Shown here one piece after another: positions 1-64,000 of a stretch of DNA of 64,000 nucleotides. The first letter of the stretch is position 1. Every line of letters starts with the position of its first letter. Origin of the DNA: a virus. The notes under the pieces were generated by a model. It saw only the letters and a program-made list of their open reading frames with translations. It did no database searches and was not told the origin of the DNA. The stretch covers positions 89,678-153,677 of the IMG/VR virus record IMGVR_UViG_3300043446_004500; one strand, written 5' to 3'. Position numbers and translations under genes: made by a program.

Positions 1-110
1 TAGAATCTGTTCCAAAACTAATTTCAAAGCCACTTAAAGAAAAAATTCGTTATGAAGCAATGGAACTTAATTTTCTGAAAAAGACCTCCCGAGCAAAATT
101 AATCTTTTAA
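1..110 (+). CDS. 3' end of an unidentified gene (partial)
   Basis: An open frame enters from the left edge and ends at TAA (108-110), giving about 35 residues that finish in ...SRAKLIF. The stop overlaps the next start as TAATG, which indicates translational coupling with gp59. In T4 the neighbours of gene 59 include 33, 32, dsbA and rnh, so a replication or recombination gene is plausible, but the visible tail is too short and basic to identify. No motif is recognisable. Confidence 0.6.
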   Translation, partial: ESVPKLISKPLKEKIRYEAMELNFLKKTSRAKLIF

Positions 111-706
111 TGGTCCCTTTTGATTGCTATAAAACATATCTTGCATTAAAAAATCATTTCACAAAAGATAGTTACGACTATCATAAGTATTGTAAAAAAA
201 CTAGAGCAACTGTTCAATCTTTTTATAAGAGGAAAGATAGGTTTTTCTTTGAAAAAATGTCCAGACAAAGAAATGAAAAGGAAGTAGAAGATTTCTTTGT
301 AGCAAATTTTGTTTCTTGTAATGATCCAGAATCTTTATGGATTGGTGAAATAATTAAAGAAGGAGAAGGTAGGTATAGGAATTGGCAGAAAAAACTGCAG
401 TCCTTATCCTACCTTTTTAAAGAAGAATCTCAGTCTCTCTTTGAAGAGAATAAGTTTGATGATGTTTTTAATTGTTCTAAAGGTCATCCCCCTCTTCTAA
501 AAAAATTCCTTATTGGGAAAATTAGTCTAGAAACATTGGTAATTTATGATAAAATATTCCTATTTGGGAATAAGTTTGATAAGAAACTTCAAGATCCAGT
601 GTGGGAAACCGTAAGTCGTAGAATTAAAAAATATAGTCCGTTTCTAAATATTGATGTATTTCTTTATCGTAAAATTTTAAAAGAATTGATCCTGGGGGAA
701 AAATGA
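110..706 (+). CDS. 59: gp59-like loader of the gp41 replicative helicase
   Basis: This 198-residue protein matches the length and pattern of T4 gp59 (217 aa). It is basic and largely helical. An N-terminal block with a Tyr-Lys rich start leads to a conserved stretch (YKRKDRFFFEKMS, about residues 39-51) that parallels T4 gp59 (RRDKYFFQKLS). It then has VANFVSCND and WIGEI motifs equivalent to the T4 SNLVANQDAWIGDI region. In T4 the protein binds fork DNA and gp32 and loads gp41 helicase on recombination and replication forks. It starts inside the previous stop (TAATG) and ends in an ATGA overlap with gp33, so the three genes form one translational unit upstream of gp32, its known partner. Confidence 0.85.
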   Translation: MVPFDCYKTYLALKNHFTKDSYDYHKYCKKTRATVQSFYKRKDRFFFEKMSRQRNEKEVEDFFVANFVSCNDPESLWIGEIIKEGEGRYRNWQKKLQSLSYLFKEESQSLFEENKFDDVFNCSKGHPPLLKKFLIGKISLETLVIYDKIFLFGNKFDKKLQDPVWETVSRRIKKYSPFLNIDVFLYRKILKELILGEK

Positions 707-1047
707 GTTTTTTTGAATCTGAAGTTGTTCGTGCTGAAATGGTAGAAATATCAGAACTTCAAGAAGAAATATATTCTAATGTATTTGAATTTCCTAGTAT
801 GTCAAAAGAGGAAAAAATTGAACATGTCAACATATTAGAAAAACTTCTTGACAAACAAAAAGTTTTGTATACACGTTTGAGTTTATCTGATGATCCAGAA
901 GCCCAGGAAATGAAAGAAAGAGTTATTGAATCTGCTCAATTGATGGGACTTCCTCCCAATGTTGACATGAATGTTATTTTTAACAACATGTCAAAAATGC
1001 TTGAGGTCATGAAAGAGCAGATTGACAAAACGGGTTCCGACCTGTAA
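703..1047 (+). CDS. 33: gp33-like late transcription co-activator
   Basis: This is a 114-residue acidic, helical protein; T4 gp33 is 112 aa. In T4, gp33 bridges RNA polymerase (beta flap) and the gp45 sliding clamp and replaces sigma70 functions together with gp55 at TATAAATA late promoters. Position between gp59 and gp32 and length support the call. The C-terminus (ending in DKTGSDL) is where the T4 protein carries its short clamp-binding motif, although the match here is not obvious. The start overlaps the gp59 stop as ATGA. Late-promoter octamers elsewhere in the window are the expected targets of the complex. Confidence 0.75.
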   Translation: MSFFESEVVRAEMVEISELQEEIYSNVFEFPSMSKEEKIEHVNILEKLLDKQKVLYTRLSLSDDPEAQEMKERVIESAQLMGLPPNVDMNVIFNNMSKMLEVMKEQIDKTGSDL

Positions 1048-1053
1048 AATAAA

Positions 1054-1095
1054 GAGGTACACAAAGGCCAAATCCAATTTAATCCGAGGTACACA
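1054..1095 (+). promoter_or_regulatory. duplicated leader motif before gp32
   Basis: The decamer GAGGTACACA occurs at 1054-1063 and again at 1086-1095; the second copy is the Shine-Dalgarno region and reaches the A of the gp32 start codon. T4 gp32 represses its own translation by binding an unstructured leader next to a pseudoknot. A repeated, A-rich leader here could be the equivalent operator, but this is inference. Confidence 0.4.
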
Positions 1096-2054
1096 TGTCT
1101 AATTTCGCAAATCTTAAAAAACAATCTTCCGTTGGTTCACTTACCGAAAAACTAGTGAAGCAAGTAGAGAAGATGAACTCCACTTCTGGTGGTTCTGATG
1201 AACGTCTCTGGAAACCAGAAATGGATAAAACTGGAGTAGGTTCAGCAGTTATTCGTTTCCTTCCTGCCCCTGATGGAGAAGAACTTCCTTGGGTCAAGAT
1301 GTATTCCCATGGATTCCAAGGTCCTGGTGGTTGGTATATTGAAAACTCACTAACAACTCTTAGTCAAAAAGATCCCGTTACTGAGTACAACCGTATGCTC
1401 TGGAACAGTGGTAATCCTAAAGATCAAGACACTGTACGTAAGCAAAAACGCAAACTCTCTTACTACAGCAATATTTACGTCGTAAAGGATCCTCTTCATC
1501 CTGAGAATGAAGGTAAGGTATTCCTCTTCAAGTATGGTAAGAAAATCTTTGATAAGATTCTGAATGCTATGCAACCTGAGTTTGATGATGAAGAACCAAT
1601 CAATCCATTTGATTTCTGGAAAGGTGCTAACTTCCGTCTGAAGATTCGTAAGGTAGAAGGTTACTGGAACTATGACAAGTCAGAGTTTGATTCATCTTCA
1701 CCTCTTCTAGATGATGACGATGCACTAGAAGCACTATGGAAAAAAGAGCATTCTCTCTCTGCTCTGATTGCTCCAGATCAATTTAAAACCTACGAGGAAC
1801 TTGAGAAACGTCTGAACTATGTTCTGGGAATTAATCAGACAAGTTCTCCTACTCAATCCCGTGCTGTGGTTGAACAAGAAGATGATTATGAATCATATTC
1901 TCAACCAGTAAGTCGTGAAGAAAAAGTAATGGAAGAACTAGAACAATCTTATACTCGTTCTAAGTCACCTTCACCATCACTTCCTAAAATCACACAGGAT
2001 GATGAGGATGAAGATGATGCTCTCAGTTACTTCCAACGACTTGCAGAAGATTGA
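1095..2054 (+). CDS. 32: gp32-like single-stranded DNA-binding protein, without the zinc cysteines
   Basis: The protein has 319 residues (T4 gp32: 301). The core block around residues 115-160 (KRKLSYYSNIYVVKDPLHPE, then KVFLFKYGKKIFDKI) matches T4 gp32 closely ([20 protein letters not shown]). The N-terminus is basic, as in the cooperativity domain, and the C-terminus ends in a strongly acidic tail (DDEDEDDAL) like the T4 protein-interaction domain. The segment that in T4 holds His64 and Cys77/87/90 is replaced by a charged stretch, and the whole protein contains no cysteine, so it cannot bind zinc in the T4 way. It coats ssDNA in replication, recombination and repair. It is the last gene of the gp59-gp33-gp32 unit and is followed by a convergent terminator. 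Confidence 0.95.
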   Translation: MSNFANLKKQSSVGSLTEKLVKQVEKMNSTSGGSDERLWKPEMDKTGVGSAVIRFLPAPDGEELPWVKMYSHGFQGPGGWYIENSLTTLSQKDPVTEYNRMLWNSGNPKDQDTVRKQKRKLSYYSNIYVVKDPLHPENEGKVFLFKYGKKIFDKILNAMQPEFDDEEPINPFDFWKGANFRLKIRKVEGYWNYDKSEFDSSSPLLDDDDALEALWKKEHSLSALIAPDQFKTYEELEKRLNYVLGINQTSSPTQSRAVVEQEDDYESYSQPVSREEKVMEELEQSYTRSKSPSPSLPKITQDDEDEDDALSYFQRLAED

Positions 2055-2062
2055 TTAACTGA

Positions 2063-2875
2063 TTAACTGAATAACTTAATATTATCTCCTCTCTTCAGGG
2101 TTCTAGACACATACTGTTTAGAACCCTGTTTATATGGCATAATATCACTCATATCATTTAGTACAATATTTAAGTACTGTTTCTTAAGTAAAAATATATT
2201 TCTCTTCCCCTCTTCAAGTTTTACTTCATATTCATAGTTTGTAACTGGATTAGTAAATTCAGTTGTAGGAATTACAACCTCTGTTTGAAGCCCATTGTCA
2301 TAATATGAATAACCGATTACTAAGGTTGTGTTTCCATTTGCAGCAACAAACCTTCTAGTTTCTGGAAGGAAGTATGGAACTGCAACTCTTTTAACGGCAT
2401 CTTTTTCTACTACATATTCTACTCTATAACCTAGTCTTACTCCTTTTGGAATTAATGTTATTCCATTAGAATCCTTTACATCATTAGTTACTTCAAAGTG
2501 ATGAGGAGCATAAAAATCTGTTCCAGTATCTCCAACAGAATATAGATTTTCATAGGAACCATACTTATCTAAAACACAATTCTCAAAGGATTGCTGAGGC
2601 ATAGGCCATTCACTTTGAACATTCAAAATATTATTTGATAATAATACCAACCAATCTAGAGTCTCATCCCCATAATATTTAAATGCTACGTTATCTGGTC
2701 TTTCATCTCCAATAATATTATATTTTTCAAAGAACACAGCACTTTGAAATATTTCATCTCTAATCTTTCCTCTTTTGAAAAGATTTTTTACTGGTATGTA
2801 TTCTGAAATGTTTCTTTCTTTTGGGTTCCTATTGACATATTCAAAGTTAGGAACTTGTCTAAAGTAACTTGGCAT
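2063..2875 (-). CDS. 53: gp53-like baseplate wedge subunit
   Basis: This is a 270-residue protein; T4 gp53 is 196 aa. The N-terminus has the family pattern: a short start leading to NFEYVNRN, then NLFKRGKIRDEI, then IIGDERPDNVAFKYYGDETLDWL (residues ~53-76), which resembles the wedge signature where a short structural protein reports that the system has a defined phase or pitch. In T4, gp53 joins wedges into the hexagonal baseplate. A middle insertion (roughly 110-200) makes it longer than the T4 form. It is the last gene of a minus-strand baseplate/head operon (gp4, unknown, gp48, gp53), and its end carries the terminator for gp32. Confidence 0.8.
   Translation of the reverse strand: MPSYFRQVPNFEYVNRNPKERNISEYIPVKNLFKRGKIRDEIFQSAVFFEKYNIIGDERPDNVAFKYYGDETLDWLVLLSNNILNVQSEWPMPQQSFENCVLDKYGSYENLYSVGDTGTDFYAPHHFEVTNDVKDSNGITLIPKGVRLGYRVEYVVEKDAVKRVAVPYFLPETRRFVAANGNTTLVIGYSYYDNGLQTEVVIPTTEFTNPVTNYEYEVKLEEGKRNIFLLKKQYLNIVLNDMSDIMPYKQGSKQYVSRTLKRGDNIKLFS
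2096..2133 (+). terminator. plus-strand terminator hidden in the gp53 gene
   Basis: A perfect 10-bp inverted repeat (CAGGGTTCTA at 2096-2105 and TAGAACCCTG at 2119-2128) with a 13-base loop is followed by TTTATAT. It lies just after the gp32 stop and inside the 3' coding end of the convergent gene gp53. It is the only strong hairpin in the junction. The U-tract is short, so termination efficiency is uncertain. Confidence 0.55.
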
Positions 2876-2876
2876 C

Positions 2877-4274
2877 TTAGAAACCTATTGGGTGATCTTC
2901 TTCATAATCCTTATCATATAGTGGAACAAGTTCTGAAAATGTTAAGTTTATGGTATAAGAAACCATGGTTGCTTCATCATCAATAAATGTTGAATATGTA
3001 CCTAATGGAGTATAATCAACTACACAATTTTGCAATGCACACATTTTAATCAGATTAATAGATTTGTGATTATCACTCGTTCCTCCATTTATGTATTGTA
3101 TTCTAAAAATATTTGGAGCACCTAAAAATATTCCATTAATTTTTGGTGCCATATTTTTTTTGAATGCTCTAATAATTTTTTTTACAATATCAGACTCGTC
3201 TTCACTTCTTGGCGAAAGTTTAAATGTAAAATTAAATGGTCTTAATTGTGGACCTTGGAATAGTAATTCCATATTTGGATTTAAAATTCCACCAGTTGCT
3301 CTTGAAAGTAATCCTGGTGCTTGAACTGCTTGTTCAAGGAGAGCAGTAAGAAGTAAATTTTGAAATTGTCCACCATAGTTTTTTACAGTGGTTGCAATAT
3401 CTTGCATTCCTTTGCCTAATGCAGATGCAAAACCACCAGGACTAGTCATTCCCGTGGCTGAAGCTTTTACTAACATTCTTTGTAATTCATTTAATTCTCC
3501 TGGTCCCCAATTCACAACGTTTTGATCATTAATTGGTGCTTGTATTGGAAGAATTATTGGTTTTTCTGATGAAACTTTTTCATACAAATTAGTGTCTACA
3601 CTTGATCCAAATTTTTGATTTTCTCTTGCACTTTTAAAAGCATCTGGAAGTTTTTTATAATCCATGTCAGGATTTTTTTTCAATTTCCAAATTTCAAATC
3701 TTACATGATCTTGCGATTCAAGCATTTTTTCTGGATAAACAAGAACCGTTGGATCTTTTGTTACACGAAATGGTTGTTCATTTGGTGCTGTTGGTGCTGG
3801 AGTAGATCCACCTGTTGGAGAAGATTGTGAATTTGGATCTGTTGGTGCTGGAGTAGATCCTCCTCCTGGTGTTCCTTGTTGGTTTGGATCTGTTAGTTGT
3901 CTTCTTAAATTTGAATCTGAAAAGATAGAAGTTGCTTGATCATAATTTCCATTATCGCGTTCATTTCCAGGAGGATATGTTGTGAAGGTCCAATTTCCAT
4001 TCGGTTGTTGTACATATCCAGAGTGTTGAACATAAAATTTTCCAGTAGTGGGATCTCTTCCAGCATATTGACTTCCACTTACTTGAGATGTTGTTTGCTG
4101 AGAAACTGGTGCATTTGGGTTATTAATTATTGTATATGTTTTGTTAGCAACTCTTTGTGCTTCAGTTTCATTCGTTTCATAGTATATAAAAACTGTTTTT
4201 CCGTCCTCACTAGGTACTGATTTCCAGGGTAATTTCCTTCCTCCGTGCATAAAGGTTTGTTCTTTTAATGTCAT
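2877..4274 (-). CDS. 48: gp48-like baseplate tail-tube cap
   Basis: I take the start at the ATG at 4274, because GGAGGTGA lies 7 bases before it; an in-frame TTG 15 bases upstream would place the Shine-Dalgarno inside the gene. The product is about 465 residues (T4 gp48: 364). The C-terminal half holds the family pattern: NPNMELLFQGPQLRPFNFTFKLSPRS in pieces, an APNIFRI motif, a CALQNCVVDYTP motif and a final TFSELVPLYDKDY. In T4 it caps the central hub and starts the tail tube with gp54. The extra N-terminal ~190 residues contain a Pro/Thr/Gln-rich low-complexity linker (STPAPT repeated twice), probably flexible. It is followed immediately by gp53. Confidence 0.85.
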   Translation of the reverse strand: MTLKEQTFMHGGRKLPWKSVPSEDGKTVFIYYETNETEAQRVANKTYTIINNPNAPVSQQTTSQVSGSQYAGRDPTTGKFYVQHSGYVQQPNGNWTFTTYPPGNERDNGNYDQATSIFSDSNLRRQLTDPNQQGTPGGGSTPAPTDPNSQSSPTGGSTPAPTAPNEQPFRVTKDPTVLVYPEKMLESQDHVRFEIWKLKKNPDMDYKKLPDAFKSARENQKFGSSVDTNLYEKVSSEKPIILPIQAPINDQNVVNWGPGELNELQRMLVKASATGMTSPGGFASALGKGMQDIATTVKNYGGQFQNLLLTALLEQAVQAPGLLSRATGGILNPNMELLFQGPQLRPFNFTFKLSPRSEDESDIVKKIIRAFKKNMAPKINGIFLGAPNIFRIQYINGGTSDNHKSINLIKMCALQNCVVDYTPLGTYSTFIDDEATMVSYTINLTFSELVPLYDKDYEEDHPIGF

Positions 4275-4348
4275 CAAATCACCTCCCAACCAAGAGGATT
4301 AACAATCTCAATTTTTTGTAGAGTATGAGACATTGATGAGAGTGGTTT

Positions 4349-4741
4349 TTATTTATTTAGACGGAATTTTTCATAAGGTATTGAAAGAAGTTCATCTAAT
4401 TCATTATACTTGACACTATAAAGTTTTCCGGCAACTTCTGCCCAAGTATAATTCCTATATTTTCTCCAATGAAAATTTAAACCTCTAAATCCCCAATTAA
4501 ACAATTTTGTACAAACAATTAAAGGGTGTTGATCGTATTCAATATCGGGAGTTTTTGGATTATATACAAAAGTATAAAACTTATCTTGTTCGGGAAGTAT
4601 GGAATCTTCTTTGAAGATTTCCATAATTAACAACATTAAATCTTCAGCATCAGTTACTTTTTCTTTGGCAATTCTTTTTTTTAATTCTCTAACTCTTGGA
4701 GTTGTTGATTTTTCTATGTACTGACCGAAACCTTCTGCCAT
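4349..4741 (-). CDS. conserved-looking phage protein of unknown function, between gp4 and gp48
   Basis: The product has 130 residues. I do not recognise the family. It is rich in charged residues at the N-terminus (a helical KKRIAKEK segment) and has an aromatic core (FNWGFRGLNFHWRKYRNYTW, about residues 83-102) that suggests a compact folded domain. It abuts the gp4 stop with a one-base overlap (4741) and sits in a structural operon, so a small virion or assembly role is likely. There is no signal peptide, membrane segment or catalytic signature. Confidence 0.7.
   Translation of the reverse strand: MAEGFGQYIEKSTTPRVRELKKRIAKEKVTDAEDLMLLIMEIFKEDSILPEQDKFYTFVYNPKTPDIEYDQHPLIVCTKLFNWGFRGLNFHWRKYRNYTWAEVAGKLYSVKYNELDELLSIPYEKFRLNK
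4350..4357 (-). promoter_or_regulatory. possible late promoter AATAAATA (minus strand)
   Basis: TATTTATT on the plus strand reads AATAAATA on the minus strand, 76 bases before the gp48 start and overlapping the end of the upstream gene. Spacing is longer than at the other late promoters, so it is a weaker candidate. Confidence 0.35.
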
Positions 4742-5184
4742 TATTTGATACCTAAGTGATCTTCTGTAACCAGCATAAATTCTATCATTCTATCTTTACA
4801 AAATTCTTCTGCTGCTTTCCACTTTGCTTGATTGACTGCATAAGTTCTGCATTCGTGCAGATAAGATTTAGTCACTCTTGATTTTTGTTTTGGTGGAACT
4901 GTTTGCTTCTTTGGTTTCACTTCAACAACATAAGTTTTAATTTGTCCTGATTGTTCTTTGACTTTAATAAGATAATCAGGAAAATATCTATGAACTCTAT
5001 TATCTATAGGTGACACATAAGGAACACAAAATTCCTCTGAAGCCCAGGAAACTATACTTGGATTATGGTCGCACCAATAACAAAATTTTCTTTCCCAACT
5101 ACTTCTACAAATAATATTATTATAGTCTCCTTTGTACTTGTTAGGATGAGAAGGTTTGTAGATGCTCTTGAGACTTTCTGCCAT
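4741..5184 (-). CDS. 4: gp4-like head completion protein
   Basis: The 147-residue product matches T4 gp4 (gp50/4, 150 aa) closely. Shared blocks include NPNKYMGD-like HPNKYKGD, IICRSSWERKFCYWCDHNP (residues ~24-42), SWASEEF, PYVSPIDNRVHRYFPDY and VEVKPKKQT. The arrangement RSSWE...D...EVKPK resembles the catalytic layout of TnsA-type endonuclease folds, and the family is known to complete packaged heads before tail joining. It is the first gene of the minus-strand operon and has a consensus late promoter 31 bases upstream. Confidence 0.88.
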   Translation of the reverse strand: MAESLKSIYKPSHPNKYKGDYNNIICRSSWERKFCYWCDHNPSIVSWASEEFCVPYVSPIDNRVHRYFPDYLIKVKEQSGQIKTYVVEVKPKKQTVPPKQKSRVTKSYLHECRTYAVNQAKWKAAEEFCKDRMIEFMLVTEDHLGIK

Positions 5185-5214
5185 TATCCTGTCTACATAA
5201 TATATTAGTAAAAG

Positions 5215-5222
5215 TATTTATA
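5215..5222 (-). promoter_or_regulatory. late promoter TATAAATA driving gp4 (minus strand)
   Basis: TATTTATA on the plus strand is a perfect TATAAATA on the minus strand, 31 bases before the gp4 start at 5184. It lies immediately before the divergent plus-strand gene at 5224, whose own late promoter is not evident. Confidence 0.75.
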
Positions 5223-5223
5223 G

Positions 5224-6027
5224 ATGGCTGGTCCCTCTACAAGAACATATTCTGTAGCAGACTTAAAAGCAAGGTTAATGAGACCTGCTTTAACTTCTCA
5301 TTATGTGTGCAGATTTCAACCTCCTCAAGATGTTGTAGAATGGATGGCAGCAAGATCTGATGCAGGTGCTTCTGGAGAAAACTATAATGATACTTTTATT
5401 CAAGAATTGATTGAAATTTCTTGTTCTGAAGCATCTTTGCCAGGATCATCACTGACTACAAACGATGTGAATGATGATTATACTGGTGTAACCCAAAAGT
5501 TTGCGTATAGAAGATTATATGATTCTACTGCAGACTTTACTTTTTATGTTGATAATAATTACACGACTCTTAGTTTTTTTGAAGGTTGGTTGTCTTATAT
5601 TGTAAGAGAAGACATAACCAGTGGAGTTCAAAATGAAAATTATTTTTATCGTGTAAGATTTCCAGAATCTTATAGAACACCTTATTTGTATATTACCAAA
5701 TTTGAAAAAGATCATAACAGTCTTGAATCTGGACCATATTTGAATTATCAATTTATTGGAGCATATCCAATAAGCATTTCTTCAATGCCAGTAAATTATG
5801 ATCAATCTCAATTATTAAAGTGTACTGTTTCTTTTACTTATGATAGATATGTACTTACTAAAACTCCGTTAAGTCCACTTCAAAGAGGATTTATTCAAGA
5901 TAGACTTGTTCGTGAAGATAATGCAAGAGGAGCAGCTGCAGCAGCTGCTGGACGTGGATTGGAAGAATTAAATAGAGCAAACGAAGAAGCATATTATAGA
6001 GCAAATCCTGATCAAAGACCTAAATAA
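5224..6027 (+). CDS. 54: tail-tube-like protein, probable gp54 baseplate tube initiator
   Basis: The product has 267 residues (T4 gp54: 320). It has the layout of the tube-protein fold shared by gp19, gp48 and gp54: a short helical start, a SCSEASLPGSS-type segment (residues ~68-78), a central beta region with FAYRRLYDSTADFTFYV, and a closing FIGAYPISISSMPVNYD ... CTVSFTYDRYV block, which mirrors the 'P-I-S-V-S-...-Y' ending of gp54. An alanine run near residue 238 starts a charged C-terminal tail. It is the first gene of the plus-strand hub operon. A gp19-type tube paralogue is the main alternative. Confidence 0.62.
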   Translation: MAGPSTRTYSVADLKARLMRPALTSHYVCRFQPPQDVVEWMAARSDAGASGENYNDTFIQELIEISCSEASLPGSSLTTNDVNDDYTGVTQKFAYRRLYDSTADFTFYVDNNYTTLSFFEGWLSYIVREDITSGVQNENYFYRVRFPESYRTPYLYITKFEKDHNSLESGPYLNYQFIGAYPISISSMPVNYDQSQLLKCTVSFTYDRYVLTKTPLSPLQRGFIQDRLVREDNARGAAAAAAGRGLEELNRANEEAYYRANPDQRPK

Positions 6028-6054
6028 TCACACCTGAAAATTCTATAGGACATC

Positions 6055-6774
6055 ATGCCATTACCTAAGATTTCTACACCAACTTATGAACTTGAGTTGC
6101 CTTCATCTGGACAAACAATCAAGTACAGACCATTTCTAGTAAGAGAAGAAAAACTTCTGGTTCTTGCTATGGAATCGGAAGACACAAAAGAAATTACAAC
6201 AGCAATTAAGGCAGTAATTAAAAATTGTATTGAAACGAAAGGAATTAAAGTAGAGACTCTTCCTACTTTTGATATTGAATATATCTTTTTAAATATTCGT
6301 GCAAAGTCAGTTGGAGAAGATATTGAAGTTAATATTCTCTGCCCTGATGACGAGGAAACTTCTGTTCCTGTAAAAATTAGTGTTGATGATATTAAAGTTC
6401 AAAAGAACGAAGAACACAATAAGCAGATTAAAGTAGATGACAATATTATGATGGAAATGAAATATCCATCACTTGAGCAATTTATTAAAAATAATTTTGA
6501 CATCTCAAATCAAAGTAATGTTGAGCAATCTTTTGATTTAATTGCTTCTTGTATTGATAAAATTTATACTGAAGATGAAGTTTGGTCAGCATCTGATGTG
6601 ACTAAAAAGGAACTTAATGAATTTCTTGATCAAATGAACTCTGTTCAATTTAAACAGATTGAAAAGTTCTTTGAAACTATGCCCAAACTATCTCATAAAA
6701 TTTCAGTTACTAATCCAAATACTGGAGTTGAAAGTGAAGTTGTTCTAGAGGGTCTTTCCAGTTTTTTCGCCTAG
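6055..6774 (+). CDS. 26: gp26-like baseplate hub / tail assembly chaperone
   Basis: The 239-residue product fits the T4 gp26 family (208 aa). It starts MPLPKISTPTYELELPSSG, with KYRPFLVREEKLLVLAMES (residues ~24-42), the hallmark of the family, and later ILCPDDEE and KYPSLEQF segments. In T4 it is needed to assemble the baseplate hub. Its position directly before gp51 and a tape-measure-like gene is that of tail assembly chaperone G in lambda-like phages. The last sense codons AGT TTT TTC GCC contain a -1 slippery heptamer that would fuse it to gp51. Confidence 0.85.
   Translation: MPLPKISTPTYELELPSSGQTIKYRPFLVREEKLLVLAMESEDTKEITTAIKAVIKNCIETKGIKVETLPTFDIEYIFLNIRAKSVGEDIEVNILCPDDEETSVPVKISVDDIKVQKNEEHNKQIKVDDNIMMEMKYPSLEQFIKNNFDISNQSNVEQSFDLIASCIDKIYTEDEVWSASDVTKKELNEFLDQMNSVQFKQIEKFFETMPKLSHKISVTNPNTGVESEVVLEGLSSFFA
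6762..6768 (+). promoter_or_regulatory. candidate -1 ribosomal frameshift site T TTT TTC
   Basis: The heptamer is phased exactly as X XXY YYZ in the gp26 frame (codons AGT TTT TTC). A -1 slip continues as CGC CTA GGA ATG, which enters the gp51 frame without a stop and gives a fusion of about 299 residues. The gp26 stop follows at 6772. This arrangement mirrors the G/GT frameshift of many tail assembly chaperones. Confidence 0.6.
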
Positions 6775-6776
6775 GA

Positions 6777-6953
6777 ATGTCCCATATGAACTTGGAGAAT
6801 TACTTCAAGTTAAACTTTGCCTTGATGCAGTATCATAAATATTCATTAACAGAGATTGAAAATATGATGCCTTGGGAAAGGGACATCTATGTGATTTTAC
6901 TTCAACAGCATCTGGAAGAAGAAGAACAAAGATTAAAACAAGCAAATGGATGA
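6777..6953 (+). CDS. 51: gp51-like hub assembly protein (short), possibly made as a gp26 fusion
   Basis: This frame encodes 58 residues with no long-ORF support: MSHMNLENYFKLNF, then MQYHKYSLTEIENMMPWERD and a glutamate-rich end. The 'FALM-HHKYS-EIE-MPWE-' pattern is the conserved core of T4 gp51 (249 aa), which helps assemble the hub. The first ATG (6777) has AGGA directly against it; the second ATG (6786) has AGGA 9 bases upstream, so independent initiation is possible. Alternatively the segment is translated mainly by -1 frameshifting from gp26. It overlaps the next start by 8 bases. Confidence 0.75.
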   Translation: MSHMNLENYFKLNFALMQYHKYSLTEIENMMPWERDIYVILLQQHLEEEEQRLKQANG

Positions 6954-9744
6954 TCAGGATTCTAATAATCAAGTCATAACTATAGAACCTGAGATTTCTC
7001 AAATTCTTGGGTTACAGGATGACTTTGATTTAGATCCTGATGAATATTTGCAACTTGTAAGAGAGAAGTTAGTTCAATATGATTTTTTAAGTGGTTCTAA
7101 TGAAATTACAGATGAGCAAAAAGAAGAACAAAGATTATTAGCAACTAAAGTTAGAGAAATACGAGGTCAAAAAAGAGAAGGTGTTGTAAAATATAATACA
7201 GGTAAAGTAGGAAAAAAGATAAATGTAGACTCTTTTTTTGGAAGAAAACCGGAAGAAGAACAGGATCAGAAAAAAATTACCGATCCGTCAAAACTTCTTC
7301 CTGGAACTGCTGCTAAAACAGGTGACATAATTAAATATAAATCCCAACAAGTTGAAGATTTAAAACAACCAGAAGAGAAAAAAGAAAATAAAGAAATTGC
7401 TACAATATTAAAAATATTAGATTCTATTTTAGACACATTAAAAAATAATTTTAAGTTTGATCAGAAAAAAACGGAAGTAGATAGAAAAGACAAAGAAAAG
7501 AAGAAGAGGGAAGCAAGAGAATCTAATCTTGAAAAAGGATTTGGAATGGTTAAAGGTGCCATTCAAAAAATGCTGGCACCATTTCAAAATATTCTTGATG
7601 CGATTTGGAGATATATTTTCTTTACTTTCTTAGGTAAAATGTTTACCGATTTGATGAATTGGTTGAAAGATCCTAAGAATAAAAAGAAAATAGAAGTTAT
7701 TGGTAGATTCTTAAAGGACTGGTGGCCTTTATTATTGGGTGCTTATCTTTTATTTGCATCTCCTCTTGGGTTGTTTATCAAAGGTGCAATCAAATTAATT
7801 GGAGGTTTAACTTCTCAGATTCTTAAACTTCTTCCAAGATTATTAAAACTTTCTGGAAGTTTGCTAAGAGGTGCTGCGTCTGCGGCAAGAGCTGCTGCAC
7901 CACTTTTAACAAGTCCAGAAGTTGTGATTCCAGCAACGGTTTTGGGCGCTGGTGTTGTAATAAATGAACTAACAGGACAAAGAAAAGCAGCACCAGTACA
8001 AGCAGAAAATAAGGCAAGAGCACAAACAGGAAAAGGTTTAGGTGTTCAGGGTGTTGATACTGCTGCAGAATCAAAAGCAGCAAAAGCACCAACTCCAGGA
8101 AGTATGGGTCCAACAACACCTTATGGACTTTTGCAAGGTGTAAAACTTGGTGGAATTGTTCGTAGTCCTCGTAACATACGCAGATATACAAATGGAGCAG
8201 AAGTTGTTGAAGATGGATATAGTGGAGTAGATTCTGATACCGGAATTTCAATTACTGGTGCAGGTAAAGATACACAATTGATTGCAGCAAGACCAGGAGA
8301 AGTTGTATTAACTCCAGAGGATGCTGGACACATTCAACAAAAAACAGGATTTGATGTTTATAAATTTGTAGGAAACAGAAAACCTGGATATACTAATTTT
8401 AATAAAATTAAAACATCTGGTGGAATTTCTCTTGCAAATAAAGGAGGAATTTTAGGATTTGCTGATGGTGGTATTGTTGGAGGAAATACACCTCAACAAT
8501 CAGAAAATCCAAAAATAAATTTACCCGATTATTACTCTTTATTAGCAATATCCGCATTAGAAGATGATAAACCTCAAGGTAGAGCAGACGTTGCACAATC
8601 AATTTACAATAGATTGCTTGCAGCAAATAGGTATGGTGTTAATTTCTATCAAAGAACTAATAGTTTGAAAGATTTAATTACTGCCGGAGGAGGAAAAAAA
8701 GATGGAGGTCAATATGAACCAACTTTTTCAAATAAGGGCGATTGGTTAAATATCAAGGATAAAAATAGTGCAGTGATTGCAATTATGAACTCCAAAAAAG
8801 GTAGAGATCATAAGTGGACTTTTAAAGATGCTATGGATCAGTTGAATGCTACAGAATCTGCTCTTAGAAATCCATCTTTACAATCATCTGCCCAAAAACA
8901 TGTTGGTGGAAGAGCATATTTCTTAGGAACTTCTGAACAAAAAAATATGAAACCTGGTTCTGGTGATGTTTTAAGAGGAAAAGAATATAATTATTTTTCT
9001 CCTTGGTTTTTGGAAGGAAAACCATACGATAAAGAAAGAAGAAATATTGCTTCTCCAATTCCTCAAATGCTATTACCTAAACCCGAATCAACATCAGGAA
9101 CGGAATCTTCAAATATTTCTCAAGATAAAAATAAACAAAATCCAATTCAAAATTTTGCTTCCAATATTTTTAACTTATTTTCGTCACCACCATCAGGATT
9201 TGCAAAACCTACAAAGACTAAACCTTCATCAAAACCACCAAAGAGATGGGCAATTGATCCTCGTGGATGGTTTGGTATGCAAGGTGGAGGTTCTATTATG
9301 CCAATAACAACTAAAATTGGAATACCTACATCTAAAATGAATATTGAAGCAGGTGCTGATACACAATATCTTCCTCAATACAACGTTGCAGTTCAACCTG
9401 GAGAGCAATTATTTAAATATGTAATTCCAAAAGATGCTGCCGAAAAGGGTGCAGGAAATCAATTATTATATGCTGCAAATAAGATTATTGGAGATAAAGA
9501 TTCAAATTCAAACGCAGCAAAGATTGGAATAAGAAATAAATCCATAGGAATAAAACCATATTCATCTGGAGGATTAAATAGTAGTAATATTACTATGCTT
9601 CCTCCTATTAAAAATTCTTCAATGAGTGGACAAGGAGTAAAAGGATCCATAAGTGGTTCTCAACATTATTCCTTTAGTCCTGTTCTAGATTCTGCTTTTG
9701 ATGTTAGAAAAATGAATTGCGATATCTACGAAATCGTTGATTAA
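6946..9744 (+). CDS. tape-measure-like virion protein with a SleB-like hydrolase domain
   Basis: The product has 932 residues. Residues 1-200 are charged and coiled-coil-like; about 215-300 contain hydrophobic segments (RYIFFTFLGKMFTDL, then a WWPLLLGAYLLFASPLGLF stretch) compatible with membrane insertion; about 525-700 resemble a SleB-type cell wall hydrolase (SALEDD with the candidate catalytic Glu near 540, GRADVAQSIYNR, and a late FSPWF motif). The position after gp26/gp51 and before gp27 is that of the T4 tape measure gp29 (590 aa), which has no obvious homologue here. The next gene has the same plan. I infer a tape-measure or ejected-protein role with local wall degradation; it is not proven which of the two sets tail length. 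Confidence 0.6.
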   Translation: MDDQDSNNQVITIEPEISQILGLQDDFDLDPDEYLQLVREKLVQYDFLSGSNEITDEQKEEQRLLATKVREIRGQKREGVVKYNTGKVGKKINVDSFFGRKPEEEQDQKKITDPSKLLPGTAAKTGDIIKYKSQQVEDLKQPEEKKENKEIATILKILDSILDTLKNNFKFDQKKTEVDRKDKEKKKREARESNLEKGFGMVKGAIQKMLAPFQNILDAIWRYIFFTFLGKMFTDLMNWLKDPKNKKKIEVIGRFLKDWWPLLLGAYLLFASPLGLFIKGAIKLIGGLTSQILKLLPRLLKLSGSLLRGAASAARAAAPLLTSPEVVIPATVLGAGVVINELTGQRKAAPVQAENKARAQTGKGLGVQGVDTAAESKAAKAPTPGSMGPTTPYGLLQGVKLGGIVRSPRNIRRYTNGAEVVEDGYSGVDSDTGISITGAGKDTQLIAARPGEVVLTPEDAGHIQQKTGFDVYKFVGNRKPGYTNFNKIKTSGGISLANKGGILGFADGGIVGGNTPQQSENPKINLPDYYSLLAISALEDDKPQGRADVAQSIYNRLLAANRYGVNFYQRTNSLKDLITAGGGKKDGGQYEPTFSNKGDWLNIKDKNSAVIAIMNSKKGRDHKWTFKDAMDQLNATESALRNPSLQSSAQKHVGGRAYFLGTSEQKNMKPGSGDVLRGKEYNYFSPWFLEGKPYDKERRNIASPIPQMLLPKPESTSGTESSNISQDKNKQNPIQNFASNIFNLFSSPPSGFAKPTKTKPSSKPPKRWAIDPRGWFGMQGGGSIMPITTKIGIPTSKMNIEAGADTQYLPQYNVAVQPGEQLFKYVIPKDAAEKGAGNQLLYAANKIIGDKDSNSNAAKIGIRNKSIGIKPYSSGGLNSSNITMLPPIKNSSMSGQGVKGSISGSQHYSFSPVLDSAFDVRKMNCDIYEIVD

Positions 9745-9746
9745 AG

Positions 9747-12700
9747 ATGGCAATAAACACTCAAAATTTTTTACCTTTAGCAAAATCTTCCACAGCAATT
9801 GTAAAACATGCTGGATCTCAAATTTCTACTGAAAAGAAAGATAAAGGTGGAGCAATAATTAAGCAGAAAAAAATAGATATACAACGGTTTAGACCACCAG
9901 AAAAGCAAGAAGAAGAAAAGAAAGAAGAATCTTATGGTGCTATTGTAAAAAGTTTAATTACAATTGATAAATTCTTAAAGACAAATTCTTCATCAGAAAA
10001 GAAAACTTTTGAAAAAGATAGATTAGAAAAAGAAAAAGAAGAATCGCAAAAAAAAGAAAAGAAATTAGAAAGTAAAGAAAGGGGAAAAGGTAAAGGAATT
10101 AATTTACCTTCAATATCATTACCCAAATTTGATTTCTTAGATGCTGTAAAACGATATTTTCTTTTTACATTTCTTGGTTGGTTATTTACTAATACTCAAA
10201 AATTTCTTCCTCAGTTAACTAAAATTTTAGACATTATTAAACCTGTAGTAAATGCTGCCGAATTTATATTCAAAGGTTTATTAAATGGTTTTGTTACTTT
10301 TATTGAACTTGGATATAATGCATATGATAAGGTAAGAGATACTGTAAAGAATCTTGGTGGAGAAGGGGCTCAAAAAGTATTTGATGACCTTTCTAAAAAT
10401 CTCAATACATTAATTACAACAACGATTTTAGTTGCTGGTGCTATTGCTACTCTTGGAGAAAAAAGTAAACCTAGTGGACCAAAAGGTGGAGTTCCTGGAA
10501 GTCCAAGAGGTGGTGTTCCAAGAGGTGGTCCAAGAAGATCTCCAATTACTGGCAGACCAGTCCCAACTACAAGTGGTGGAAGAACTGCTGGTAGACCAGA
10601 TATTAGAAATCCACTTAGAGAAAGACCAAGAATAACTGGAAGTGGTGGTGGTCGTGCAGGTCAAATTGATATTAGAAATCCTCTGAGACAAAGACCAGCA
10701 ATAACTAGAAGTGGTGGAGAAGGAAGATTTGCAGGTAAAGGTTTAGGAAAGTTCTTGTCAAAAGGTGCTCCAATCATAGGACCACTAATTGATTTTTCAA
10801 TTAGGACATTAATTTTTGGAGAATCTCCTGGTCGTGCTGCAGCTGGTGCTATAGGTGCTGGAGTAGGACAAGCATTGGGTGGTGTTTTAGTTGGAACAAT
10901 TGGAGGAATCGTTGGAAGTGTAATTCCAATTGCTGGTACTCTTTTGGGAGGATCTGCAGGTGCTTTTGTCGGACAATTGATTGGTGGATTTGTTGGAGAT
11001 TGGATAGGAACTTCTTTATATGATGCAGTGGCATCAATGAAAGATAAGAAAAAAATTGAGAAAAAAGAGACTGGTGGAAAAGTATCACCAAAAACAAGAG
11101 TTAAAGGAAAGAAAAACTCTAAAAGATCAATTAAAGTTGCTTCAAAGAGACATCCAAAAATAACACCACAAGTATCTCAACCTGGTAAAGATGTTGGTGG
11201 AGAGAAAAATATTAAGGTATTGTATCCAGATCCAGACAAAAAAATGTCTTTGGATGAATTTCTTATAAGTGAAATGGGTCAGGGTTCATATTCATATAGT
11301 CAATATGAAAATGACTTTAAGAAAAGAACAAAAAAACCAAATCCATTTAAAGCACTCACAGCAACTGCAAAAATATTAAAAGAAATTCCATTATTTGGTG
11401 GCACGATTGGTTCAATAATGGGGGCAGGTGTTGATATTGCATTGGGACAGAAACCTGACAAAAAAGTATATCAGTCAATTGCATCAGGAATTGGTTTTCT
11501 TGTTGACACTCTATCAGATCAAAGAGTTAATAAAAGTATGGGTTCTTTGATGTCTCAAATTAGAGGATTTGCTGAAGGTGGAACAGTTCCTACAAGAGAA
11601 TTAAAATTAGGAGATGATACTACAAATACTACTAAATTACTTACAAAAATTATTGAACCTGCAATAAGTCAAAAAGTAAATCAGGCATTTCAAAGTATTC
11701 AAAAAGAATTGCAATTAAAAGGTAAAAAAGAACCTGGTCAACCTGGTGGAGGTCAACCTGGTGGAGGTGGACCTGGTGGTGGAGGAGGACCTTCAGTAGA
11801 ATCTATTGATATGAATGGATTAAGTAAAGAAGATGTTGATGCATTAGGTAGAATGGTTCAAGCAGAAGCAGGTAATCAATCTGCCGCAGGAAAGGCATCC
11901 GTAATGAACGTTATACTTAACAGATATCGTTTAGCAAAAGCAGGTAAAGGATATCTTCCCTCAGGTAAAACTAAAGATACCGTAACAATAAGAGATATTC
12001 TTTATGATCCAAATCAATTTTCTCCTATTGATGATGGCAGATTTGATAGAACTTCATCGGCTGCCGGCAGAAGTGCATTAGCACAAGCAATTTCTGCTGG
12101 TGGAAATGATCCAGAAAAACTTAAAAAAGTTTTAATGGAAAAATATAATTTGAATGAGCAAGATGCAAATTATGTTATAGTTTCAACTGTTTTTTCCAAT
12201 CCAGAAGCTAGAGGTTCTAGACCTTTTAATACTAGAGAAGTTACCGTAGGTGATCACACTTTCCAAGAATCTCCTGATGCAAGATTAAGAGCTCCTGGTC
12301 AAAAAATTGATGCTACAGTTAAGGAAACTCCATCACTAATAATTAAAGGTGGTCCAATTAAAGGTGGAGCAATAGTAACTCAAAGAGGAGATCCTGATAA
12401 CGAACAAACTGGATCAGATATTGCAGTTGGTAATTATCAAGTGGGAGATCAAATTCAAAATCCTTTCCAAAGTTTAAAAATCACTAAAATAGGTTTTCAG
12501 GGAAAGGGGTCTGGAGAATCTGGACAAGGATTTGGTAGATATGTAACAGGTGAAACAATTATTAATGGAAAGAGATATGAAATTTTATTGGGACACTTAA
12601 ATAAAGCACTTGTAAAAGAAGGAGACATTTTAGAAGCAGGTGATGTTATTGGAACCCAAGGAATTTCTGGACATGCAACTGGTCCTCATGTTTCAACTCA

Positions 12701-13454
12701 CATTAATGCTTTAGATGGTGGAGATCCATCAAAGGTATTATCATCTGTAGAAAATGTTTGGACAAGAGGTGGTGCGATTGAAACAAAGTCTATGGGAAGA
12801 CCAACATCTCAATCACAACCACCAAAAGCACCACCCGGACAAACTCCAGGTAGAACGGGCACAGAACTTGCCGAAGAAATGGAACTACTTCAAAAACCAG
12901 TAGTAGAATCATTTAAAGTTGGAAGTGATACCTATACTCATAGGCAAGGCGGAGTATATACAAAAAATGGAAAGAGAATAAACAAAGATGAATTTGATAA
13001 ATCTAAAGGATCTCAAGGACAAGGAAACTGGTGGTCAAATCTTTTTGGTCAAAACAAACCAACACCATCAGCAAAAGTAGAAGGAATAATAAATCATAAT
13101 GGACAAACTTATTATAGACAAGGCGACAAATACTTTAAAAAACCTGGACCAGGAGAAGACATCATACAAATACCTAAATCCATTTACGATACGGTTTTAA
13201 GAGCAGAAACAATACAAGCACGTGGTAATCTTCAAGGTGGTGGTTTGATAGGGAAACCAAAATCAAAATTACCAATACCAAATAAGTTTGCCTCTTATGA
13301 AAACTATGGTCAGCAATCAATGATTGCTATTCTTCCAATTCAAACAGAAGTTATGGTTCCTGTTCCTACAGATGGTGGAGGACCTATGATGTTCCCATCA
13401 GCAAATCTAAATACAAAAGATTCTCACAAAATTCATAGTCTAAGTAGGGGATAA
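9747..13454 (+). CDS. second tape-measure-like protein with SleB-like and M23-like domains
   Basis: The product has 1235 residues. The N-terminal 110 residues are extremely Lys/Glu-rich; residues ~130-155 contain DAVKRYFLFTFLGWLF, similar to the previous protein, so the two are probably paralogues. About 365-430 is a glycine-zipper hydrophobic domain (repeats of GxxxG), often seen in membrane-inserting proteins. About 695-850 is a SleB-like hydrolase (AEAGNQSAAGKASVMNVILNR, Glu near 707). About 870-995 looks like an M23 peptidase fold (SDIAVG; GHLNKALVKEGD; GTQGISGHATGPH), but the usual GPHxH is GPHVS, so one metal ligand seems lost. Neighbours are gp51/tape measure and gp27. Likely role: tail length and wall penetration during DNA entry. 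Confidence 0.62.
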   Translation: MAINTQNFLPLAKSSTAIVKHAGSQISTEKKDKGGAIIKQKKIDIQRFRPPEKQEEEKKEESYGAIVKSLITIDKFLKTNSSSEKKTFEKDRLEKEKEESQKKEKKLESKERGKGKGINLPSISLPKFDFLDAVKRYFLFTFLGWLFTNTQKFLPQLTKILDIIKPVVNAAEFIFKGLLNGFVTFIELGYNAYDKVRDTVKNLGGEGAQKVFDDLSKNLNTLITTTILVAGAIATLGEKSKPSGPKGGVPGSPRGGVPRGGPRRSPITGRPVPTTSGGRTAGRPDIRNPLRERPRITGSGGGRAGQIDIRNPLRQRPAITRSGGEGRFAGKGLGKFLSKGAPIIGPLIDFSIRTLIFGESPGRAAAGAIGAGVGQALGGVLVGTIGGIVGSVIPIAGTLLGGSAGAFVGQLIGGFVGDWIGTSLYDAVASMKDKKKIEKKETGGKVSPKTRVKGKKNSKRSIKVASKRHPKITPQVSQPGKDVGGEKNIKVLYPDPDKKMSLDEFLISEMGQGSYSYSQYENDFKKRTKKPNPFKALTATAKILKEIPLFGGTIGSIMGAGVDIALGQKPDKKVYQSIASGIGFLVDTLSDQRVNKSMGSLMSQIRGFAEGGTVPTRELKLGDDTTNTTKLLTKIIEPAISQKVNQAFQSIQKELQLKGKKEPGQPGGGQPGGGGPGGGGGPSVESIDMNGLSKEDVDALGRMVQAEAGNQSAAGKASVMNVILNRYRLAKAGKGYLPSGKTKDTVTIRDILYDPNQFSPIDDGRFDRTSSAAGRSALAQAISAGGNDPEKLKKVLMEKYNLNEQDANYVIVSTVFSNPEARGSRPFNTREVTVGDHTFQESPDARLRAPGQKIDATVKETPSLIIKGGPIKGGAIVTQRGDPDNEQTGSDIAVGNYQVGDQIQNPFQSLKITKIGFQGKGSGESGQGFGRYVTGETIINGKRYEILLGHLNKALVKEGDILEAGDVIGTQGISGHATGPHVSTHINALDGGDPSKVLSSVENVWTRGGAIETKSMGRPTSQSQPPKAPPGQTPGRTGTELAEEMELLQKPVVESFKVGSDTYTHRQGGVYTKNGKRINKDEFDKSKGSQGQGNWWSNLFGQNKPTPSAKVEGIINHNGQTYYRQGDKYFKKPGPGEDIIQIPKSIYDTVLRAETIQARGNLQGGGLIGKPKSKLPIPNKFASYENYGQQSMIAILPIQTEVMVPVPTDGGGPMMFPSANLNTKDSHKIHSLSRG

Positions 13455-13458
13455 TTGA

Positions 13459-14805
13459 ATGGGAAAGAATACTGCGGCAGCTGCAGGAGAAGGTAAAATT
13501 GAAGAGTTTGTTATTTTTTCAAACGATTCAAGTGAAAAAGAAAAAAAATTAGATATAGTTGGTGGATTAATAGAACTTATAATTACAGAAAGTATTCTTG
13601 ACAATTCAGTTAGAGCAAGGTACACCTATGCTGATGTTGGACATGGAGAAGGAAGAACAACAGCATCGGATGAAAAGGGTGATATAAATCTAAGCACTTC
13701 AGAAAAATGTCACCTAGTGGTTTCTGATGGATTTGGTAATAAAATTGTTTTTAAAGATGACTACCATTTAAGAGTAAAAAATAGAGGCAATAAAGAAACT
13801 ACTCGTAATTCTATATTAACTTTGGATTTTTACTCGGAAGAAAGTATAAAAAATACTTGGGAAGAAACAAGAGTCATTAAAAGTTTTGATGGAAAAATAA
13901 CAAATCACGTATATGATATATTAAAAAATATTTTAAAAACTCCTAAAAATGTTTCTGGTGATCCTGGACTGAATAATTTTGTTTTTACTGGAAAAACTGA
14001 AATGCCATTTTATGTTATTCCTTGGTTAGCAAAAAGATGTATTCCAGACTTCGGACCACCTGGAAAATATGCAGGATATTTTTTCTATGAGGTTTCTGAT
14101 AATGGAAGTAAAACTGGAGGTTATAGATTTAAATCAATAGATGTATTAACGCAACAAACTCCAAAATTAAAACTTTCTTATACTGATACTACAGTTCTTC
14201 CTATTGGATATGATATGGGAATTGTTGATTATTCATTTAATAATAACTTGGATTTAGAAAAAATATTAAAAACAGGTTCTTATGTACCTTCAAAATTAAA
14301 AACATTTAGTCCATATTCAAATGAATATAAAGAGACAGTATTTAATGATTTTGAAAGATTGACTCAATTTAATTTATTAGGTCAAGAGATTCCAAAAATA
14401 GGAACGGATTTAGATTTGATCAATAAGTCAACAAGAATCTCAACAAAAATAAAACAAGATGATGTAAGTAACACTGGAAAATCTTTAAAAGATCAATTAG
14501 AAGTGTCTAAAGGAAAATATATTAACTACCCAGAGGATCAAATTATAAATCAATCTAGATCAAGATATAATAATCTTTTTAACATAAGACTTAGTATTAC
14601 TATTCCTGGAAGATTTGATCTTCATGCGGGAGATTTAGTTCATTGCGATTTTCCAGAAGTATCATCAAAGAAAACACAAGTTGTAAGTGATAAAAAAAGT
14701 GGACTATATATGATAGTAGATGTGGGTCATCGAATTAGTAAAAACAGTTGTTATACTACATTAAATCTCACTAGAGAATCTATTTACAGAAAAGGATCAA
14801 GATGA
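13459..14805 (+). CDS. 27: gp27-like baseplate hub protein
   Basis: The product has 448 residues (T4 gp27: 391). It has the pattern of hub proteins with two tube-like domains: an N-terminal GLIELIITESILDNSVRARYTYADVG, a central WLAKRCIP / YFFYE segment, and a C-terminal LSITIPGRFDLHAGDLVHCDFPE block followed by GLYMIVDVGHRI. In T4, gp27 forms the trimeric ring holding the gp5 spike. It is located just before gp5, with a small gene in between, exactly as expected for the hub operon. The ATGA overlap with the next gene indicates coupled translation. Confidence 0.78.
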   Translation: MGKNTAAAAGEGKIEEFVIFSNDSSEKEKKLDIVGGLIELIITESILDNSVRARYTYADVGHGEGRTTASDEKGDINLSTSEKCHLVVSDGFGNKIVFKDDYHLRVKNRGNKETTRNSILTLDFYSEESIKNTWEETRVIKSFDGKITNHVYDILKNILKTPKNVSGDPGLNNFVFTGKTEMPFYVIPWLAKRCIPDFGPPGKYAGYFFYEVSDNGSKTGGYRFKSIDVLTQQTPKLKLSYTDTTVLPIGYDMGIVDYSFNNNLDLEKILKTGSYVPSKLKTFSPYSNEYKETVFNDFERLTQFNLLGQEIPKIGTDLDLINKSTRISTKIKQDDVSNTGKSLKDQLEVSKGKYINYPEDQIINQSRSRYNNLFNIRLSITIPGRFDLHAGDLVHCDFPEVSSKKTQVVSDKKSGLYMIVDVGHRISKNSCYTTLNLTRESIYRKGSR

Positions 14806-15017
14806 CAAGATCACTTCAACAACACATTAATGATGATAGGGATGAACTTGATAATCCCAACACAAGTGGACAAAGAAAACGCCATCTAGAAGATGAACTA
14901 AATTCACTTGAACAATACCAATCAAATCATCCAGATACAAATCACGATCCAAATCCCTTAGAACTTTATTGTGATTTAAATCCAGAATCTCCAGAGTGTA
15001 AATTTTATGAGGTGTGA
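14802..15017 (+). CDS. small acidic protein of unknown function between gp27 and gp5
   Basis: The product has 71 residues, is strongly charged and likely helical for the first 40 residues (RKRHLEDELNSLEQ), then a Pro/Asn/Asp stretch. It ends CDLNPESPECKFYEV, with two cysteines spaced so that they could pair or bind a metal. It starts within the gp27 stop (ATGA) and ends 6 bases before gp5. I do not recognise the family; a hub assembly or linker role is suggested only by position. Confidence 0.7.
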   Translation: MTRSLQQHINDDRDELDNPNTSGQRKRHLEDELNSLEQYQSNHPDTNHDPNPLELYCDLNPESPECKFYEV

Positions 15018-15023
15018 TAAGTA

Positions 15024-17765
15024 ATGACCTTTTATAATAATCAATCCATAGGTGAATATGGAGGATTCTGGATTGGTCAAGTAGTTGATGAAGCAAATTG
15101 GATTGATAATGTCAATCCAAAATTCCATAATCGTGATGATATTCCTGGTTGGGGATCTAGATGTAAAGTCAGAATTATTGGTAGAGATCCTCAACAAAAA
15201 GTAACTCCAGATGATAAATTGGAGATGGCAGAAATTTGGGTTCCAACCACGGCAGGTAGTGGTCATGGTGGGGCTCATCAAACACATAGTATTCGTCAAG
15301 GATGTTATGTTGCAGGTTTTTATAAAGATGGTATTGATAAAAGAGAACCTGTTGTAACTTTTATACTTCCAAACAATTCTCAAACCAGATTATTTGGCGG
15401 AGATCCTGATATAGGATATGTTGCTAGAAGTGGATATCTAGGCAAAAGTGGAAACGTTCCAGTATCAACAAAGAACATTTATCTTGCTGGACCAAATAGT
15501 TCAACAATAGATGAAGCAAAAGGAACATCTCCTACAACTTCCGATGTCAGAAATGCTGACCAACAAAAAGATGGAAATAGATGTCATTATATTCCAAAAA
15601 CAAAAGCTTGCGATGGTGCTGGAGGAGAATTAAAGGGAATACAGAAATTTATTAAAGATGCTCTTGCTCTTATTAATAGAATTAAAGCAGAGGCAAATGC
15701 ATTTTTAGGAGCAGCATCAGATCTTACTGCAAGTATTTCTCAAATTGTAAATAACGTAAGTTCTGCAATTTCTGGTTTATTCAAAACTCTTCTCGGTAGA
15801 ATGAGAGGTTATATTACTAAAAAATTAAATGCAGGAGTAAAAGATTTACTTGATATTATAGTACCAAATCAAAGAGCTAAAATTAATCAATTAAATGAAA
15901 AGATAACAGACACACTTCAGTGCGTTTTTAATAAGATAATCAATCGTCTTAAGAGTTTAGTTTCAACATTATTAGGACAAATTATAGACAAATATATAAA
16001 TGCACCTCTATGTGCTGTTGAAAGTTTTGTAGCAAATTTACTAAGTTCCGTTTTAGGAGATATTACAGGTGCAATTCAATCGGTAATTTCTCAAGTAAGT
16101 GGAGTGCTTGGAAAAATTGGCGATATTGCAGGGAAAGTTTTTGATGTGTTGGATATGGTAACGGGCATTTTAAACTTCTTGTCCTGTGATGAACCATTGG
16201 ATTGTACAATGGGAGAAGAGTGGAGTTTCTGGGGTGGTGTAAAATGTGCAACTACAAGTGCAAAAGATGCAGTATCATCTGGTATAAAATCCACATCCGA
16301 TAAAATTAAAGGATGGATTGCCGGATCTACCGATGCCCCACCTTGCAACACTTCTCAACTTCCTTGTGGTCCACCAACCATATCAATTACTGGTGGTGGG
16401 GGAAGTGGAGTTTTAGCAAATCCAATTATAAGTGCGACTGGTTCAATTCTTGGAATTGATTTTGTGAATGGAGGTTCTGGATATGTTTCTCCTCCTAATA
16501 TTAATATTGTTGATAGTTGTGGTATTGGCAATGGTGCGGTAGTTGTTCCAATTATAAGCACATCTGACACTCAAGAAAATACTGGATTAACTACAATAAA
16601 TGAGGATACAGTGACCACCACCGAAGGTGAAACGGTTATTGAAGGAGGATCAATAACCATCACTAATGGAAGTAATGGGTCAACTGAAGAAACATCTTTA
16701 GGAGGTACTGGTGCTGGAGGTACTGGTACTGGTGGAACTGGAAGTACTAGTACTGGTGTCGGAAATATTATAGGAAGTGGTCAAGCAGTAATTTCTCAAG
16801 CAGGAACTTCTGGTGCTAATTACATTACTAACGCAACTATTATGTCAAGTGGAGGAAAAGTAACTTCTACTGGCGGAAATACTGTAGCAACAACTACAGG
16901 AGGAAATACTACTGGATATGGTTTAAATGTATCAATAACTGGAGGAACATCAACATTTGTAAATGGGGTTCAAACTGTTACTGGAGGAAAAGTAACTCTT
17001 ACTGGAGGAACAGTTACTACCAATGGAGGATCTACTCAAGTTTCTTCTTTAAATAATGCAGGTTCTATAGTTGGATCAGTGATTGTCAATCCAGGAACTG
17101 GATACTTATCTGCACCTAATGGAAGCACTGGTGGAAATGGATCTGTATTTTCTAAAGTTGGAGATACGATATTATTCAATAGTAATTCTGGGTATAACGT
17201 TTATGGACCAAATCAAACTATATCTGTTTTAGATGGGGATTTAATTTATACTCCTGCAGGAACTGTTTCTGAAGTGTATAATAATGATGGAGAAATAGTT
17301 CAAACGATAATAGGTAAAGGAGGAACTTCACCAATTAATATAACGTCTTCTGGAACCTTAACAACTCCAAACTATGTTTCCGATGAAGCACTCGGTATGA
17401 ATAGAGATTCTCCCTCTTCTAATGGATCTTATCCTGTTGTATTAACGATTAAAGATGTTGCGATTTTAAATGGTGGTGTAAATTATGATCCAAATGATGA
17501 AATTGTCATTTCACCAGACAATGGGGCAGAGTTGAAACCAATATTTAATGATGTAGGAAGACTGATTGATGTAAAGATTATAAATTCAGGTATTGGATTT
17601 ACAGAGTTTCCAAATCTTTTCATACAATCACAAAATGGTATTAATGCCGTAATTGTTCCAGTCTTTGATATTTTAAGAGTCAATGATCTTTCTGAAGATC
17701 AAGATATTATTCCACCTGGAACTCCTATAATTAGTGTAGTAGATTGTGTAGGTAGAGTAATTTAA
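15024..17765 (+). CDS. 5: gp5-like baseplate hub/spike protein lacking a lysozyme domain
   Basis: The product has 913 residues. The N-terminal ~140 residues match the OB-fold of T4 gp5/VgrG: GGFWIGQVVDEANW, WGSRCKVRIIGRDP, EMAEIWVP, then GCYVAGFYKDG and PVVTFILPN. T4 gp5 continues with a T4-lysozyme domain; here residues ~195-400 are instead a long amphipathic helical region with hydrophobic periodicity, and residues ~470-760 are Gly/Ser/Thr-rich with imperfect TTGG repeats. No E/D/T lysozyme triad is visible. The separate next gene carries beta-helix repeats resembling the T4 gp5 C-terminus, and wall-hydrolase-like domains are found in the two tape-measure-like proteins. It overlaps the next gene by one base (TAATG). 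Confidence 0.75.
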   Translation: MTFYNNQSIGEYGGFWIGQVVDEANWIDNVNPKFHNRDDIPGWGSRCKVRIIGRDPQQKVTPDDKLEMAEIWVPTTAGSGHGGAHQTHSIRQGCYVAGFYKDGIDKREPVVTFILPNNSQTRLFGGDPDIGYVARSGYLGKSGNVPVSTKNIYLAGPNSSTIDEAKGTSPTTSDVRNADQQKDGNRCHYIPKTKACDGAGGELKGIQKFIKDALALINRIKAEANAFLGAASDLTASISQIVNNVSSAISGLFKTLLGRMRGYITKKLNAGVKDLLDIIVPNQRAKINQLNEKITDTLQCVFNKIINRLKSLVSTLLGQIIDKYINAPLCAVESFVANLLSSVLGDITGAIQSVISQVSGVLGKIGDIAGKVFDVLDMVTGILNFLSCDEPLDCTMGEEWSFWGGVKCATTSAKDAVSSGIKSTSDKIKGWIAGSTDAPPCNTSQLPCGPPTISITGGGGSGVLANPIISATGSILGIDFVNGGSGYVSPPNINIVDSCGIGNGAVVVPIISTSDTQENTGLTTINEDTVTTTEGETVIEGGSITITNGSNGSTEETSLGGTGAGGTGTGGTGSTSTGVGNIIGSGQAVISQAGTSGANYITNATIMSSGGKVTSTGGNTVATTTGGNTTGYGLNVSITGGTSTFVNGVQTVTGGKVTLTGGTVTTNGGSTQVSSLNNAGSIVGSVIVNPGTGYLSAPNGSTGGNGSVFSKVGDTILFNSNSGYNVYGPNQTISVLDGDLIYTPAGTVSEVYNNDGEIVQTIIGKGGTSPINITSSGTLTTPNYVSDEALGMNRDSPSSNGSYPVVLTIKDVAILNGGVNYDPNDEIVISPDNGAELKPIFNDVGRLIDVKIINSGIGFTEFPNLFIQSQNGINAVIVPVFDILRVNDLSEDQDIIPPGTPIISVVDCVGRVI

Positions 17766-18436
17766 TGGCAATAGATCTTTCAAGTTTAAAAATTAGAAGT
17801 GCAACTGGCGAAAAGGAAAATCCACATTTAACTTCCTACGGAAATGATCTTGGCGAAATTCAATTTGGAGTTTTAAGAGCATCAAATCCAGAGGTTACTT
17901 CTTCTGATACTACTGCTGGTGTTCATTTGCAAGGTTATAATTCTCTTCATTATATGACCTTTGAGGCTGATGGTCCTAGAGCAGGATGGACATTAAATCG
18001 TTGTCCAGGTCCTTATCAAATTATATCTGCTTCAAATAATGCTGGGGTAGTTGGAGAAACAGGATCGCAAACTTGGCCGGGTGTTGGATATTTTCTTTTA
18101 GCAGAAAACGGAGACATTGTAATCCGTGCTCCTAAAGGTAGAATTCGTATGTCTGCTTTAGATATAGATATAAGAGCAGATGGTCCGGATAATACAAAAG
18201 GATCTATTAACTTAGATTCTAATCAATCAGTAAACATCAAAACTCAAACTTTTGATGTGTCGGCAGATTCTGGAATAAAAATTTTTACTCCAAAAAGTAT
18301 GAATCTTGTTGCTAATACTTCCATGGCAATGGTAAGTAATTTTATAAATGGATTAACTGCTGCTTCTGCAAATAAACCAAATAAATCTGCACCAGCAACT
18401 CAATCTAGTTCAAGATTAAATCAATATTACGTTTAA
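17765..18436 (+). CDS. beta-helix spike protein, resembling the gp5 C-terminal domain
   Basis: The product has 223 residues. After an N-terminal folded part (LHYMTFEADGPRAGWTLNRCPGPYQI), residues ~115-200 carry short alternating-hydrophobic repeats (GDIVIRAPKGRIRMSALDIDIRA; SVNIKTQTFDVSADSGIKIFT), the VgrG/gp5 type of three-stranded beta-helix that forms the membrane-piercing needle. It is translationally coupled to gp5 (TAATG). The likely interpretation is that the spike is encoded by a separate polypeptide. A PAAR-type tip protein is not seen in it; the next gene is a candidate. Confidence 0.6.
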   Translation: MAIDLSSLKIRSATGEKENPHLTSYGNDLGEIQFGVLRASNPEVTSSDTTAGVHLQGYNSLHYMTFEADGPRAGWTLNRCPGPYQIISASNNAGVVGETGSQTWPGVGYFLLAENGDIVIRAPKGRIRMSALDIDIRADGPDNTKGSINLDSNQSVNIKTQTFDVSADSGIKIFTPKSMNLVANTSMAMVSNFINGLTAASANKPNKSAPATQSSSRLNQYYV

Positions 18437-18440
18437 AATT

Positions 18441-19226
18441 ATGGCATTTCAACAAGACGATGTATGCGTATCCCATCAACTTGTGGTAGGAGATGGATTT
18501 CCAGTCACAGTTTTAGGAGTTGGAGAAGCAAAAGTCAGAGGATCTGCATTCATAGAAGGTCCTGCAGTATTTGGAGATTCAATGACATTTCCAAATGTTT
18601 GGGCAACGGTGATGATAGGTCCAAATTCTAATATTGATTCATTACCACCTATAATTCCTGGCACACTATGCACTGGAGTTCATAATCCATATTCTCTTGC
18701 AGTTCAAGGACCATCCGCATTTATGGATACCGTTGACACAGCATTAGGAATTAATGTTGGAACAAATCTAATAGCACAGGGAGAGGTAATTTCACGTTGC
18801 GGAAAACATATTCTTTCTGCTAAAAAGAATTTTGATATTCCTCACCCATCAAAAGAAGGATGGAGATTGAGACATACTTGCCCAGAAGGTCCATCTAATG
18901 ATGTCTATATAAGAGGAAGAATTAAAAATAAAACAGAAATAGATCTTCCAGAATACTGGGAAAATTTGGTAGATTCAAAGTCAATTACAGTTAATTTGAC
19001 TCCTATTGGTGCTCATCAAGATATAATTGTAAAAAGAATTGGAGAGAATAAAATATTTTTGCAATCAAAAGGTGGCATTCCAATTGATTGCTTTTATCAT
19101 ATTTTTGCCGAAAGATGTGATGGTGAAAAATTAATTCCAGAATACAAAGGAGAAAGTCCTGCAGATTATCCGGGAAATAATGATGAGTATTCAGTTTCAG
19201 GATACCACTATGATGTTAAGGAGTAA
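18441..19226 (+). CDS. baseplate/spike-associated structural protein with an 'IPHP' C-terminal domain
   Basis: The product has 261 residues. The N-terminal ~125 residues are a Gly/Val-rich beta domain (VVGDGFPVTVLGVGEAKVRG, GPAVFGD, GVHNPYSLAVQGP). From residue ~127, KKNFDIPHPSKEGWRLRHTCPEGP starts a domain of about 130 residues ending with GESPADYPG. The same domain makes up most of the next protein. It recurs, as far as I recall, in tail proteins of marine phages. The N-terminal Cys-His content (CVSHQ) and position after the spike suggest a tip or spike-sheath part. No enzyme motif is visible. Confidence 0.6.
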   Translation: MAFQQDDVCVSHQLVVGDGFPVTVLGVGEAKVRGSAFIEGPAVFGDSMTFPNVWATVMIGPNSNIDSLPPIIPGTLCTGVHNPYSLAVQGPSAFMDTVDTALGINVGTNLIAQGEVISRCGKHILSAKKNFDIPHPSKEGWRLRHTCPEGPSNDVYIRGRIKNKTEIDLPEYWENLVDSKSITVNLTPIGAHQDIIVKRIGENKIFLQSKGGIPIDCFYHIFAERCDGEKLIPEYKGESPADYPGNNDEYSVSGYHYDVKE

Positions 19227-19231
19227 TTAAA

Positions 19232-19852
19232 ATGACTGATAAATTTACACCAAAAAATATTGGTAATGAAGATTGCAATTATGTCAATACTACTTTAGTT
19301 CCTACAAGTTCTTGGCAATTTCAAATTTACCCCTCAACAGGGGATTCTGAGTATCCAGTTGATGCTTGCCCAATTTATAGGCACGATTTCCTTGAATGCA
19401 CTGATTTAAAATGGGCAGGAGGAATTTTATCGGTAAAAGCACCAATTTGGGATTCTAAAAAATCATTTGATATTCCTCACCCCACAAAAGAAAACCATAG
19501 AATTCGTTATATTTGTTTAGAAGGTCCAGAAGCAGAGGTTTATTTTAGAGGAAAATTAAAAAACGAAACAATTATTAAACTTCCTGATTATTGGAGAGAT
19601 TTAGTTGATGTTGAGACAATAGGAGTCACATTAACTCCTATTGGAAATTGGCAAGAATTGTTTGTTGAGAAAGTTGAATGGGGAACTCACATTCATATAA
19701 AAAATAATTCTGGTGCATCAATTAATTGTAGTTTCGTTGTTTATGGAGAAAGAAAAGACGTTTCTAAAAATATTTCTGTCTACGAAGGAAAATCGCCAAA
19801 TGATTATCCAGGAGATAATAGAGAGTATGTAATTAATGGGGGGAGGTCTTGA
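19232..19852 (+). CDS. structural protein sharing the 'IPHP' domain
   Basis: The product has 206 residues. A short unique N-terminus (~80 aa) is followed by KKSFDIPHPTKENHRIRYICLEGPEAEVYFRGKL ... LPDYWRDLVD ... LTPIG ... YGERKD ... GKSPNDYPGDNREY, colinear with the C-terminal domain of the preceding gene. The pair therefore arose by duplication or domain sharing. The LPxYW and LTPIG signatures are conserved in both. It ends on a TGA embedded in the -35 box of a sigma70-type promoter, which marks the end of the late hub operon. Confidence 0.6.
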   Translation: MTDKFTPKNIGNEDCNYVNTTLVPTSSWQFQIYPSTGDSEYPVDACPIYRHDFLECTDLKWAGGILSVKAPIWDSKKSFDIPHPTKENHRIRYICLEGPEAEVYFRGKLKNETIIKLPDYWRDLVDVETIGVTLTPIGNWQELFVEKVEWGTHIHIKNNSGASINCSFVVYGERKDVSKNISVYEGKSPNDYPGDNREYVINGGRS

Positions 19853-19877
19853 CACCAGCACCCCACCGTGCTATGAT
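19849..19877 (+). promoter_or_regulatory. consensus sigma70-type promoter TTGACA-17-TATGAT
   Basis: TTGACA (19849-19854), a 17-base spacer and TATGAT (19872-19877) make a near-perfect host-type promoter. It overlaps the stop of the preceding structural gene and lies 27 bases upstream of the next ATG (19904). It marks an early-type transcription unit. Confidence 0.85.
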
Positions 19878-19903
19878 ACTAAGGTAATCACGAGACGAAC
19901 CGA

Positions 19904-20086
19904 ATGCAAGATGAGTACCTGACACGATGCGTCGTTGATCCAATCAAACGAACCGTGTATCTTTACTCTAGTGAGGGGTCAGAAAAGCAAGTGTCCTGTG
20001 ATACGGTTGAAGAGTTTATGAATGTGCTAGAATTTGTTCGTGCTACAGTGGATGAGGAAACACTCTCATACGCAAATCCACTTTAA
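19904..20086 (+). CDS. small early-type protein of unknown function
   Basis: The product has 60 residues with mixed beta and helical pattern (VVDPIKRTVYLYSSEGSEKQV, then VEEFMNVLEFVRATVDEET). It is the first gene after a consensus sigma70-type promoter, so it is likely expressed early by host RNA polymerase. No family or motif is recognised. Confidence 0.6.
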   Translation: MQDEYLTRCVVDPIKRTVYLYSSEGSEKQVSCDTVEEFMNVLEFVRATVDEETLSYANPL

Positions 20087-20144
20087 AATCCATTTTTGGT
20101 CGAAAAAATTCTCCGGTAAAAATTGCCCTTATTACTTTTTTTAA

Positions 20145-20324
20145 ATGCGTCCAGAAACACGACAATCAATGGAAATGTTGTTCACTGCAAAGTGGAACGT
20201 TCCGACCGCAGCAAAAAACTGTAATCTCACAAACAAAGAAATGAAGATTACGTTTAATGAATACTGCACTTTACATCCACCGACTTATGTGGTAGAATCG
20301 GGTAGTCAACTCAATCTTTTTTGA
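20145..20324 (+). CDS. small basic protein of unknown function
   Basis: A 59-residue frame starts at the ATG at 20145 and was found by reading the gap between larger genes: MRPETRQSMEMLFTAKWNVP, then AAKNCNLTNKEMKITFNEYC, and ends ESGSQLNLF. The middle (TAAKNCNLTNKEMKITFNEY) has the spacing of a helix-turn-helix, so DNA binding is possible. No Shine-Dalgarno is obvious. Its last codons form the left arm of a terminator. Confidence 0.55.
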   Translation: MRPETRQSMEMLFTAKWNVPTAAKNCNLTNKEMKITFNEYCTLHPPTYVVESGSQLNLF

Positions 20325-20332
20325 GTTTTTTA
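20308..20332 (+). terminator. intrinsic terminator
   Basis: AACTCAA (20308-20314), a TCTTTT loop and TTGAGTT (20321-20327) are followed by a T run. The stem is only 7 bp and AT-rich. It overlaps the stop codon of the small upstream gene. Confidence 0.55.
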
Positions 20333-20343
20333 TGAGTTAAAAA

Positions 20344-20781
20344 ATGAAAATATAGGGTCCTTATACTGGAAAAGACGGAAGACAAAGAATTGTTCTTTAT
20401 GAAAATGGAAAAAGAACAACGGTTTCTTATCCAAAATATCTTTTAGAACAAAAAATTGGTAGACCTCTTTTGCCCGATGAAACTTGTGACCATATAGATG
20501 GAGATGTATCAAACAATTCTCTTGACAATTTACAAGTTTTAAGTAGAATTGATAATATAAAAAAACACGCAGCGGTACATAATAAAGCAGAAATGATTTA
20601 TTCTGTGTGTCCCGAGTGTAATAAATCTTTCTATAAATCAGCAAGAGACATTAGACATAACAATATAAAACAACAAAAAGTTGGTCCATTTTGTTCTAAA
20701 TCTTGTGCTGGTAAATATGGTCAAAGATTAAACAAAACTTTTAGAGGAGGAAAACCAAATCTAAACTATAAGCCCGTGTGA
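20344..20781 (+). pseudogene. HNH endonuclease gene broken by an early amber codon
   Basis: The frame begins ATG AAA ATA TAG at 20344, then reads on without interruption to 20781 as GPYTGKDGRQRIVLYENGKR ... VSYPKYLLEQ ... CDHIDGDVSNNSLDNLQVL ... CPECNKSF ... CSKSCAGKYG. The DHIDGD..N..LDNL core is the HNH motif of phage free-standing homing endonucleases, and two CxxC pairs suggest a zinc ribbon. Homologues of this type usually begin MKxYGPY-, so a single base change (TAT or TAC to TAG) would explain the stop at 20353. The only early in-frame alternatives are non-ATG codons such as TTG at 20470, which would lose the N-terminal part. The end overlaps the tRNA that follows. Confidence 0.7.
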
Positions 20782-20845
20782 CCCAGCGGAATGAGGTTCT
20801 CGACTTAAAATCGAGCAGTCGGCGGTTCGAATCCGCCCACGGGTA
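20772..20845 (+). tRNA. tRNA with anticodon UAA (Leu), short variable loop
   Basis: Cloverleaf by eye: acceptor GCCCGTG (20772-20778) with CACGGGT (20838-20844); D stem ACC/GGT; anticodon stem CTCGA/TCGAG with loop CTTAAAA, anticodon TAA at 20806-20808; variable loop of only 5 bases (CAGTC); T stem GGCGG/CCGCC around TTCGAAT; discriminator A, no encoded CCA. Bacterial tRNA-Leu normally has a long variable arm, which is missing. The 5' end overlaps the last codons of the HNH frame. Confidence 0.85.
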
Positions 20846-20894
20846 TTGGAAGATTTAAACGTCTTCTAAATAATCAAAAGTAGGAACAAATCCT

Positions 20895-21164
20895 ATGAAG
20901 TACAGAATTGATACCAGATATGTATGGTACAATCGTGGATCCCAAATAGTCCTAATGTATTTCATTCAGAATATTCCATTTTCTTTTGATGATGTTCCAG
21001 ATGATGGTTTAAATGATTTGGAACTAATTAATTTGGCAGATAAACAAAAACGTTGGGAACCAGAGGATTTATATCAAGCATCCTACTATCTTATGATGGA
21101 AGAATGTCATCCTCTTATGTTTGAAGTCGATCTGGAAAATCCAGAAATGATGCCTGCAGATTAA
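20895..21164 (+). CDS. acidic protein of unknown function
   Basis: The product has 89 residues. The N-terminus is Tyr/Arg-rich (KYRIDTRYVWYNRGSQIVLMYFIQ) and the rest acidic (DDVPDDGLNDLELINLADKQ; MEECHPLMFEVDLENPEMMPAD). It lies between two tRNA genes and is probably co-transcribed with them. No motif is recognised; small acidic proteins of this kind in phages are often inhibitors or anti-restriction factors, but nothing here proves that. Confidence 0.6.
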   Translation: MKYRIDTRYVWYNRGSQIVLMYFIQNIPFSFDDVPDDGLNDLELINLADKQKRWEPEDLYQASYYLMMEECHPLMFEVDLENPEMMPAD

Positions 21165-21165
21165 T

Positions 21166-21236
21166 GCCCCTAAAGCATTGTGGTGATGCACCGCTCTTGT
21201 AAAGCGGAGACGACAGTTCAATTCTGTCTAGGGGCT
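21166..21236 (+). tRNA. tRNA-Thr (anticodon UGU)
   Basis: Acceptor GCCCCTA (21166-21172) pairs with TAGGGGC (21229-21235). The anticodon stem CCGCT/AGCGG encloses CTTGTAA, giving anticodon TGT at 21198-21200. A D arm (GCA/TGC) and a T arm (GACAG TTCAATT CTGTC) are present, the variable loop is short, and no CCA is encoded. The UGU anticodon reads ACA, frequent in the Thr-rich AT-biased fibre genes. Confidence 0.9.
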
Positions 21237-21256
21237 CTTAAAACACAAGTTTTAAA

Positions 21257-21427
21257 ATGAAAATCAATCTCTGGTACTGCAAAGATATGCAACAGTGGCG
21301 TTGGACGCTATGTGATGATTCACGTCCTATTGTCAAACAAGAATCGGGGCAACAACCATTTCTTCGTGATGCTATGAATGATGTTGCCAATACCGTAGAA
21401 TATATGATGAAACCCTCACAAGAATGA
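21257..21427 (+). CDS. small protein of unknown function upstream of the Mom-like gene
   Basis: A 56-residue frame (ATG 21257, TGA 21425-21427) begins MKINLWYCKDMQQWRWTLCDD and ends EYMMKPSQE; it is Trp/Gln-rich. It ends in an ATGA overlap with the next gene, so the two are coupled. A perfect 7-bp hairpin (TTAAAAC-acaa-GTTTTAA, 21238-21255) stands immediately before its start codon and there is no clear Shine-Dalgarno. The family is not recognised. Confidence 0.6.
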   Translation: MKINLWYCKDMQQWRWTLCDDSRPIVKQESGQQPFLRDAMNDVANTVEYMMKPSQE

Positions 21428-22050
21428 GTAAAAATACTCAATACTTTATAGATAGAGTAAGTAAAAAGGAACTTGAACCACTCCTTTTAACTTATCATTA
21501 TCTTAAGGATGAAAGTAAATCATACAAGTCGGGTTTTAATTATGGACTCTTCAAGTATAACGAATGGGAATGCCCTCTTAGAATTGGCAGCCCTCTTGCT
21601 TGCTGCATTTTTACTGGTTTCCCAGTACCAGAAATAGCAGTTGGTGCTTTTGGATTACAAAGACACGAACAAGAAGGTCTTTATGAACTCTCTAGACTAT
21701 GCGTTCATCCAGATCTTCAAAAGACCGAATATAATATCACTTCTTGGTTTGTTTCAAGGTGCATAAAAAGGTTTCGTAAGGAAACAAACGTAAGAGCAAT
21801 ATTATCTTATGCTGACTCCTCTCATCATTCTGGAGTGATTTATCGTGCTACAAACTTTAAATATTATGGACTCACAGATCCTAAAAAAGACTTTTATTAT
21901 GCTGATGGTACAAAACATTCAAGAGGAAGTGTTAAAGGTGCTGAAGGAGAATGGAGAGAGAGGAGTCGTAAACACAGATATCTTTTGGTATATGATAAGG
22001 CATTAAATATTCTTTGGAAAGAACAAAAATATTTCTCAACCTCCGAGTAA
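21424..22050 (+). CDS. GNAT-like protein resembling the Mom DNA-modification family
   Basis: The product has 208 residues. The pattern YELSRLCVHPDLQK (residues ~80-93), SWFVSRCIKRF, then ILSYADSSHHSGVIYRATNFKYYGLT (~118-143) and a YADGTKHSR ending is the layout I associate with the Mom-like/XF1762-type N-acetyltransferase fold: a catalytic Tyr-x-x-x-Arg region, 'SYAD' and 'GxxYxAxNFxYxG'. Mu Mom modifies adenine to protect phage DNA from restriction. A general GNAT acetyltransferase is an alternative. It is coupled to the small gene upstream and followed by a strong terminator, so it forms the end of the tRNA/early module. Confidence 0.55.
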   Translation: MSKNTQYFIDRVSKKELEPLLLTYHYLKDESKSYKSGFNYGLFKYNEWECPLRIGSPLACCIFTGFPVPEIAVGAFGLQRHEQEGLYELSRLCVHPDLQKTEYNITSWFVSRCIKRFRKETNVRAILSYADSSHHSGVIYRATNFKYYGLTDPKKDFYYADGTKHSRGSVKGAEGEWRERSRKHRYLLVYDKALNILWKEQKYFSTSE

Positions 22051-22064
22051 TCGGGGGTTTTCTT
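22040..22064 (+). terminator. intrinsic terminator
   Basis: CCTCCGA (22040-22046), a GTAA loop that is the stop codon region, and TCGGGGG (22051-22057) are followed by TTTTCTT. This is a GC-rich stem with a U-tract and overlaps the end of the Mom-like gene. Confidence 0.8.
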
Positions 22065-22067
22065 GTT

Positions 22068-22075
22068 GATAAATA
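22068..22075 (+). promoter_or_regulatory. late promoter GATAAATA
   Basis: The octamer is one base off the T4 TATAAATA consensus and lies 32 bases upstream of the 1898-residue structural gene at 22107, just after a terminator. Confidence 0.7.
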
Positions 22076-22106
22076 ACTTATAACGGAACTATAAGAATTA
22101 ATAAAA

Positions 22107-25100
22107 ATGGGTCTCTCCAGATTAGATAATTTTTTGAAGAACACTAAGGGAAATCTAATTTATGTAAATCCAAACGATATTGATGCTACAGACGCAATTG
22201 AAAATCAAGGCAACTCTTTGACAAGACCTTTTAAAACAATTCAAAGAGCACTAATAGAAGCAGCAAGATTTTCATATCAATCTGGTAGAAATAATGATAG
22301 GTTTGGAAAAACCACGGTTCTTGTTTATCCGGGAGAACATGTAGTTGATAACCGACCTGGATGGATTCCAGTTCATGATACTCCAATTAATGGCAACAAT
22401 TATCTGTTAAGAAGTAGTGCAACTTCTGATAATTTAATACCTTTTAGATCTGTTACTAATTTTAACGTCAATAGTGCAGATAATGACTTATACAAGTTGA
22501 ATAGTATTCACGGTGGTGTTATAATTCCAAGAGGTGTTTCTTTAGTTGGTGTTGATCTTAGAAAAACAAAGATCAGACCTAAGTATGTTCCTTCTCCAGA
22601 AAATGATGATATTGAAAGATCTGCAATCTTTAGAGTAACTGGTTCTTGTTTCTTCTTCCAGTTCAGCATCTTTGATGCCGATCCAAATGGAGTTATATAT
22701 AAAGATTACACTGACAATTTATTTGTACCTAATTTTTCCCATCACAAACTCTCTTGTTTTGAGTACGCCGATGGAGTAAATCCAGTCTCAATTGATGATC
22801 AATTTATTACATATTCAACATCAAGAACTGATCTTGATATGTATTATGAGAAGATTGGTCTTGTTTATGGACCTTCATCAGGTAGACCTATTCCTGCTAC
22901 TACAGATACTCTTTATGGAGATTATCCTGCAGTAGTTGATATTGAGAAAAAGGTTGATGAATACCGTATTGTTGGATCTACTGGTTTAGAAGTTGGAATT
23001 TCAACAATTACAGCAACAGCAGGATCAACTGCAATTACTGTTGGTCTCCAAGAATCTCTTCCTGGTCTTGAAGTAGATACTCCTATTCAAATTAATGGAG
23101 TTGGTGCAAATGGATATGATGGACAATACGTTGTAAGTGAAGTCCTTGATTCCAAAACTATTAAATATGAAGTACAAAATACTCCATTAAACTTAATTCC
23201 ACCAATCGCAAGTGCTACATTAAGTCTTTCTGTAGATACAGTAACTTCTGCATCTCCATATATCTTTAACGTATCATTGAGATCTGTCTGGGGTATGTGC
23301 GGTATGCTTGCTGATGGTAGCAAGGCAGATGGATTTAAATCAATGGTTGTTGCTCAATTTACAGGCATTGGTTTACAAAAAGATAATAATGCTTTTGTGA
23401 AGTATAAGACTTCAGAAACAGAAGGTTTATATCAAGACACTACAGCAAGTGGAAATGAAAATATACATACCGATTCTCTTGCAAGATATAAACCAACTTA
23501 CGAAAACTTTCATATTAAAGCAATAAATGATTCTTTCTTGCAGTTAGTTTCAGTATTTGCTATTGGATATGCTGCTCACTTCGTTGCCGAAAGTGGTGGT
23601 GACTTATCCATTACTAACTCAAACTCTAACTTTGGTGCAAAGGCATTAGTTGCAGATGGATATAAGAGCACTGCTTTTGCAAAAGATGATACTGGATATA
23701 TTACTCATATTATTCCACCAAAGCAACTTGAAACATTAGAAAGTAGTGTAGAATATATTGCAGTTGATGTTGGAGTAACTACAGGCATAGGAAGCACAAG
23801 TAGATTATATCTCTACAATCAAACAAATTCCGCAGTTTTGCCCGATTACACAATTGATGGGTATAGAATTGGAGCAAAAGTTAATGATAAATTAAATGTA
23901 ATTCTATCAAAATCTGGAATCAGCACTCAGTATTCGGCAAGAATTATTATGCCGAATACTCAAAATAATCAAGAAATATCTTTTGAAAAATCATATTTTG
24001 TTGGAAAGAGTACTTTAGGAATTAATAGTATTTCCTCTAGTACTATTACCTTTACAGAACCACACTCTTTTTTAAATGGTGAAAGTGTTCGTGTTATAAG
24101 TTTGGATGGAAATATTCCTGATGGAATAAGAGCAAATCAACTTTATTATGTAATTACTTCTGGAATTGGAAGTGATCAGATTAAACTCGCACAGACTTTC
24201 AATAATACTATAACTAATGACTTTATTTCAATCAATAATAGAGGAGGAACATTAAAAGTTGTAAGTAGAGTTTCCGATAAGAAATCTGGAGATATTGGAC
24301 ACCCAATTGGATTTGATACTTCAGTAAATCAATGGTATGTTAATGTTGCAACAGCAGCATCTGAAAATAGCATTTATCCAGCATTGTCTGGTTTAGGTGG
24401 TGTCGCCGTTCTTGGTTCAGCAACACCTAGAACATTTATTACAAGAAGACCAGATACTAGAAACTTAGTTGATACAATTTATCGTGCAAGATATGTAATT
24501 CCTGCAGATTCTTTTGCAAGACCACCTCTTGATGGATTTGTAATTCAAGAATCTAGTGAAACAATCGGTATTACTACCAGTGAAGTTGAATCATACTCAA
24601 GTATTCTTCCATTTACTCTTGCAAATACAACTCAACTAAGAAATTTTAGAATTATTTCAAATGCGGAGTGGAGTTCAAATGTAGCAAAATACACTACTGA
24701 ACTACCTCATGAATTGAGTGCAGGTTCTGAAGTTGAAATCTTAAACATTAAGAGTGCAAATAATTCAACTGGAGTTGGAAACTCAGGATTTAACGGAATT
24801 TTCACTGTAACACAAATTAACAATTCTAAACAATTTAGTGTTACATTAAATAGTGCTGTTGGTCCCGGAACATTTACGAGTGACACTTCACTAAGAAATG
24901 TTTCTCTTCCATACTTTAAGAGAAAAAAATATTCAAACACTTATACTGTATATAGATCTCAAGAAGTACAAAAACATGTTAGAAAAGATGTTGCAAATGG
25001 AATAAGTGGACAAGATGGAATTTATCATTTACTTTTAGTAAACAACTCTAACAGTCCAGATATTTCTCCATTTACTGATTTAAATTTCTCACAACCAATT

Positions 25101-27803
25101 CAGAATCTCTATCCACAAACAAATAGAGATAATCCAAATTCAGATCCAAGAGAATCAACATCGTTCTCTCTTCCAGACCCAATTGGACAAGTTGTTGTTA
25201 ATGATCCACAATATAGTATCACAAAAGAAACTGTCAATAAGATTGCAAATGATTTTGGTCTTGGAATTGGAGTAACTAATGTTTATTCTACTAGTGGTTC
25301 TGATCACATTATTCACACTGAAATTGATCATGGATTAAATCGTATTACTAGAGTAGGTATTGTAAGTGCCGGTCTTAATTATGGTTCAGGTATTGGAGTA
25401 ACTCAAACATTTTATAATGCAAGACTTGTTGGATTTGCGGGATCAACTACGGGAGATTATGCTACCGCAAGAGTAACTGTTAATAATGTTGGTTCAATTA
25501 CTGCCGTTAAGATTATTGATGGTGGTAGTGCATATGGTATTGGAAATACTTTAACAGTTGTTGGTATTGCAACAACAACTGGACATATTGTTGGTGTAGT
25601 AAGTGTAACATCTATTTACAATAATGTTGGTGATTCATTAAAACTAGATGGAATTATTTCTGACGTATATACAAAATATAATACTCTTTATAGAATTACT
25701 GGAATTGACACCGGATCTACAAAAATAGTTAAAGTATCTTCAGCATCAACATTATCATCGCCATATGCAGTATCGGGAATTGGCAATACAGTTGCAGCAA
25801 ACGCATTTATTTCTTTAACAGGACAAGCACTTAAAGTTAATTCTATACAATATAATCCAGTCTCTGGATTGGCAACAGTCACAACTCAGCAAAGACATGG
25901 TTTATTTGTCAATAATTCAGTAAAAGTTGGTGGAGCAAATAATTCATTCTATAACGGCGACTTTATAATTAAAAAAATTCAGTCCTCTAATTCTTTCCAA
26001 CTTTTTATAGGAATTAGTACGGTTGGATTATCAACTTCTGGCAATATCTATGCATTTAGAACTGGATATTCTGCAAATGGCGGAAATGTTTCAATTGATG
26101 ACGAAAATGTTTCTGGAAGAATGGTTTCAGAATATGCAGGAATTACAACTACTATTTCTGCACCAATTGTTGACGAACTAACAACAACTGTTGAAATTGC
26201 AAATCTTACCACACTAGATTTACAAATTGGTGATCATTTAGAGATTGATAATGAAATCGTTAGAATTAAAACAACGGTTTTACCAGCAGATACAACAGTT
26301 TCTGTCTTTAGAGGAGTATTAGGAACAAGACCAACACAACACGATACAAACTCTGTTATTCGTAAAATTAAACCAAGACCAATAGAATTAAGAAGAAATT
26401 CAATTATTCGTGCTTCTGGACATACGTTTGAATATGTTGGATTTGGTCCTGGAAACTACTCCACTGCACTTCCATCAAAACAAAACCGACAAATTACTGC
26501 ACAAGAAGAAATTCTTTCCCAATCATTCAAGACTGATGGTGGACTTATTGTTTACACTGGAATGAATAATGATGGAGACTTCTACATTGGAAATAAAAAA
26601 GTAAGTTCTGCAAATGGCCAGGAAGAGGTTTTTGATGCTCCTATTCCGACTATAACTGGAGATGATATTTCTTCTGGTGGTTTTAGTCTAGGATTTGATG
26701 TTCTTACTCCACTTGAAGCATCAATTAGTAGATCACTCAGAGTTGAAGGTGGTCCAAATGCAGATATTGTATCCGAATTTGATGGTCCCATTATTTTCAA
26801 TAATAAGGTTACATCTAATTCTGAAAAGGGTATTGAAGCATATTCAATATATTTGCAAGGTGATGCTACAATCTCAAGAAAATATACTGTTGGTATTGCT
26901 ACACCATCTACTTCAGGAACACCTGGAGATGTTGTCTTCCGTTCAGAACCAGTAAAAGGTGGAACTGTTGGATGGGTATACACTACAGATAATGATTGGT
27001 ATCCTTTTGGAAATATTAGTATTTCCAAAAATTCTAGAATTGGAATTTTTGATCAAGTTGGAATTAACACAACCGATCCTGGAACTTGTCTCTTAAGTAT
27101 TGTTGGATCTGCTTCTACTTATTTCTGCTTTAATCAGTGGGGCGTTGGTATTAATACCAACGCAAATGCAACTTACGATTTAAATCTCTTAGGAACAGCA
27201 AATATCACGGGCGATCTTTATGTAACTGGAACAATTTATGGAGCAGTAAATATTGATTCTCTTTGGTCATCAAATGCAACTGGTATACATACTACAAGAA
27301 GTGTTGGAATTGCAACCACATCTGCAAAAGCAAATACTGCATTATATGTAAATGGTAAAACTGAAATTAATGGTGCCTTAAAAGTAGTTGAAGTTATTGA
27401 AAAGGCAACTGTTAACACATCAACAGTTCCAACAGGAACTTTGAATATTGATCTTGCAGAAAATAATGTTTATTATTATACCCAACAAGCAACAGGAAAT
27501 TGGACTATTAACTTTAGAGGAAATTCTGGACAAACTCTTGATAATTTCTTAGAAGTTGGAGATTCAATTACTGTTGCAATTATTACAACCCAAGGAGTAA
27601 CACCTTATTATAATAACATAATTAGAATTGATGGACTTCAAGTTACACCAAAATATTATGGAGGAACCCAGATTTTATCTGGAAATTCAAGTGGAATTGA
27701 TATGTATACATATGTTATTGTAAGAAAAGCAAACTCTTCTGGTCCATCATACAATCCAAATGATGATTTCACTGTGCTTTATTCACAATCCCAGTACGCA
27801 TAA
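22107..27803 (+). CDS. very large virion structural protein (beta-helix, baseplate/tail fibre type)
   Basis: The product has 1898 residues. The N-terminus (residues 1-250) reads like the pectin-lyase-type beta-helix proteins of T4-like cyanophages: IYVNPNDIDATD, SLTRPFKTIQRALIEAARFS, VLVYPGEHVVDN, then GVIIPRGVSLVGVDLRKTKI. The middle is made of many Ser/Thr/Gly-rich beta modules. The C-terminal part has VGIATPSTSGTPGDVVFRSEPVKGG and VGINTTDPG/VGINTNANA motifs, which in fibre proteins precede trimeric domains, and ends FTVLYSQSQYA. It is the first gene of the late fibre operon. I infer a baseplate-attached fibre or wedge-peripheral protein; no enzyme motif was seen. Confidence 0.65.
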   Translation: MGLSRLDNFLKNTKGNLIYVNPNDIDATDAIENQGNSLTRPFKTIQRALIEAARFSYQSGRNNDRFGKTTVLVYPGEHVVDNRPGWIPVHDTPINGNNYLLRSSATSDNLIPFRSVTNFNVNSADNDLYKLNSIHGGVIIPRGVSLVGVDLRKTKIRPKYVPSPENDDIERSAIFRVTGSCFFFQFSIFDADPNGVIYKDYTDNLFVPNFSHHKLSCFEYADGVNPVSIDDQFITYSTSRTDLDMYYEKIGLVYGPSSGRPIPATTDTLYGDYPAVVDIEKKVDEYRIVGSTGLEVGISTITATAGSTAITVGLQESLPGLEVDTPIQINGVGANGYDGQYVVSEVLDSKTIKYEVQNTPLNLIPPIASATLSLSVDTVTSASPYIFNVSLRSVWGMCGMLADGSKADGFKSMVVAQFTGIGLQKDNNAFVKYKTSETEGLYQDTTASGNENIHTDSLARYKPTYENFHIKAINDSFLQLVSVFAIGYAAHFVAESGGDLSITNSNSNFGAKALVADGYKSTAFAKDDTGYITHIIPPKQLETLESSVEYIAVDVGVTTGIGSTSRLYLYNQTNSAVLPDYTIDGYRIGAKVNDKLNVILSKSGISTQYSARIIMPNTQNNQEISFEKSYFVGKSTLGINSISSSTITFTEPHSFLNGESVRVISLDGNIPDGIRANQLYYVITSGIGSDQIKLAQTFNNTITNDFISINNRGGTLKVVSRVSDKKSGDIGHPIGFDTSVNQWYVNVATAASENSIYPALSGLGGVAVLGSATPRTFITRRPDTRNLVDTIYRARYVIPADSFARPPLDGFVIQESSETIGITTSEVESYSSILPFTLANTTQLRNFRIISNAEWSSNVAKYTTELPHELSAGSEVEILNIKSANNSTGVGNSGFNGIFTVTQINNSKQFSVTLNSAVGPGTFTSDTSLRNVSLPYFKRKKYSNTYTVYRSQEVQKHVRKDVANGISGQDGIYHLLLVNNSNSPDISPFTDLNFSQPIQNLYPQTNRDNPNSDPRESTSFSLPDPIGQVVVNDPQYSITKETVNKIANDFGLGIGVTNVYSTSGSDHIIHTEIDHGLNRITRVGIVSAGLNYGSGIGVTQTFYNARLVGFAGSTTGDYATARVTVNNVGSITAVKIIDGGSAYGIGNTLTVVGIATTTGHIVGVVSVTSIYNNVGDSLKLDGIISDVYTKYNTLYRITGIDTGSTKIVKVSSASTLSSPYAVSGIGNTVAANAFISLTGQALKVNSIQYNPVSGLATVTTQQRHGLFVNNSVKVGGANNSFYNGDFIIKKIQSSNSFQLFIGISTVGLSTSGNIYAFRTGYSANGGNVSIDDENVSGRMVSEYAGITTTISAPIVDELTTTVEIANLTTLDLQIGDHLEIDNEIVRIKTTVLPADTTVSVFRGVLGTRPTQHDTNSVIRKIKPRPIELRRNSIIRASGHTFEYVGFGPGNYSTALPSKQNRQITAQEEILSQSFKTDGGLIVYTGMNNDGDFYIGNKKVSSANGQEEVFDAPIPTITGDDISSGGFSLGFDVLTPLEASISRSLRVEGGPNADIVSEFDGPIIFNNKVTSNSEKGIEAYSIYLQGDATISRKYTVGIATPSTSGTPGDVVFRSEPVKGGTVGWVYTTDNDWYPFGNISISKNSRIGIFDQVGINTTDPGTCLLSIVGSASTYFCFNQWGVGINTNANATYDLNLLGTANITGDLYVTGTIYGAVNIDSLWSSNATGIHTTRSVGIATTSAKANTALYVNGKTEINGALKVVEVIEKATVNTSTVPTGTLNIDLAENNVYYYTQQATGNWTINFRGNSGQTLDNFLEVGDSITVAIITTQGVTPYYNNIIRIDGLQVTPKYYGGTQILSGNSSGIDMYTYVIVRKANSSGPSYNPNDDFTVLYSQSQYA

Positions 27804-27809
27804 TAACAG

Positions 27810-30800
27810 ATGAGTCCACTATTAGGTGCTATCGGCGGAATTTCCGAATATAACTATAGAGGTAATTTTGATGATTGGCCAAATCCTTTTATATTCGGAA
27901 ATTTAGTTAATGTTGAACCTGGTTCAACTGTTGGAGTTTCTACAGTTATTACTGGAATTAATTATAAATCAATAGTAACAACTTCACCAGGTTCTCAAGT
28001 ATCCGTCAGAAATATTATTGGAATAACTAGCATTTATTCTGGGGATAGTAATACACCTTCTTCAACTGCTACAGTTTCAATTGCAAAAAGCACTACTGAA
28101 TTGGCAGTAGGAAAAAATATAAGAATTTTAAATACTTCAGATTCAACTTATAATGGAGTTTTTGTAGTTTCATCAGTCATTGACTCTCCTTATGTAACTA
28201 GATTTACTTATGAACTGCCAGGAATCGCATCTACTGCTAGACCTGGAATAAGTACAGCAGAGTTTAATTATGAAGTTTATCCTTTTTCCGAAAGTGGATT
28301 AACCTATATTAGAAATGATCAAATATTAGAGGTAAGTCTTTCAACAACTTCTGGAAATAATGTTGATTTTGATAAGCAATACAGAACTACTGTAAAGGTA
28401 GGAAAAAGAACATCAGATTGGTCAGTTAGAACTAGATCAAAAGATTCTACTCCAGATCCATTTTTCTTCAGCAATTTAATTGATTTAAATGTTGGAATTG
28501 CTACCACAAGCAATTCAATTACTTTAGCAGGACTTGAACCGGGAATTCCATCTTTTGCTTTTATTTCTTCCGGAATTGGATCGTTTAGTGTAAATGGTTC
28601 TGTAGGAGTAACTACGGCAAATGTAAATAATGGTGACATCATTTTTATGAATGAAGTCACCTCACAAAATTATTTGTCCACAAAAACTTCATTTATTACT
28701 GTTGGAACTTATACAACATCATTTAGTGTTACTACAAGAGCAGCAGATAGAACACTAAATCAATTTGCATTTAATACTTTAGTTAATGTTCCAATTAATC
28801 AAGATCAAGTTAGTATAACTACAAGTTTAACCGGTGCTGATAACAATATACCATTATCAGCATCTGTTTCTTCACCTGGACAATTGCAGGTAAATTCCGA
28901 TAACTATATTTCTGGATCTACAGAAGTCTTTAATGGAGATAATGTAAAATTAAAAATTCTAGGATCAACAATTAAAGAATATGGAACTACTTATTCGACA
29001 TCTTTATCCATTTCTGGTGTAAGTAGTAGTTTTTTTGTTACAACAAGACCAAGACCAATAAAAACTTTTCCAGATCAATTTACATTTACCGATATATTAA
29101 ATGCCTCTCCAAATTCAACTGTTGAAAGTTCTTTAGTAACTCTTTCTGGAATGACAGTTGGAGTTGCAGATACTGGACTTGCAACAATTACTGGTGGAGC
29201 AGAATTTAGAGTTTATAGAAATGGATCACTGATTCGTGATTATAATTCATCTTCATTTCCTGTAAAAAATTCTGACCAAATTCAATTAAGAACTATTTCA
29301 GCAGGTGAAGGTTCAAGAATTCAACCAAAATTAACAGTTTCTGGAGTAGATACAAGACAGGTTATTAGTGGAGTAGAAGGTTCTACAAGTGATACTTGGG
29401 ATGTAATATCTAGATTTTTATCATGTAAGGTCAATCAAACGACATTTAATGCGGCATTGTCTACCGTATCTAATGCAAAAATTAGAGAACTTAAATCAAC
29501 CAGTTTTACTGTTTCTGGATTAGATAATGGTTGCGATACTATTATTACAACATCAAATCCAGACTCTTATATTAGAAATCAAAATGGAACTCAAGTAACA
29601 TATTCACAACCTCTTGATATTAAAAATGGTGATGTGATTACCATTTACATGACTGCTTCGGCAGCATATAATACAAATAAATCAACAACCATAGAATGCA
29701 AAAGAAGAAATGGTTCAGATTTAGTTTCTGGAACTTGGACAATTAGAACACAAGTTGAAGATAGATTACCAGATCCTTTTGATTTAATTTTTAGAAGTCT
29801 AAATGATATAACTCCTTGTACTTATCGTTCTACATTTGTAACAGAAAGTTTGTCTGGACTGTCTGAAGAAACTATAGTTCCAGCTTCTGTAACTTCAACA
29901 AATGGAACTGCACAAATTTCCAAAAATGGAGGAATATTTGGAACCTCTATTGATGGTGGAGTTAAAAACGGAGACAGAATTGATATTCGTCTAAAATCAA
30001 ATTGCGAATATGGAGGATCTTGTGAATCTGCAACTGTTACTGTTGGAGAAAGATCTGAAGATTGGGTTCTATGTCCAGAGAAAATTTCATTACCAACAGT
30101 AAATCTTCAAGCAAATTCAACTTCAATTAATTATGATGGATCAGTAACTTTAACTTGGACTTCTACATTTGCTGCTTCTGTTAGAAGCAGCAGTGGAACA
30201 GGATTTGTAGGTGTTGGATCTACTCAAGGAACTATCACTATTAATAATTTAAAAGCAAACACAACATATTCAATTACTGTAGAAAATTCTAAAGGTTATG
30301 CTACTTCTTCAGTTGATATCGTAGTTGCTCCAGAACCATCACCAACAGTAACTTTAAAAAATATTGATAAAACAACTATTGCGCCAATTTACACTGGGGT
30401 TAAAGAGGGAATTTATGCAAATGGACAATATATTTTTATTGGCGGATATGATCCTTATATTTTTGATCCATATGCTTATATTCCAGGGAAATCATATATT
30501 TTTATAAGTAATAATGGATTTTCTTGGGAAGTTATTTCTACAAATATTAGTGACTTACTATATGATGTATCATATAGTTCCGGATCTACATTTGTATCTG
30601 TTGGTAGTAGAGGGACAATAGTAAAAACTACGGATAATTGGAAAACAATTACAAATCATTCTATTGCATTTGAAGGAGATTTTCCATCGGTTACTTATGG
30701 TAATGGAAAATTTATAGCAATTACTCGTATAAGAAATCAATATGTATATACGTCTACGGATGGAGCAACCTGGGTAAAACAAACTATAGGAGGATCATCA

Positions 30801-33239
30801 AATCTTTCTCAATCGGGTAGATATTTTAGAAAAATTAGATTTTTAAATGGAAATTTTTATCTTTTGACAAATAAAGACTCTTCCGATGCAAAAATTTATA
30901 GAAGTTCTGATGGACTCTCTTGGACTGAGGTGTTTAGTTATAACAATACTGCGACTTATTATTTAAATGATATTAGTTATGATGGAAACGTTTATATTGC
31001 CGTAGGAGGAGGATCCAGTTCTAATTCTGGATTAATTGTAAGAAGTATTGATGGAATTAATTGGAATATTGTCGCACAAGTTTCAAACATATATGAATCA
31101 TTTAATCACGTTAAGTCTGATGGAAGTTTGATCATTGCACAAACATCTTCTGGAAATGTATTAATACCTTATTATACAAGTAGTGATGGTGGTATTTCTT
31201 GGATAAGAAGAACTAGTCAAATATCAGATCTTTATTCTACACGACTTTGTGGACCCATAATTTTTGATGGAACTAGATTTATATCTATGGGTGGTAGTCC
31301 TACACATTCATTTATTTGTAAAACTACCATTAATGGAACAAGTTGGGACTTTACTGGACAATCTGTAAGATACAAACTTAGCAGTAGTACTTCTCTGTAT
31401 TCTCCATTAGATAGTTTAAATAGAAGTTTTAGTATTGCGGTCAACAATCTCAATACAGGAACAGTATCTACCAGTTTAATTGAAGGAAATTATTATAGAA
31501 TCAGATCTGGAATGTATGATTATCAAATTAATACAAAAACCTCTGATGGTTCTTTTGCAGCATCAACTTCAATTTATACAGGTTCATCCGATTTAGTTTG
31601 GTCTTCTATTAATTCAACTTCTGTAGTATCCACTTCAGGTTCCGGATTTACTAATATAACTGCACTAAATGGAACTACTACAGTATCCCCAAGACAAACA
31701 ACTGATTATTCTATAACTGTACAAAATTCTTCTGGAGTAAAGGCAACAGCATCAACTACTATCTTTATTGCTGGTACAACACCATCCCCTACACCTACAC
31801 CATCCCCTACACCTACACCTACGGTAGTACTAAGTTCAAATACAACATCAATAGAAAGAGGTGGTTCTGTCACATTAACTTGGTCTTCTGCTAATTCAAC
31901 ATCTATAAGTTCATACACTGGATTTGGATTTATTCCAACGTCAACTTCTGGTTCAGTGACTGTAAACAATATTACGCAAAATACGTCTTATAGTATTACA
32001 GTAACTGGACCAGGTGGAACAGTAACATCTAATACTATTTCTGTAGCAATTAAAGCACCAACAATTACTTTAAGTGCCAGTCCAACAACAGTTAATTATA
32101 ATGGATCAACAACATTAACTTGGTCCTCCACTAATGCAACATCGGTAGATTCTTCAAACTTTGGCGCTTCATCGGTCGGGGGAAGTTTAACATTATCCAA
32201 TTTAACTACTACAACTTCATCATTTTCTGCTCAAACTTATTCTATAACAGTAAGAGGTCCAGGAGGAACTGCAACTGCTTCTGTAGATGTAAATATTTTA
32301 CCCCCACCTCCTTCGGTAACACTTACCGCATCTCAAACTTCAATTCCTTATAATGGATCTGTCACTTTAACTTGGACTGCTTCTAGAGGAATTAGTGGAA
32401 CTTCAAACTTTACATCAATTGGTTTATCAAATTTAAATGGAGGATCTGTAACTCTAAACAATTTAACAACCAGTAAAAATTATTATGTCACAATTTATGG
32501 AATTGGAGGACAATCCACAACTGCATCAGTGGACATAACAGTTTTACCACAACCACCAACAGTAAATCTTTGTGCTACAAATGGTGGCGATGGATTAATG
32601 GCACAATCAACAACTTGCACCTCCACAAAAACTGTCGGATATGCTGCTCAAGTTAGTTTGTCATGGACTTCAACAAATGCAACTTCTGTAGTGTCAACAT
32701 CAGGAAAATCATTTACCGGAATAACAGCAGTAAATGGAGGATTTTCTCTCCCATATTCATATACAAGTGAAGAAACATATTCAATTACTGTTTCTGGACC
32801 TGGAGGAACTGCTACTGATTCTATAAAGATCACTCCTACAGCATGTACTCCAAATACAGGAAATAATACTTTCTCCAATTATAAATTAGGAACAGTAATT
32901 TATAATAATGGATCTAAAGATACTCTAGCAATATATCATACTTCATCTACATCATATGCCATTTCCACTAAACTCACAAATAAACCAACCTTTACCTTTG
33001 ACCAGGTTCAAACCTATATCTCAAATTATTATCGTAACAATTTAGGAAGACCTGTTGATATTAATGATCTTTCAAATTGGGTCACATTCTTCAATACAAG
33101 TTCTTATACATCTTTATCACAATTAGATGCTGACATTTTAAATAATTATAATAATGTAACTAAAGAAGCACAAAAAGTTTCTGCAAGTGGAGGAAGAAAA
33201 GGAGTTTATGATACTTGTGATAATATTTGGACTCTATAA
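27810..33239 (+). CDS. giant Ig-repeat structural protein with an internal BNR-like propeller
   Basis: The product has 1809 residues. Residues ~1-760 hold repeated ~95-residue beta modules, each with a WxVRTR/FxVTTR strand. About 770-850 is an Ig-like domain (SINYDGSVTLTWTST). About 855-1200 carries repeats such as FISNNGFSWEVIS, VKTTDNWKTI and YTSTDGATWVKQ, typical of BNR/sialidase-like propeller blades. A Pro-Thr linker at 31776-31826 leads to four or more further Ig-like domains (GSVTLTWSS repeats, ~1340-1690). The end (~1725-1790, YYRNNLGRPVDINDLSNWV) looks like a DUF4214-type domain. Likely an adhesin exposed on the virion. The stop codon lies inside the next late promoter. Confidence 0.6.
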   Translation: MSPLLGAIGGISEYNYRGNFDDWPNPFIFGNLVNVEPGSTVGVSTVITGINYKSIVTTSPGSQVSVRNIIGITSIYSGDSNTPSSTATVSIAKSTTELAVGKNIRILNTSDSTYNGVFVVSSVIDSPYVTRFTYELPGIASTARPGISTAEFNYEVYPFSESGLTYIRNDQILEVSLSTTSGNNVDFDKQYRTTVKVGKRTSDWSVRTRSKDSTPDPFFFSNLIDLNVGIATTSNSITLAGLEPGIPSFAFISSGIGSFSVNGSVGVTTANVNNGDIIFMNEVTSQNYLSTKTSFITVGTYTTSFSVTTRAADRTLNQFAFNTLVNVPINQDQVSITTSLTGADNNIPLSASVSSPGQLQVNSDNYISGSTEVFNGDNVKLKILGSTIKEYGTTYSTSLSISGVSSSFFVTTRPRPIKTFPDQFTFTDILNASPNSTVESSLVTLSGMTVGVADTGLATITGGAEFRVYRNGSLIRDYNSSSFPVKNSDQIQLRTISAGEGSRIQPKLTVSGVDTRQVISGVEGSTSDTWDVISRFLSCKVNQTTFNAALSTVSNAKIRELKSTSFTVSGLDNGCDTIITTSNPDSYIRNQNGTQVTYSQPLDIKNGDVITIYMTASAAYNTNKSTTIECKRRNGSDLVSGTWTIRTQVEDRLPDPFDLIFRSLNDITPCTYRSTFVTESLSGLSEETIVPASVTSTNGTAQISKNGGIFGTSIDGGVKNGDRIDIRLKSNCEYGGSCESATVTVGERSEDWVLCPEKISLPTVNLQANSTSINYDGSVTLTWTSTFAASVRSSSGTGFVGVGSTQGTITINNLKANTTYSITVENSKGYATSSVDIVVAPEPSPTVTLKNIDKTTIAPIYTGVKEGIYANGQYIFIGGYDPYIFDPYAYIPGKSYIFISNNGFSWEVISTNISDLLYDVSYSSGSTFVSVGSRGTIVKTTDNWKTITNHSIAFEGDFPSVTYGNGKFIAITRIRNQYVYTSTDGATWVKQTIGGSSNLSQSGRYFRKIRFLNGNFYLLTNKDSSDAKIYRSSDGLSWTEVFSYNNTATYYLNDISYDGNVYIAVGGGSSSNSGLIVRSIDGINWNIVAQVSNIYESFNHVKSDGSLIIAQTSSGNVLIPYYTSSDGGISWIRRTSQISDLYSTRLCGPIIFDGTRFISMGGSPTHSFICKTTINGTSWDFTGQSVRYKLSSSTSLYSPLDSLNRSFSIAVNNLNTGTVSTSLIEGNYYRIRSGMYDYQINTKTSDGSFAASTSIYTGSSDLVWSSINSTSVVSTSGSGFTNITALNGTTTVSPRQTTDYSITVQNSSGVKATASTTIFIAGTTPSPTPTPSPTPTPTVVLSSNTTSIERGGSVTLTWSSANSTSISSYTGFGFIPTSTSGSVTVNNITQNTSYSITVTGPGGTVTSNTISVAIKAPTITLSASPTTVNYNGSTTLTWSSTNATSVDSSNFGASSVGGSLTLSNLTTTTSSFSAQTYSITVRGPGGTATASVDVNILPPPPSVTLTASQTSIPYNGSVTLTWTASRGISGTSNFTSIGLSNLNGGSVTLNNLTTSKNYYVTIYGIGGQSTTASVDITVLPQPPTVNLCATNGGDGLMAQSTTCTSTKTVGYAAQVSLSWTSTNATSVVSTSGKSFTGITAVNGGFSLPYSYTSEETYSITVSGPGGTATDSIKITPTACTPNTGNNTFSNYKLGTVIYNNGSKDTLAIYHTSSTSYAISTKLTNKPTFTFDQVQTYISNYYRNNLGRPVDINDLSNWVTFFNTSSYTSLSQLDADILNNYNNVTKEAQKVSASGGRKGVYDTCDNIWTL

Positions 33240-33242
33240 ATA
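33235..33242 (+). promoter_or_regulatory. late promoter TATAAATA
   Basis: A perfect octamer built over the stop codon of the 1809-residue gene, 31 bases before the start at 33273. Confidence 0.85.
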
Positions 33243-33272
33243 GTTAAAACTTAGGGTGGATAGGGAAACCCA

Positions 33273-33911
33273 ATGGCATCTATTAACAAAAATTTTGTAG
33301 TTAAGAATGGCATTGAAGTTGGAAGTAATTTAATATTTGGAAATAATTTAACTGGAAGAGTTGGAATAGGAACAACAAATCCAGTAGAAGATGTTGATTT
33401 ATTTGGAACTACTGCAGTTGATGATTTAATCATTTCCGGCACAGTAAGTGCTGGTAGTACCATAGGCAAATCAAATCAATATTTAAGGGCAACTGGAACT
33501 GGAGTAACTTGGACAGACTTTCCAAGTTTAAGAACTGGATTTACTACAACTGCTTTAGGAAATCAAACCACCTTCACATCAACTGGTTTTTCATATACAC
33601 CAGGAATCATTGATGTTTATGTAAATGGAGCAAGATTGAGAGGAAATGGTTTATCAGATATTTCTGAATTTTCTGCTACAGATGGAAGCACAGTTACATT
33701 ACAAAATCCTTGCTTTGGTGGAGAAACTGTAGATGTATTTGGATATTCAGGAATTAGTGCAGCACAAATGGATGGTGTTGCTGGAATCGTAACAGCAACT
33801 CAAGGTTTTATTAGTATTGCAAATACTTCTCCTGTTCAAATTTTAGTTTCTGCCAATATATTAACATTTAATGTTGTTGGCATTGGAAGTACCTCTTTAA
33901 CTTTATATTGA
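33273..33911 (+). CDS. short tail fibre protein
   Basis: The product has 212 residues. It starts with a fibre-type N-terminus (INKNFVVKNGIEVGSN), then GRVGIGTTNPVEDV, the 'VGIGTTNP' motif common in trimeric phage fibres, and a C-terminal domain with GIIDVYVNGARLRGNGLSDISEF and GETVDVFGYSG. No S74 chaperone or collagen repeat is present. It sits between two late promoters, so it may be transcribed separately from the large fibre genes. A fibre hinge or receptor-binding role is plausible. Confidence 0.65.
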   Translation: MASINKNFVVKNGIEVGSNLIFGNNLTGRVGIGTTNPVEDVDLFGTTAVDDLIISGTVSAGSTIGKSNQYLRATGTGVTWTDFPSLRTGFTTTALGNQTTFTSTGFSYTPGIIDVYVNGARLRGNGLSDISEFSATDGSTVTLQNPCFGGETVDVFGYSGISAAQMDGVAGIVTATQGFISIANTSPVQILVSANILTFNVVGIGSTSLTLY

Positions 33912-33917
33912 TAAATA
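33910..33917 (+). promoter_or_regulatory. late promoter GATAAATA
   Basis: Overlaps the TGA stop of the fibre gene and lies 21 bases before the start at 33938. Confidence 0.75.
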
Positions 33918-33937
33918 ATTAAAAATCCTCAAGACAA

Positions 33938-34270
33938 ATGGCAGTTTCAGCAGTTAATATTGTCATAGAACAAGGCACTGATTATCAAGAAGTTTTTACT
34001 GTAAACAATCCAGATGGAACTCCATTAGATCTTACGGGATACACTGGAGCAGCAAAAATTCGCAAGTTTCCAGAGTCAACAACATCTACTTCATTTAGTG
34101 TCGGTATTGTGTCTACTGCAGGACAAGTTGTAGTTTCACTTGCAAATACAGTCACCGATGACTTAAAGGGTGGAAGATATTATTATGATATAATAATTAC
34201 TTCTTCTGTTGGTAAAAAAACTAAAGTCGTTGATGGAATGGTGCTTGTAAATCCTAGTGAGTCAATCTAG
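33938..34270 (+). CDS. small beta-rich virion protein, BppU-like N-terminal domain
   Basis: The product has 110 residues. The pattern VNIVIEQGTDYQEVFTVNNPDGTPLDLTGYTGAAKIRK (residues ~5-42), then a strand-rich part ending GGRYYYDIIITSSVGKKTKVVDGMVLVNPS, matches the small baseplate-upper-protein domain found as a stand-alone protein in many phages. It probably joins a fibre to the baseplate. It has its own late promoter and precedes the collagen-like fibre. Confidence 0.6.
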   Translation: MAVSAVNIVIEQGTDYQEVFTVNNPDGTPLDLTGYTGAAKIRKFPESTTSTSFSVGIVSTAGQVVVSLANTVTDDLKGGRYYYDIIITSSVGKKTKVVDGMVLVNPSESI

Positions 34271-34280
34271 TGAGTCAATC
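34255..34280 (+). repeat. 13-bp tandem duplication at a stop-start junction
   Basis: TAGTGAGTCAATC occurs twice in tandem (34255-34267 and 34268-34280). The first copy ends with TAG in the frame of the 110-residue gene; the second leads to TAATGAG, which starts the next gene. Without the duplication the stop would be TAA overlapping ATG, encoding the same protein. Confidence 0.7.
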
Positions 34281-34282
34281 TA

Positions 34283-37200
34283 ATGAGTTATAACGTAACA
34301 GTAGGATATACTCCTTCTCTCAAAGTTTCAAGAGAAGCAGCTGGTTTGCAAGGAACTCAGGGAACAACCGGTTCTCAAGGAATTGGTGGTTATATTGGTG
34401 CTGATGGATCTCAAGGAACTCAAGGAACTCAAGGGACTCAAGGGACCACAGGATCTCAAGGGGCTCAAGGATCTCAAGGAACTCAAGGAACCACAGGATC
34501 TCAAGGAACACAAGGAACCACAGGATCTCAAGGAACACAAGGAACCACAGGATCTCAAGGAACTCAGGGGACCACAGGATCTCAAGGAACTCAAGGGACT
34601 CAAGGAACACAAGGAACCACAGGATCTCAAGGAACACAAGGAACCACAGGATCTCAAGGAACACAAGGAACCACAGGATCTCAAGGAACACAAGGAACCA
34701 CAGGATCTCAAGGAACACAAGGAACCACAGGATCTCAAGGAACTCAGGGGACCACAGGATCTCAAGGTATTCAAGGAACCACAGGAACCACAGGATCTCA
34801 AGGTATTCAAGGAACCACAGGAACCACAGGATCTCAAGGTATTCAAGGAACCACAGGAACCACAGGATCTCAAGGTATTCAAGGAACCACAGGATCTCAA
34901 GGTATTCAAGGAACCACAGGATCTCAAGGTATTCAAGGAACCACAGGAACCACAGGAACCACAGGATCTCAAGGTGCTACGGGTTCTCAAGGTTCAACAG
35001 GTTCTCAAGGAACACAAGGTATTTACGGTCCAGTAGCAGGTTCTGCTAATCAAGTTGTTTACAAGGATGGATCTAATAATCCAGCTGGATCTGGTAATTT
35101 AACATTTGATGGAACTAATCTTTATGTTGCAGGAAACATAACAGTTGGTGGAACATCTTCATATATTATATCTAATCAACTTAATGTTGCAGATAAAGAT
35201 ATAGTAGTTGGATACACTACTAATGCTTTTGGTGTTGATGTTTCTACAGATACAACTGCAAATACTGGTGGTATTGCAGTTGCTTCTACCATAGGAACTC
35301 CACTAGTTAGCTTTAACTCTGGAGGAGAAATTACTCCAGATACTTATAAGCAACTAATGTGGTTTAAGGCTGGTACTTTTACTGGATTAAACACGGATGC
35401 CTGGGCATTCAACTATGCTCTTGGTATTGGAACTTTACAAATTCCAAATGGAGTAAGACTTGCTGTAGGTGGAATGCAAGTTACTGATTCAACAGTAAGC
35501 ACTCCACAATTGAGTATTTCTGGTCTTTCTACTTTTGGAAATACCATTAAACTTAATGCTGGAATACTTGATTTTTATAGTAATGTAGGCACTGCAGGAT
35601 CAATTTTAATTTCTACTGGTGCTGGAGTTTCTTGGACAACTCCTTATGCTGCCGGATTACAAGGTGTTCAAGGTACACAAGGTCTTCAGGGAACTCAAGG
35701 TACTCAAGGTTCAACAGGTTCTCAAGGAGCCACTGGAACTCAAGGTGCTACAGGTTCTCAAGGTGCTACAGGTTCTCAAGGAACTTTAGGTTCTCAAGGA
35801 GCCACTGGAACTCAAGGTGCTACAGGTTCTCAGGGTGCTACAGGTTCTCAAGGAACTTTAGGTTCTCAAGGAGCCACTGGAACTCAAGGTGCTACAGGTT
35901 CTCAAGGAACTTTAGGTTCTCAAGGAGCCACTGGAACTCAAGGTGCTACAGGTTCTCAAGGTGCTACAGGTTCTCAAGGAACTTTAGGTTCTCAAGGAAC
36001 TTTAGGTTCTCAAGGAACTTTAGGTTCTCAAGGAGCCACTGGATCTCAGGGTTCAACAGGTTCTCAAGGTTCAACAGGTGCTCAAGGAGCCACTGGATCT
36101 CAAGGTTCAACAGGTTCTCAAGGAACTTTAGGTTCTCAAGGAGCCACTGGATCTCAGGGTTCAACAGGTTCTCAAGGTTCAACAGGTGCTCAAGGAGCCA
36201 CTGGATCTCAAGGTTCAACAGGTTCTCAAGGAACTTTAGGTTCTCAAGGAACTTTAGGTTCTCAGGGTTCAACAGGTTCTCAAGGAACCACTGGAACTCA
36301 AGGTACTCAAGGAACTCAAGGTACAACAGGTCCAGTAGCAGGTTCTGCTAATCAAGTCGTTTATAAAGATTCATCTAATAATCCTGCAGGTTCTAATAAT
36401 TTTACTTTTAATGGAACATCAGTTGGCATTGGTACTACAAATCCAACCTCAAAACTTTATGTTGTTGGTGATACTTATATTACTGGTATTTTAACTGCTA
36501 ATAGAATTATAAGTTCTCTTTATGGTGAATTTACTGGTGGATCTGTTTCTGGTTCAAGTATTGTAGGAACTTCACTTTCAATATCTGGAATTTCTACTTT
36601 AGGAACCGTTCAAATTTCTTCTGGAATCGTAACAGCAACTACTGGAGTTGTTACTTATTATGGAGATGGTTCTAAATTATCTGGAATTTCTGCAAGTGCA
36701 GTAGTTGATGGATTTAATACTGGAATTACAAGTTCAGTAAGAATTCTTCCATTATCTTATGAAACTACTGTATTTACATTTCCATCAACAGCAGGAAAAC
36801 AATATGTGATTGAAAGTATTAATGTTGCAAACGTAGATACATCTGTTGGTGTAGGAACAACAGTGAATATTATTGCATCAATTCAAGATTCAACTGCAGA
36901 GCAAACATACATTGCTTATAATGTTCCTGTTGTAAATGGTGGTTTGATTGAACTGTTAAAAAATCCAATGGTTGCTGGTCCAAGTGATGTTATTAAAATG
37001 TGGGCCACAAACTCAGGTTATGTTGGAGTAAATAGTTCAGTTGAAGTTTATATAAACTATAGTGAATATACAAGCACAAGATATATTAGAGATTATTCTT
37101 CTACAGTTTCAATTGCAACAACAGACTTAACAACGGTTTATACATCAACTACTTACCCAACAACAATTCAAAGTATTCACTTAACAAATAGAACAGATAT

Positions 37201-37399
37201 TGGTGATTATCCAGTTTCTGTTACCATTACAAATGGAACATCAACCACATATCTTGCAAGAGACTTAATTATACCAAGATATTCAACTGTTGATATTTTA
37301 GATCGTCCAAAGAGAGTTGAACTTAATGGAACTATTGGTATTAAAGTTGGACAGACATCAACAATTGATGTGATTATTGCCGGTAAGCAAATTGTTTAG
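34283..37399 (+). CDS. collagen-like tail fibre protein with two triple-helix segments
   Basis: The product has 1038 residues. After a short N-terminus, residues ~21-248 are uninterrupted Gly-X-Y triplets (GTQGTTGSQ, proline-poor), and residues ~458-683 are a second Gly-X-Y segment (GSQGATGTQ, GSQGTLGSQ). Each is followed by the same ~25-residue sequence beginning PVAGSANQVVYKD, so the two halves are duplicated modules. The C-terminus has fibre motifs (VGIGTTNPTSKLYVVGDTYITG) and a globular tip. The repeats form rod-like trimeric shafts. Near-identical codons in the repeats suggest active recombination. The proline-poor composition is notable given a prolyl-hydroxylase-like gene downstream. 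Confidence 0.85.
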   Translation: MSYNVTVGYTPSLKVSREAAGLQGTQGTTGSQGIGGYIGADGSQGTQGTQGTQGTTGSQGAQGSQGTQGTTGSQGTQGTTGSQGTQGTTGSQGTQGTTGSQGTQGTQGTQGTTGSQGTQGTTGSQGTQGTTGSQGTQGTTGSQGTQGTTGSQGTQGTTGSQGIQGTTGTTGSQGIQGTTGTTGSQGIQGTTGTTGSQGIQGTTGSQGIQGTTGSQGIQGTTGTTGTTGSQGATGSQGSTGSQGTQGIYGPVAGSANQVVYKDGSNNPAGSGNLTFDGTNLYVAGNITVGGTSSYIISNQLNVADKDIVVGYTTNAFGVDVSTDTTANTGGIAVASTIGTPLVSFNSGGEITPDTYKQLMWFKAGTFTGLNTDAWAFNYALGIGTLQIPNGVRLAVGGMQVTDSTVSTPQLSISGLSTFGNTIKLNAGILDFYSNVGTAGSILISTGAGVSWTTPYAAGLQGVQGTQGLQGTQGTQGSTGSQGATGTQGATGSQGATGSQGTLGSQGATGTQGATGSQGATGSQGTLGSQGATGTQGATGSQGTLGSQGATGTQGATGSQGATGSQGTLGSQGTLGSQGTLGSQGATGSQGSTGSQGSTGAQGATGSQGSTGSQGTLGSQGATGSQGSTGSQGSTGAQGATGSQGSTGSQGTLGSQGTLGSQGSTGSQGTTGTQGTQGTQGTTGPVAGSANQVVYKDSSNNPAGSNNFTFNGTSVGIGTTNPTSKLYVVGDTYITGILTANRIISSLYGEFTGGSVSGSSIVGTSLSISGISTLGTVQISSGIVTATTGVVTYYGDGSKLSGISASAVVDGFNTGITSSVRILPLSYETTVFTFPSTAGKQYVIESINVANVDTSVGVGTTVNIIASIQDSTAEQTYIAYNVPVVNGGLIELLKNPMVAGPSDVIKMWATNSGYVGVNSSVEVYINYSEYTSTRYIRDYSSTVSIATTDLTTVYTSTTYPTTIQSIHLTNRTDIGDYPVSVTITNGTSTTYLARDLIIPRYSTVDILDRPKRVELNGTIGIKVGQTSTIDVIIAGKQIV
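34344..35030 (+). repeat. tandem DNA repeat encoding the first collagen-like shaft
   Basis: A 27-base unit (GGATCTCAAGGAACACAAGG and following ACCACA) recurs many times with few changes, then a related 36-base variant with ACAGGAACC. The repeat opens long spurious frames on both strands. A second such block lies at 35656-36330 with the variant unit GGTTCTCAAGGAGCCACTGG. Confidence 0.85.
35656..36330 (+). repeat. tandem DNA repeat encoding the second collagen-like shaft
   Basis: Higher-order repeats of 9- and 18-base units (GGTTCTCAAGGA plus ACTTTA or GCCACT) show duplicated blocks: the same order of units occurs at about 36030-36130 and 36140-36220, evidence of recent unequal exchange or slippage. 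Confidence 0.8.
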
Positions 37400-37413
37400 T
37401 GAGGTAATAAGAA

Positions 37414-37452
37414 ATGAGTATTCGTGAAGATGTATTTGGATTACCACAATAA
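37414..37452 (+). pseudogene. 12-codon remnant of a tail gene (MSIREDVFGLPQ)
   Basis: An ATG with a good Shine-Dalgarno (GAGGT, 8 bases upstream) opens a frame of only 12 codons. Its 3' end, GGATTACCACAATAAATAC (37438-37456), is identical to the 3' end of the kelch gene at 42976-42994. This looks like the two ends of a former adhesin gene joined by deletion. A tiny functional peptide is possible but less likely. Confidence 0.45.
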
Positions 37453-37455
37453 ATA
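37448..37455 (+). promoter_or_regulatory. late promoter AATAAATA
   Basis: Octamer built on the stop of the 12-codon frame, 22 bases before the start at 37478. Confidence 0.75.
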
Positions 37456-37477
37456 CCTCAAACACACATAAAACATT

Positions 37478-38131
37478 ATGAGTCTAATGATTGCTCTCCC
37501 TTGTCATGGGGGAATTGTGAGTGAAAAAACAACAATGAGTTTATTCAATCTAGGCAAACTTCTTGCTAGAAATAATATTTCTCACGGACTTTTAACACAG
37601 GCAAATTCTTCTTTAATTACAATTGGAAGATCTAAGTGTGTTAATTTTTTCTTGAATAATACAGAACACGAATATCTTCTTTTCTTAGACAGTGATATTG
37701 GTTTCAATCCAGAAGATGTATTAAAACTTTTATCTCATCAAGTTGATATTGTTTCTGGTGCTTATCCAATGAAAACGATACCTATTCGGTATTGCATTGA
37801 TATACTGCAACCAGAAGAACGAAAAGGTGATTTAATTAAAATTGGTGGAAATGGAATGGGATTTGTTCTTATTCATCGCAATGTGTTTTTGAATATATCA
37901 CAAAATTTTCCAGAACTTAAATACATTCCACCAACAAATGATAGCAATTATTCACCAACACAAGCAGAGTTAAATAATTCATATCATTATTTTATGGAGC
38001 ACAAAGAAAATAATTCCTTTATGAGTGAGGACAAAAGTTTCTTTTTCCGTGCTAAAATGTTAGGATATGATATATGGTTAGATACATCAATTAAATTGCA
38101 ACACATTGGTTCACATATTTTTACTGAGTAA
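37478..38131 (+). CDS. glycosyltransferase, GT-A fold (GT2-like)
   Basis: The product has 217 residues. It has the order expected of a small GT-A enzyme: an N-terminal strand (LMIALPCHGG), GRSKCVNFFL, then HEYLLFLDSDIGF (residues ~62-74) with a DSD motif that would bind the metal and nucleotide sugar, then IVSGAYPMK and GNGMGFVLIHR, and a final EDKSFFFRAKMLGYDIWLDTSI segment with an acidic residue suited to be the base. It would transfer a sugar from a nucleotide donor. It is the first gene of a group of modifying enzymes between fibre genes and has its own late promoter. Confidence 0.75.
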   Translation: MSLMIALPCHGGIVSEKTTMSLFNLGKLLARNNISHGLLTQANSSLITIGRSKCVNFFLNNTEHEYLLFLDSDIGFNPEDVLKLLSHQVDIVSGAYPMKTIPIRYCIDILQPEERKGDLIKIGGNGMGFVLIHRNVFLNISQNFPELKYIPPTNDSNYSPTQAELNNSYHYFMEHKENNSFMSEDKSFFFRAKMLGYDIWLDTSIKLQHIGSHIFTE

Positions 38132-38134
38132 CTT

Positions 38135-40537
38135 ATGAAATCTGGAGCAAGTGAAAGTTCTTATCATTACCTTTCACAACACTATGTAATTCCCGAAGAT
38201 GTAGAAGTATCACATCTTCCAGAAGTTCTTAAAAAATCAAATAAACCTTACAAGATTTTATGGGGTCAACACGCATATGACCAACCAGTCTTTGTAAATT
38301 TTAATCACAAAGATGTGACTCATATTGTTTCACCATCACATTGGGCAAAAGAGCAACTCATCAAGTATCATAATGTTCCAAAGAATAAAATTACTGTTAT
38401 TCCAACTGGAGTCAGTGATAGTTTTATCTTTAGTGAAAATAAAACAAAGACTTTTATTCATACTTCAATTCCTTATAAAGGTCTAGAACTTCTTCCTTCA
38501 ATTATTCGTCGTATTCATATAAAGCATCCCGATGCAAAGTTCAAAATCTTTTCATCAATGTCTTTGTATGGACCTTCTAATGACCCTTATATTGAATTGT
38601 ATGAAGAACTTAAGACTTTACCAAATGTAGAGTATTCTGCAGCAGTAGATCAAGAGGAACTTGTAAAGCACTATCAAGAATCAGCATTTTTTATTCATCC
38701 TAATATTTGGGAAGAGACCTTCTGTGTTTCAATGACCGAAGCAATGAAGTGTGGTGCATATCCAATTATTACAAACATTGGTGCATTGGAAGAAGTTGCT
38801 GGTGAAAACTTTGCATCTGTTGTACCGATTGATGGTAACAGGACATCAAAAGGATATGAGGTTACTGAGAACTTTCTAAATACATTTGCAGAGGTTTGTT
38901 GCACTGCTCTAGATTATTTTGAGGTAGATAGAACTTATTATAATCAAATCTCTAAATCACTTTCCAATCATATTTCACAAAAGTGTGATTGGAAAAAAGT
39001 TGCAAAACAATGGGAGAAACTCATCAATACTGTTTGTAGTCCTAATGTATTTTTTAGGGACAACAGTGTTGATAAGTCAATTTATGATGAAGTTTATATT
39101 CAAAATGTTTATGAAATTGAAACCCTAAATGAAGATGATGTTATTGTGGATATTGGTTCTCATTGTGGATATTTTTCCAAATTGTGTCTGGATAAAGGAA
39201 GTAAAAATGTAATTTCCTTTGAAGCAGATGAAAGTAACTACCAATGTTATCTAAAAAATCTATCCAAATATCAGGGATGGAAGTGTAACAATATTGCTGT
39301 TTGGAAAAGAACTTGCGATGAAGTTCCTTTTTACACTTATCCTCACAGTGAAAATACAGGACTTAACTCTTTTTACAAAAATCCTTATATGAATTCCTAT
39401 AAGGAAGTGAAAGTTAAAACAATTTCTTTAGATGATATTTTATCTTCTTATAATAAAATTAAACTATTGAAAATTGATGCTGAAGGAAGTGAATATGATA
39501 TTTTGATGAATTCAAAAGAAATTGAAAAAATTGAAAGTATTGTTGGAGAATATCATAATGATATGACCGACAAAACTATGGATGATTTGAAAACATATTT
39601 GACCAATAAAAACTTTATCATATATAAAACAGTTAAATTTAATCAAACTAGTGGATTATTTTTTGCAAAACACAAGTCTAAAATGAATGGAGAAACTATG
39701 ACTACTGAGAATACTGCATTGACTTATCAACCTATTTCAGCACAACAAGCAGTAATGGATGAAGATTATCTTCATAAGGCATTTCAAAATGTAATGAAGT
39801 GGGAAGAGAGTGATAAAGAACTTGCACAAGGCAGAACAAACTTCCAGTTAGAAAAGTTTGCTCTACTTGAAACTCATACACTTCCTGTTGCTTTTGAAAA
39901 TACACTGAAAGCACGAAGGCAAATGGCGGAAGGTTATATGTATAAACTCATTGAGATGAAAGAAAAGGTTCGTGAGTTTGAATACAAGTGGAAAGACCAA
40001 GATAGAACTCAACCAATCTTCTGGGAAGAAAGTGGTCCTGGTGGTGGTTCAAAGAAACTGCATTGGTTTGACCTGGATGAGCTATCACTCACACATTACC
40101 TAAAGTCTTGTGAACTTGAGATTCGTGACCGTCTTCATCAAATGGAGCACTTGGATAAAATTTTAGATAAACTAATGGAACAGAATGGTGGAAAACCAAT
40201 CACCAGAGAGCAATTCCTGGAAGGCGATGCTCTGTATTGGGAAAGAAGATTTGCAGACCAAGCAATGGATGAAATGATTGCTGCACAGACTGGTATTTCC
40301 ATTGGTAACCTTCACAGTATGCGTCGTGCTTCTGCACCTGCAATTGTTGATAAGAGAAATGAACTTCCAGAAGGTTATCTACCATTGAATAAAATGTTGG
40401 ATAGTCCACACGGTAAAATGGAATTCTTGAATGATTTGCAAAGAAAAGTTCTTACAGGTATTCAAGAAGTTACTGGTCAAAATTTGGGTATGATTACTGG
40501 TAGCCCTGAGGAGCAAAGAAAACTGGAAGGTAACTGA
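38135..40537 (+). CDS. fusion: GT4-like glycosyltransferase, FkbM methyltransferase and a virion-like C-terminus
   Basis: The product has 800 residues. Residues ~1-300 resemble a GT-B/GT4 transferase: FVSPSHWAKEQL-type segment, VIPTGVSDSF, then HPNIWEETFCVSMTEAMKCGAYPIITNIGALEEV, the E-x7-E donor-site pattern. Residues ~325-510 are an FkbM-like methyltransferase: DDVIVDIGSHCGYFSKLCLD, ISFEADESN, then LKIDAEGSEYDIL. Residues ~522-800 are a charged, helical domain unrelated to enzymes. An internal ATG (39698) has GGAG 5 bases before it, so a separate 279-residue product from the 3' part is possible. The fusion suggests that the enzymes may be carried on, or co-translated with, a structural protein. 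Confidence 0.75.
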   Translation: MKSGASESSYHYLSQHYVIPEDVEVSHLPEVLKKSNKPYKILWGQHAYDQPVFVNFNHKDVTHIVSPSHWAKEQLIKYHNVPKNKITVIPTGVSDSFIFSENKTKTFIHTSIPYKGLELLPSIIRRIHIKHPDAKFKIFSSMSLYGPSNDPYIELYEELKTLPNVEYSAAVDQEELVKHYQESAFFIHPNIWEETFCVSMTEAMKCGAYPIITNIGALEEVAGENFASVVPIDGNRTSKGYEVTENFLNTFAEVCCTALDYFEVDRTYYNQISKSLSNHISQKCDWKKVAKQWEKLINTVCSPNVFFRDNSVDKSIYDEVYIQNVYEIETLNEDDVIVDIGSHCGYFSKLCLDKGSKNVISFEADESNYQCYLKNLSKYQGWKCNNIAVWKRTCDEVPFYTYPHSENTGLNSFYKNPYMNSYKEVKVKTISLDDILSSYNKIKLLKIDAEGSEYDILMNSKEIEKIESIVGEYHNDMTDKTMDDLKTYLTNKNFIIYKTVKFNQTSGLFFAKHKSKMNGETMTTENTALTYQPISAQQAVMDEDYLHKAFQNVMKWEESDKELAQGRTNFQLEKFALLETHTLPVAFENTLKARRQMAEGYMYKLIEMKEKVREFEYKWKDQDRTQPIFWEESGPGGGSKKLHWFDLDELSLTHYLKSCELEIRDRLHQMEHLDKILDKLMEQNGGKPITREQFLEGDALYWERRFADQAMDEMIAAQTGISIGNLHSMRRASAPAIVDKRNELPEGYLPLNKMLDSPHGKMEFLNDLQRKVLTGIQEVTGQNLGMITGSPEEQRKLEGN
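39698..40537 (+). CDS. possible internally initiated C-terminal protein
   Basis: In the frame of the 800-residue gene, ATG 39698 preceded by GGAGAAACT would start a 279-residue helical protein (MTTENTALTYQPISAQQAVM). It contains long charged helices (ARRQMAEGYMYKLIEMKEKV) and no enzyme motif. It looks like a formerly independent gene joined to the FkbM domain upstream. Whether it is made alone is not known. Confidence 0.4.
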   Translation: MTTENTALTYQPISAQQAVMDEDYLHKAFQNVMKWEESDKELAQGRTNFQLEKFALLETHTLPVAFENTLKARRQMAEGYMYKLIEMKEKVREFEYKWKDQDRTQPIFWEESGPGGGSKKLHWFDLDELSLTHYLKSCELEIRDRLHQMEHLDKILDKLMEQNGGKPITREQFLEGDALYWERRFADQAMDEMIAAQTGISIGNLHSMRRASAPAIVDKRNELPEGYLPLNKMLDSPHGKMEFLNDLQRKVLTGIQEVTGQNLGMITGSPEEQRKLEGN

Positions 40538-40538
40538 G

Positions 40539-41072
40539 GTGAATCAAAAGTTTATGATTATTGATGACTTTTATGATATTGCTCATCAGTATCATCAAAG
40601 TTTCTTTAGTAAACAGTGTATGATAACTGAAGAGACGACTCAAAAACTTTCTTATATTTTGAGTCGTCCTTTGAAAATTGTAGAAGCATTTAATGAAGTT
40701 ACATTTGAGAATAATGAAAATCCAATCACTGCAAATACTGCTTGTGATTGGATTGCTGTAATTTATTTAACATTACCACCTAATTGTGTAATGAAAAAGG
40801 GATTGAGTTTTCATATTCATAAGAAAACAAGACTTGATAATTTTCCAAATGAGTATGCCTGCCAAATTAATGGTTGGCAGAATATGGATGATATTGTAAA
40901 GTCTTTTGATGTGGATAATGAGAATGAATGGGAAGAATATGCAAATGTGTTTGTAAAATATAATCGTTGTGTGTTATTCAAAGCAGATTATTGGCATTCT
41001 TATGGATATGGTTTTGGTAGTGAAATAAATAACTCAATGCTATACCAGAAGTTGTTAATAAAAAATGCCTAG
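40539..41072 (+). CDS. 2OG-Fe(II) oxygenase-like protein (short form)
   Basis: The start is GTG at 40539 or ATG at 40554; AAGG lies 8 bases before the GTG. The product has up to 177 residues and begins KFMIIDDFYDIAHQYHQSF. The layout resembles the oxygenase at 43010: an 'IDDFY' start, an AVIYLTLPPNC strand, a LSFHIHKKT segment, and a CVLFKADYWHSYGYGFG ending with the distal His. The usual proximal HxD is not clear (ANTACDWIAVIY), so activity is doubtful. It could be a degenerate or non-catalytic member. It overlaps the kelch gene by 8 bases. Confidence 0.5.
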   Translation: MNQKFMIIDDFYDIAHQYHQSFFSKQCMITEETTQKLSYILSRPLKIVEAFNEVTFENNENPITANTACDWIAVIYLTLPPNCVMKKGLSFHIHKKTRLDNFPNEYACQINGWQNMDDIVKSFDVDNENEWEEYANVFVKYNRCVLFKADYWHSYGYGFGSEINNSMLYQKLLIKNA

Positions 41073-42990
41073 TCCAAGGGGGATATTTCGACTTAAGCAA
41101 GTATATGAAGAGCAATTAAGTAATAATTGGTCAGTAAAAAGTGATGTATGGTTATCAACTCCTCAAGGAACCATAAACTTTGGATCTGGTGCAGTAGCAA
41201 CTCCACAGACTGGTTACTTTGGTGGAGGTAATCCTGGACCATATTCAACAGTAGATCGTATAGATTACTCCAATGATACAGCAACAGCAGTCGCAAAAGG
41301 ACCATTAAGTGTCGGTAGATATTTCTTAGCAGCAACAGGAAACAGTTCTTATGGTTACTTTGGTGGTGGTGCTACAGTATCAACAGTAGACCGTATAGAT
41401 TATGCTAATGATACTGCAACTGCATCACCAAAAGGACCATTGAGTCTTGCTAGATATGGTGTAGTAGCAACAGGTAACAGTTCTTATGGTTACTTTGGTG
41501 GTGGTAACGGACCCGTATCAACAGTAGACCGTATAGATTATGCTAATGATACTGCAACTGCATCACCTAAAGGACCATTGGGTCCTGCCAGAATAAGACC
41601 TGCAGCAACAGGTAATAGTTCTTATGGTTACTTTGGTGGTGGGTTTTTTCCTAGTCCAGGATCAAGAGTAGACCGTATTGATTACTCTAATGATACTGCA
41701 ACAGCATCACCAAAAGGACCATTGAGTCTTGCTAGATATGACTTAGCAGCAACAGGAAACAGTTCTTATGGTTACTTTGGTGGTGGTTATCCTACAGTAT
41801 CAAGAGTAGATCGTATTGATTACTCTAATGATACAGCAACAGCAGTCGCAAAAGGACCATTGAGTGCGGCAAAATATGGTCCAGGTGCAACAGGTAATAG
41901 TTCTTATGGTTACTTTGGTGGTGGTGCTCCTGGTACATATTCGACAGTAGACCGTATTGATTATGCTAATGATACTGCAACAGCATCACCTAAAGGTCCA
42001 TTGAGTGCTGCTAGAAGATATTTCGCAGCATCAAGTGCAAGAGCAAATGCACTTCCATCAACAAATACTACATTACCACCAGCAAATTTCCCAACTCAAA
42101 GTTATCCAGTCACATTCTATGGTTACTTTGGTGGTGGATATGTTTCTAGTTATGTATCAACAGTAGACCGTGTTGATTATGCTAATGATATTGCAACAGC
42201 ATCACCTAAAGGACCATTGAGTCTTGCTAGAGGATACTTAGCAGCAACAGGTAATAGTTCTTATGGATACTTTGGTGGTGGATATCTAGTATCAACAGTA
42301 GACCGTATAAATTATTCTAATGATACTGCAACAGCAGTCGCAAAAGGACCATTGAGTCTTGCTAGATATGGTTTAGCATCAACAGGAAACAGTTCTTATG
42401 GTTACTTTGGTGGTGGTTTTGCTCCTGGTGCAGTATCAACAGTAGATCGTATTGATTATGCTAATGATACAGCAACAGCAGTCGCAAAAGGACCATTGAG
42501 TGCTGCTAGACAATACTTAGCAGCAACAGGTAACAGTTCTTATGGATACTTTGGTGGTGGTGGTGGTGCTGGAGTATCAAGAGTAGATCGTATTGATTAC
42601 TCTAATGATACTGCTACTGCATCACCTAAAGGACCATTGAGTCTTGCTAGATTTGGTTTAATTGCAACAGGTAATAGTTCTTATGGATACTTTGGTGGTG
42701 GTAATCCTGGTCCAGTATCAAGAGTAGACCGTATTGATTATGCTAATGATACCGCAACTGCATCACCAAAAGGACCACTAAGTGCTGCTAGAAGATACTT
42801 AGCAGCAACAGGAAACAGTTCTTATGGTTACTTTGGTGGTGGTTTGAATCCTGGTGGTTATTTTTCAACAGTAGATCGTATTGATTACTCTAATGATACA
42901 GCAACAGCATCTGTAAAAGGACCATTAAGTGCTGCTAGAGGGTATTATCCAGCAGCAACCTCAGCAGCAGCAAACGGATTACCACAATAA
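41065..42990 (+). CDS. kelch-like repeat adhesin: 12 repeats, two six-bladed propellers
   Basis: The product has 641 residues. A ~45-residue N-terminus (GIFRLKQVYEEQLSNNWSV..WLS) is shared with the 1555-residue protein and probably anchors it to the virion. It is followed by 12 repeats of about 44-48 residues, each GYFGGG-(3-9 variable)-VDRIDYxNDTATA-xxKGPLSxxR-(3 variable)-ATGNSS. They fall into two groups of six separated by a linker (residues ~325-350), which fits two six-bladed beta-propellers with kelch-type GG motifs. Variation is concentrated at two positions per blade. The DNA of the frame is nearly identical between repeats. Likely a receptor-binding tail fibre. Confidence 0.75.
   Translation: MPSPRGIFRLKQVYEEQLSNNWSVKSDVWLSTPQGTINFGSGAVATPQTGYFGGGNPGPYSTVDRIDYSNDTATAVAKGPLSVGRYFLAATGNSSYGYFGGGATVSTVDRIDYANDTATASPKGPLSLARYGVVATGNSSYGYFGGGNGPVSTVDRIDYANDTATASPKGPLGPARIRPAATGNSSYGYFGGGFFPSPGSRVDRIDYSNDTATASPKGPLSLARYDLAATGNSSYGYFGGGYPTVSRVDRIDYSNDTATAVAKGPLSAAKYGPGATGNSSYGYFGGGAPGTYSTVDRIDYANDTATASPKGPLSAARRYFAASSARANALPSTNTTLPPANFPTQSYPVTFYGYFGGGYVSSYVSTVDRVDYANDIATASPKGPLSLARGYLAATGNSSYGYFGGGYLVSTVDRINYSNDTATAVAKGPLSLARYGLASTGNSSYGYFGGGFAPGAVSTVDRIDYANDTATAVAKGPLSAARQYLAATGNSSYGYFGGGGGAGVSRVDRIDYSNDTATASPKGPLSLARFGLIATGNSSYGYFGGGNPGPVSRVDRIDYANDTATASPKGPLSAARRYLAATGNSSYGYFGGGLNPGGYFSTVDRIDYSNDTATASVKGPLSAARGYYPAATSAAANGLPQ
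41210..42950 (+). repeat. tandem coding repeats (about 135-145 bp) of the first kelch gene
   Basis: Repeats contain near-constant blocks such as GGTAACAGTTCTTATGG and GTAGACCGTATTGATTA flanking short variable segments. Twelve copies are visible. Synonymous differences between copies are few, indicating recent duplication or gene conversion. The same family continues at 45055-49590. Confidence 0.85.
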
Positions 42991-42993
42991 ATA
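42986..42993 (+). promoter_or_regulatory. late promoter AATAAATA
   Basis: Built on the stop codon of the kelch gene, 16 bases before the ATG at 43010. The block ATAAATACTCAAA here is shared with 49592 and, with small changes, 37449 and 50276. Confidence 0.75.
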
Positions 42994-43009
42994 CTCAAAA
43001 ATCTTTATT

Positions 43010-43627
43010 ATGAAACAAAATATTATTGTTGTTGATGATTTTTATTCAAATCCACAAGAAGTTAGAGATTTTGCTTTAAAGGCAGAATATCCAGAACCAG
43101 AAGATAACTATACATATCCAGGAAGAAACTCAAACGATTCTTATTACTCACAAGATATTCATAAGTCTTTTGAGAATGTGGTCAAGGAACAACTTATTCC
43201 TGCAGATAAGAATGGATATTTTCGCATTTCATTAGCAACAGATTCTCATCGTCAAGATGTTCACGTAGATCCATCTTGGGAATGGGGTGCTGTAATTTAT
43301 ATGTCTTCACCAGAAGATTGTGTTGATGAGGGTGGTACATCATTCTGGAAACATAATGCTCTTCAAAGTGAAAATATTCCAAAAACCGATGAAGAAGCAC
43401 AGTTTTATGGATATCCAACTTATAAAGAATGTTGGTGGACAACTGTATATGGTGATGGTTTAGATCGTTCAAAGTGGACTCGTTACTTTCTGTGCCCGAT
43501 GAGATATAATAGATTAGTATTGTTTCGTACTCATTTATGGCATTCTCATAATTTTAATTTTGGGAACACTCTTGAAAACGGTAGATTAGTTCAGTTATTT
43601 TTCTTTAATCCAGTTAAGGAGTGGTAG
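43010..43627 (+). CDS. 2OG-Fe(II) oxygenase-like protein (long form)
   Basis: I take ATG 43010 because it follows the late promoter; a frame opens upstream inside the kelch gene. The product has 205 residues: NIIVVDDFYSNPQEVRDFALKAEYP, then a double-stranded beta-helix with DSHRQDVHVDPSWEWGAVIYMS (H-x-D at about residues 81-83), EGGTSFWKH, and RLVLFRTHLWHSHNFNFG as the distal His region. Members of this group are frequent in cyanophages and resemble the C-terminal domain of the 628-residue protein at 53919. They probably hydroxylate an unknown protein or small molecule using 2-oxoglutarate and O2. Confidence 0.65.
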   Translation: MKQNIIVVDDFYSNPQEVRDFALKAEYPEPEDNYTYPGRNSNDSYYSQDIHKSFENVVKEQLIPADKNGYFRISLATDSHRQDVHVDPSWEWGAVIYMSSPEDCVDEGGTSFWKHNALQSENIPKTDEEAQFYGYPTYKECWWTTVYGDGLDRSKWTRYFLCPMRYNRLVLFRTHLWHSHNFNFGNTLENGRLVQLFFFNPVKEW

Positions 43628-43628
43628 A

Positions 43629-44111
43629 ATGTATAGAGCATATTATGTTCCAAAATTTCCAGTTTCTTATATTACAGATGATGGAAGAGATTTATGGATT
43701 AATGATCCAAATCACATAAGACATCAATGTGGATTTCTTCAGGCAATTCTAGAACACATAGATAATACAAAACACATTGATCCAATAAAAATTGTTATTC
43801 CAGTTGAGGGGCAAGTTCAGGCAGGACCAGCAGGAACATCAAGACTTTATGCTCTTACACATTTGAGAGGTTATACACACGTTCCTGCAATTGTATCCAC
43901 TACACAATATTTTGAATGGTTTGGTGATGATGTTGTAGAAATTATTGATAAAGAGCAAATAAGGTCTTATCTTTTATTAGAACCAGCAGATTATAATATT
44001 GAACCAGATGGAAAAGCATTTTGGCATAATCATAATCCAAATGAAAAGCAAATGAGAGAAACATATAAAATTTCTCCAGAAACATTTGAAAAATTATTGA
44101 GATGTATATGA
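43629..44111 (+). CDS. ParB/Srx-like fold protein, unknown function
   Basis: The product has 160 residues. The middle (residues ~55-95) reads KIVIPVEGQVQAGPAGTSRLYALTHLRGYTHVPAIVS, which follows the ParB/sulfiredoxin pattern of a beta strand, a glycine-rich loop with Arg, a helix and 'VPAIV'. Such small domains occur in modification and DNA-processing loci. It lies between an oxygenase and a sulfotransferase and overlaps the latter by 10 bases. Role unknown; a nucleotide-using enzyme that assists modification is only a guess. Confidence 0.5.
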   Translation: MYRAYYVPKFPVSYITDDGRDLWINDPNHIRHQCGFLQAILEHIDNTKHIDPIKIVIPVEGQVQAGPAGTSRLYALTHLRGYTHVPAIVSTTQYFEWFGDDVVEIIDKEQIRSYLLLEPADYNIEPDGKAFWHNHNPNEKQMRETYKISPETFEKLLRCI

Positions 44112-44938
44112 ATAAGACTTATCATTTTATGGCGGGACTTCCACGATCAGGAAGCACACTACTCAAAAGTATTTTAGATCAAAATCCTAATATTCACGCA
44201 AATCCAGTAAGTCCTGTGATGGAATTGATGTATCATACTGAAGAATATTTGAAAAAAAGTGAGCAATATCTAGGATATCCAAAACCAAAAAGTGCCTATA
44301 AAATTATTAGTAGTTATATTGATAATTATTATTTTGACCGTGAAGAACCAGTTATTATAGATCATTGTCGTGCCTGGACAAATAATATAGAAAGAATTAA
44401 AACTTATATTACACCAAATCCAAAAATCATTTGTCCTGTAAGAGATATTGTTGAAATTCTTACATCTTTTATTACAATGGTTCATCGTAATGATGATCAA
44501 GTTTCATTTATAGATCAACATTTGATAGAAAAAGGTGTTACTGTAGATGATGATAATCGTTGTCAGTATTTAATGAGTGATGATGGAATCGTAGAACAAG
44601 CACTATGGGCACAAGGACAGGCATTTATTAAAAATGATACTCGTCATTTATTAATGATTGAATATAATGATTTGGTGAATACTCCAGATGAAACAATGAA
44701 AAGAATTTATGATTTCTTAGAGATGGATTATTACAATCATAACTTTAGTAATGTTGAAAATAATCATCGTGAGAATGATGACCAGTGGTATTTAAAAGAT
44801 ATGCACTATGTGAGAAAGGAAGTTAAAAAAATATCTAAAAAACCAGAAGATGTATTATCACCCTATATTTTAAATAAATATAAAAAACTGGAATACTGGA
44901 AGTATCCCGAGAGTCCTTATTTAATAAATGGCAACTAA
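44102..44938 (+). CDS. sulfotransferase
   Basis: The product has 278 residues. The 5' PAPS-binding motif is clear at the N-terminus (FMAGLPRSGSTLLKSIL, residues ~8-24), and the 3' phosphate-binding motif is seen as KIICPVRDIVEILTSF (~107-122), followed by helices and an LLMIEYNDLVNTPDETMKRIYDFL segment typical of the family. It would move a sulfuryl group from PAPS to a sugar, tyrosine or other acceptor. It immediately precedes, and overlaps by 11 bases, the tyrosine-rich 30-repeat kelch gene. Host supply of PAPS is assumed. The acceptor is not known. Confidence 0.8.
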   Translation: MYMNKTYHFMAGLPRSGSTLLKSILDQNPNIHANPVSPVMELMYHTEEYLKKSEQYLGYPKPKSAYKIISSYIDNYYFDREEPVIIDHCRAWTNNIERIKTYITPNPKIICPVRDIVEILTSFITMVHRNDDQVSFIDQHLIEKGVTVDDDNRCQYLMSDDGIVEQALWAQGQAFIKNDTRHLLMIEYNDLVNTPDETMKRIYDFLEMDYYNHNFSNVENNHRENDDQWYLKDMHYVRKEVKKISKKPEDVLSPYILNKYKKLEYWKYPESPYLINGN

Positions 44939-47900
44939 TACAAGAGGAATATTTGCACTTTTAGATGTAAGAGAAAGACAAAACACAGGATATTGGCCTG
45001 TAAAGAGTGGTGTATGGTTAAGTCCAAGCCCTTATTATGGTCCTGCTCCAGATGTTGGTTACTTTGGTGGTGCTCAACCTGCAAATTCAACAGTAGACCG
45101 TGTTGATTACTCTAATGATACTGCAACAGCATCAGTAAGAGGTCCATTAAGTCTTGCTAGAGGATATCTAGCAGCAACAGGTAGTAATTCTTATGGTTAC
45201 TTTGGTGGTGGATGGACTCCTGGTTCAGTATCAACAGTAGACCGTATCAATTACTCTAATGATACTGCAACAGCATCACCTAAAGGACCATTGAGTCTTG
45301 CTAGATATGGTTTAGTAGCAACAGGTAGTAATTCGTATGGTTACTTTGGTGGTGGTCGTGCCGATTATTCGACAGTAGACCGTATTGATTACTCTAATGA
45401 TACTGCAACAGCATCACCTAAAGGACCATTGAGTGCTGCTAGAGGATACTTAGCAGCAACAGGTAACAGTTCTTATGGTTACTTTGGTGGTGGTCTTACA
45501 GTATCAAGAGTAGATCGTATTGATTACTCTAATGATACTGCTACTGCATCACCTAAAGGACCATTGAGTATTGCTAGATATGCTTTAGCAGCAACAGGTA
45601 ACAGTTCTTATGGTTATTTTGGTGGTGGTACTCCTGCAAGATCAACAGTAGATCGTATTGATTATGCTAATGATACAGCAACAGCAGTCGCAAAAGGACC
45701 ATTGAGTGCTATTAGATATCGTTTAGCAGCAACAGGTAATAGTTCTTTTGGTTACTTTGGTGGTGGTTTTGCTTCATCAACAGTAGATCGTATTGATTAC
45801 TCCAATGATACCGCAACAGCAGTTGCAAAAGGACCATTAAGTTCTGCTAGATATTACTTAGCAGCATCAAGTCCTAAAGCAAATGCAATCACAAATTCAG
45901 TGCTTTTGCCCTCATCAGGAGGAACCATAAACTTTGGAACTGGTACAGTAGCAACTCCAAATACTGGTTACTTTGGTGGTGGTACTCCTGGTCCAATATC
46001 AACAGTAGATCGTATAGATTACTCTAACGACACAGCAACAGCAGTCGCAAAAGGTCCATTAATTCTTGCTAGACTTTACTTAGCAGCAACAGGTAATGGT
46101 TCTTATGGATACTTTGGTGGTGGTAACGGGCCCGTATCAACAGTAGATCGTATTAATTACTCCAATGATACTACAACTGCATCACCTAAGGGTCCATTAA
46201 GTGCTGGTAGATATTGGCTTGCTGCAACAGGTAATAATTCTTATGGTTATTTTGCAGCAGGTAGGCCGACTGGAGTATCAACAGTAGATCGTATAGATTA
46301 CTCTAATGATACTGCAACTGCATCACCAAAGGGACCATTAAATTCTGGAAAATTAGCATTAACTGCGACCGGAAATCAATCTTATGGTTACTTTGGTGGT
46401 GGATATGCTTCCATATCAACAGTAGACCGTATTGATTATGCTAATGATACAGCAACAGCATCACCAAAAGGTCTATTAAGTGTTGGTAAAGGTATGTTTG
46501 CTGCAACAGGTAATAGTTCTTATGGTTACTTTGGTGGAGGAAATTATTCAACACCAAATTCTTCTGTAGACCGTATTGATTACTCTAATGATACAGCAAC
46601 AGCATCACCAAAGGGACCATTAAGTGCTGGTAGAGGTGGTTTATCTGCAACAGGAACTAGTTCTTATGGATACTTTGGTGGAGGTAATGGTCCAGTATCA
46701 AGAGTAGATCGTATTGATTACTCTAATGATACTGCAACAGCATCACCTAAAGGACCATTGAGTGCTGCTAGAACATATCTTGCATCATCAAGTGCAAGAG
46801 CAAATGGATTTTCACCAGTGGTTAACACTACATTACCACCAGCAAACACAATATTCCAAAAGTTTCCAGTATTTTTCTATGGGTACTTTATTGGAGGTGC
46901 TCCTGGTCCATTATCAACAATAGATCGAATTGATTATACAAATGATACAATAACAGCATCTCCAAGAGGAACATTATCAGCTGGAAGAGCTGGTGGTGCT
47001 GGAACTGGTAGTAGTTCTTATGGTTATTTTGGTGGAGGTGCTGTTTCATCTGTTAGTAGAATTGATTACTCTAATGATTCATTATTACCATCACCAGGAC
47101 TCAATCTATTATCAAGAGGTCCATTAAATGTTAGTAGGCAATATTTTGGTGCAGCAGGAAATTATAATTATGGTTGGTTTGGTGGAGGATCACCATCAAT
47201 TACTACAGTAGATCGTATTGATTATGCTAATGATACTGCAACAGCATCACCAAAAGGAAATTTAACTTCGGTTACTTTAGGTAATGCAGCAACAGGAAAT
47301 AAAGATTATGGATATTGGGCAGGAGGATATAGTCCTTCTTATAATCAACTAGTAGACCGTATTGATTATGCTAATGATACTGCAACAGCACCATCAAGAA
47401 CAGCATTATCTTCTGCAAGAGGATTATTCTCTGCAACAGGAAACAAAGATTATGGTTACTTTGGTGGAGGATATAATCCTGCTGCAATATCCACAGTAGA
47501 TCGTTTAGATTATGCAAATGATACTGTCTTTTTAGTATCAAAAGGACCATTGAGTGCTGCAAGATATGGTTTAGCGGCAACAGGAAACACAACTAATGGT
47601 TACTTTGGTGGTGGTGCTCCTGGTACATATTCGACAGTAGACCGTATTGATTACTCTAATGATACTGCTACTGCATCACCTAAAGGACCATTGAGTCTTG
47701 CTAGATATTATTTTGGAGCAAATACATCAATTATTAATCTTCTTGATTATGCTTCTTATACTCCTTCTTCAGCACCAGCAACACCACCACCTACAAGTGC
47801 TTACTTTGGTGGTGGTAATGATGATACAAAAGCACTTCAAAGCATTGAAAGAATTGATTATGCAAATGATACTGCAACGGCAACTAATGATTCTTGTTTG

Positions 47901-49595
47901 ACTGTTGGAACTCAGTACTTAGCAGCAACAGGTAATAGTTCTTATGGTTACTTTGGTGGTGGTGTTCCATCATCATCAAGAGTAGACCGTATTGATTATT
48001 CAAGTAATACCGTATCAACATCAACTAAAGGACCATTAAGTCTTGCTAGAGGATACTTAGCAGCAACAGGTAACAGTTCTTATGGTTACTTTGGTGGTGG
48101 TTATCCTGGTATATATTCAACAGTAGACCGTATTGATTATGCTAATGATACTGCAACTGCATCACCTAAAGGACCATTAAGTGCTGGTAGATATGACTTA
48201 GCAGCAACAGGTAATGAAAGTTATGGATACTTTGGTGGTGGTCCTAACACTCCTTCTACAATTGTATCTCGTCAAAAAATTGATAAAATTGATTATTCAA
48301 ATGATACTGCAACAGCAGTTTGGAAATCTGCATTTGGAAACTTGAAATATCAACATTCTGCAACAGGAAATAAAAATTATGGTTACTTTGGTGGAGGTGT
48401 TTCTCCATATTCAACCAAGGTAGAAAGACTTGATTATGCAAGTGATATGCTCTGGGCAACTACAAGATCTAGTTTGTCTCCTGCATTTTCAACATATAGT
48501 GCGGCAACTGGTAGTTCTTCATTTGGATACTGGAGTGGTAAATATCCTGCAATTTCAACAGTAGATCGTTTAGATTATTCTAGTGATACTACGAATACAG
48601 TTACTAAAGGACCATTAAATACAAAAAGAGGACTTCATGCAGGGTGTAGTCCTGTTGCAAATGGTATTGGTCTCACACCAGTTCCAGTTCCTGCTGCACC
48701 AGGAGCACCAGTTCCTACAAGTGGTTATTTTGGTGGTGGTTTTTCGTATTATCCTGGCGGTTCACTCAAGATTGAAAGAATTGATTATTCAAATGATACT
48801 GCAACATCATCCTGGAGAGCATCATTAAATAACCTAAGATATTACTTAGCAGCAACAGGTAATAGTTCTTATGGTTACTTTGGTGCTGGTGGTGCTCCTG
48901 GTGTTCCAACAATATCAACAGTAGAACGTATTGATTATTCTACAGATTATCAAATTGCACTTACTAAAGGACCATTAAGTCTTGCTAGAGGATACTTAGC
49001 AGCAACAGGTAACAGTTCTTATGGTTATTTTGGTGGTGGGTGGCCTGGTCCATATTCAACAGTAGACCGTATTGATTATGCTAATGATACTGCAACAGCA
49101 TCGCCTAAAGGACCATTGAGTCTTGCTAGATATGGTGTAGTAGCAACAGGTAACAGTTCTTATGGTTACTTTGGTGGTGGTTATGCTCCTGGTCCAAGAT
49201 CAACAGTAGATCGTATTGATTATGCTAATGATACTGCAACAGCATCACCTAAAGGACCATTAAGTGCCGCAAAATATTTCTTAGCAGCAACAGGAAATAG
49301 TTCTTATGGTTACTTTGGTGGTGGTGCTCCTAGTCCATATTCAACAGTAGACCGTATTGATTATGCTAATGATACTGCAACAGCATCACCTAAAGGACCA
49401 TTGAGTCTTGCTAGATATGGTGTAGTAGCAACAGGTAACAGTTCTTATGGATACTTTGGTGGTGGTTATTCTGCTTATTCAAGAGTAGACCGTATTGATT
49501 ACTCTAATGATACTGCAACAGCATCACCTAAAGGACCACTAAGTGAAGCAAGTTATTATCTTTCTGCTTGTAGTCCTGTTGCTAACGGTCTATAA
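44928..49595 (+). CDS. giant kelch-like repeat adhesin: 30 repeats, five six-bladed propellers
   Basis: The product has 1555 residues. The N-terminal ~45 residues (TRGIFALLDVRERQNTGYWPVKSGVWLS) match the 641-residue paralogue. I count 30 repeats of the YFGGG...VDRIDYxNDTATASPKGPLS...ATGNSSYG unit, in five groups of six, each group ended by a linker (around residues 320, 640, 945, 1250). The pattern 5 x 6 is exact, so five six-bladed propellers are likely. Repeats in group 3 and 4 are more divergent than those in groups 1, 2 and 5. Variable residues cluster after YFGGG and after LSxxR. The end (SACSPVANGL) parallels the paralogue's. Likely a receptor-binding fibre. Confidence 0.78.
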   Translation: MATNTRGIFALLDVRERQNTGYWPVKSGVWLSPSPYYGPAPDVGYFGGAQPANSTVDRVDYSNDTATASVRGPLSLARGYLAATGSNSYGYFGGGWTPGSVSTVDRINYSNDTATASPKGPLSLARYGLVATGSNSYGYFGGGRADYSTVDRIDYSNDTATASPKGPLSAARGYLAATGNSSYGYFGGGLTVSRVDRIDYSNDTATASPKGPLSIARYALAATGNSSYGYFGGGTPARSTVDRIDYANDTATAVAKGPLSAIRYRLAATGNSSFGYFGGGFASSTVDRIDYSNDTATAVAKGPLSSARYYLAASSPKANAITNSVLLPSSGGTINFGTGTVATPNTGYFGGGTPGPISTVDRIDYSNDTATAVAKGPLILARLYLAATGNGSYGYFGGGNGPVSTVDRINYSNDTTTASPKGPLSAGRYWLAATGNNSYGYFAAGRPTGVSTVDRIDYSNDTATASPKGPLNSGKLALTATGNQSYGYFGGGYASISTVDRIDYANDTATASPKGLLSVGKGMFAATGNSSYGYFGGGNYSTPNSSVDRIDYSNDTATASPKGPLSAGRGGLSATGTSSYGYFGGGNGPVSRVDRIDYSNDTATASPKGPLSAARTYLASSSARANGFSPVVNTTLPPANTIFQKFPVFFYGYFIGGAPGPLSTIDRIDYTNDTITASPRGTLSAGRAGGAGTGSSSYGYFGGGAVSSVSRIDYSNDSLLPSPGLNLLSRGPLNVSRQYFGAAGNYNYGWFGGGSPSITTVDRIDYANDTATASPKGNLTSVTLGNAATGNKDYGYWAGGYSPSYNQLVDRIDYANDTATAPSRTALSSARGLFSATGNKDYGYFGGGYNPAAISTVDRLDYANDTVFLVSKGPLSAARYGLAATGNTTNGYFGGGAPGTYSTVDRIDYSNDTATASPKGPLSLARYYFGANTSIINLLDYASYTPSSAPATPPPTSAYFGGGNDDTKALQSIERIDYANDTATATNDSCLTVGTQYLAATGNSSYGYFGGGVPSSSRVDRIDYSSNTVSTSTKGPLSLARGYLAATGNSSYGYFGGGYPGIYSTVDRIDYANDTATASPKGPLSAGRYDLAATGNESYGYFGGGPNTPSTIVSRQKIDKIDYSNDTATAVWKSAFGNLKYQHSATGNKNYGYFGGGVSPYSTKVERLDYASDMLWATTRSSLSPAFSTYSAATGSSSFGYWSGKYPAISTVDRLDYSSDTTNTVTKGPLNTKRGLHAGCSPVANGIGLTPVPVPAAPGAPVPTSGYFGGGFSYYPGGSLKIERIDYSNDTATSSWRASLNNLRYYLAATGNSSYGYFGAGGAPGVPTISTVERIDYSTDYQIALTKGPLSLARGYLAATGNSSYGYFGGGWPGPYSTVDRIDYANDTATASPKGPLSLARYGVVATGNSSYGYFGGGYAPGPRSTVDRIDYANDTATASPKGPLSAAKYFLAATGNSSYGYFGGGAPSPYSTVDRIDYANDTATASPKGPLSLARYGVVATGNSSYGYFGGGYSAYSRVDRIDYSNDTATASPKGPLSEASYYLSACSPVANGL
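45055..49590 (+). repeat. tandem coding repeats of the giant kelch gene (30 copies)
   Basis: Copies share blocks of near-identical DNA (for example GGTTACTTTGGTGGTGG and CCTAAAGGACCATTGAGT) with the 41-43 kb gene. This gives a long homologous substrate for recombination within and between the two genes. Confidence 0.85.
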
Positions 49596-49598
49596 ATA
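49591..49598 (+). promoter_or_regulatory. late promoter TATAAATA
   Basis: Perfect octamer over the stop of the giant kelch gene, 18 bases before the ATG at 49617. Confidence 0.85.
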
Positions 49599-49616
49599 CT
49601 CAAAACAACTTAGATT

Positions 49617-50279
49617 ATGATTGATAATCCTCTTTCTTATGTTCTCATTCGCCCTAATGTTATCAATCCAGAAGGTCTTCAAGAACTTATAACTCATATC
49701 AAATCTTCACCTGCAGAAGACCTTTCTGTTTTTGATCCAGATAAAACAAATGCAACTGGACAAACATCTTGGATTGTTGATAAGGAAACCAGAGATACTC
49801 AAATTGTTGCTATGGGTAATCTCTATCCAAAGATTGAAGACCTACTGAGAAATGCAGTCAAACATATCATTAATCCTTTCTATCAATGTGAAGTAGATAG
49901 TAGTGAAATACCACAAGTTCTTTCTTATGGTATTGGAGGTCATTATCGTCCTCATATTGATGGAGAAAGCATTTGGGTAACTCCTAGAGGTGAAAAGATT
50001 TGGAAAAAAAGTACAAATAGAGATTTATCTATTGTTTTTTTCTTGAATAATGATTTTGAAGGTGGTGATTTTGTGTTTCCAGATTTAAAAGTAAGAGTAA
50101 GACCAGAACCAGGAATGATGGTATGTTTTCCATCTAATCATCATTATATGCACGGAGTTGAATCAGTCACCAAAGGAAAAAGATATTCAATTGTAACTTG
50201 GGCAACTGTAAAAGGATTTCCATCAATGAATGAGGTTAATCAACAACTTTCACAGGAGTATGGAGTTCCTGTAATATAA
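49617..50279 (+). CDS. prolyl 4-hydroxylase-like 2OG-Fe(II) oxygenase
   Basis: The product has 220 residues. The double-stranded beta-helix is clear: LSYGIGGHYRPHIDGE (residues ~102-117) with the H-x-D iron ligands, LSIVFFLNNDFEGGDFVFPD, then GMMVCFPSNHHYMHGVESVTKGKRYSIVTW with the distal His and the 2-oxoglutarate-binding Lys/Arg. This is the pattern of P4H-type enzymes. It lies between the kelch gene and a collagen-like fibre gene, which hints at modification of fibre proteins, although the Gly-X-Y repeats have few prolines. Another protein or sugar may be the substrate. Confidence 0.8.
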   Translation: MIDNPLSYVLIRPNVINPEGLQELITHIKSSPAEDLSVFDPDKTNATGQTSWIVDKETRDTQIVAMGNLYPKIEDLLRNAVKHIINPFYQCEVDSSEIPQVLSYGIGGHYRPHIDGESIWVTPRGEKIWKKSTNRDLSIVFFLNNDFEGGDFVFPDLKVRVRPEPGMMVCFPSNHHYMHGVESVTKGKRYSIVTWATVKGFPSMNEVNQQLSQEYGVPVI

Positions 50280-50282
50280 ATA
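50275..50282 (+). promoter_or_regulatory. late promoter TATAAATA
   Basis: Perfect octamer over the stop of the hydroxylase gene, 21 bases before the ATG at 50304. Confidence 0.85.
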
Positions 50283-50303
50283 CTCACAAACATTTATAAT
50301 AAA

Positions 50304-50690
50304 ATGCAATATTTAAAGCACTATTGGATTCATGCACACTCAGGCACTTATTGCTGTGAAGATAATCCTGTTGAAAAGAGACATCCAGAAGTAGAATTTC
50401 CTGGTCTTGATGTAAAAATCTGGATGCACGATGAAAATGGAATTGATGTATGCCTCTCTACAGTTCCAGATGGTGTTTCTATTGTGGATGTTATTGATGA
50501 ACACAGTACAAGAAAAGTAGTTCAAAAATTAACTGAGGTAGAATTTAATTCAGTTCAAGATCCACTTCTTGAATCACAAACTCTTCGTCAAGAAGCACAA
50601 CAAGAAACTAATGAAACTTTAAAGGCAGAAAAAGAAGCAGCAGCAGATGCTAAATTTGAAGAAGCACAACAAGCACTTTTTGCTCTTTAA
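50304..50690 (+). CDS. protein of unknown function with a coiled-coil C-terminus
   Basis: The product has 128 residues. Residues 1-~75 are a compact mixed domain (HYWIHAHSGTYCCEDNP ... VKIWMHDENGIDVCLSTVPDGVSIVDVI) and the rest is a helix rich in Glu, Gln and Ala (QTLRQEAQQETNETLKAEKEAAADAKFEEAQQALFAL) that would form a coiled coil. It has its own late promoter and precedes the collagen-like fibre. A fibre chaperone or fibre-connector role is possible; no family is recognised. Confidence 0.6.
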   Translation: MQYLKHYWIHAHSGTYCCEDNPVEKRHPEVEFPGLDVKIWMHDENGIDVCLSTVPDGVSIVDVIDEHSTRKVVQKLTEVEFNSVQDPLLESQTLRQEAQQETNETLKAEKEAAADAKFEEAQQALFAL

Positions 50691-50730
50691 TGAATAAAAA
50701 ATATGATTATTAAGGTATTGTGGATATTTT

Positions 50731-50738
50731 AATAAATA
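50731..50738 (+). promoter_or_regulatory. late promoter AATAAATA
   Basis: Octamer in the 75-base gap, 27 bases before the fibre gene start at 50766. Confidence 0.75.
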
Positions 50739-50765
50739 AAGAATAGGAAGAATTAATTATTAAAA

Positions 50766-52913
50766 ATGTCTAATAATAGAGAACTTTCTCAGTTTGGTTC
50801 TTTTGTTAATGTTAATGATAATACAACAAACATAGGAATTGCTACTGGTAGTTCTCTAGTTGGTATTGGAACTACATTTCCAACATCAAAATTGGATGTT
50901 ATTGGCGATGTAAAAATATCTGGAGTAACAACTGCATCCGTTTTTAGTGGTAGTGGAATATTATTAACAGATCTACCAAATACAACATTTTTATTCAATT
51001 CAACAGGAATACATACAACATCAAATGTTGGAATTGGAACTACAACAGCATCTTCAACATTAACAGTTCAAGGAAATGCTCTTGTAACAGGAATAGTAAC
51101 TGCTTCATCTTTTTTTGGAAATGGTGCAGGATTAACTGATGTTTTTAGTAGAGTATCAATTTCTTCTGAAGGCACAGTTGTAGGTTCTGCGATTACATCC
51201 TTAGACTATAGAGGTCCTGGAATTTCTTCTATTGTAGCTTCTTCTGGAATAGCAACTATAACGTTTGTTTCAGTTCAAGGAACAACAGGAACTCAAGGTA
51301 CTACAGGAACTCAAGGTGCTACTGGTACTCAAGGTGCTACTGGTACTCAAGGTGCTACTGGTACTCAAGGTATTCAAGGTCGCCAAGGCACTACAGGTAC
51401 TCAAGGTGCTACTGGTACTCAAGGATCTAATGGTGTTCAAGGATCAACGGGTTCTGGTGCTCAAGGTACTACAGGTACTCAAGGTGCATCAGGTACTCAG
51501 GGTGCATCAGGTGCTCAAGGTGCATCAGGAACTTCAGTTCAAGGATCTGCAGGAGCAAGTGTTCAAGGTACTACAGGTACTCAAGGTGCATCAGGTACTC
51601 AAGGCACTACAGGAACTCAAGGTGCATCAGGAACTTCAGTTCAAGGATCTGCAGGAGCAAGTGTTCAAGGAACTACAGGAACTCAGGGTGTCACAGGAAC
51701 TTCAGTTCAAGGGACTACAGGAGCTCAGGGTGCTACAGGAACTCAAGGTACAATAGGAACTTCAGTTCAAGGAACTACAGGAACTCAAGGTGCATCAGGT
51801 ACTCAAGGCACTACAGGAACTCAAGGTGCATCAGGAACTTCAGTTCAAGGTGCCACAGGAACTCAGGGTACTACAGGATCAGGTACTCAAGGTTCTACTG
51901 GTACTCAAGGTGCTACAGGAACTCAAGGTATTCAAGGTCGTCAAGGAACTACAGGTTCTCAAGGAACTACAGGTTCTCAAGGAACTACAGGTACTCAAGG
52001 AACAATAGGAACTCAAGGATTTCAAGGACCACAAGGTGCTACAGGAACACAAGGTGCTACAGGAACTCAAGGAACAACAGGTACTCAAGGTTCTTCAGGG
52101 CCAGGAACAACAATTAACGCAACATCAACAACAACAGATGCATCTTTTTATCCAGTATTTGTTTCTACAATTGGTTCTGCTACAACCGCAAGAGCAGAAA
52201 GTGGATTTATAATAAATCCGGGAGCAAACACTTTTACAATATCTTCCGGAAAACTTGTTGTAGATAGAACTGATAATCCATCTTTAGGAACTTACTTTGA
52301 AGTCACTTCTCCTATTGGAACCAGATTTTCCGTGGTAGAAGGTAATTCGGGATCATCAACACCCTCCGAGGCACTGTCACTTAAACTAGGCGCTAATAGA
52401 AGTTATATATCTGTCGATAAATCTTTTGTCCCTTATGTAGATAATAGCCTTTCATTAGGCGGATCCGGTAGTCTTAATTCCGTAGCATACAATCTTAGAT
52501 GGACTGCAGTTTGGGCAGTTAACGGGACTATTCAAACATCAGACCAAAGAGAAAAAACAAATATTAATACTTCAGATCTTGGATTAAACTTTATAGAAAA
52601 ACTTAATCCAGTATCATATAAATGGATTGTTGGTAAAAATGAAATTGATAAAGATGATATTAATATTATAACTCCAATTCCAGGAAAAAGACTTCATTAT
52701 GGATTATTGGCACAAGAAGTCAAACAGGCATATGAAGAGTGTGGTGCTGCTGATTTTGGTGGTTGGATTTTAACAGATGCAGAGGATCCAGATAGTTCTC
52801 AAGGTTTAAGATATGACCAGTTCATTGCTCCATTGATTAAAGCAGTTCAAGAACAACAGGAGATGATTAATTCACTTAAGCAAGAAATTGAAAATTTGAA
52901 GTCTCAAATATGA
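50766..52913 (+). CDS. collagen-like tail fibre with a C-terminal S74 chaperone domain
   Basis: The product has 715 residues. The N-terminal ~165 residues carry fibre motifs (VGIGTTFPTSKLDVIGDVKISG; VGIGTTTASSTLTVQGNALVTG). Residues ~168-450 are Gly-X-Y repeats (GTQGATGTQ, GTSVQGSAG), interrupted by non-triplet GASVQG sites. The C-terminal ~125 residues form the Peptidase_S74/intramolecular chaperone: SDQREKTNINTSDLGLNFIEKLNPVSYKW, LHYGLLAQEVKQAY, and a final coiled coil. In this family the chaperone trimerises the fibre and then cleaves itself at a Ser-Asp bond, here in TSDQREK (residues ~593-599). This is a probable long fibre or receptor-binding protein. Confidence 0.85.
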   Translation: MSNNRELSQFGSFVNVNDNTTNIGIATGSSLVGIGTTFPTSKLDVIGDVKISGVTTASVFSGSGILLTDLPNTTFLFNSTGIHTTSNVGIGTTTASSTLTVQGNALVTGIVTASSFFGNGAGLTDVFSRVSISSEGTVVGSAITSLDYRGPGISSIVASSGIATITFVSVQGTTGTQGTTGTQGATGTQGATGTQGATGTQGIQGRQGTTGTQGATGTQGSNGVQGSTGSGAQGTTGTQGASGTQGASGAQGASGTSVQGSAGASVQGTTGTQGASGTQGTTGTQGASGTSVQGSAGASVQGTTGTQGVTGTSVQGTTGAQGATGTQGTIGTSVQGTTGTQGASGTQGTTGTQGASGTSVQGATGTQGTTGSGTQGSTGTQGATGTQGIQGRQGTTGSQGTTGSQGTTGTQGTIGTQGFQGPQGATGTQGATGTQGTTGTQGSSGPGTTINATSTTTDASFYPVFVSTIGSATTARAESGFIINPGANTFTISSGKLVVDRTDNPSLGTYFEVTSPIGTRFSVVEGNSGSSTPSEALSLKLGANRSYISVDKSFVPYVDNSLSLGGSGSLNSVAYNLRWTAVWAVNGTIQTSDQREKTNINTSDLGLNFIEKLNPVSYKWIVGKNEIDKDDINIITPIPGKRLHYGLLAQEVKQAYEECGAADFGGWILTDAEDPDSSQGLRYDQFIAPLIKAVQEQQEMINSLKQEIENLKSQI
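51270..52100 (+). repeat. tandem repeats encoding the collagen-like shaft
   Basis: 9-base units (GGTACTCAA / GGTGCTACT / ACAGGAACT) repeat through the shaft. Larger blocks, such as the one starting TCAGGAACTTCAGTTCAAGG, are present three or more times. Open frames on other strands here are side effects of the repeat. Confidence 0.8.
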
Positions 52914-52948
52914 ACTAAATAAGTCAAAGCATTTTTTTGAATTATTTT

Positions 52949-53926
52949 ATGATTAACTTTGTAAAACTTGCATTAGAGAATGGTGGAGTTATTAAACCAC
53001 TTCTTATTAATTCACAAGATCTTTCAGGACCATCACTGACAAATCCATCAGTTCTTGTAGTAGATGGGAAAATTATAGTTAATATTAGAAATGTAAATTA
53101 TACTTTATATCACTCAGAACTCAACAAGTTTGAGCATATGTGGGGTCCTTTGTCATATATTCATCCAGAGAATGATATGCATCTCAGAACTGCAAATTAT
53201 ATTGCAGAACTAGATGAAAACTTGGATATTGTTCACTATTCAAAAATAGATACATCAAAGTTTGATACTTATCAACCACAATGGGAATTTGTTGGGTTGG
53301 AAGATGTTCGTCTCATTAACTGGAACAATAAAATTTATGGAATAGGTGTCAGAAGAGACTTAGACACTATTGGGACTGGAAGAATGGAAATTTCAGAACT
53401 AGAATTTAATGAAAATTCTGTTAAGGAAGTTTCTAGATATCGTATTCCTGGACCACCACCAGATAATGAATACTGTATGAAAAATTGCACTCCAATTGAA
53501 GGAATGCCATTTCATCTTTTAAAGTGGACCAATCCGACTTGCTTAATGGAATTTTTTCCAGAAGGAAAAGAAAGTCAGGCATTTGAAACAACAAAACATA
53601 ATTCAAAAGCAAATGATATGAGAGGTGGTTCTCAAGTCATTCGTTATAAAGATGGTTATCTGACTCTAATTCACGAAACAGATTTATATAATTCAGAACA
53701 AGGAAATAAAAATGCAACCTATCGTCATAGATTCGTATTATGGGACAAAGATTTTAAGAATCAAAGATTTTCTAAGTTATTTTCTTTCTTAAATATGAAA
53801 ATTGAATTCTGCTGTGGAATTGCAGAATATCAAGATGATTATCTAATTACATTTGGAGCACAAGACAACACAGCATATATTCTCAAAGTATCAAAATCTT
53901 TTGTGGAGGACTTTATCAATGAATGA
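52949..53926 (+). CDS. five-bladed propeller protein resembling glycoside phosphorylase/hydrolase folds (GH130/43-like)
   Basis: I take ATG 52949; a TTG 12 bases upstream is the other option. The product has about 325 residues. Motifs resembling GH130-type propellers are present: NPSVLVVDGKIIVNIRNVNY near the start, WEFVGLEDVRLINWNNKIYGIGVRRD (the 'E-D-x-R' motif, residues ~110-135), then KNCTPIEGMPFHLLKWTNPTCLMEF and a C-terminal CCGIAEYQDDYLITFGAQDN. In the family, acidic residues in successive blades bind the sugar. It may act on, or bind, glycans. It overlaps the next gene by 8 bases. Confidence 0.55.
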   Translation: MINFVKLALENGGVIKPLLINSQDLSGPSLTNPSVLVVDGKIIVNIRNVNYTLYHSELNKFEHMWGPLSYIHPENDMHLRTANYIAELDENLDIVHYSKIDTSKFDTYQPQWEFVGLEDVRLINWNNKIYGIGVRRDLDTIGTGRMEISELEFNENSVKEVSRYRIPGPPPDNEYCMKNCTPIEGMPFHLLKWTNPTCLMEFFPEGKESQAFETTKHNSKANDMRGGSQVIRYKDGYLTLIHETDLYNSEQGNKNATYRHRFVLWDKDFKNQRFSKLFSFLNMKIEFCCGIAEYQDDYLITFGAQDNTAYILKVSKSFVEDFINE

Positions 53927-55805
53927 ACTAATTGATTTTTCATTAGACACTGAAAACGGCGAAAAGAATTTTAATCTTGCAGTTTGGTATGAGAGACAAG
54001 GGCATACTGCTCCAGCACATACTTATTACCTAAGAGCAGCAGAAAGAACAGAGGATAAAATTCTTGCCTATGCTGCACTTTTAAGAGCATCCTTTTGTTA
54101 TCGTTCTCAAGGTTCAAGAGATGGAACTGAAAAGATTTTGTTGGAGAATGCGTTAGTGTTTCTTCCAGAAAGACCAGAAGCATATTATTTCCTTTCACTA
54201 TTCTATGAAAGAAAAAAGGAATGGCAAAATTGTCATATCTATGCAAATCTTGGTTTAGAACAATACAAAAGAAAAGTTGAAAAGATTAATATTCCAGAAT
54301 ATCGTGGAAAATACGCACTTATCTTTCAAAAAGCAATTTCTGCTTGGTGGTGGGGAAGAGCAATGGAATCCAGAGAACTTCTTCATTCTCTTGTAGATAA
54401 CTACTGGAATGAAATGGATGAGGGTCACAAAAATTCAGTAGAAGATAATATCACTCGTTTAGGTTCTGGTCCAGAATCTCAAGCATTTCACACTTATACG
54501 AAGCAAGATCACTCAAATTTAAGATATAAATTTTCTGGTTCTTCAAATGTAGAAAGAAACTATTCTCAAGTTTATCAGGATATGTTCATTCTTTCTATGA
54601 CAAATGGAAAGAAAAATGGAACTTTCTTGGAGATTGGTGGAGCTGAACCATTTAAAGGAAATAATACAGCACTTCTTGAAAAAGATTTTGGATGGAGAGG
54701 AGTTTCAATTGAATATGATGAAAAGTTTATTGCAAACTATAGAATCAATAGAACCGCAAAACTTCTGCACGATGATGCCCTTACAGTTGATTATGAAAAA
54801 CTTCTCAAAGATAATTTTGAAGGAAACGTAATTGATTATCTTCAATTAGATATTGAACCAGCAAGAAATACTTACGAGTGTATGTTAAGAGTACCTTTTA
54901 ATAAGTATAAGTTTGCTGTAATTACTTATGAACATGATTACTACGTAGATATTACAAAGTCTTTCCGTGAAAAATCAAGAGAATTTTTGAGATCTAAAGG
55001 ATATGTCTTAGTTGCTAATGATATTTCTCCTGATGGCAAATCAAACTTTGAAGATTGGTGGGTTCATCCAGATTTAGTTGATGCCGATATTCTGCAGAAA
55101 ATGCAACATGTGACAAATCATACTCAAGACTGTAGGGATTATATTTTTGCGAGGATCAATGATACTGAAAAAGTTGAAGGGACTAAAAAGATTGAAGAAA
55201 TAAAAATCAATTTTTTTAACATTAACCAAAACTCAAAATTAACTTCTTGGGCCGTAGATAATTTTTATGAAAATCCAGATGAAATTCGTAAATTTGCTTT
55301 AGAACAAGATTATATTGAAGGTGGTTTTGGTAGAGGATTTATTGGAAGAAGAACAGAAAAGCAATTTTTATTTCCAGGTCTTAAAGAGAGATTTGAAGAG
55401 ATTATGGGAACAAGAATCACCGAATGGGAAAGTCATGGAATGAATGGTAGATTCCAAATTGCTTGGAGTGGAGAACCATTAGTTTATCATTGTGATAGTC
55501 AAAGATGGGCTGGAATGTTATATCTAACACCAGAAGCACCATATCAATGCGGCACTACTTTATATGCTCATAAAAAGACAAGAGCAAGAACTTACCACGA
55601 CCAAGGATGGGATGTTTCTTGGAAAGATGTTCCTGGAGATCCGCACCTGGATAGAACACCTTGGGAACCAGTTGATGTTCTTGGAAATGTCTACAATAGA
55701 CTTGTTATCTTTGATGCAAGTTGTATTCATTCTGCCTCAGAGTATTTTGGAACTGTAAAAGACAATGCGAGACTCTGGCAGATGTTTTTCTTTGATGCGG
55801 AGTAA
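53919..55805 (+). CDS. fusion: TPR-like, FkbM methyltransferase and 2OG-oxygenase-like domain
   Basis: The start is ATG 53919, because GGAGGA lies 8 bases before it; an upstream frame inside the previous gene is not used. The product has 628 residues. Residues ~1-185 are helical repeats (NLAVWYERQGHTAPAHTYYLRAAERT), TPR-like. Residues ~215-400 are an FkbM-type methyltransferase (YSQVYQDMFIL, GTFLEIGGAEPFKGNNTALLEKDFGW, IEYDEK, then NVIDYLQLDIEPA). Residues ~430-628 resemble the oxygenase at 43010: SWAVDNFYENPDEIRKFAL, then VYHCDSQRWAGMLYLTPEAP, and RLVIFDASCIHSASEYFG. The iron site would be H-x-D (HCD) plus the distal His. Two modification activities on one chain suggest a sequential modification of one target. 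Confidence 0.7.
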   Translation: MNELIDFSLDTENGEKNFNLAVWYERQGHTAPAHTYYLRAAERTEDKILAYAALLRASFCYRSQGSRDGTEKILLENALVFLPERPEAYYFLSLFYERKKEWQNCHIYANLGLEQYKRKVEKINIPEYRGKYALIFQKAISAWWWGRAMESRELLHSLVDNYWNEMDEGHKNSVEDNITRLGSGPESQAFHTYTKQDHSNLRYKFSGSSNVERNYSQVYQDMFILSMTNGKKNGTFLEIGGAEPFKGNNTALLEKDFGWRGVSIEYDEKFIANYRINRTAKLLHDDALTVDYEKLLKDNFEGNVIDYLQLDIEPARNTYECMLRVPFNKYKFAVITYEHDYYVDITKSFREKSREFLRSKGYVLVANDISPDGKSNFEDWWVHPDLVDADILQKMQHVTNHTQDCRDYIFARINDTEKVEGTKKIEEIKINFFNINQNSKLTSWAVDNFYENPDEIRKFALEQDYIEGGFGRGFIGRRTEKQFLFPGLKERFEEIMGTRITEWESHGMNGRFQIAWSGEPLVYHCDSQRWAGMLYLTPEAPYQCGTTLYAHKKTRARTYHDQGWDVSWKDVPGDPHLDRTPWEPVDVLGNVYNRLVIFDASCIHSASEYFGTVKDNARLWQMFFFDAE

Positions 55806-55808
55806 AAA

Positions 55809-56432
55809 ATGAAGTATATTGAAGATTCTTTTATTTTAAATTATACAGAAAGATTTTGGGCAAATATTGTTTCTCTTTCAGAAGAAACAATGCAATATTT
55901 GTGGGAAGAAATAAAGCAAGCAGAACAAAATCAAGTATCACACAAATCAAATCTTGCAGGCAATATTTCAAGTTCTTTATTGCTTTTTGACAATAATAAA
56001 TTTATGTCAGAAAAATTAATTCCCGAAATTGTTGAAACTCAATACGATTATTATCAAGAAAAAATTCAAAAAGATTTAAATAATCCAGACCTTTCTGGGT
56101 ATTGGGTTAATTTTCAGAAGAAACATGAATTTAATCCAATTCACAATCATGGAGGTGTGATTTCATTCGTAATTTGGATGAAAATTCCTTATAGTTGGGA
56201 AGATGAAATAAAAATTGATATTGTCAAGGACTCAAATACAAAAAATAATATTGGAAATTTTGTATTTGTTTATCCAAAAGACCATTATATTCATACAAAT
56301 GAAATCACTATGAATCCTCAGATGGAAGGAAGAATGGCAATATTTCCATCATATTTCAATCATATGGTTTATCCATTCTATACGAGTGATGAATCCAGAA
56401 TCTCAATATCAGGAAACGTTGAGTTTATGTGA
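55809..56432 (+). CDS. 2OG-Fe(II) oxygenase-like protein (TIGR02466-type)
   Basis: The product has 207 residues. The C-terminal half has the family pattern: GYWVNFQKKHEFNPIHNHGGVISFVIWMKIPY (residues ~97-128) with the HNHGG segment supplying the iron ligand, GNFVFVYPKDHYIHTNE, and MAIFPSYFNHMVYPFYTSDESRISISGNVEF with the distal His and Arg. Such proteins are common in cyanophages; substrate unknown. It is the last gene of the adhesin island and is followed by a hairpin element. Confidence 0.7.
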   Translation: MKYIEDSFILNYTERFWANIVSLSEETMQYLWEEIKQAEQNQVSHKSNLAGNISSSLLLFDNNKFMSEKLIPEIVETQYDYYQEKIQKDLNNPDLSGYWVNFQKKHEFNPIHNHGGVISFVIWMKIPYSWEDEIKIDIVKDSNTKNNIGNFVFVYPKDHYIHTNEITMNPQMEGRMAIFPSYFNHMVYPFYTSDESRISISGNVEFM

Positions 56433-56433
56433 C

Positions 56434-56490
56434 ACTTTTAAAACTGTCCACTGACCTTCCAGAATTGCTCTGGAAGGTTTTATAGTATCT
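56434..56490 (+). terminator. terminator hairpin in a repeated element, copy 1
   Basis: A perfect 10-bp stem (ACCTTCCAGA 56454-56463; TCTGGAAGGT 56469-56478) with a 5-base loop is followed by TTTTATAGTATCT. The flanks (ACACTTTTAAAACTGTCCA... and TATAGTATCT) recur at 59821-59880 around a different stem of the same size. It ends the late fibre operon. TATAGT may also act as a -10 box for the downstream early-type genes. Confidence 0.75.
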
Positions 56491-56608
56491 TCAGTCGCAA
56501 AGAGACCTTGTACTCTAACCTAGACCGATTGCTTTTTGTTGGAAGTTTAATCTGGGTGATTCACTGGTCAACAAAAGTTACTCAAGTTGTTTTGAATTTG
56601 ATGTTCTA

Positions 56609-57031
56609 ATGTTAGAACTCTATACATCAGGTTATGGATACTCTCAGAGACGTTGCAGAGATGCTGTAGGGTGGTTCATTAGCAAATACCTTCCCAGACA
56701 TCACATTACCCTTGAAGTCCTTCACAGGGGTCTTAGAAGGGAAGGTGTGATTGGATGGTGTGATGTTTCAGGTAGAACTTACAATCCCAGAGAATTTCTA
56801 ATTGAACTTCAAGTTGGGATGAATCATGAGCAGTATCTCACTACCCTCTTTCATGAACTTTGGCATCTTTATCAATTTGTTAAAGGTGATTTGAAATTCA
56901 GGTCTTCTAAAAAATACTATAAAGGTATTTGTATGGAGGACATTGAATATTCAAAACAAGGACATGAGAAAGAAGCATACCAAATGGAATCAAAACTCTT
57001 TAATGAGTATATCAGTTTCCTGACTGCTTGA
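56609..57031 (+). CDS. HExxH zinc metalloprotease-like protein
   Basis: The product has 140 residues. It contains TLFHELWHLYQFVKGD (residues ~80-95), a HExxH zinc motif, with a downstream Glu-rich helix (HEKEAYQMESKLFNEY) that could supply the third ligand, as in SprT-like or other small metallopeptidases. The N-terminal part (YSQRRCRDAVGWFISKYLP) is a helix. It may cut a host or phage protein, or be a DNA-repair SprT-type protease. The 176-base region upstream contains the hairpin element but no clear sigma70 promoter close to the start. Confidence 0.6.
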   Translation: MLELYTSGYGYSQRRCRDAVGWFISKYLPRHHITLEVLHRGLRREGVIGWCDVSGRTYNPREFLIELQVGMNHEQYLTTLFHELWHLYQFVKGDLKFRSSKKYYKGICMEDIEYSKQGHEKEAYQMESKLFNEYISFLTA

Positions 57032-57056
57032 CAACCCTCTTCAATCTCTGTACAAT
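57028..57056 (+). promoter_or_regulatory. consensus sigma70-type promoter TTGACA-17-TACAAT
   Basis: TTGACA (57028-57033), 17-base spacer and TACAAT (57051-57056). The -35 overlaps the stop of the metalloprotease gene, and the next ATG is at 57125. Confidence 0.85.
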
Positions 57057-57124
57057 TACCTTTGTTGGGGTTGAAAAGATTAATTTTAAGATCTTTAAGA
57101 CCTTCAGTAAACTCTAAAACAACT

Positions 57125-57325
57125 ATGAATACCAAGTCTGAATTTATTTGCATTCAACCAAAAAATGAAAAATCTAAAGATATTTTTACTGATTATTTTA
57201 AGAAACTTCATTCATGTAAAATTATTCAAAAGAATGGTGATAAAGTTTATCTGAAATCAATCGCAGGAGAATATTACTTCTGGGTCAATAAGGATAATGA
57301 TGAATATTGGGAGATTGTTAAATGA
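57125..57325 (+). CDS. small protein of unknown function
   Basis: The product has 66 residues when started at ATG 57125, which follows the sigma70-type promoter; an upstream start at 57062 would fall only 6 bases past the -10 box. It is basic and beta-rich (SEFICIQPKNEKSKDIFTDYFKKLHSCKIIQ, then KVYLKSIAGEYYFWVNKDNDEYW). It ends in an ATGA overlap with the RlpA-like gene, so they are translated together. No family recognised. Confidence 0.6.
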   Translation: MNTKSEFICIQPKNEKSKDIFTDYFKKLHSCKIIQKNGDKVYLKSIAGEYYFWVNKDNDEYWEIVK

Positions 57326-57633
57326 TTGGATTGATTGCTGGACTTACTTGTGGACTTGCTACATTTTACGGAGTAGGTGATGGATTTCATGGTCAAACCA
57401 CTGCAAATGGAGAACGATTTGATGCTTATCGTTGGACTGCTGCTCACCCTTACTTACCTATGGGAACTAAAATTAGAGTTACAAATCAAGACAATCTTAA
57501 ACAAGTAATTGTTCGTGTCAATGATCGTGGTCCATATTCTCATGCAGATCTTGATCTTTCTTATGCTGCATTTGCTCAGATTGCATCAACACGCAAAGGA
57601 AATGCTGTTGTTTGTTGGAGAGTGGTAGGATGA
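57322..57633 (+). CDS. RlpA-like protein (double-psi beta-barrel, peptidoglycan lytic)
   Basis: The product has 103 residues. It follows the RlpA/DPBB pattern: GLATFYGVGDGFHGQTTANGERFD near the start, AAHPYLPMGTKIRVTN, VIVRVNDRGPYSHADLDLSYAAFAQIAS, and a final VVCWRVV. RlpA proteins are lytic transglycosylases that cut naked glycan strands at septa. The N-terminal ~13 residues are hydrophobic (MIGLIAGLTCGL) and could export or anchor it, although no standard signal peptide is present. It overlaps the start of a small membrane protein (ATGA) and a secreted protein follows, so this could be a lysis or wall-modification module. Confidence 0.7.
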   Translation: MIGLIAGLTCGLATFYGVGDGFHGQTTANGERFDAYRWTAAHPYLPMGTKIRVTNQDNLKQVIVRVNDRGPYSHADLDLSYAAFAQIASTRKGNAVVCWRVVG

Positions 57634-57758
57634 CAACACCATCAAAACCTTTAATCTTCCTATTTGTATCATTAGTACTTCTTGATCTGGTATTGATTGG
57701 TGCTATACTGATTCACGGAAAAGTAAACTTTGTTGAACTATTCAAACATCTTTCTTGA
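57630..57758 (+). CDS. 42-residue membrane protein, holin-like candidate
   Basis: A frame of 42 residues starts in the RlpA-like stop (ATGA). It is MTTPSKPLIFLFVSLVLLD followed by LVLIGAILIHGKVNFVELF: one membrane segment (residues ~7-30) with a short charged tail. Small size and position next to a wall-degrading protein suggest a holin or an accessory lysis protein. This is inference only; a regulatory membrane peptide is the alternative. Confidence 0.55.
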   Translation: MTTPSKPLIFLFVSLVLLDLVLIGAILIHGKVNFVELFKHLS

Positions 57759-57759
57759 T

Positions 57760-58140
57760 ATGAAAAAACTTCTTGCTCTTGCTGCAATTCTTTGCACGTC
57801 TCCTGTATTCGCACAAACTACTACTGTTAAAAAAGAGTATCGTCCATTTACCTATGAGACTGCCTGTGCCCTTGAAGGTAAAACAGAATTTCAAATGGAT
57901 GAGTGTAAAGTTGTGGAAACCCGTGAGTCTGGTGGAGCACTTCGGTCTCGTGCAATCTTCTCTAATCGGTTTGGATTGACGATTAAATCCTATTTTGACA
58001 AAGAAAAAGGATTTATGACTTGGGATAGTCACAATAAGTTTGCATACAAGTGGGAATATAAAGTTGGTGGTGTTGATGGTCTTGGAGCATGGACAGTAGT
58101 GATGCCAGGATTCTATTTACAAAACGTAAGTTGGGATTGA
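57760..58140 (+). CDS. secreted or periplasmic protein of unknown function
   Basis: Starting at ATG 57760 the product has 126 residues. It opens with a clear Sec signal peptide (MKKLLALAAILCTSPVFA, cleavage expected after AxA before QTTT). The mature part has two cysteines (ACALEG...DECKVV) that could form a disulfide, then a beta-rich domain (SRAIFSNRFGLTIKSYFDKEKGFMTWDSHNK). It is unusual for a phage early-type region to encode an exported protein. It may act in the periplasm on the wall or on superinfecting phages. An upstream start at 57730 would break the signal peptide. Confidence 0.7.
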   Translation: MKKLLALAAILCTSPVFAQTTTVKKEYRPFTYETACALEGKTEFQMDECKVVETRESGGALRSRAIFSNRFGLTIKSYFDKEKGFMTWDSHNKFAYKWEYKVGGVDGLGAWTVVMPGFYLQNVSWD

Positions 58141-58168
58141 TTAAATAGTAATAGAATAGAGGAGAACT

Positions 58169-58339
58169 ATGGTTGTTCTATTTGCTTCAACCATTATTTC
58201 TTGCAGTGATGCCTTCAGTATCATTCATCGTGTTACTAAAGTTGTTGGACTAACAGATCTTCAAAAAACAGAGATAGTCCAAGAAATTCGCAAAACTATT
58301 CCTTTTTGTCCTGTAATTGTTAAACCAAATGCAAAATGA
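58169..58339 (+). CDS. small protein with a hydrophobic N-terminus
   Basis: A frame of 56 residues with a strong Shine-Dalgarno (AGGAG, 6 bases before ATG 58169). It begins MVVLFASTIISCSDAFSII, hydrophobic, then a helical basic part (RVTKVVGLTDLQKTEIVQEIRKT) ending PVIVKPNAK. It overlaps the next gene. A membrane-anchored or small regulator role is possible. Confidence 0.55.
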   Translation: MVVLFASTIISCSDAFSIIHRVTKVVGLTDLQKTEIVQEIRKTIPFCPVIVKPNAK

Positions 58340-58502
58340 AACCTACGAAAGTAAATGGAACCGTGGGCTAGATTTGTTTATTGAAAGTGTTCATAAACCT
58401 GATCACGAACTTCGCCAAATTGCACACGAAAGTAAGTGCTTTAATGAACTGATGACAGTTCGTGATGATGTATTGGAATATCTTAAATCACTGAGAAAAT
58501 GA
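58329..58502 (+). CDS. small helical protein of unknown function
   Basis: From ATG 58329 the product has 57 residues: MQNETYESKWNRGLDLFIES, then HELRQIAHESKCFNELMTVRDDVLEYLKSLRK. It overlaps the previous gene's end by 11 bases and the next gene's start (ATGA-type, 58499). No motif is recognised. The upstream TTG start would be too close to the previous gene's coding end without a better ribosome site. Confidence 0.5.
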   Translation: MQNETYESKWNRGLDLFIESVHKPDHELRQIAHESKCFNELMTVRDDVLEYLKSLRK

Positions 58503-58741
58503 ATCCATATTACGTGTATTTGATTATATTTTTTTGTATTGCATATTTGATCATTACCGATCAGTCAGTTGCAAAGGGGTTTTATATGTTGACCCAACTT
58601 GCAAGAGTTCAATACGAAAAGATAAAATGGTGGATTCTTTATAATCCAGCAAATCCAATTATAAAGTATTTGATGTGGAGACGTTCTATGAAGATTGCTA
58701 AAGAACTAATGAATGAACTTGCATCAAAGGATAAAAACTGA
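58499..58741 (+). CDS. small membrane-associated protein
   Basis: The product has 80 residues. Residues ~4-21 form one membrane segment (YYVYLIIFFCIAYLIIT), followed by a basic amphipathic part (KIKWWILYNPANPIIKYLMWRRSMKIAKELMNEL). It starts inside the previous stop. Orientation with a short periplasmic N-terminus and a cytoplasmic basic tail is likely. Function is unknown; possibly an inner-membrane factor of lysis or superinfection exclusion. Confidence 0.6.
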   Translation: MNPYYVYLIIFFCIAYLIITDQSVAKGFYMLTQLARVQYEKIKWWILYNPANPIIKYLMWRRSMKIAKELMNELASKDKN

Positions 58742-58773
58742 TAAAATAGTTAATGTGATTGAGGATTAAACTC

Positions 58774-59001
58774 ATGTCCCGCACTTATCGCAATCTTAAC
58801 GGCATCAATAAATGTGCTCTTCGCAACCCGAAGACTGCAAACGAACGTAAAAATCTCATTGGTTTACTGCAAGACAACTATGTTGAAGAGTATGAAATCT
58901 CTGGTCTAAATCATCTTCATCATCGTCTTTCTAACTGTCCAACAGCAAACTATGATAAGGTAGTAAGTGGATACTATCAGGAGGACTATAAGGTATCCTA
59001 A
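58774..59001 (+). CDS. small basic protein of unknown function
   Basis: ATG 58774 is preferred because GAGG lies 9 bases upstream; a TTG at 58759 would need no such site. The product has 75 residues: MSRTYRNLNGINKCALRNPKTANERKNL, then LQDNYVEEYEISGLNHLHHRLSNCPTANYDKVV. It has two histidines and several cysteines but no clear metal motif. No family is recognised. Confidence 0.55.
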   Translation: MSRTYRNLNGINKCALRNPKTANERKNLIGLLQDNYVEEYEISGLNHLHHRLSNCPTANYDKVVSGYYQEDYKVS

Positions 59002-59025
59002 ATATCACTATATTTCAATAATGCG

Positions 59026-59346
59026 ATGCTTTCTACTCAGTATAGACTAAAGCTTGAGGGAATTTGTAATAAAATTGTATCGGGTGAATCTGTAGAACTT
59101 TCAGAAATGATTTGGGCAGAAAAACTTGCTGCTGCAAATCGCACAGCAGGAACAATGCTAAGACAGGCAAGAAGAAAGGCAGAAAATCCTGATATGACCG
59201 AAGATAGTATGGATGGATTTCTAAATGCACTAGATATTGGTGGAATTGGTCACGAAAGAAAAGGTATATCTGGATTTGGTAGTGTAGATGATATTATTGA
59301 CTTCTTTACTGAAGAAAAACCAGATGACTGGAGACAACGTGACTGA
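59026..59346 (+). CDS. hypothetical early-type protein
   Basis: The product has 106 residues, mostly helical: LKLEGICNKIVSGESVELSEMIWAEKLAAANRTAGTMLRQARRKA, then acidic (DMTEDSMDGFLNALDIGGIGHERKGISGFGSVDDIIDFFTEEKPDDW). The helical half followed by an acidic tail suggests a DNA- or RNA-polymerase-interacting protein, but no family is recognised. It precedes an HNH endonuclease gene. Confidence 0.6.
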   Translation: MLSTQYRLKLEGICNKIVSGESVELSEMIWAEKLAAANRTAGTMLRQARRKAENPDMTEDSMDGFLNALDIGGIGHERKGISGFGSVDDIIDFFTEEKPDDWRQRD

Positions 59347-59357
59347 TGTATTGAATT

Positions 59358-59831
59358 ATGGAAAACCTTGACATCAAACCAAATACAACAGTTTTAGTAT
59401 TAAATTCAACATATGAACCGATCAATCTTGCATCGGGTCGTAGAGCAATTGTATTATTACTGAAACAGAAGGCACAACGTCTCTCAAGTCGTGTGATTCG
59501 TCTTTTGAATTATGTGAAGATTCCATTCTCCAAAATTGTTTCCCATAAACCTTCAAAGAGTGCAATTTATAAAAGAGATCACAATAAATGTCAGTATTGT
59601 GGTTCAACAAGTCGATTAACCATTGACCACATCATTCCAAGATCTAAAGGTGGCGGAGATTCTTGGTTTAATCTTGTAGTTGCTTGCTCCACTTGCAATA
59701 CAAAGAAAGGAGATAAGTTGCTGGAACATAGTGGTCTTAAGTTGATAAAACAACCTAAAGCACCAATGAATAAAGTTCAGTTTTCATTACTTGAGAGTAA
59801 CAATACTGAATGGCAACAGTACACTTTTTAA
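59358..59831 (+). CDS. HNH endonuclease (McrA-like)
   Basis: The product has 157 residues. The C-terminal half has the HNH motif with zinc-binding cysteines: KRDHNKCQYCGSTSRLTIDHIIPRSKGGGDSWFNLVVACSTCNTKKGD (CxxC ... DHIIPxSxGG ... N ... CxxCN). The N-terminus (TTVLVLNSTYEPINLASGRRAIVLLLKQKA) is the conserved domain often seen in this bacterial/phage group, such as the McrA-type 'HNH endonuclease' proteins. Likely a nuclease that degrades DNA or a homing enzyme; no intron is seen. It ends in the second copy of the repeated hairpin element. Confidence 0.85.
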   Translation: MENLDIKPNTTVLVLNSTYEPINLASGRRAIVLLLKQKAQRLSSRVIRLLNYVKIPFSKIVSHKPSKSAIYKRDHNKCQYCGSTSRLTIDHIIPRSKGGGDSWFNLVVACSTCNTKKGDKLLEHSGLKLIKQPKAPMNKVQFSLLESNNTEWQQYTF

Positions 59832-59880
59832 ACTGTCCATTGACCCTTGACTTCCGCAGTCAGGGGTCTTATAGTATCTG
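59821..59880 (+). promoter_or_regulatory. repeated element, copy 2: hairpin plus sigma70-type promoter
   Basis: The flanks match copy 1 (56434-56490). The stem is ACCCTTGACT (59843-59852) / AGTCAGGGGT (59858-59867), 10 bp with one G-T, and a 5-base loop. Downstream is CTTATAGTATCT. TTGACT (59847-59852) is 17 bases before TATAGT (59870-59875), a good promoter for the gene at 59905. Stem sequences of the two copies differ but pair fully. Confidence 0.75.
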
Positions 59881-59904
59881 TATTGAGTCCGCAAAACCCG
59901 CATT

Positions 59905-60507
59905 ATGTACTCCGCAAAAGTTACATTGAAGTTTGATTCCACTTGGGAACAGACTCGTGGAATCTATGATGAGGAGATGATTCCAGAGGAACACATTACT
60001 TTTGAAGCACCTGTAGAAGATATTAACAGCATTCAACTTTTCCAACTGTTTGCAAAGTTTGCTGGTGCAATAGGACACAATGAAGCAGGTATTGCTAAAG
60101 GTGCTGCATATGTTGCATTTAATGATATGAGAAGCACTGAAGAAATGCGTAAGACCGCAGAAGAGTATGACCTCAAACTGATTGAGGATTATCGTGATGA
60201 AGTTTGTAAGTTGGAAGCAGAAATCCGTGATCTGAAAGCAAAACTCTCCCGTTTTGAAAATCCTGATAATCCCCAATATACGGATGAGGAAATGGATGCT
60301 CTCTGTGCGGAGAATGAAGTTACTGCTGATACTCTAAAAAATGCTGATGTAGTTTGTAAGGATTGTGGAAGTAAATATGGACATTATTCAGTTTCTTGTT
60401 CTTCAACTTGGACTGGAAAATGTGATGTTTGCGGTCAAGAAAAATCAGTAACAGAGTCAAGGGATTGGAATTACTTGAAAGAAGGTATTGATTATTTGTC
60501 TAAATAA
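59905..60507 (+). CDS. zinc-ribbon protein of unknown function
   Basis: The product has 200 residues. The N-terminal half is beta-rich then helical (KVTLKFDSTWEQTRGIYDEEM). A coiled coil covers about residues 85-115 (EVCKLEAEIRDLKAKLSRFE). The C-terminus has CKDCG ... SCSS ... CDVCG, a CxxC-CxxC zinc ribbon at ~151-178, then ESRDWNYLKEGIDYLSK. This could be a DNA- or RNA-binding protein. It has its own sigma70-type promoter and is followed by a terminator. Confidence 0.65.
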   Translation: MYSAKVTLKFDSTWEQTRGIYDEEMIPEEHITFEAPVEDINSIQLFQLFAKFAGAIGHNEAGIAKGAAYVAFNDMRSTEEMRKTAEEYDLKLIEDYRDEVCKLEAEIRDLKAKLSRFENPDNPQYTDEEMDALCAENEVTADTLKNADVVCKDCGSKYGHYSVSCSSTWTGKCDVCGQEKSVTESRDWNYLKEGIDYLSK

Positions 60508-60547
60508 GAGTGTCTATAGGAACCGCAATCTCTACAGACAAAAGATT

Positions 60548-60570
60548 AGGTGCTTTCGGGCACCTTTTCT
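60548..60570 (+). terminator. intrinsic terminator
   Basis: AGGTGC (60548-60553) with a small TTTCGG loop and GCACCT (60560-60565) followed by TTTTCT. It separates the zinc-ribbon gene from the HNH gene and stands just before a late promoter. Confidence 0.75.
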
Positions 60571-60572
60571 AT

Positions 60573-60580
60573 TATAAATA
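60573..60580 (+). promoter_or_regulatory. late promoter TATAAATA
   Basis: Perfect octamer, 25 bases before ATG 60606 of a free-standing HNH endonuclease. This is a late promoter in an otherwise early-type region. Confidence 0.8.
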
Positions 60581-60605
60581 CTAATGCGGTTCTTGTAGAA
60601 TAAAA

Positions 60606-61271
60606 ATGAACTATCTAAAGGTTTATTGTAACCTTATCAGGAAAGCAGAGAACAGAACTCCTCCTAAAGGTTATACTGAAAAGCATCATACATTTCCAAA
60701 AAGTATCTTTGGGAATAATAATAGAGTTGTTATTCTCACAAATAAAGAACACTATATTGCTCACGCATTACTTGAAAAAATTTGTATTAAAAGATATGGA
60801 ATAAACCATAAAAATACATTAAAAATGTCTACTGCCCATCTTTTAATGAAATCCGGTGATAGATATTATAATTCTCATCTATATGAGGTAGCAAGGATGA
60901 GAGTTAGTAACTCTATGAAAGGGAATAAAAGAGGATTAGGTCGCAAAGTTACGGAAAAGGAAAAAGAAAATTTGAGAATAAAAGCAACTGGTAGAGGTCA
61001 TAGTAAAGAAACAAAAAGAAAATTAAGTAAGTATTTTAAAGAAAATCCAAGTCGTTCTACTTTAAATAAAGGAGAAAAATACAAATGGAAAAATATAGAT
61101 GGTAGTGAATTTTGTGGGACTGTTGGTATGTTAATTAGAAATTTTCCAGAACAAAAATTGGATTCGGCGTATCTGCACAAAATGATACAAAAAAATATTA
61201 AAGGTTTTGATATTAAAGGTTATAACACATATAAAGGATGGACAGTTTATAAATCGCACACAATCACTTGA
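60606..61271 (+). CDS. free-standing HNH homing endonuclease with a NUMOD-like domain
   Basis: The product has 221 residues. The N-terminus has EKHHTFPKSIFGNNNRVVILTNKEHYIAHALLEKIC (residues ~25-60): HH, N and H positions fit the HNH/His-Me pattern. The middle (residues ~120-148, GRGHSKETKRKLSKYF) is the NUMOD3 DNA-binding motif, and the rest is basic. Homing endonucleases of this sort insert between essential phage genes. It has a late promoter of its own and is flanked by short early-type genes. No intron is seen. Confidence 0.8.
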   Translation: MNYLKVYCNLIRKAENRTPPKGYTEKHHTFPKSIFGNNNRVVILTNKEHYIAHALLEKICIKRYGINHKNTLKMSTAHLLMKSGDRYYNSHLYEVARMRVSNSMKGNKRGLGRKVTEKEKENLRIKATGRGHSKETKRKLSKYFKENPSRSTLNKGEKYKWKNIDGSEFCGTVGMLIRNFPEQKLDSAYLHKMIQKNIKGFDIKGYNTYKGWTVYKSHTIT

Positions 61272-61296
61272 AACCAAGTGCCTTTTGATGTATAAT
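61268..61296 (+). promoter_or_regulatory. sigma70-type promoter TTGAAA-17-TATAAT
   Basis: TTGAAA (61268-61273), 17-base spacer and TATAAT (61291-61296), overlapping the stop of the HNH gene; next ATG at 61318. The sequence TATAATGACTTTATA recurs at 63592 with one change. Confidence 0.85.
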
Positions 61297-61317
61297 GACT
61301 TTATAGATAAAAAGCAA

Positions 61318-61509
61318 ATGAAAGCAAACACTTATTTAATCTTGGAAAGAGCAGTGCAGGAAGGGGCACTTATGGGTTATAGGAGAGCATTTAAGTATGT
61401 TCAAGATCCATCAGAAGAAGCAATCGTAGAAGCAATCGTAGACGGTGTAATGCTGACTGTAAGTGAGGTTTTTGTATTTGATGATGTAAAGGGAGAGAGT
61501 TATGAGTGA
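61318..61509 (+). CDS. small helical protein of unknown function
   Basis: ATG 61318 is chosen because the promoter's -10 box lies just upstream, so a longer frame from 61207 is not transcribed. The product has 63 residues: MKANTYLILERAVQEGALMG, then YVQDPSEEAIVEAIVDGVMLTVSEVFVFDDVKGESYE. It overlaps the next gene by 8 bases. Short helical acidic genes in tandem are typical of phage early regions; function is unknown. Confidence 0.6.
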   Translation: MKANTYLILERAVQEGALMGYRRAFKYVQDPSEEAIVEAIVDGVMLTVSEVFVFDDVKGESYE

Positions 61510-61702
61510 AAGAGCACAAGAGTTTATGAAATGTATTTGGGATGCCCGTGAAATGGGAGCAGATACAGAAGAGAAACTGGTAGCATATATTCTGCGTCTA
61601 GCATCAGGACAAATCAGGTCTTATACTGCACAAAATGACTTGATTGTATTGGACCAAAAAGATATGACCCACCTTGCAAATGAGATTGAGAACCTAAAAT
61701 GA
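61502..61702 (+). CDS. small helical protein of unknown function
   Basis: The product has 66 residues: MSERAQEFMKCIWDAREMG, then EKLVAYILRLASGQIRSYTAQNDLIVLDQKDMTHLANEIENLK. It overlaps both neighbours by a few bases (start inside the previous gene, ATGA with the next), so four genes here are coupled. The family is not recognised. Confidence 0.6.
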   Translation: MSERAQEFMKCIWDAREMGADTEEKLVAYILRLASGQIRSYTAQNDLIVLDQKDMTHLANEIENLK

Positions 61703-61938
61703 AACTCATTGAGTATAGACAAAAAGAGGACTTTGGAACCGAACACATCTTCACTCTACTCAAAGGAAAACGAAGGTCTTTTATTCAGGTGAGTTTCTCT
61801 TTTAATGATTTTCCTGGACGACCTTATCTTCAAATCTCATTTGGAAACAATAGTTTGATTGATATTCTCTTCTGGGTTTGGAGATTTGGTTTCTCTTTGA
61901 CCGTTTTTGATTACACTTGGGATTCTTGGGACAAATGA
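61699..61938 (+). CDS. small protein with an aromatic hydrophobic core
   Basis: The product has 79 residues, beta-rich: KLIEYRQKEDFGTEHIFTLLKG, then SFIQVSFSFNDFPGRPYLQISFG and LIDILFWVWRFGFSLTVF. The final hydrophobic stretch could be membrane-associated but is short and flanked by few charges. It starts in the previous stop (ATGA) and ends in the next start (ATGA). Unknown function. Confidence 0.55.
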   Translation: MKLIEYRQKEDFGTEHIFTLLKGKRRSFIQVSFSFNDFPGRPYLQISFGNNSLIDILFWVWRFGFSLTVFDYTWDSWDK

Positions 61939-62150
61939 AAGTCACTGAACATAACCTTGATGACTGTGATTTAACAGTACAAGAACTTAAAGAGGTGATT
62001 CGTATTGTAATGAAAGAACTTAAGTCCTATAAGGATGATGTATCAACTCAAATGTATTATGCAAAAATTGTTGGAAAACTTTATGGACTTGCACACACTT
62101 TAGACGATTTTCAAACTGGCACAGAAGAGACCACAATCACCGACCTTTGA
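61935..62150 (+). CDS. small helical protein of unknown function
   Basis: Start ATG 61935 within the previous stop. The product has 71 residues: MKVTEHNLDDCDLTVQELKEV, then KDDVSTQMYYAKIVGKLYGLAHTLDDFQTGTEETTITDL. It is acidic and helical. A TATAAT box (62153) follows immediately, starting the next unit. The family is not recognised. Confidence 0.55.
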   Translation: MKVTEHNLDDCDLTVQELKEVIRIVMKELKSYKDDVSTQMYYAKIVGKLYGLAHTLDDFQTGTEETTITDL

Positions 62151-62152
62151 TC

Positions 62153-62158
62153 TATAAT
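62153..62158 (+). promoter_or_regulatory. possible -10 box TATAAT
   Basis: TATAATACTTAAGTAATC lies 23 bases before ATG 62181. No convincing -35 box is found 16-18 bases upstream, so it is a weak promoter or needs an activator. Confidence 0.4.
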
Positions 62159-62180
62159 ACTTAAGTAATCGCAAGTAACA

Positions 62181-62474
62181 ATGAGTTTCTCTAAAACAGT
62201 TTCAGTTGTAGCAGCACTTGCATCTATCTTCGGCGCAGCAGCAGCAGGATATAAACTATCTCAAGAAAGTCAAGTTAAACCAGAAGAAAATAATACAACT
62301 CAATATGAACAAAAAATTACTGAACTTCAACAACAAGTAGCAAATCTTCAACAACAAACAGTTAATACTAATCCACCACCAGTTGTTAATCTTCCACAAC
62401 CAACTACAGTAACTCCACAACTTCCTCCTACTCCTCCTGCTCCTCCTCAACCTCCGACTCCTTCTCAACCTTAA
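62181..62474 (+). CDS. signal/membrane-anchored, coiled-coil, proline-rich protein
   Basis: The product has 97 residues. Residues ~6-24 are a hydrophobic helix (VSVVAALASIFGAAAAGY), a membrane segment or signal. Residues ~38-62 are a coiled coil (QYEQKITELQQQVANLQQQ). The rest is proline-rich (PPPVVNLPQPTT..., PPTPPAPPQPPTP). This three-part plan resembles an inner-membrane spanin or a small envelope linker, yet no lipobox is present, so the assignment is tentative. The end overlaps the next start by one base. Confidence 0.55.
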   Translation: MSFSKTVSVVAALASIFGAAAAGYKLSQESQVKPEENNTTQYEQKITELQQQVANLQQQTVNTNPPPVVNLPQPTTVTPQLPPTPPAPPQPPTPSQP

Positions 62475-62884
62475 TGATTTCCGATAACTTTCTTCAACTT
62501 GCGATTGAAACTGCAAAATCTTCTCCGTCTAAAAAAAGAGTAGGAGCAGTTTTACTTAAGAAGAATAAAGTTATTACAACAGCAGTAAATCTTGAACGTA
62601 AATCTCATCCACTTCAAGCAAAGTTTGCAAAACGAGTTGGACTTTGGCAGAAAATCTATTTGCACTCCGAAATTCATGCCTTAATTAAAGCAAAAGAAGA
62701 TGCGGATACTATCGTAGTTGCACGAGTGAATCCTCAGAACAAAATGAGAAACGCAAAACCTTGTCCGATTTGTGCCTTGGCTCTTGAAGAATCTGGAGTA
62801 AAAAACATCTATTATTCTACGGATGATGGATTTATGTATAAGTATTCACCCGATGATGACACTTTTGAAGGAGTAGAAGAATGA
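62474..62884 (+). CDS. cytidine/deoxycytidylate deaminase-like protein
   Basis: The product has 136 residues. Zinc-site motifs of the CDA fold are visible: LHSEIHALIKAKE (residues ~57-69, the H-x-E motif) and KPCPICALALEESGVKNIYYSTDDG (~95-119, the PCxxC motif). KKRVGAVLLKKNKVITTAVN near the start is the substrate-pocket strand. T4-type phages carry dCMP deaminase (cd) to feed dTMP synthesis; this shorter protein could be a dCMP deaminase or a more distant deaminase. The zinc ligands His, Cys and Cys are all present. Confidence 0.7.
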   Translation: MISDNFLQLAIETAKSSPSKKRVGAVLLKKNKVITTAVNLERKSHPLQAKFAKRVGLWQKIYLHSEIHALIKAKEDADTIVVARVNPQNKMRNAKPCPICALALEESGVKNIYYSTDDGFMYKYSPDDDTFEGVEE

Positions 62885-63045
62885 AAGAACTACCATCAAA
62901 ACAAGACCTTGATATTATGTGGACGGTTGCGACCAGTGGCGCTTTGGAAACTGGTGTAAAACCTCATCACGGGTTTGCCGACCTGCTGTATGATTACCTT
63001 ACAGACAACATCAAAAACAAATACGGAGTGGAACTTAAAAAATGA
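62881..63045 (+). CDS. small protein of unknown function
   Basis: A 54-residue frame from ATG 62881: MKELPSKQDLDIMWTVATSG, then ALETGVKPHHGFADLLYDYLTDNIKNKYGVELKK. It begins in the deaminase stop (ATGA) and ends in an ATGA with the next gene, so it is translationally coupled. No motif. Confidence 0.5.
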   Translation: MKELPSKQDLDIMWTVATSGALETGVKPHHGFADLLYDYLTDNIKNKYGVELKK

Positions 63046-63320
63046 GTGGAGGATTTTTTGGAGATTATTGCTACTTTCAGGTCTCCCAGTTTGCTAGGGA
63101 TTTGGAAGAAGAAATCAAAAACAACTCTATGAAAGATGATTGCGGATACTATACAGGTTACTCCAAAAAAACCATAGAGTATTTGAAAGAACAGGTGCAT
63201 TACATTCACAAAATTGCTGATATAATGTATCATATTGACCGCCTGTATTCAGGAGACCACGGAGAGGATAGTTTTATGGAACGGGTGAAAGAAGTTGAAG
63301 ACAAGTATGGCAGTTGGTGA
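63042..63320 (+). CDS. small helical protein of unknown function
   Basis: The product has 92 residues: FFGDYCYFQVSQFARDLEEEI, then YYTGYSKKTIEYLKEQVHYIHKIADIMYHIDRL and a charged tail. It is coupled to neighbours at both ends (ATGA and TGATG). Unknown function. Confidence 0.55.
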   Translation: MSGGFFGDYCYFQVSQFARDLEEEIKNNSMKDDCGYYTGYSKKTIEYLKEQVHYIHKIADIMYHIDRLYSGDHGEDSFMERVKEVEDKYGSW

Positions 63321-63550
63321 TGAAACTCCCCTATAAGGTTCAAGACAAAAACTTTGAGGACTGGACGCAAGCACAACAGTATGCCTGGGAACTTCTACAA
63401 GATGGTGTTGAATATGTAGAAGTTCTTGTCTGGAATGAGAACTACAAGGATTATGGATTGCTTCAAGAACTCAATTTAAAAAGAGGTGTAGAACCAAACC
63501 CACATTTCAACACTTGGACTTTTGCTCCTTATTTTTGGAAGACACTTTGA
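63320..63550 (+). CDS. small protein of unknown function
   Basis: ATG 63320 lies in TGATG with the previous stop. The product has 76 residues: MKLPYKVQDKNFEDWTQAQQYAWELLQ, then DGVEYVEVLVWNENYKDYGLLQELNLKRG. The pattern resembles short phage host-takeover proteins, but nothing is diagnostic. It is followed by a terminator. Confidence 0.55.
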   Translation: MKLPYKVQDKNFEDWTQAQQYAWELLQDGVEYVEVLVWNENYKDYGLLQELNLKRGVEPNPHFNTWTFAPYFWKTL

Positions 63551-63560
63551 GAACTGGCAC

Positions 63561-63597
63561 AGGGCATCTCCACAGGTGCCCTTTTTCGTTGTATAAT
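63561..63597 (+). terminator. terminator with a -10 box TATAAT just after it
   Basis: AGGGCA (63561-63566), a 10-base loop and TGCCCT (63577-63582) are followed by TTTTCGTT, then GTATAATGACTTCATA (TATAAT 63592-63597). The -10 is consensus but the -35 is weak. The unit TTGAGAACTG-CACAGG before the hairpin recurs at 63784. Confidence 0.6.
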
Positions 63598-63619
63598 GAC
63601 TTCATAAGCAATCAAACCG

Positions 63620-63787
63620 ATGATTACTAAAGAACAACTAATCAGAGTTAAAATTCTTCCACAACTTGAAAGTCTTTCTGATAGTATGCTTGATTGTCAC
63701 GACAATTCTATTGCAAAGCAATTAGGTAGAAAACTGGATAAAATTACCGAAGAACTCATCACTATTTTGAATGATGAGACCACTTGA
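63620..63787 (+). CDS. small helical protein of unknown function
   Basis: A 55-residue frame from ATG 63620: MITKEQLIRVKILPQLESLS, then DCHDNSIAKQLGRKLDKITEELITILNDETT. Charged and helical. It follows a terminator and promoter and is followed by a second similar intergenic unit. The family is not recognised. Confidence 0.5.
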   Translation: MITKEQLIRVKILPQLESLSDSMLDCHDNSIAKQLGRKLDKITEELITILNDETT

Positions 63788-63828
63788 AGAACTGACACAG
63801 GAGAACCCACAGGTGCCTCTGGATGCCC

Positions 63829-63834
63829 TATAAT
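63829..63834 (+). promoter_or_regulatory. -10 box TATAAT in a repeated intergenic unit
   Basis: TATAATACTCTCATA 24 bases before ATG 63858. The preceding 40 bases resemble the unit at 63546, including GAACTGACACAGG and CCACAGGTGCC. A good -35 is not evident. Confidence 0.45.
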
Positions 63835-63857
63835 ACTCTCATACACACAGAAACCTG

Positions 63858-64000
63858 ATGATTGACCTTACACAACTGACTGAAGAACAACTCAACGAAC
63901 TTGAACTTCAAATCCAAAAGCATAAGGAACAACAGAAGGTAAAGGATGCTTTGGAAAATCTAAAAGGTTATAAAGTAACTTTTTATGTGAGGTTTGACCC
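63858..64000 (+). CDS. 5' part of a small gene (partial)
   Basis: A frame from ATG 63858 runs off the right edge: MIDLTQLTEEQLNELELQIQ, then KHKEQQKVKDALENLKGYKVTFYVRFD. The first ~40 residues are a charged helix. The start follows a repeated promoter unit. No family can be judged from the visible part. Confidence 0.55.
   Translation, partial: MIDLTQLTEEQLNELELQIQKHKEQQKVKDALENLKGYKVTFYVRFD

Follow-up and report, generated by a model that had tools for sequence, protein, structure and literature searches.

Two genes in the window (the whole stretch of 64,000 nucleotides analysed here, part of IMG/VR virus record IMGVR_UViG_3300043446_004500) raise the question of what use a phage makes of long proteins built from nearly identical repeats, and whether the most variable parts of these repeats are actively diversified. 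The sequence-only reading had assigned the interval 41065-49595 to kelch-repeat adhesins; both kelch genes do lie there, but three other genes (42929-44938) are also inside (Table 1).

Table 1. Kelch-propeller strings and neighbouring features, in window coordinates
Feature	Position	Strand	Remarks
phrog_529 tail fibre	22107-27803		
Collagen-like fibre	34283-37399		
Glycosyltransferase plus FkbM methyltransferase	38135..40537	+	
177-aa cassette protein	40539..41072	+	weakly like phrog_1644
Kelch-propeller string 1	41065..42990	+	641 aa, 12 blades = 2 propellers
N-terminal peptide RGIF..VYE.Q...W..K.DVWL, string 1	41065..41214	+	precedes first blade
String 1 propeller 1 (blades 1-6)	41215..42051	+	AF2 model, KEAP1/SAKe structure match
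String 1 propeller 2 (blades 7-12)	42124..42972	+	repeat parsing
DUF6445 protein, conserved H.D...H	42929..43627	+	Pfam E 8e-15; phrog_1644
Sulfotransferase	44102..44938	+	nearest solved relatives are protein-tyrosine sulfotransferases
Kelch-propeller string 2	44928..49595	+	1555 aa, 30 blades = 5 propellers
String 2 propeller 1	45060..45896	+	repeat parsing
String 2 propeller 2	45969..46811	+	repeat parsing
String 2 propeller 3	46884..47738	+	degenerate blades, one with 6-residue insertion
String 2 propeller 4	47802..48665	+	degenerate blades; AF2 model
String 2 propeller 5	48726..49592	+	repeat parsing
2OG-Fe(II) oxygenase	49617..50279	+	nearest solved relatives are prolyl hydroxylases
Collagen/S74 fibre	50766-52913		

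To judge from repeat parsing and structure prediction, the two proteins look like strings of 2 and 5 six-bladed kelch-type beta-propellers. Parsing recovered the 12 and 30 units proposed earlier for the 641- and 1555-residue ORFs, as well as their division into 2 and 5 groups of exactly six, with inter-group gaps of 21-28 residues; this grouping was made without the minimum-six splitting rule used below for relatives. A 31st regular-expression match in string 2 is false and lies inside unit 14, the true count being 30. The units measure 45-52 residues, which replaces the former estimate of 44-48, and the description of the framework as "nearly invariant" holds only in part: the frame is conserved, but propellers 3 and 4 of string 2 are clearly degenerate. 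Both strings belong to PHROG_19111 (E 4e-138 for string 1, 4e-297 for string 2), a family annotated as of unknown function. The arrays score 358-1024 in Tandem Repeats Finder (TRF), beyond chance expectation. The DNA repeats are old, with a framework pS of about 0.16-0.52 inside each of the two arrays, so that the protein framework is held by selection and not by very recent duplication.

In the AlphaFold2 (AF2) model of string 1 propeller 1 (pLDDT 91.9, pTM 0.90) the strand order per unit is B, C, D, A. The comparison with PDB structures covered this model, and the degenerate propeller 4 of string 2, also well-scored, was judged by its AF2 scores alone (pLDDT 86.3, pTM 0.86). The expectation that a group of six repeats closes into a propeller was thus borne out for one regular group, which VIA-align matched to KEAP1 with Z 36.0 (rmsd 1.9 over 264 residues, 20% identity; Foldseek TM 0.80) and, as the best structural match, to SAKe with Z 37.2. 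By sequence, SAKe is matched by phmmer at E 2.7e-7 and KLHL12 by our family profile (A2) at E 7.5e-6. Among 1,244 blades of the family, positions 4-5, which close strand B, are Gly in 92% and 95%, and the strand-C aromatic at position 19 is Tyr in 67% and Phe in 31%, while no conserved strand-D Trp was found at positions 24-29. The window proteins gave no match to Pfam kelch families up to E 10 nor any other Pfam domain above the cut-off, and PF01344 is absent from the genome record; a canonical Pfam Kelch_1-type motif was accordingly rejected. Ring closure, the double Gly, the strand-C aromatic and sequence homology together predict membership of the kelch beta-propeller superfamily, although the Foldseek and VIA lists consist mostly of KEAP1 and SAKe and other propeller families are still compatible. 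The strings represent a known fold in divergent form.

SAKe scaffolds (PDB 7ona, 8pjs and others) are designed single kelch propellers with changeable parts; the phage propellers, likewise six-bladed with changeable parts, are natural and concatenated. With KEAP1/KLHL proteins they share six blades, the double Gly after strand B, the strand-C Tyr/Phe, a common face for the B-C and D-A loops, and groups that begin at strand B and close with a C-terminal A strand, as described for KEAP1 (PMC4668279). Unlike KEAP1/KLHL, they have nearly identical blades, form strings of up to six propellers, and showed no BTB domain, conserved strand-D Trp or Pfam Kelch match.

The multiple-of-six rule proposed for the window proved strong among relatives: in an automatic count, 113 of 128 non-redundant complete ORFs (edge-truncated ones excluded) have 6, 12, 18, 24, 30 or 36 blades. 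Several of the 15 deviants conform on inspection, namely L016, L104, L105 and the 611-aa ORF of L097, read by eye as having missed or spurious blades, L120, with one spurious 7-bit match, and L002, which has 18 blades with a later profile. The remaining exceptions are L005 (two ORFs, a single string broken by a frame break), L080 (6+4 blades, possibly an assembly collapse), the divergent L110, and five ORFs, only 86-128 aa long, that carry 1 or 2 blades (two in L032, one each in L186, L097 and L208). Exactly six blades occur in 299 of 317 groups, splitting being allowed only after at least six blades, which leaves short groups visible only at ends. In L021 (36 blades) and L023 (30) propeller 1 is common to both at 93%, the fifth group of L021 equals the fourth of L023 at 91%, and the middle propellers are no closer than other family members. 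Whole propellers are gained, lost or exchanged, and array size changes in such steps presumably because six blades close a ring. In the accessible literature on phage kelch proteins we met no description of such a rule over long strings.

The two variable patches correspond, in the loop-to-strand map, to the B-C and D-A loops. As claimed before, they differ in almost every copy: among 41 of the 42 blades (one was filtered out), counted on L003, a contig that matches the window exactly along 21.9 kb, there are 39 different B-C loops and 35 different D-A loops, and no pair of loops occurs twice in the 41. Across the 1,244 blades, a set that leaves out one window blade plus weak or partial ones, entropy is highest at blade positions 6-11 and 34-39 of 48. 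By strand topology both loops are predicted to lie on the same side, in agreement with the sequence-only reading, and this face would correspond to the substrate surface of KEAP1, formed by D-A plus B-C loops according to PMC4668279; against an exposed face counts KLHL20, whose D-A loops are described as largely buried (PMC6720452). On L003, pN/pS within the long array is 1.29 for B-C, 1.13 for D-A, 0.80 for A-B and 0.60 for strand a, and within the short array 1.78, 1.11, 0.43 and 0.99, respectively; other framework gives 0.00-0.66. Strand a and the A-B turn thus vary fairly strongly inside arrays too, which speaks against the adhesin reading. For 16 corresponding propeller pairs, hand-picked among the pairs listed at >=86% identity (L122/L117, at 86.2%, was omitted), the values are 1.27 for B-C, 1.28 for D-A, 0.14 for C-D, 0.28 for A-B and 0.43 for strands; the Fisher p of 7e-29 overstates the significance, the pairs being hand-picked and sharing members.

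A loop pN/pS of about 1.3 would fit positive selection and relaxed constraint alike. The strings might then be structural spacers or decoration proteins with loops that vary since they are unconstrained, as the values of 1.2-1.3 allow and as the moderately variable A-B turn within arrays (0.43-0.80) may also suggest. We nevertheless regard this as very improbable: between corresponding propellers the opposite-face A-B and C-D loops are conserved, and a relaxation confined to one side needs an extra reason.

The virus probably infects cyanobacteria, its record containing a photosystem II reaction-centre gene (PF00124). The kelch genes lie in the tail-fibre region of this T4-like cyanophage, encoded together with tail-fibre genes as expected of receptor-binding proteins, and a virion adhesin is therefore the best, if unproven, reading. 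We put at roughly 0.7 the probability that the strings reside on the tail or baseplate and bind the host surface through their diverging loops; virion location, receptor binding and multivalency are all inferred. Under this mechanism every blade would place a B-C loop and a D-A loop on the same face, giving each propeller some twelve variable loops on an unchanging scaffold, and string 1 would offer two and string 2 five different faces. Substitutions and short indels make the loops diverge, the selection on them being either diversifying or relaxed, strands and opposite-face loops are held, and array size changes in whole propellers.

Poxvirus kelch proteins, which are among the fold-search matches, suggest another role, that of intracellular or secreted binders acting on host proteins, and the fold and variable face are indeed those of cellular kelch adaptors. 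We consider this improbable, as the genes lie between tail-fibre genes, the strings carry no further Pfam domain above the cut-off, an N-terminal peptide recurs among kelch ORFs, and virions of phage CBB have been found to contain a kelch protein, CBB_552 (PMC5259590). The peptide, possibly a virion-attachment tag, precedes the first blade; a strict pattern fits 22 of 83 non-redundant complete kelch ORFs, others being similar by eye, and it is mostly absent from single-propeller ORFs. That of string 2 occurs twice in the genome record, once per string, and the pattern matched no non-kelch ORF in the loci covered by this comparison. An anchor shared with other fibres was rejected, phage records giving no match or a DNA primase at E 0.5.

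Kelch proteins occur also in the tailed phages CBB, BcepSaruman and PhiPA3 (listed fold-match entries of 280-619 aa, in contrast to the strings here) and in cyanophages S-SKS1 and P-HM2; the P-HM2 protein, with Kelch repeats, is absent from co-isolate P-HM1 (PMC3037559). A degenerate motif scan of bacterial genome contigs gave 11 stretches, none of them a relative.

The proposed receptor-diversifying family stands as regards a conserved frame with diverging loops, but an active device finds little support. Extreme loop diversity (1,099 B-C and 1,054 D-A variants in 1,244 blades) could point to a system resembling diversity-generating retroelements (DGRs) or to programmed blade shuffling that keeps altering loops. 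Window blades have 46 exact tracts of at least 40 nt in common, where 300 codon shuffles gave 8.7 on average and 19 at most, which indicates gene conversion or recent common ancestry. Between L009 and L010, all 14 mismatches and all 14 gap positions fall within an array, partly at a contig end. Yet shuffled sequences held tracts of up to 111 nt, a range that includes the 70 nt of the longest one observed, and two contigs of this virus, possibly from the same sample, are identical over 21.9 kb. In 16 near-identical contig pairs, hand-picked, several with a contig in common and compared over the best BLAST segment only, arrays show 25 mismatches per 50,212 nt versus 513 per 115,598 nt outside, with 20 and 12 gap positions, respectively. 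RVT_1 had no match in the genome record (153,677 bp, or 153.7 kb; possibly not complete), and a DGR was rejected; tentaclins and other DGR targets, variable phage receptor-binding proteins according to PMC10743442, differ also in being C-type lectins of reverse transcriptase systems. We therefore hold continuing active diversification to be highly unlikely; the loops seem to have diversified through ordinary mutation, indels and recombination, with selection acting on the outcome.

The family offers a natural model of how binding diversity can arise on a repeat scaffold when no hypermutation machine is known: its framework is fixed, its blade count is strict, and its loops diverge fastest on the face presumed to bind. 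It could also help forecast the cyanobacteria recognised by a phage. Arrays of this kind are easily lost in assembly, and the family may for that reason be under-reported; in long reads, kelch repeats were 9 times as frequent as in assembled sequences (PMC9238414).

The 2OG oxygenase, sulfotransferase, DUF6445 and glycosyltransferase genes neighbour kelch genes far above shuffled gene order. The sulfotransferase profile aligns over residues 6-208 of 275 to TPST1 (E 6e-10), other TPST matches covering only residues 6-50. The DUF6445 ORF overlaps the end of string 1; its protein, searched from 43013, gave no PDB profile match to E 0.1, so that taking its H.D...H pattern for that of an oxygenase would be a matter of resemblance alone. 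S-SRM01 has the sulfotransferase with no kelch ORFs in the 18.8 kb examined, so this enzyme is not exclusive to kelch cassettes; more distant matches occur in S-SCSM1 and AG-345-E08. Also, 2OG oxygenases are common in cyanophages (14/16 genomes; PMC3037559, accessible text).

This neighbourhood suggests phage-encoded modification of the kelch proteins. Cyanophages might assemble multivalent binding strings out of interchangeable propellers and then finish them chemically with enzymes of their own. That the sulfotransferase, prolyl-hydroxylase-like oxygenase, DUF6445 protein and glycosyltransferase/methyltransferase modify the propellers, e.g. at D-A loop Tyr or B-C loop Pro, and add chemical diversity to the variable face is a tentative proposal, rather unlikely in our estimate. 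If true, phage enzymes would sulfate tyrosine or hydroxylate proline in a receptor-binding protein, and the recurrent cassette yields a testable prediction, virion-protein modification in cyanophages. Collagen-type X-Pro-Gly as the oxygenase substrate was judged weak (7 and 11 PG pairs in strings 1 and 2 versus 6.5 and 13.6 expected from composition). Across the family, PG occurs in 272 of 1,244 B-C loops and Pro in 942 of 1,244.

Both kelch strings belong to PHROG_19111, a family annotated as of unknown function. The 641-aa ORF (string 1) and the 1555-aa ORF (string 2) each open with some 45-50 N-terminal residues, which precede 12 and 30 units, respectively. The units form groups of six set apart by linkers, as the sequence-only reading had claimed; put there at 44-48 residues, they are present but measure 45-52. 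A Pfam search of the strings and the record gave no kelch match; the designed kelch propeller SAKe (8pjs) was found with phmmer (E 2.7e-7), and the family profile of the strings matched the human kelch protein KLHL12 (E 7.5e-6).

A multiple of six blades was found in 71 of 83 complete non-redundant relative ORFs in the first count and in 113 of 128 after further searches (6 blades in 24 ORFs, 12 in 47, 18 in 15, 24 in 12, 30 in 8 and 36 in 7). The proposed rule of six thus describes most relatives, with 15 exceptions: six proved on inspection to be miscounts, two are pieces of one interrupted string, five are short ORFs holding 1 or 2 blades, one is divergent and one has 6+4 blades. In the last, a 523-aa ORF and the clearest exception, the second group has almost identical blades 2 and 3, as in assembly collapse. 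Some viruses (loci L046, L031, L032) have single-propeller ORFs in tandem replacing one long string. In S-SKS1 record HQ633071.1 the kelch genes, mostly annotated as short hypothetical proteins, are apparently broken by several frame changes within repeats, which may be sequencing error or real variation.

String 1 propeller 1 was predicted from an alignment of 66 propellers at a mean pLDDT of 91.9 and a pTM of 0.90; its best solved matches are the KEAP1 and SAKe propellers (Foldseek TM ~0.80; VIA-align Z 36-37, rmsd 1.8-1.9, ~265 residues). The degenerate propeller 4 of string 2 was predicted with pLDDT 86.3 and pTM 0.86; both models are predictions built with alignments drawn from one repeat family. 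Each unit of the string 1 model passes through strand B (GYFGG), a variable B-C loop, strand C (VDRIDY), the C-D turn, a short strand D, a variable D-A loop (past LSxxR), strand A and the A-B turn. An antiparallel sheet places the B-C and D-A loops together at one end, and the substrate surface of KEAP1 consists, according to the available text of PMC4668279, of precisely these loops. By the topology of the predicted model, the two variable patches of a blade are therefore on one face.

The existence of two such patches was borne out by 1,244 blades, whose entropy maxima lie at positions 6-11 and 34-39. Within arrays, pN/pS exceeded 1 only for the B-C loop (1.29 in the long window string, 1.78 in the short one, 1.16 in all arrays) and the D-A loop (1.13, 1.11 and 1.18), followed by strand a (0.60, 0.99 and 0.93) and the A-B turn (0.80, 0.43 and 0.74). 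In 16 corresponding propeller pairs from different contigs, chosen by hand and partly overlapping, the values were 1.27 for B-C, 1.28 for D-A, 0.14 for C-D, 0.28 for A-B and 0.43 for strands, and length differed in 30 of 96 blade pairs. The constraint on the opposite-face C-D and A-B loops argues against plain loop freedom; the diversity may, alternatively, come from relaxed constraint limited to one face.

Comparison of related arrays indicates that whole propellers are probably gained, lost and exchanged. L021 (36 blades) and L023 (30 blades) share 93% in propeller 1 and 91% between the fifth propeller of L021 and the fourth of L023, while their middle propellers reach ~74% at best, no nearer than other family members; the final propeller of L023 matches that of L195 at 94% and that of L021 at 78%, and the third propellers of L014 and L023 match at 96%. 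Window blades have in common 46 exact tracts of at least 40 nt, versus a mean of 8.7 and a maximum of 19 in 300 codon-shuffled controls, an excess that fits gene conversion or common ancestry; the longest tract, 70 nt, is unexceptional (shuffle maximum 111). In 16 chosen near-identical contig pairs we counted 25 mismatches in 50,212 nt of arrays and 513 in 115,598 nt of other DNA, with 20 and 12 gap positions, respectively. The low array mismatch, together with a search of the virus record that found no RVT_1, argues against rapid array change.

The record is 153,677 bases long, the window being its terminal part (89678-153677). The record's genes include one for a photosystem II reaction-centre protein (PF00124; either D1 or D2); in the window, cyanophage matches were obtained for the baseplate hub and tail-fibre genes, and tail-fibre genes flank both strings. 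The window's neighbour proteins were looked for in 79 loci whose kelch ORFs are non-redundant, with the counts tabulated below.

Features of the window and related loci, and neighbours of kelch ORFs (of the 79 loci several are from one contig and many are incomplete; related neighbour families overlap)
Feature	Position	Loci with it <=3 kb from kelch (of 79)	Next downstream (n=137)	Just upstream (n=122)
Collagen-like fibre	34283-37399			
Recurrent gene order	37478-50279			
GT/FkbM	38135-40537	55		
177-aa protein	40539-41072	45		17
String 1	41065-42990			
DUF6445	42929-43627	44	28	
Sulfotransferase	44102-44938	46	5	34
String 2	44928-49595			
2OG oxygenase homologue	49617-50279	60	49	
Collagen-like fibre	50766-52913			
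Two GT groups			21 + 14	20 + 16
Kelch			11	12
Collagen-like				9
128-aa protein				2
Other			9	12
6+4-blade ORF	L080:10320-11888			
S-SKS1 kelch genes	L113:1-1226, L114:11817-17962			
Second repeat family	L039:10952-14034			

When gene order was shuffled 1,000 times inside each locus, the observed counts were higher than the shuffles for kelch followed by 2OG oxygenase (shuffles 10.0, maximum 21), kelch followed by DUF6445/177-aa (shuffles 10.0, maximum 19) and sulfotransferase followed by kelch (shuffles 8.2, maximum 16); 177-aa/DUF6445 upstream of kelch, at 17, stayed within them (shuffle mean 10.1, maximum 21). Kelch strings alternating with sulfotransferase, DUF6445, 2OG oxygenase and GT/FkbM recur in the window and in loci such as L061, L072, L138 and L140, and similar cassettes occur in the single-cell virus records AG-345-L05 and AG-345-O18.

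In profile comparisons the sulfotransferase comes closest to protein-tyrosine sulfotransferases (E 6e-10, residues 6-208) and the 2OG oxygenase to prolyl hydroxylases (E 3e-9). Together with the recurrent gene order, these relationships suggest that the cassette enzymes may modify the propellers. Alternatively, they would act on host glycans or other fibres; the two collagen-like fibres, with G-T-Q repeats and 1.9% and 2.2% proline, have so little of it that they are poor candidates for the main prolyl hydroxylase substrate. 2OG oxygenases are common among cyanophages generally, according to the part of PMC3037559 consulted. The window-type sulfotransferase was found at E 1e-5 in 9 of 50,697 phage records, S-SCSM1 and AG-345-E08 among them; of the records checked for kelch arrays, AG-345-L05, AG-345-O18 and S-SKS1 (two records) have them, and S-SRM01 showed none within the 18.8 kb looked at.

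Kelch proteins as such are already known from phages: the passages seen report one in the virion of phage CBB (PMC5259590), one in cyanophage P-HM2 (PMC3037559) and enrichment of kelch repeats in marine long reads (PMC9238414). The titles and abstract openings searched, with subscription journals and preprints outside their scope, held no description of these strings or of the enzyme cassette.

Another repeat family (IFGYG...NLVSNTGVVATDTTGVGTAR) is present in loci such as L039, L049, L050 and L079, and all 6 of its non-redundant ORFs hold exactly six units. Judged by eye, it has the same two variable stretches as the kelch units, and its ORFs adjoin single-propeller kelch genes. Alignment of the otherwise near-identical L039 and L044 breaks near 11,360-11,590, with an offset of ~230 bases, inside the six-unit ORF of this family.
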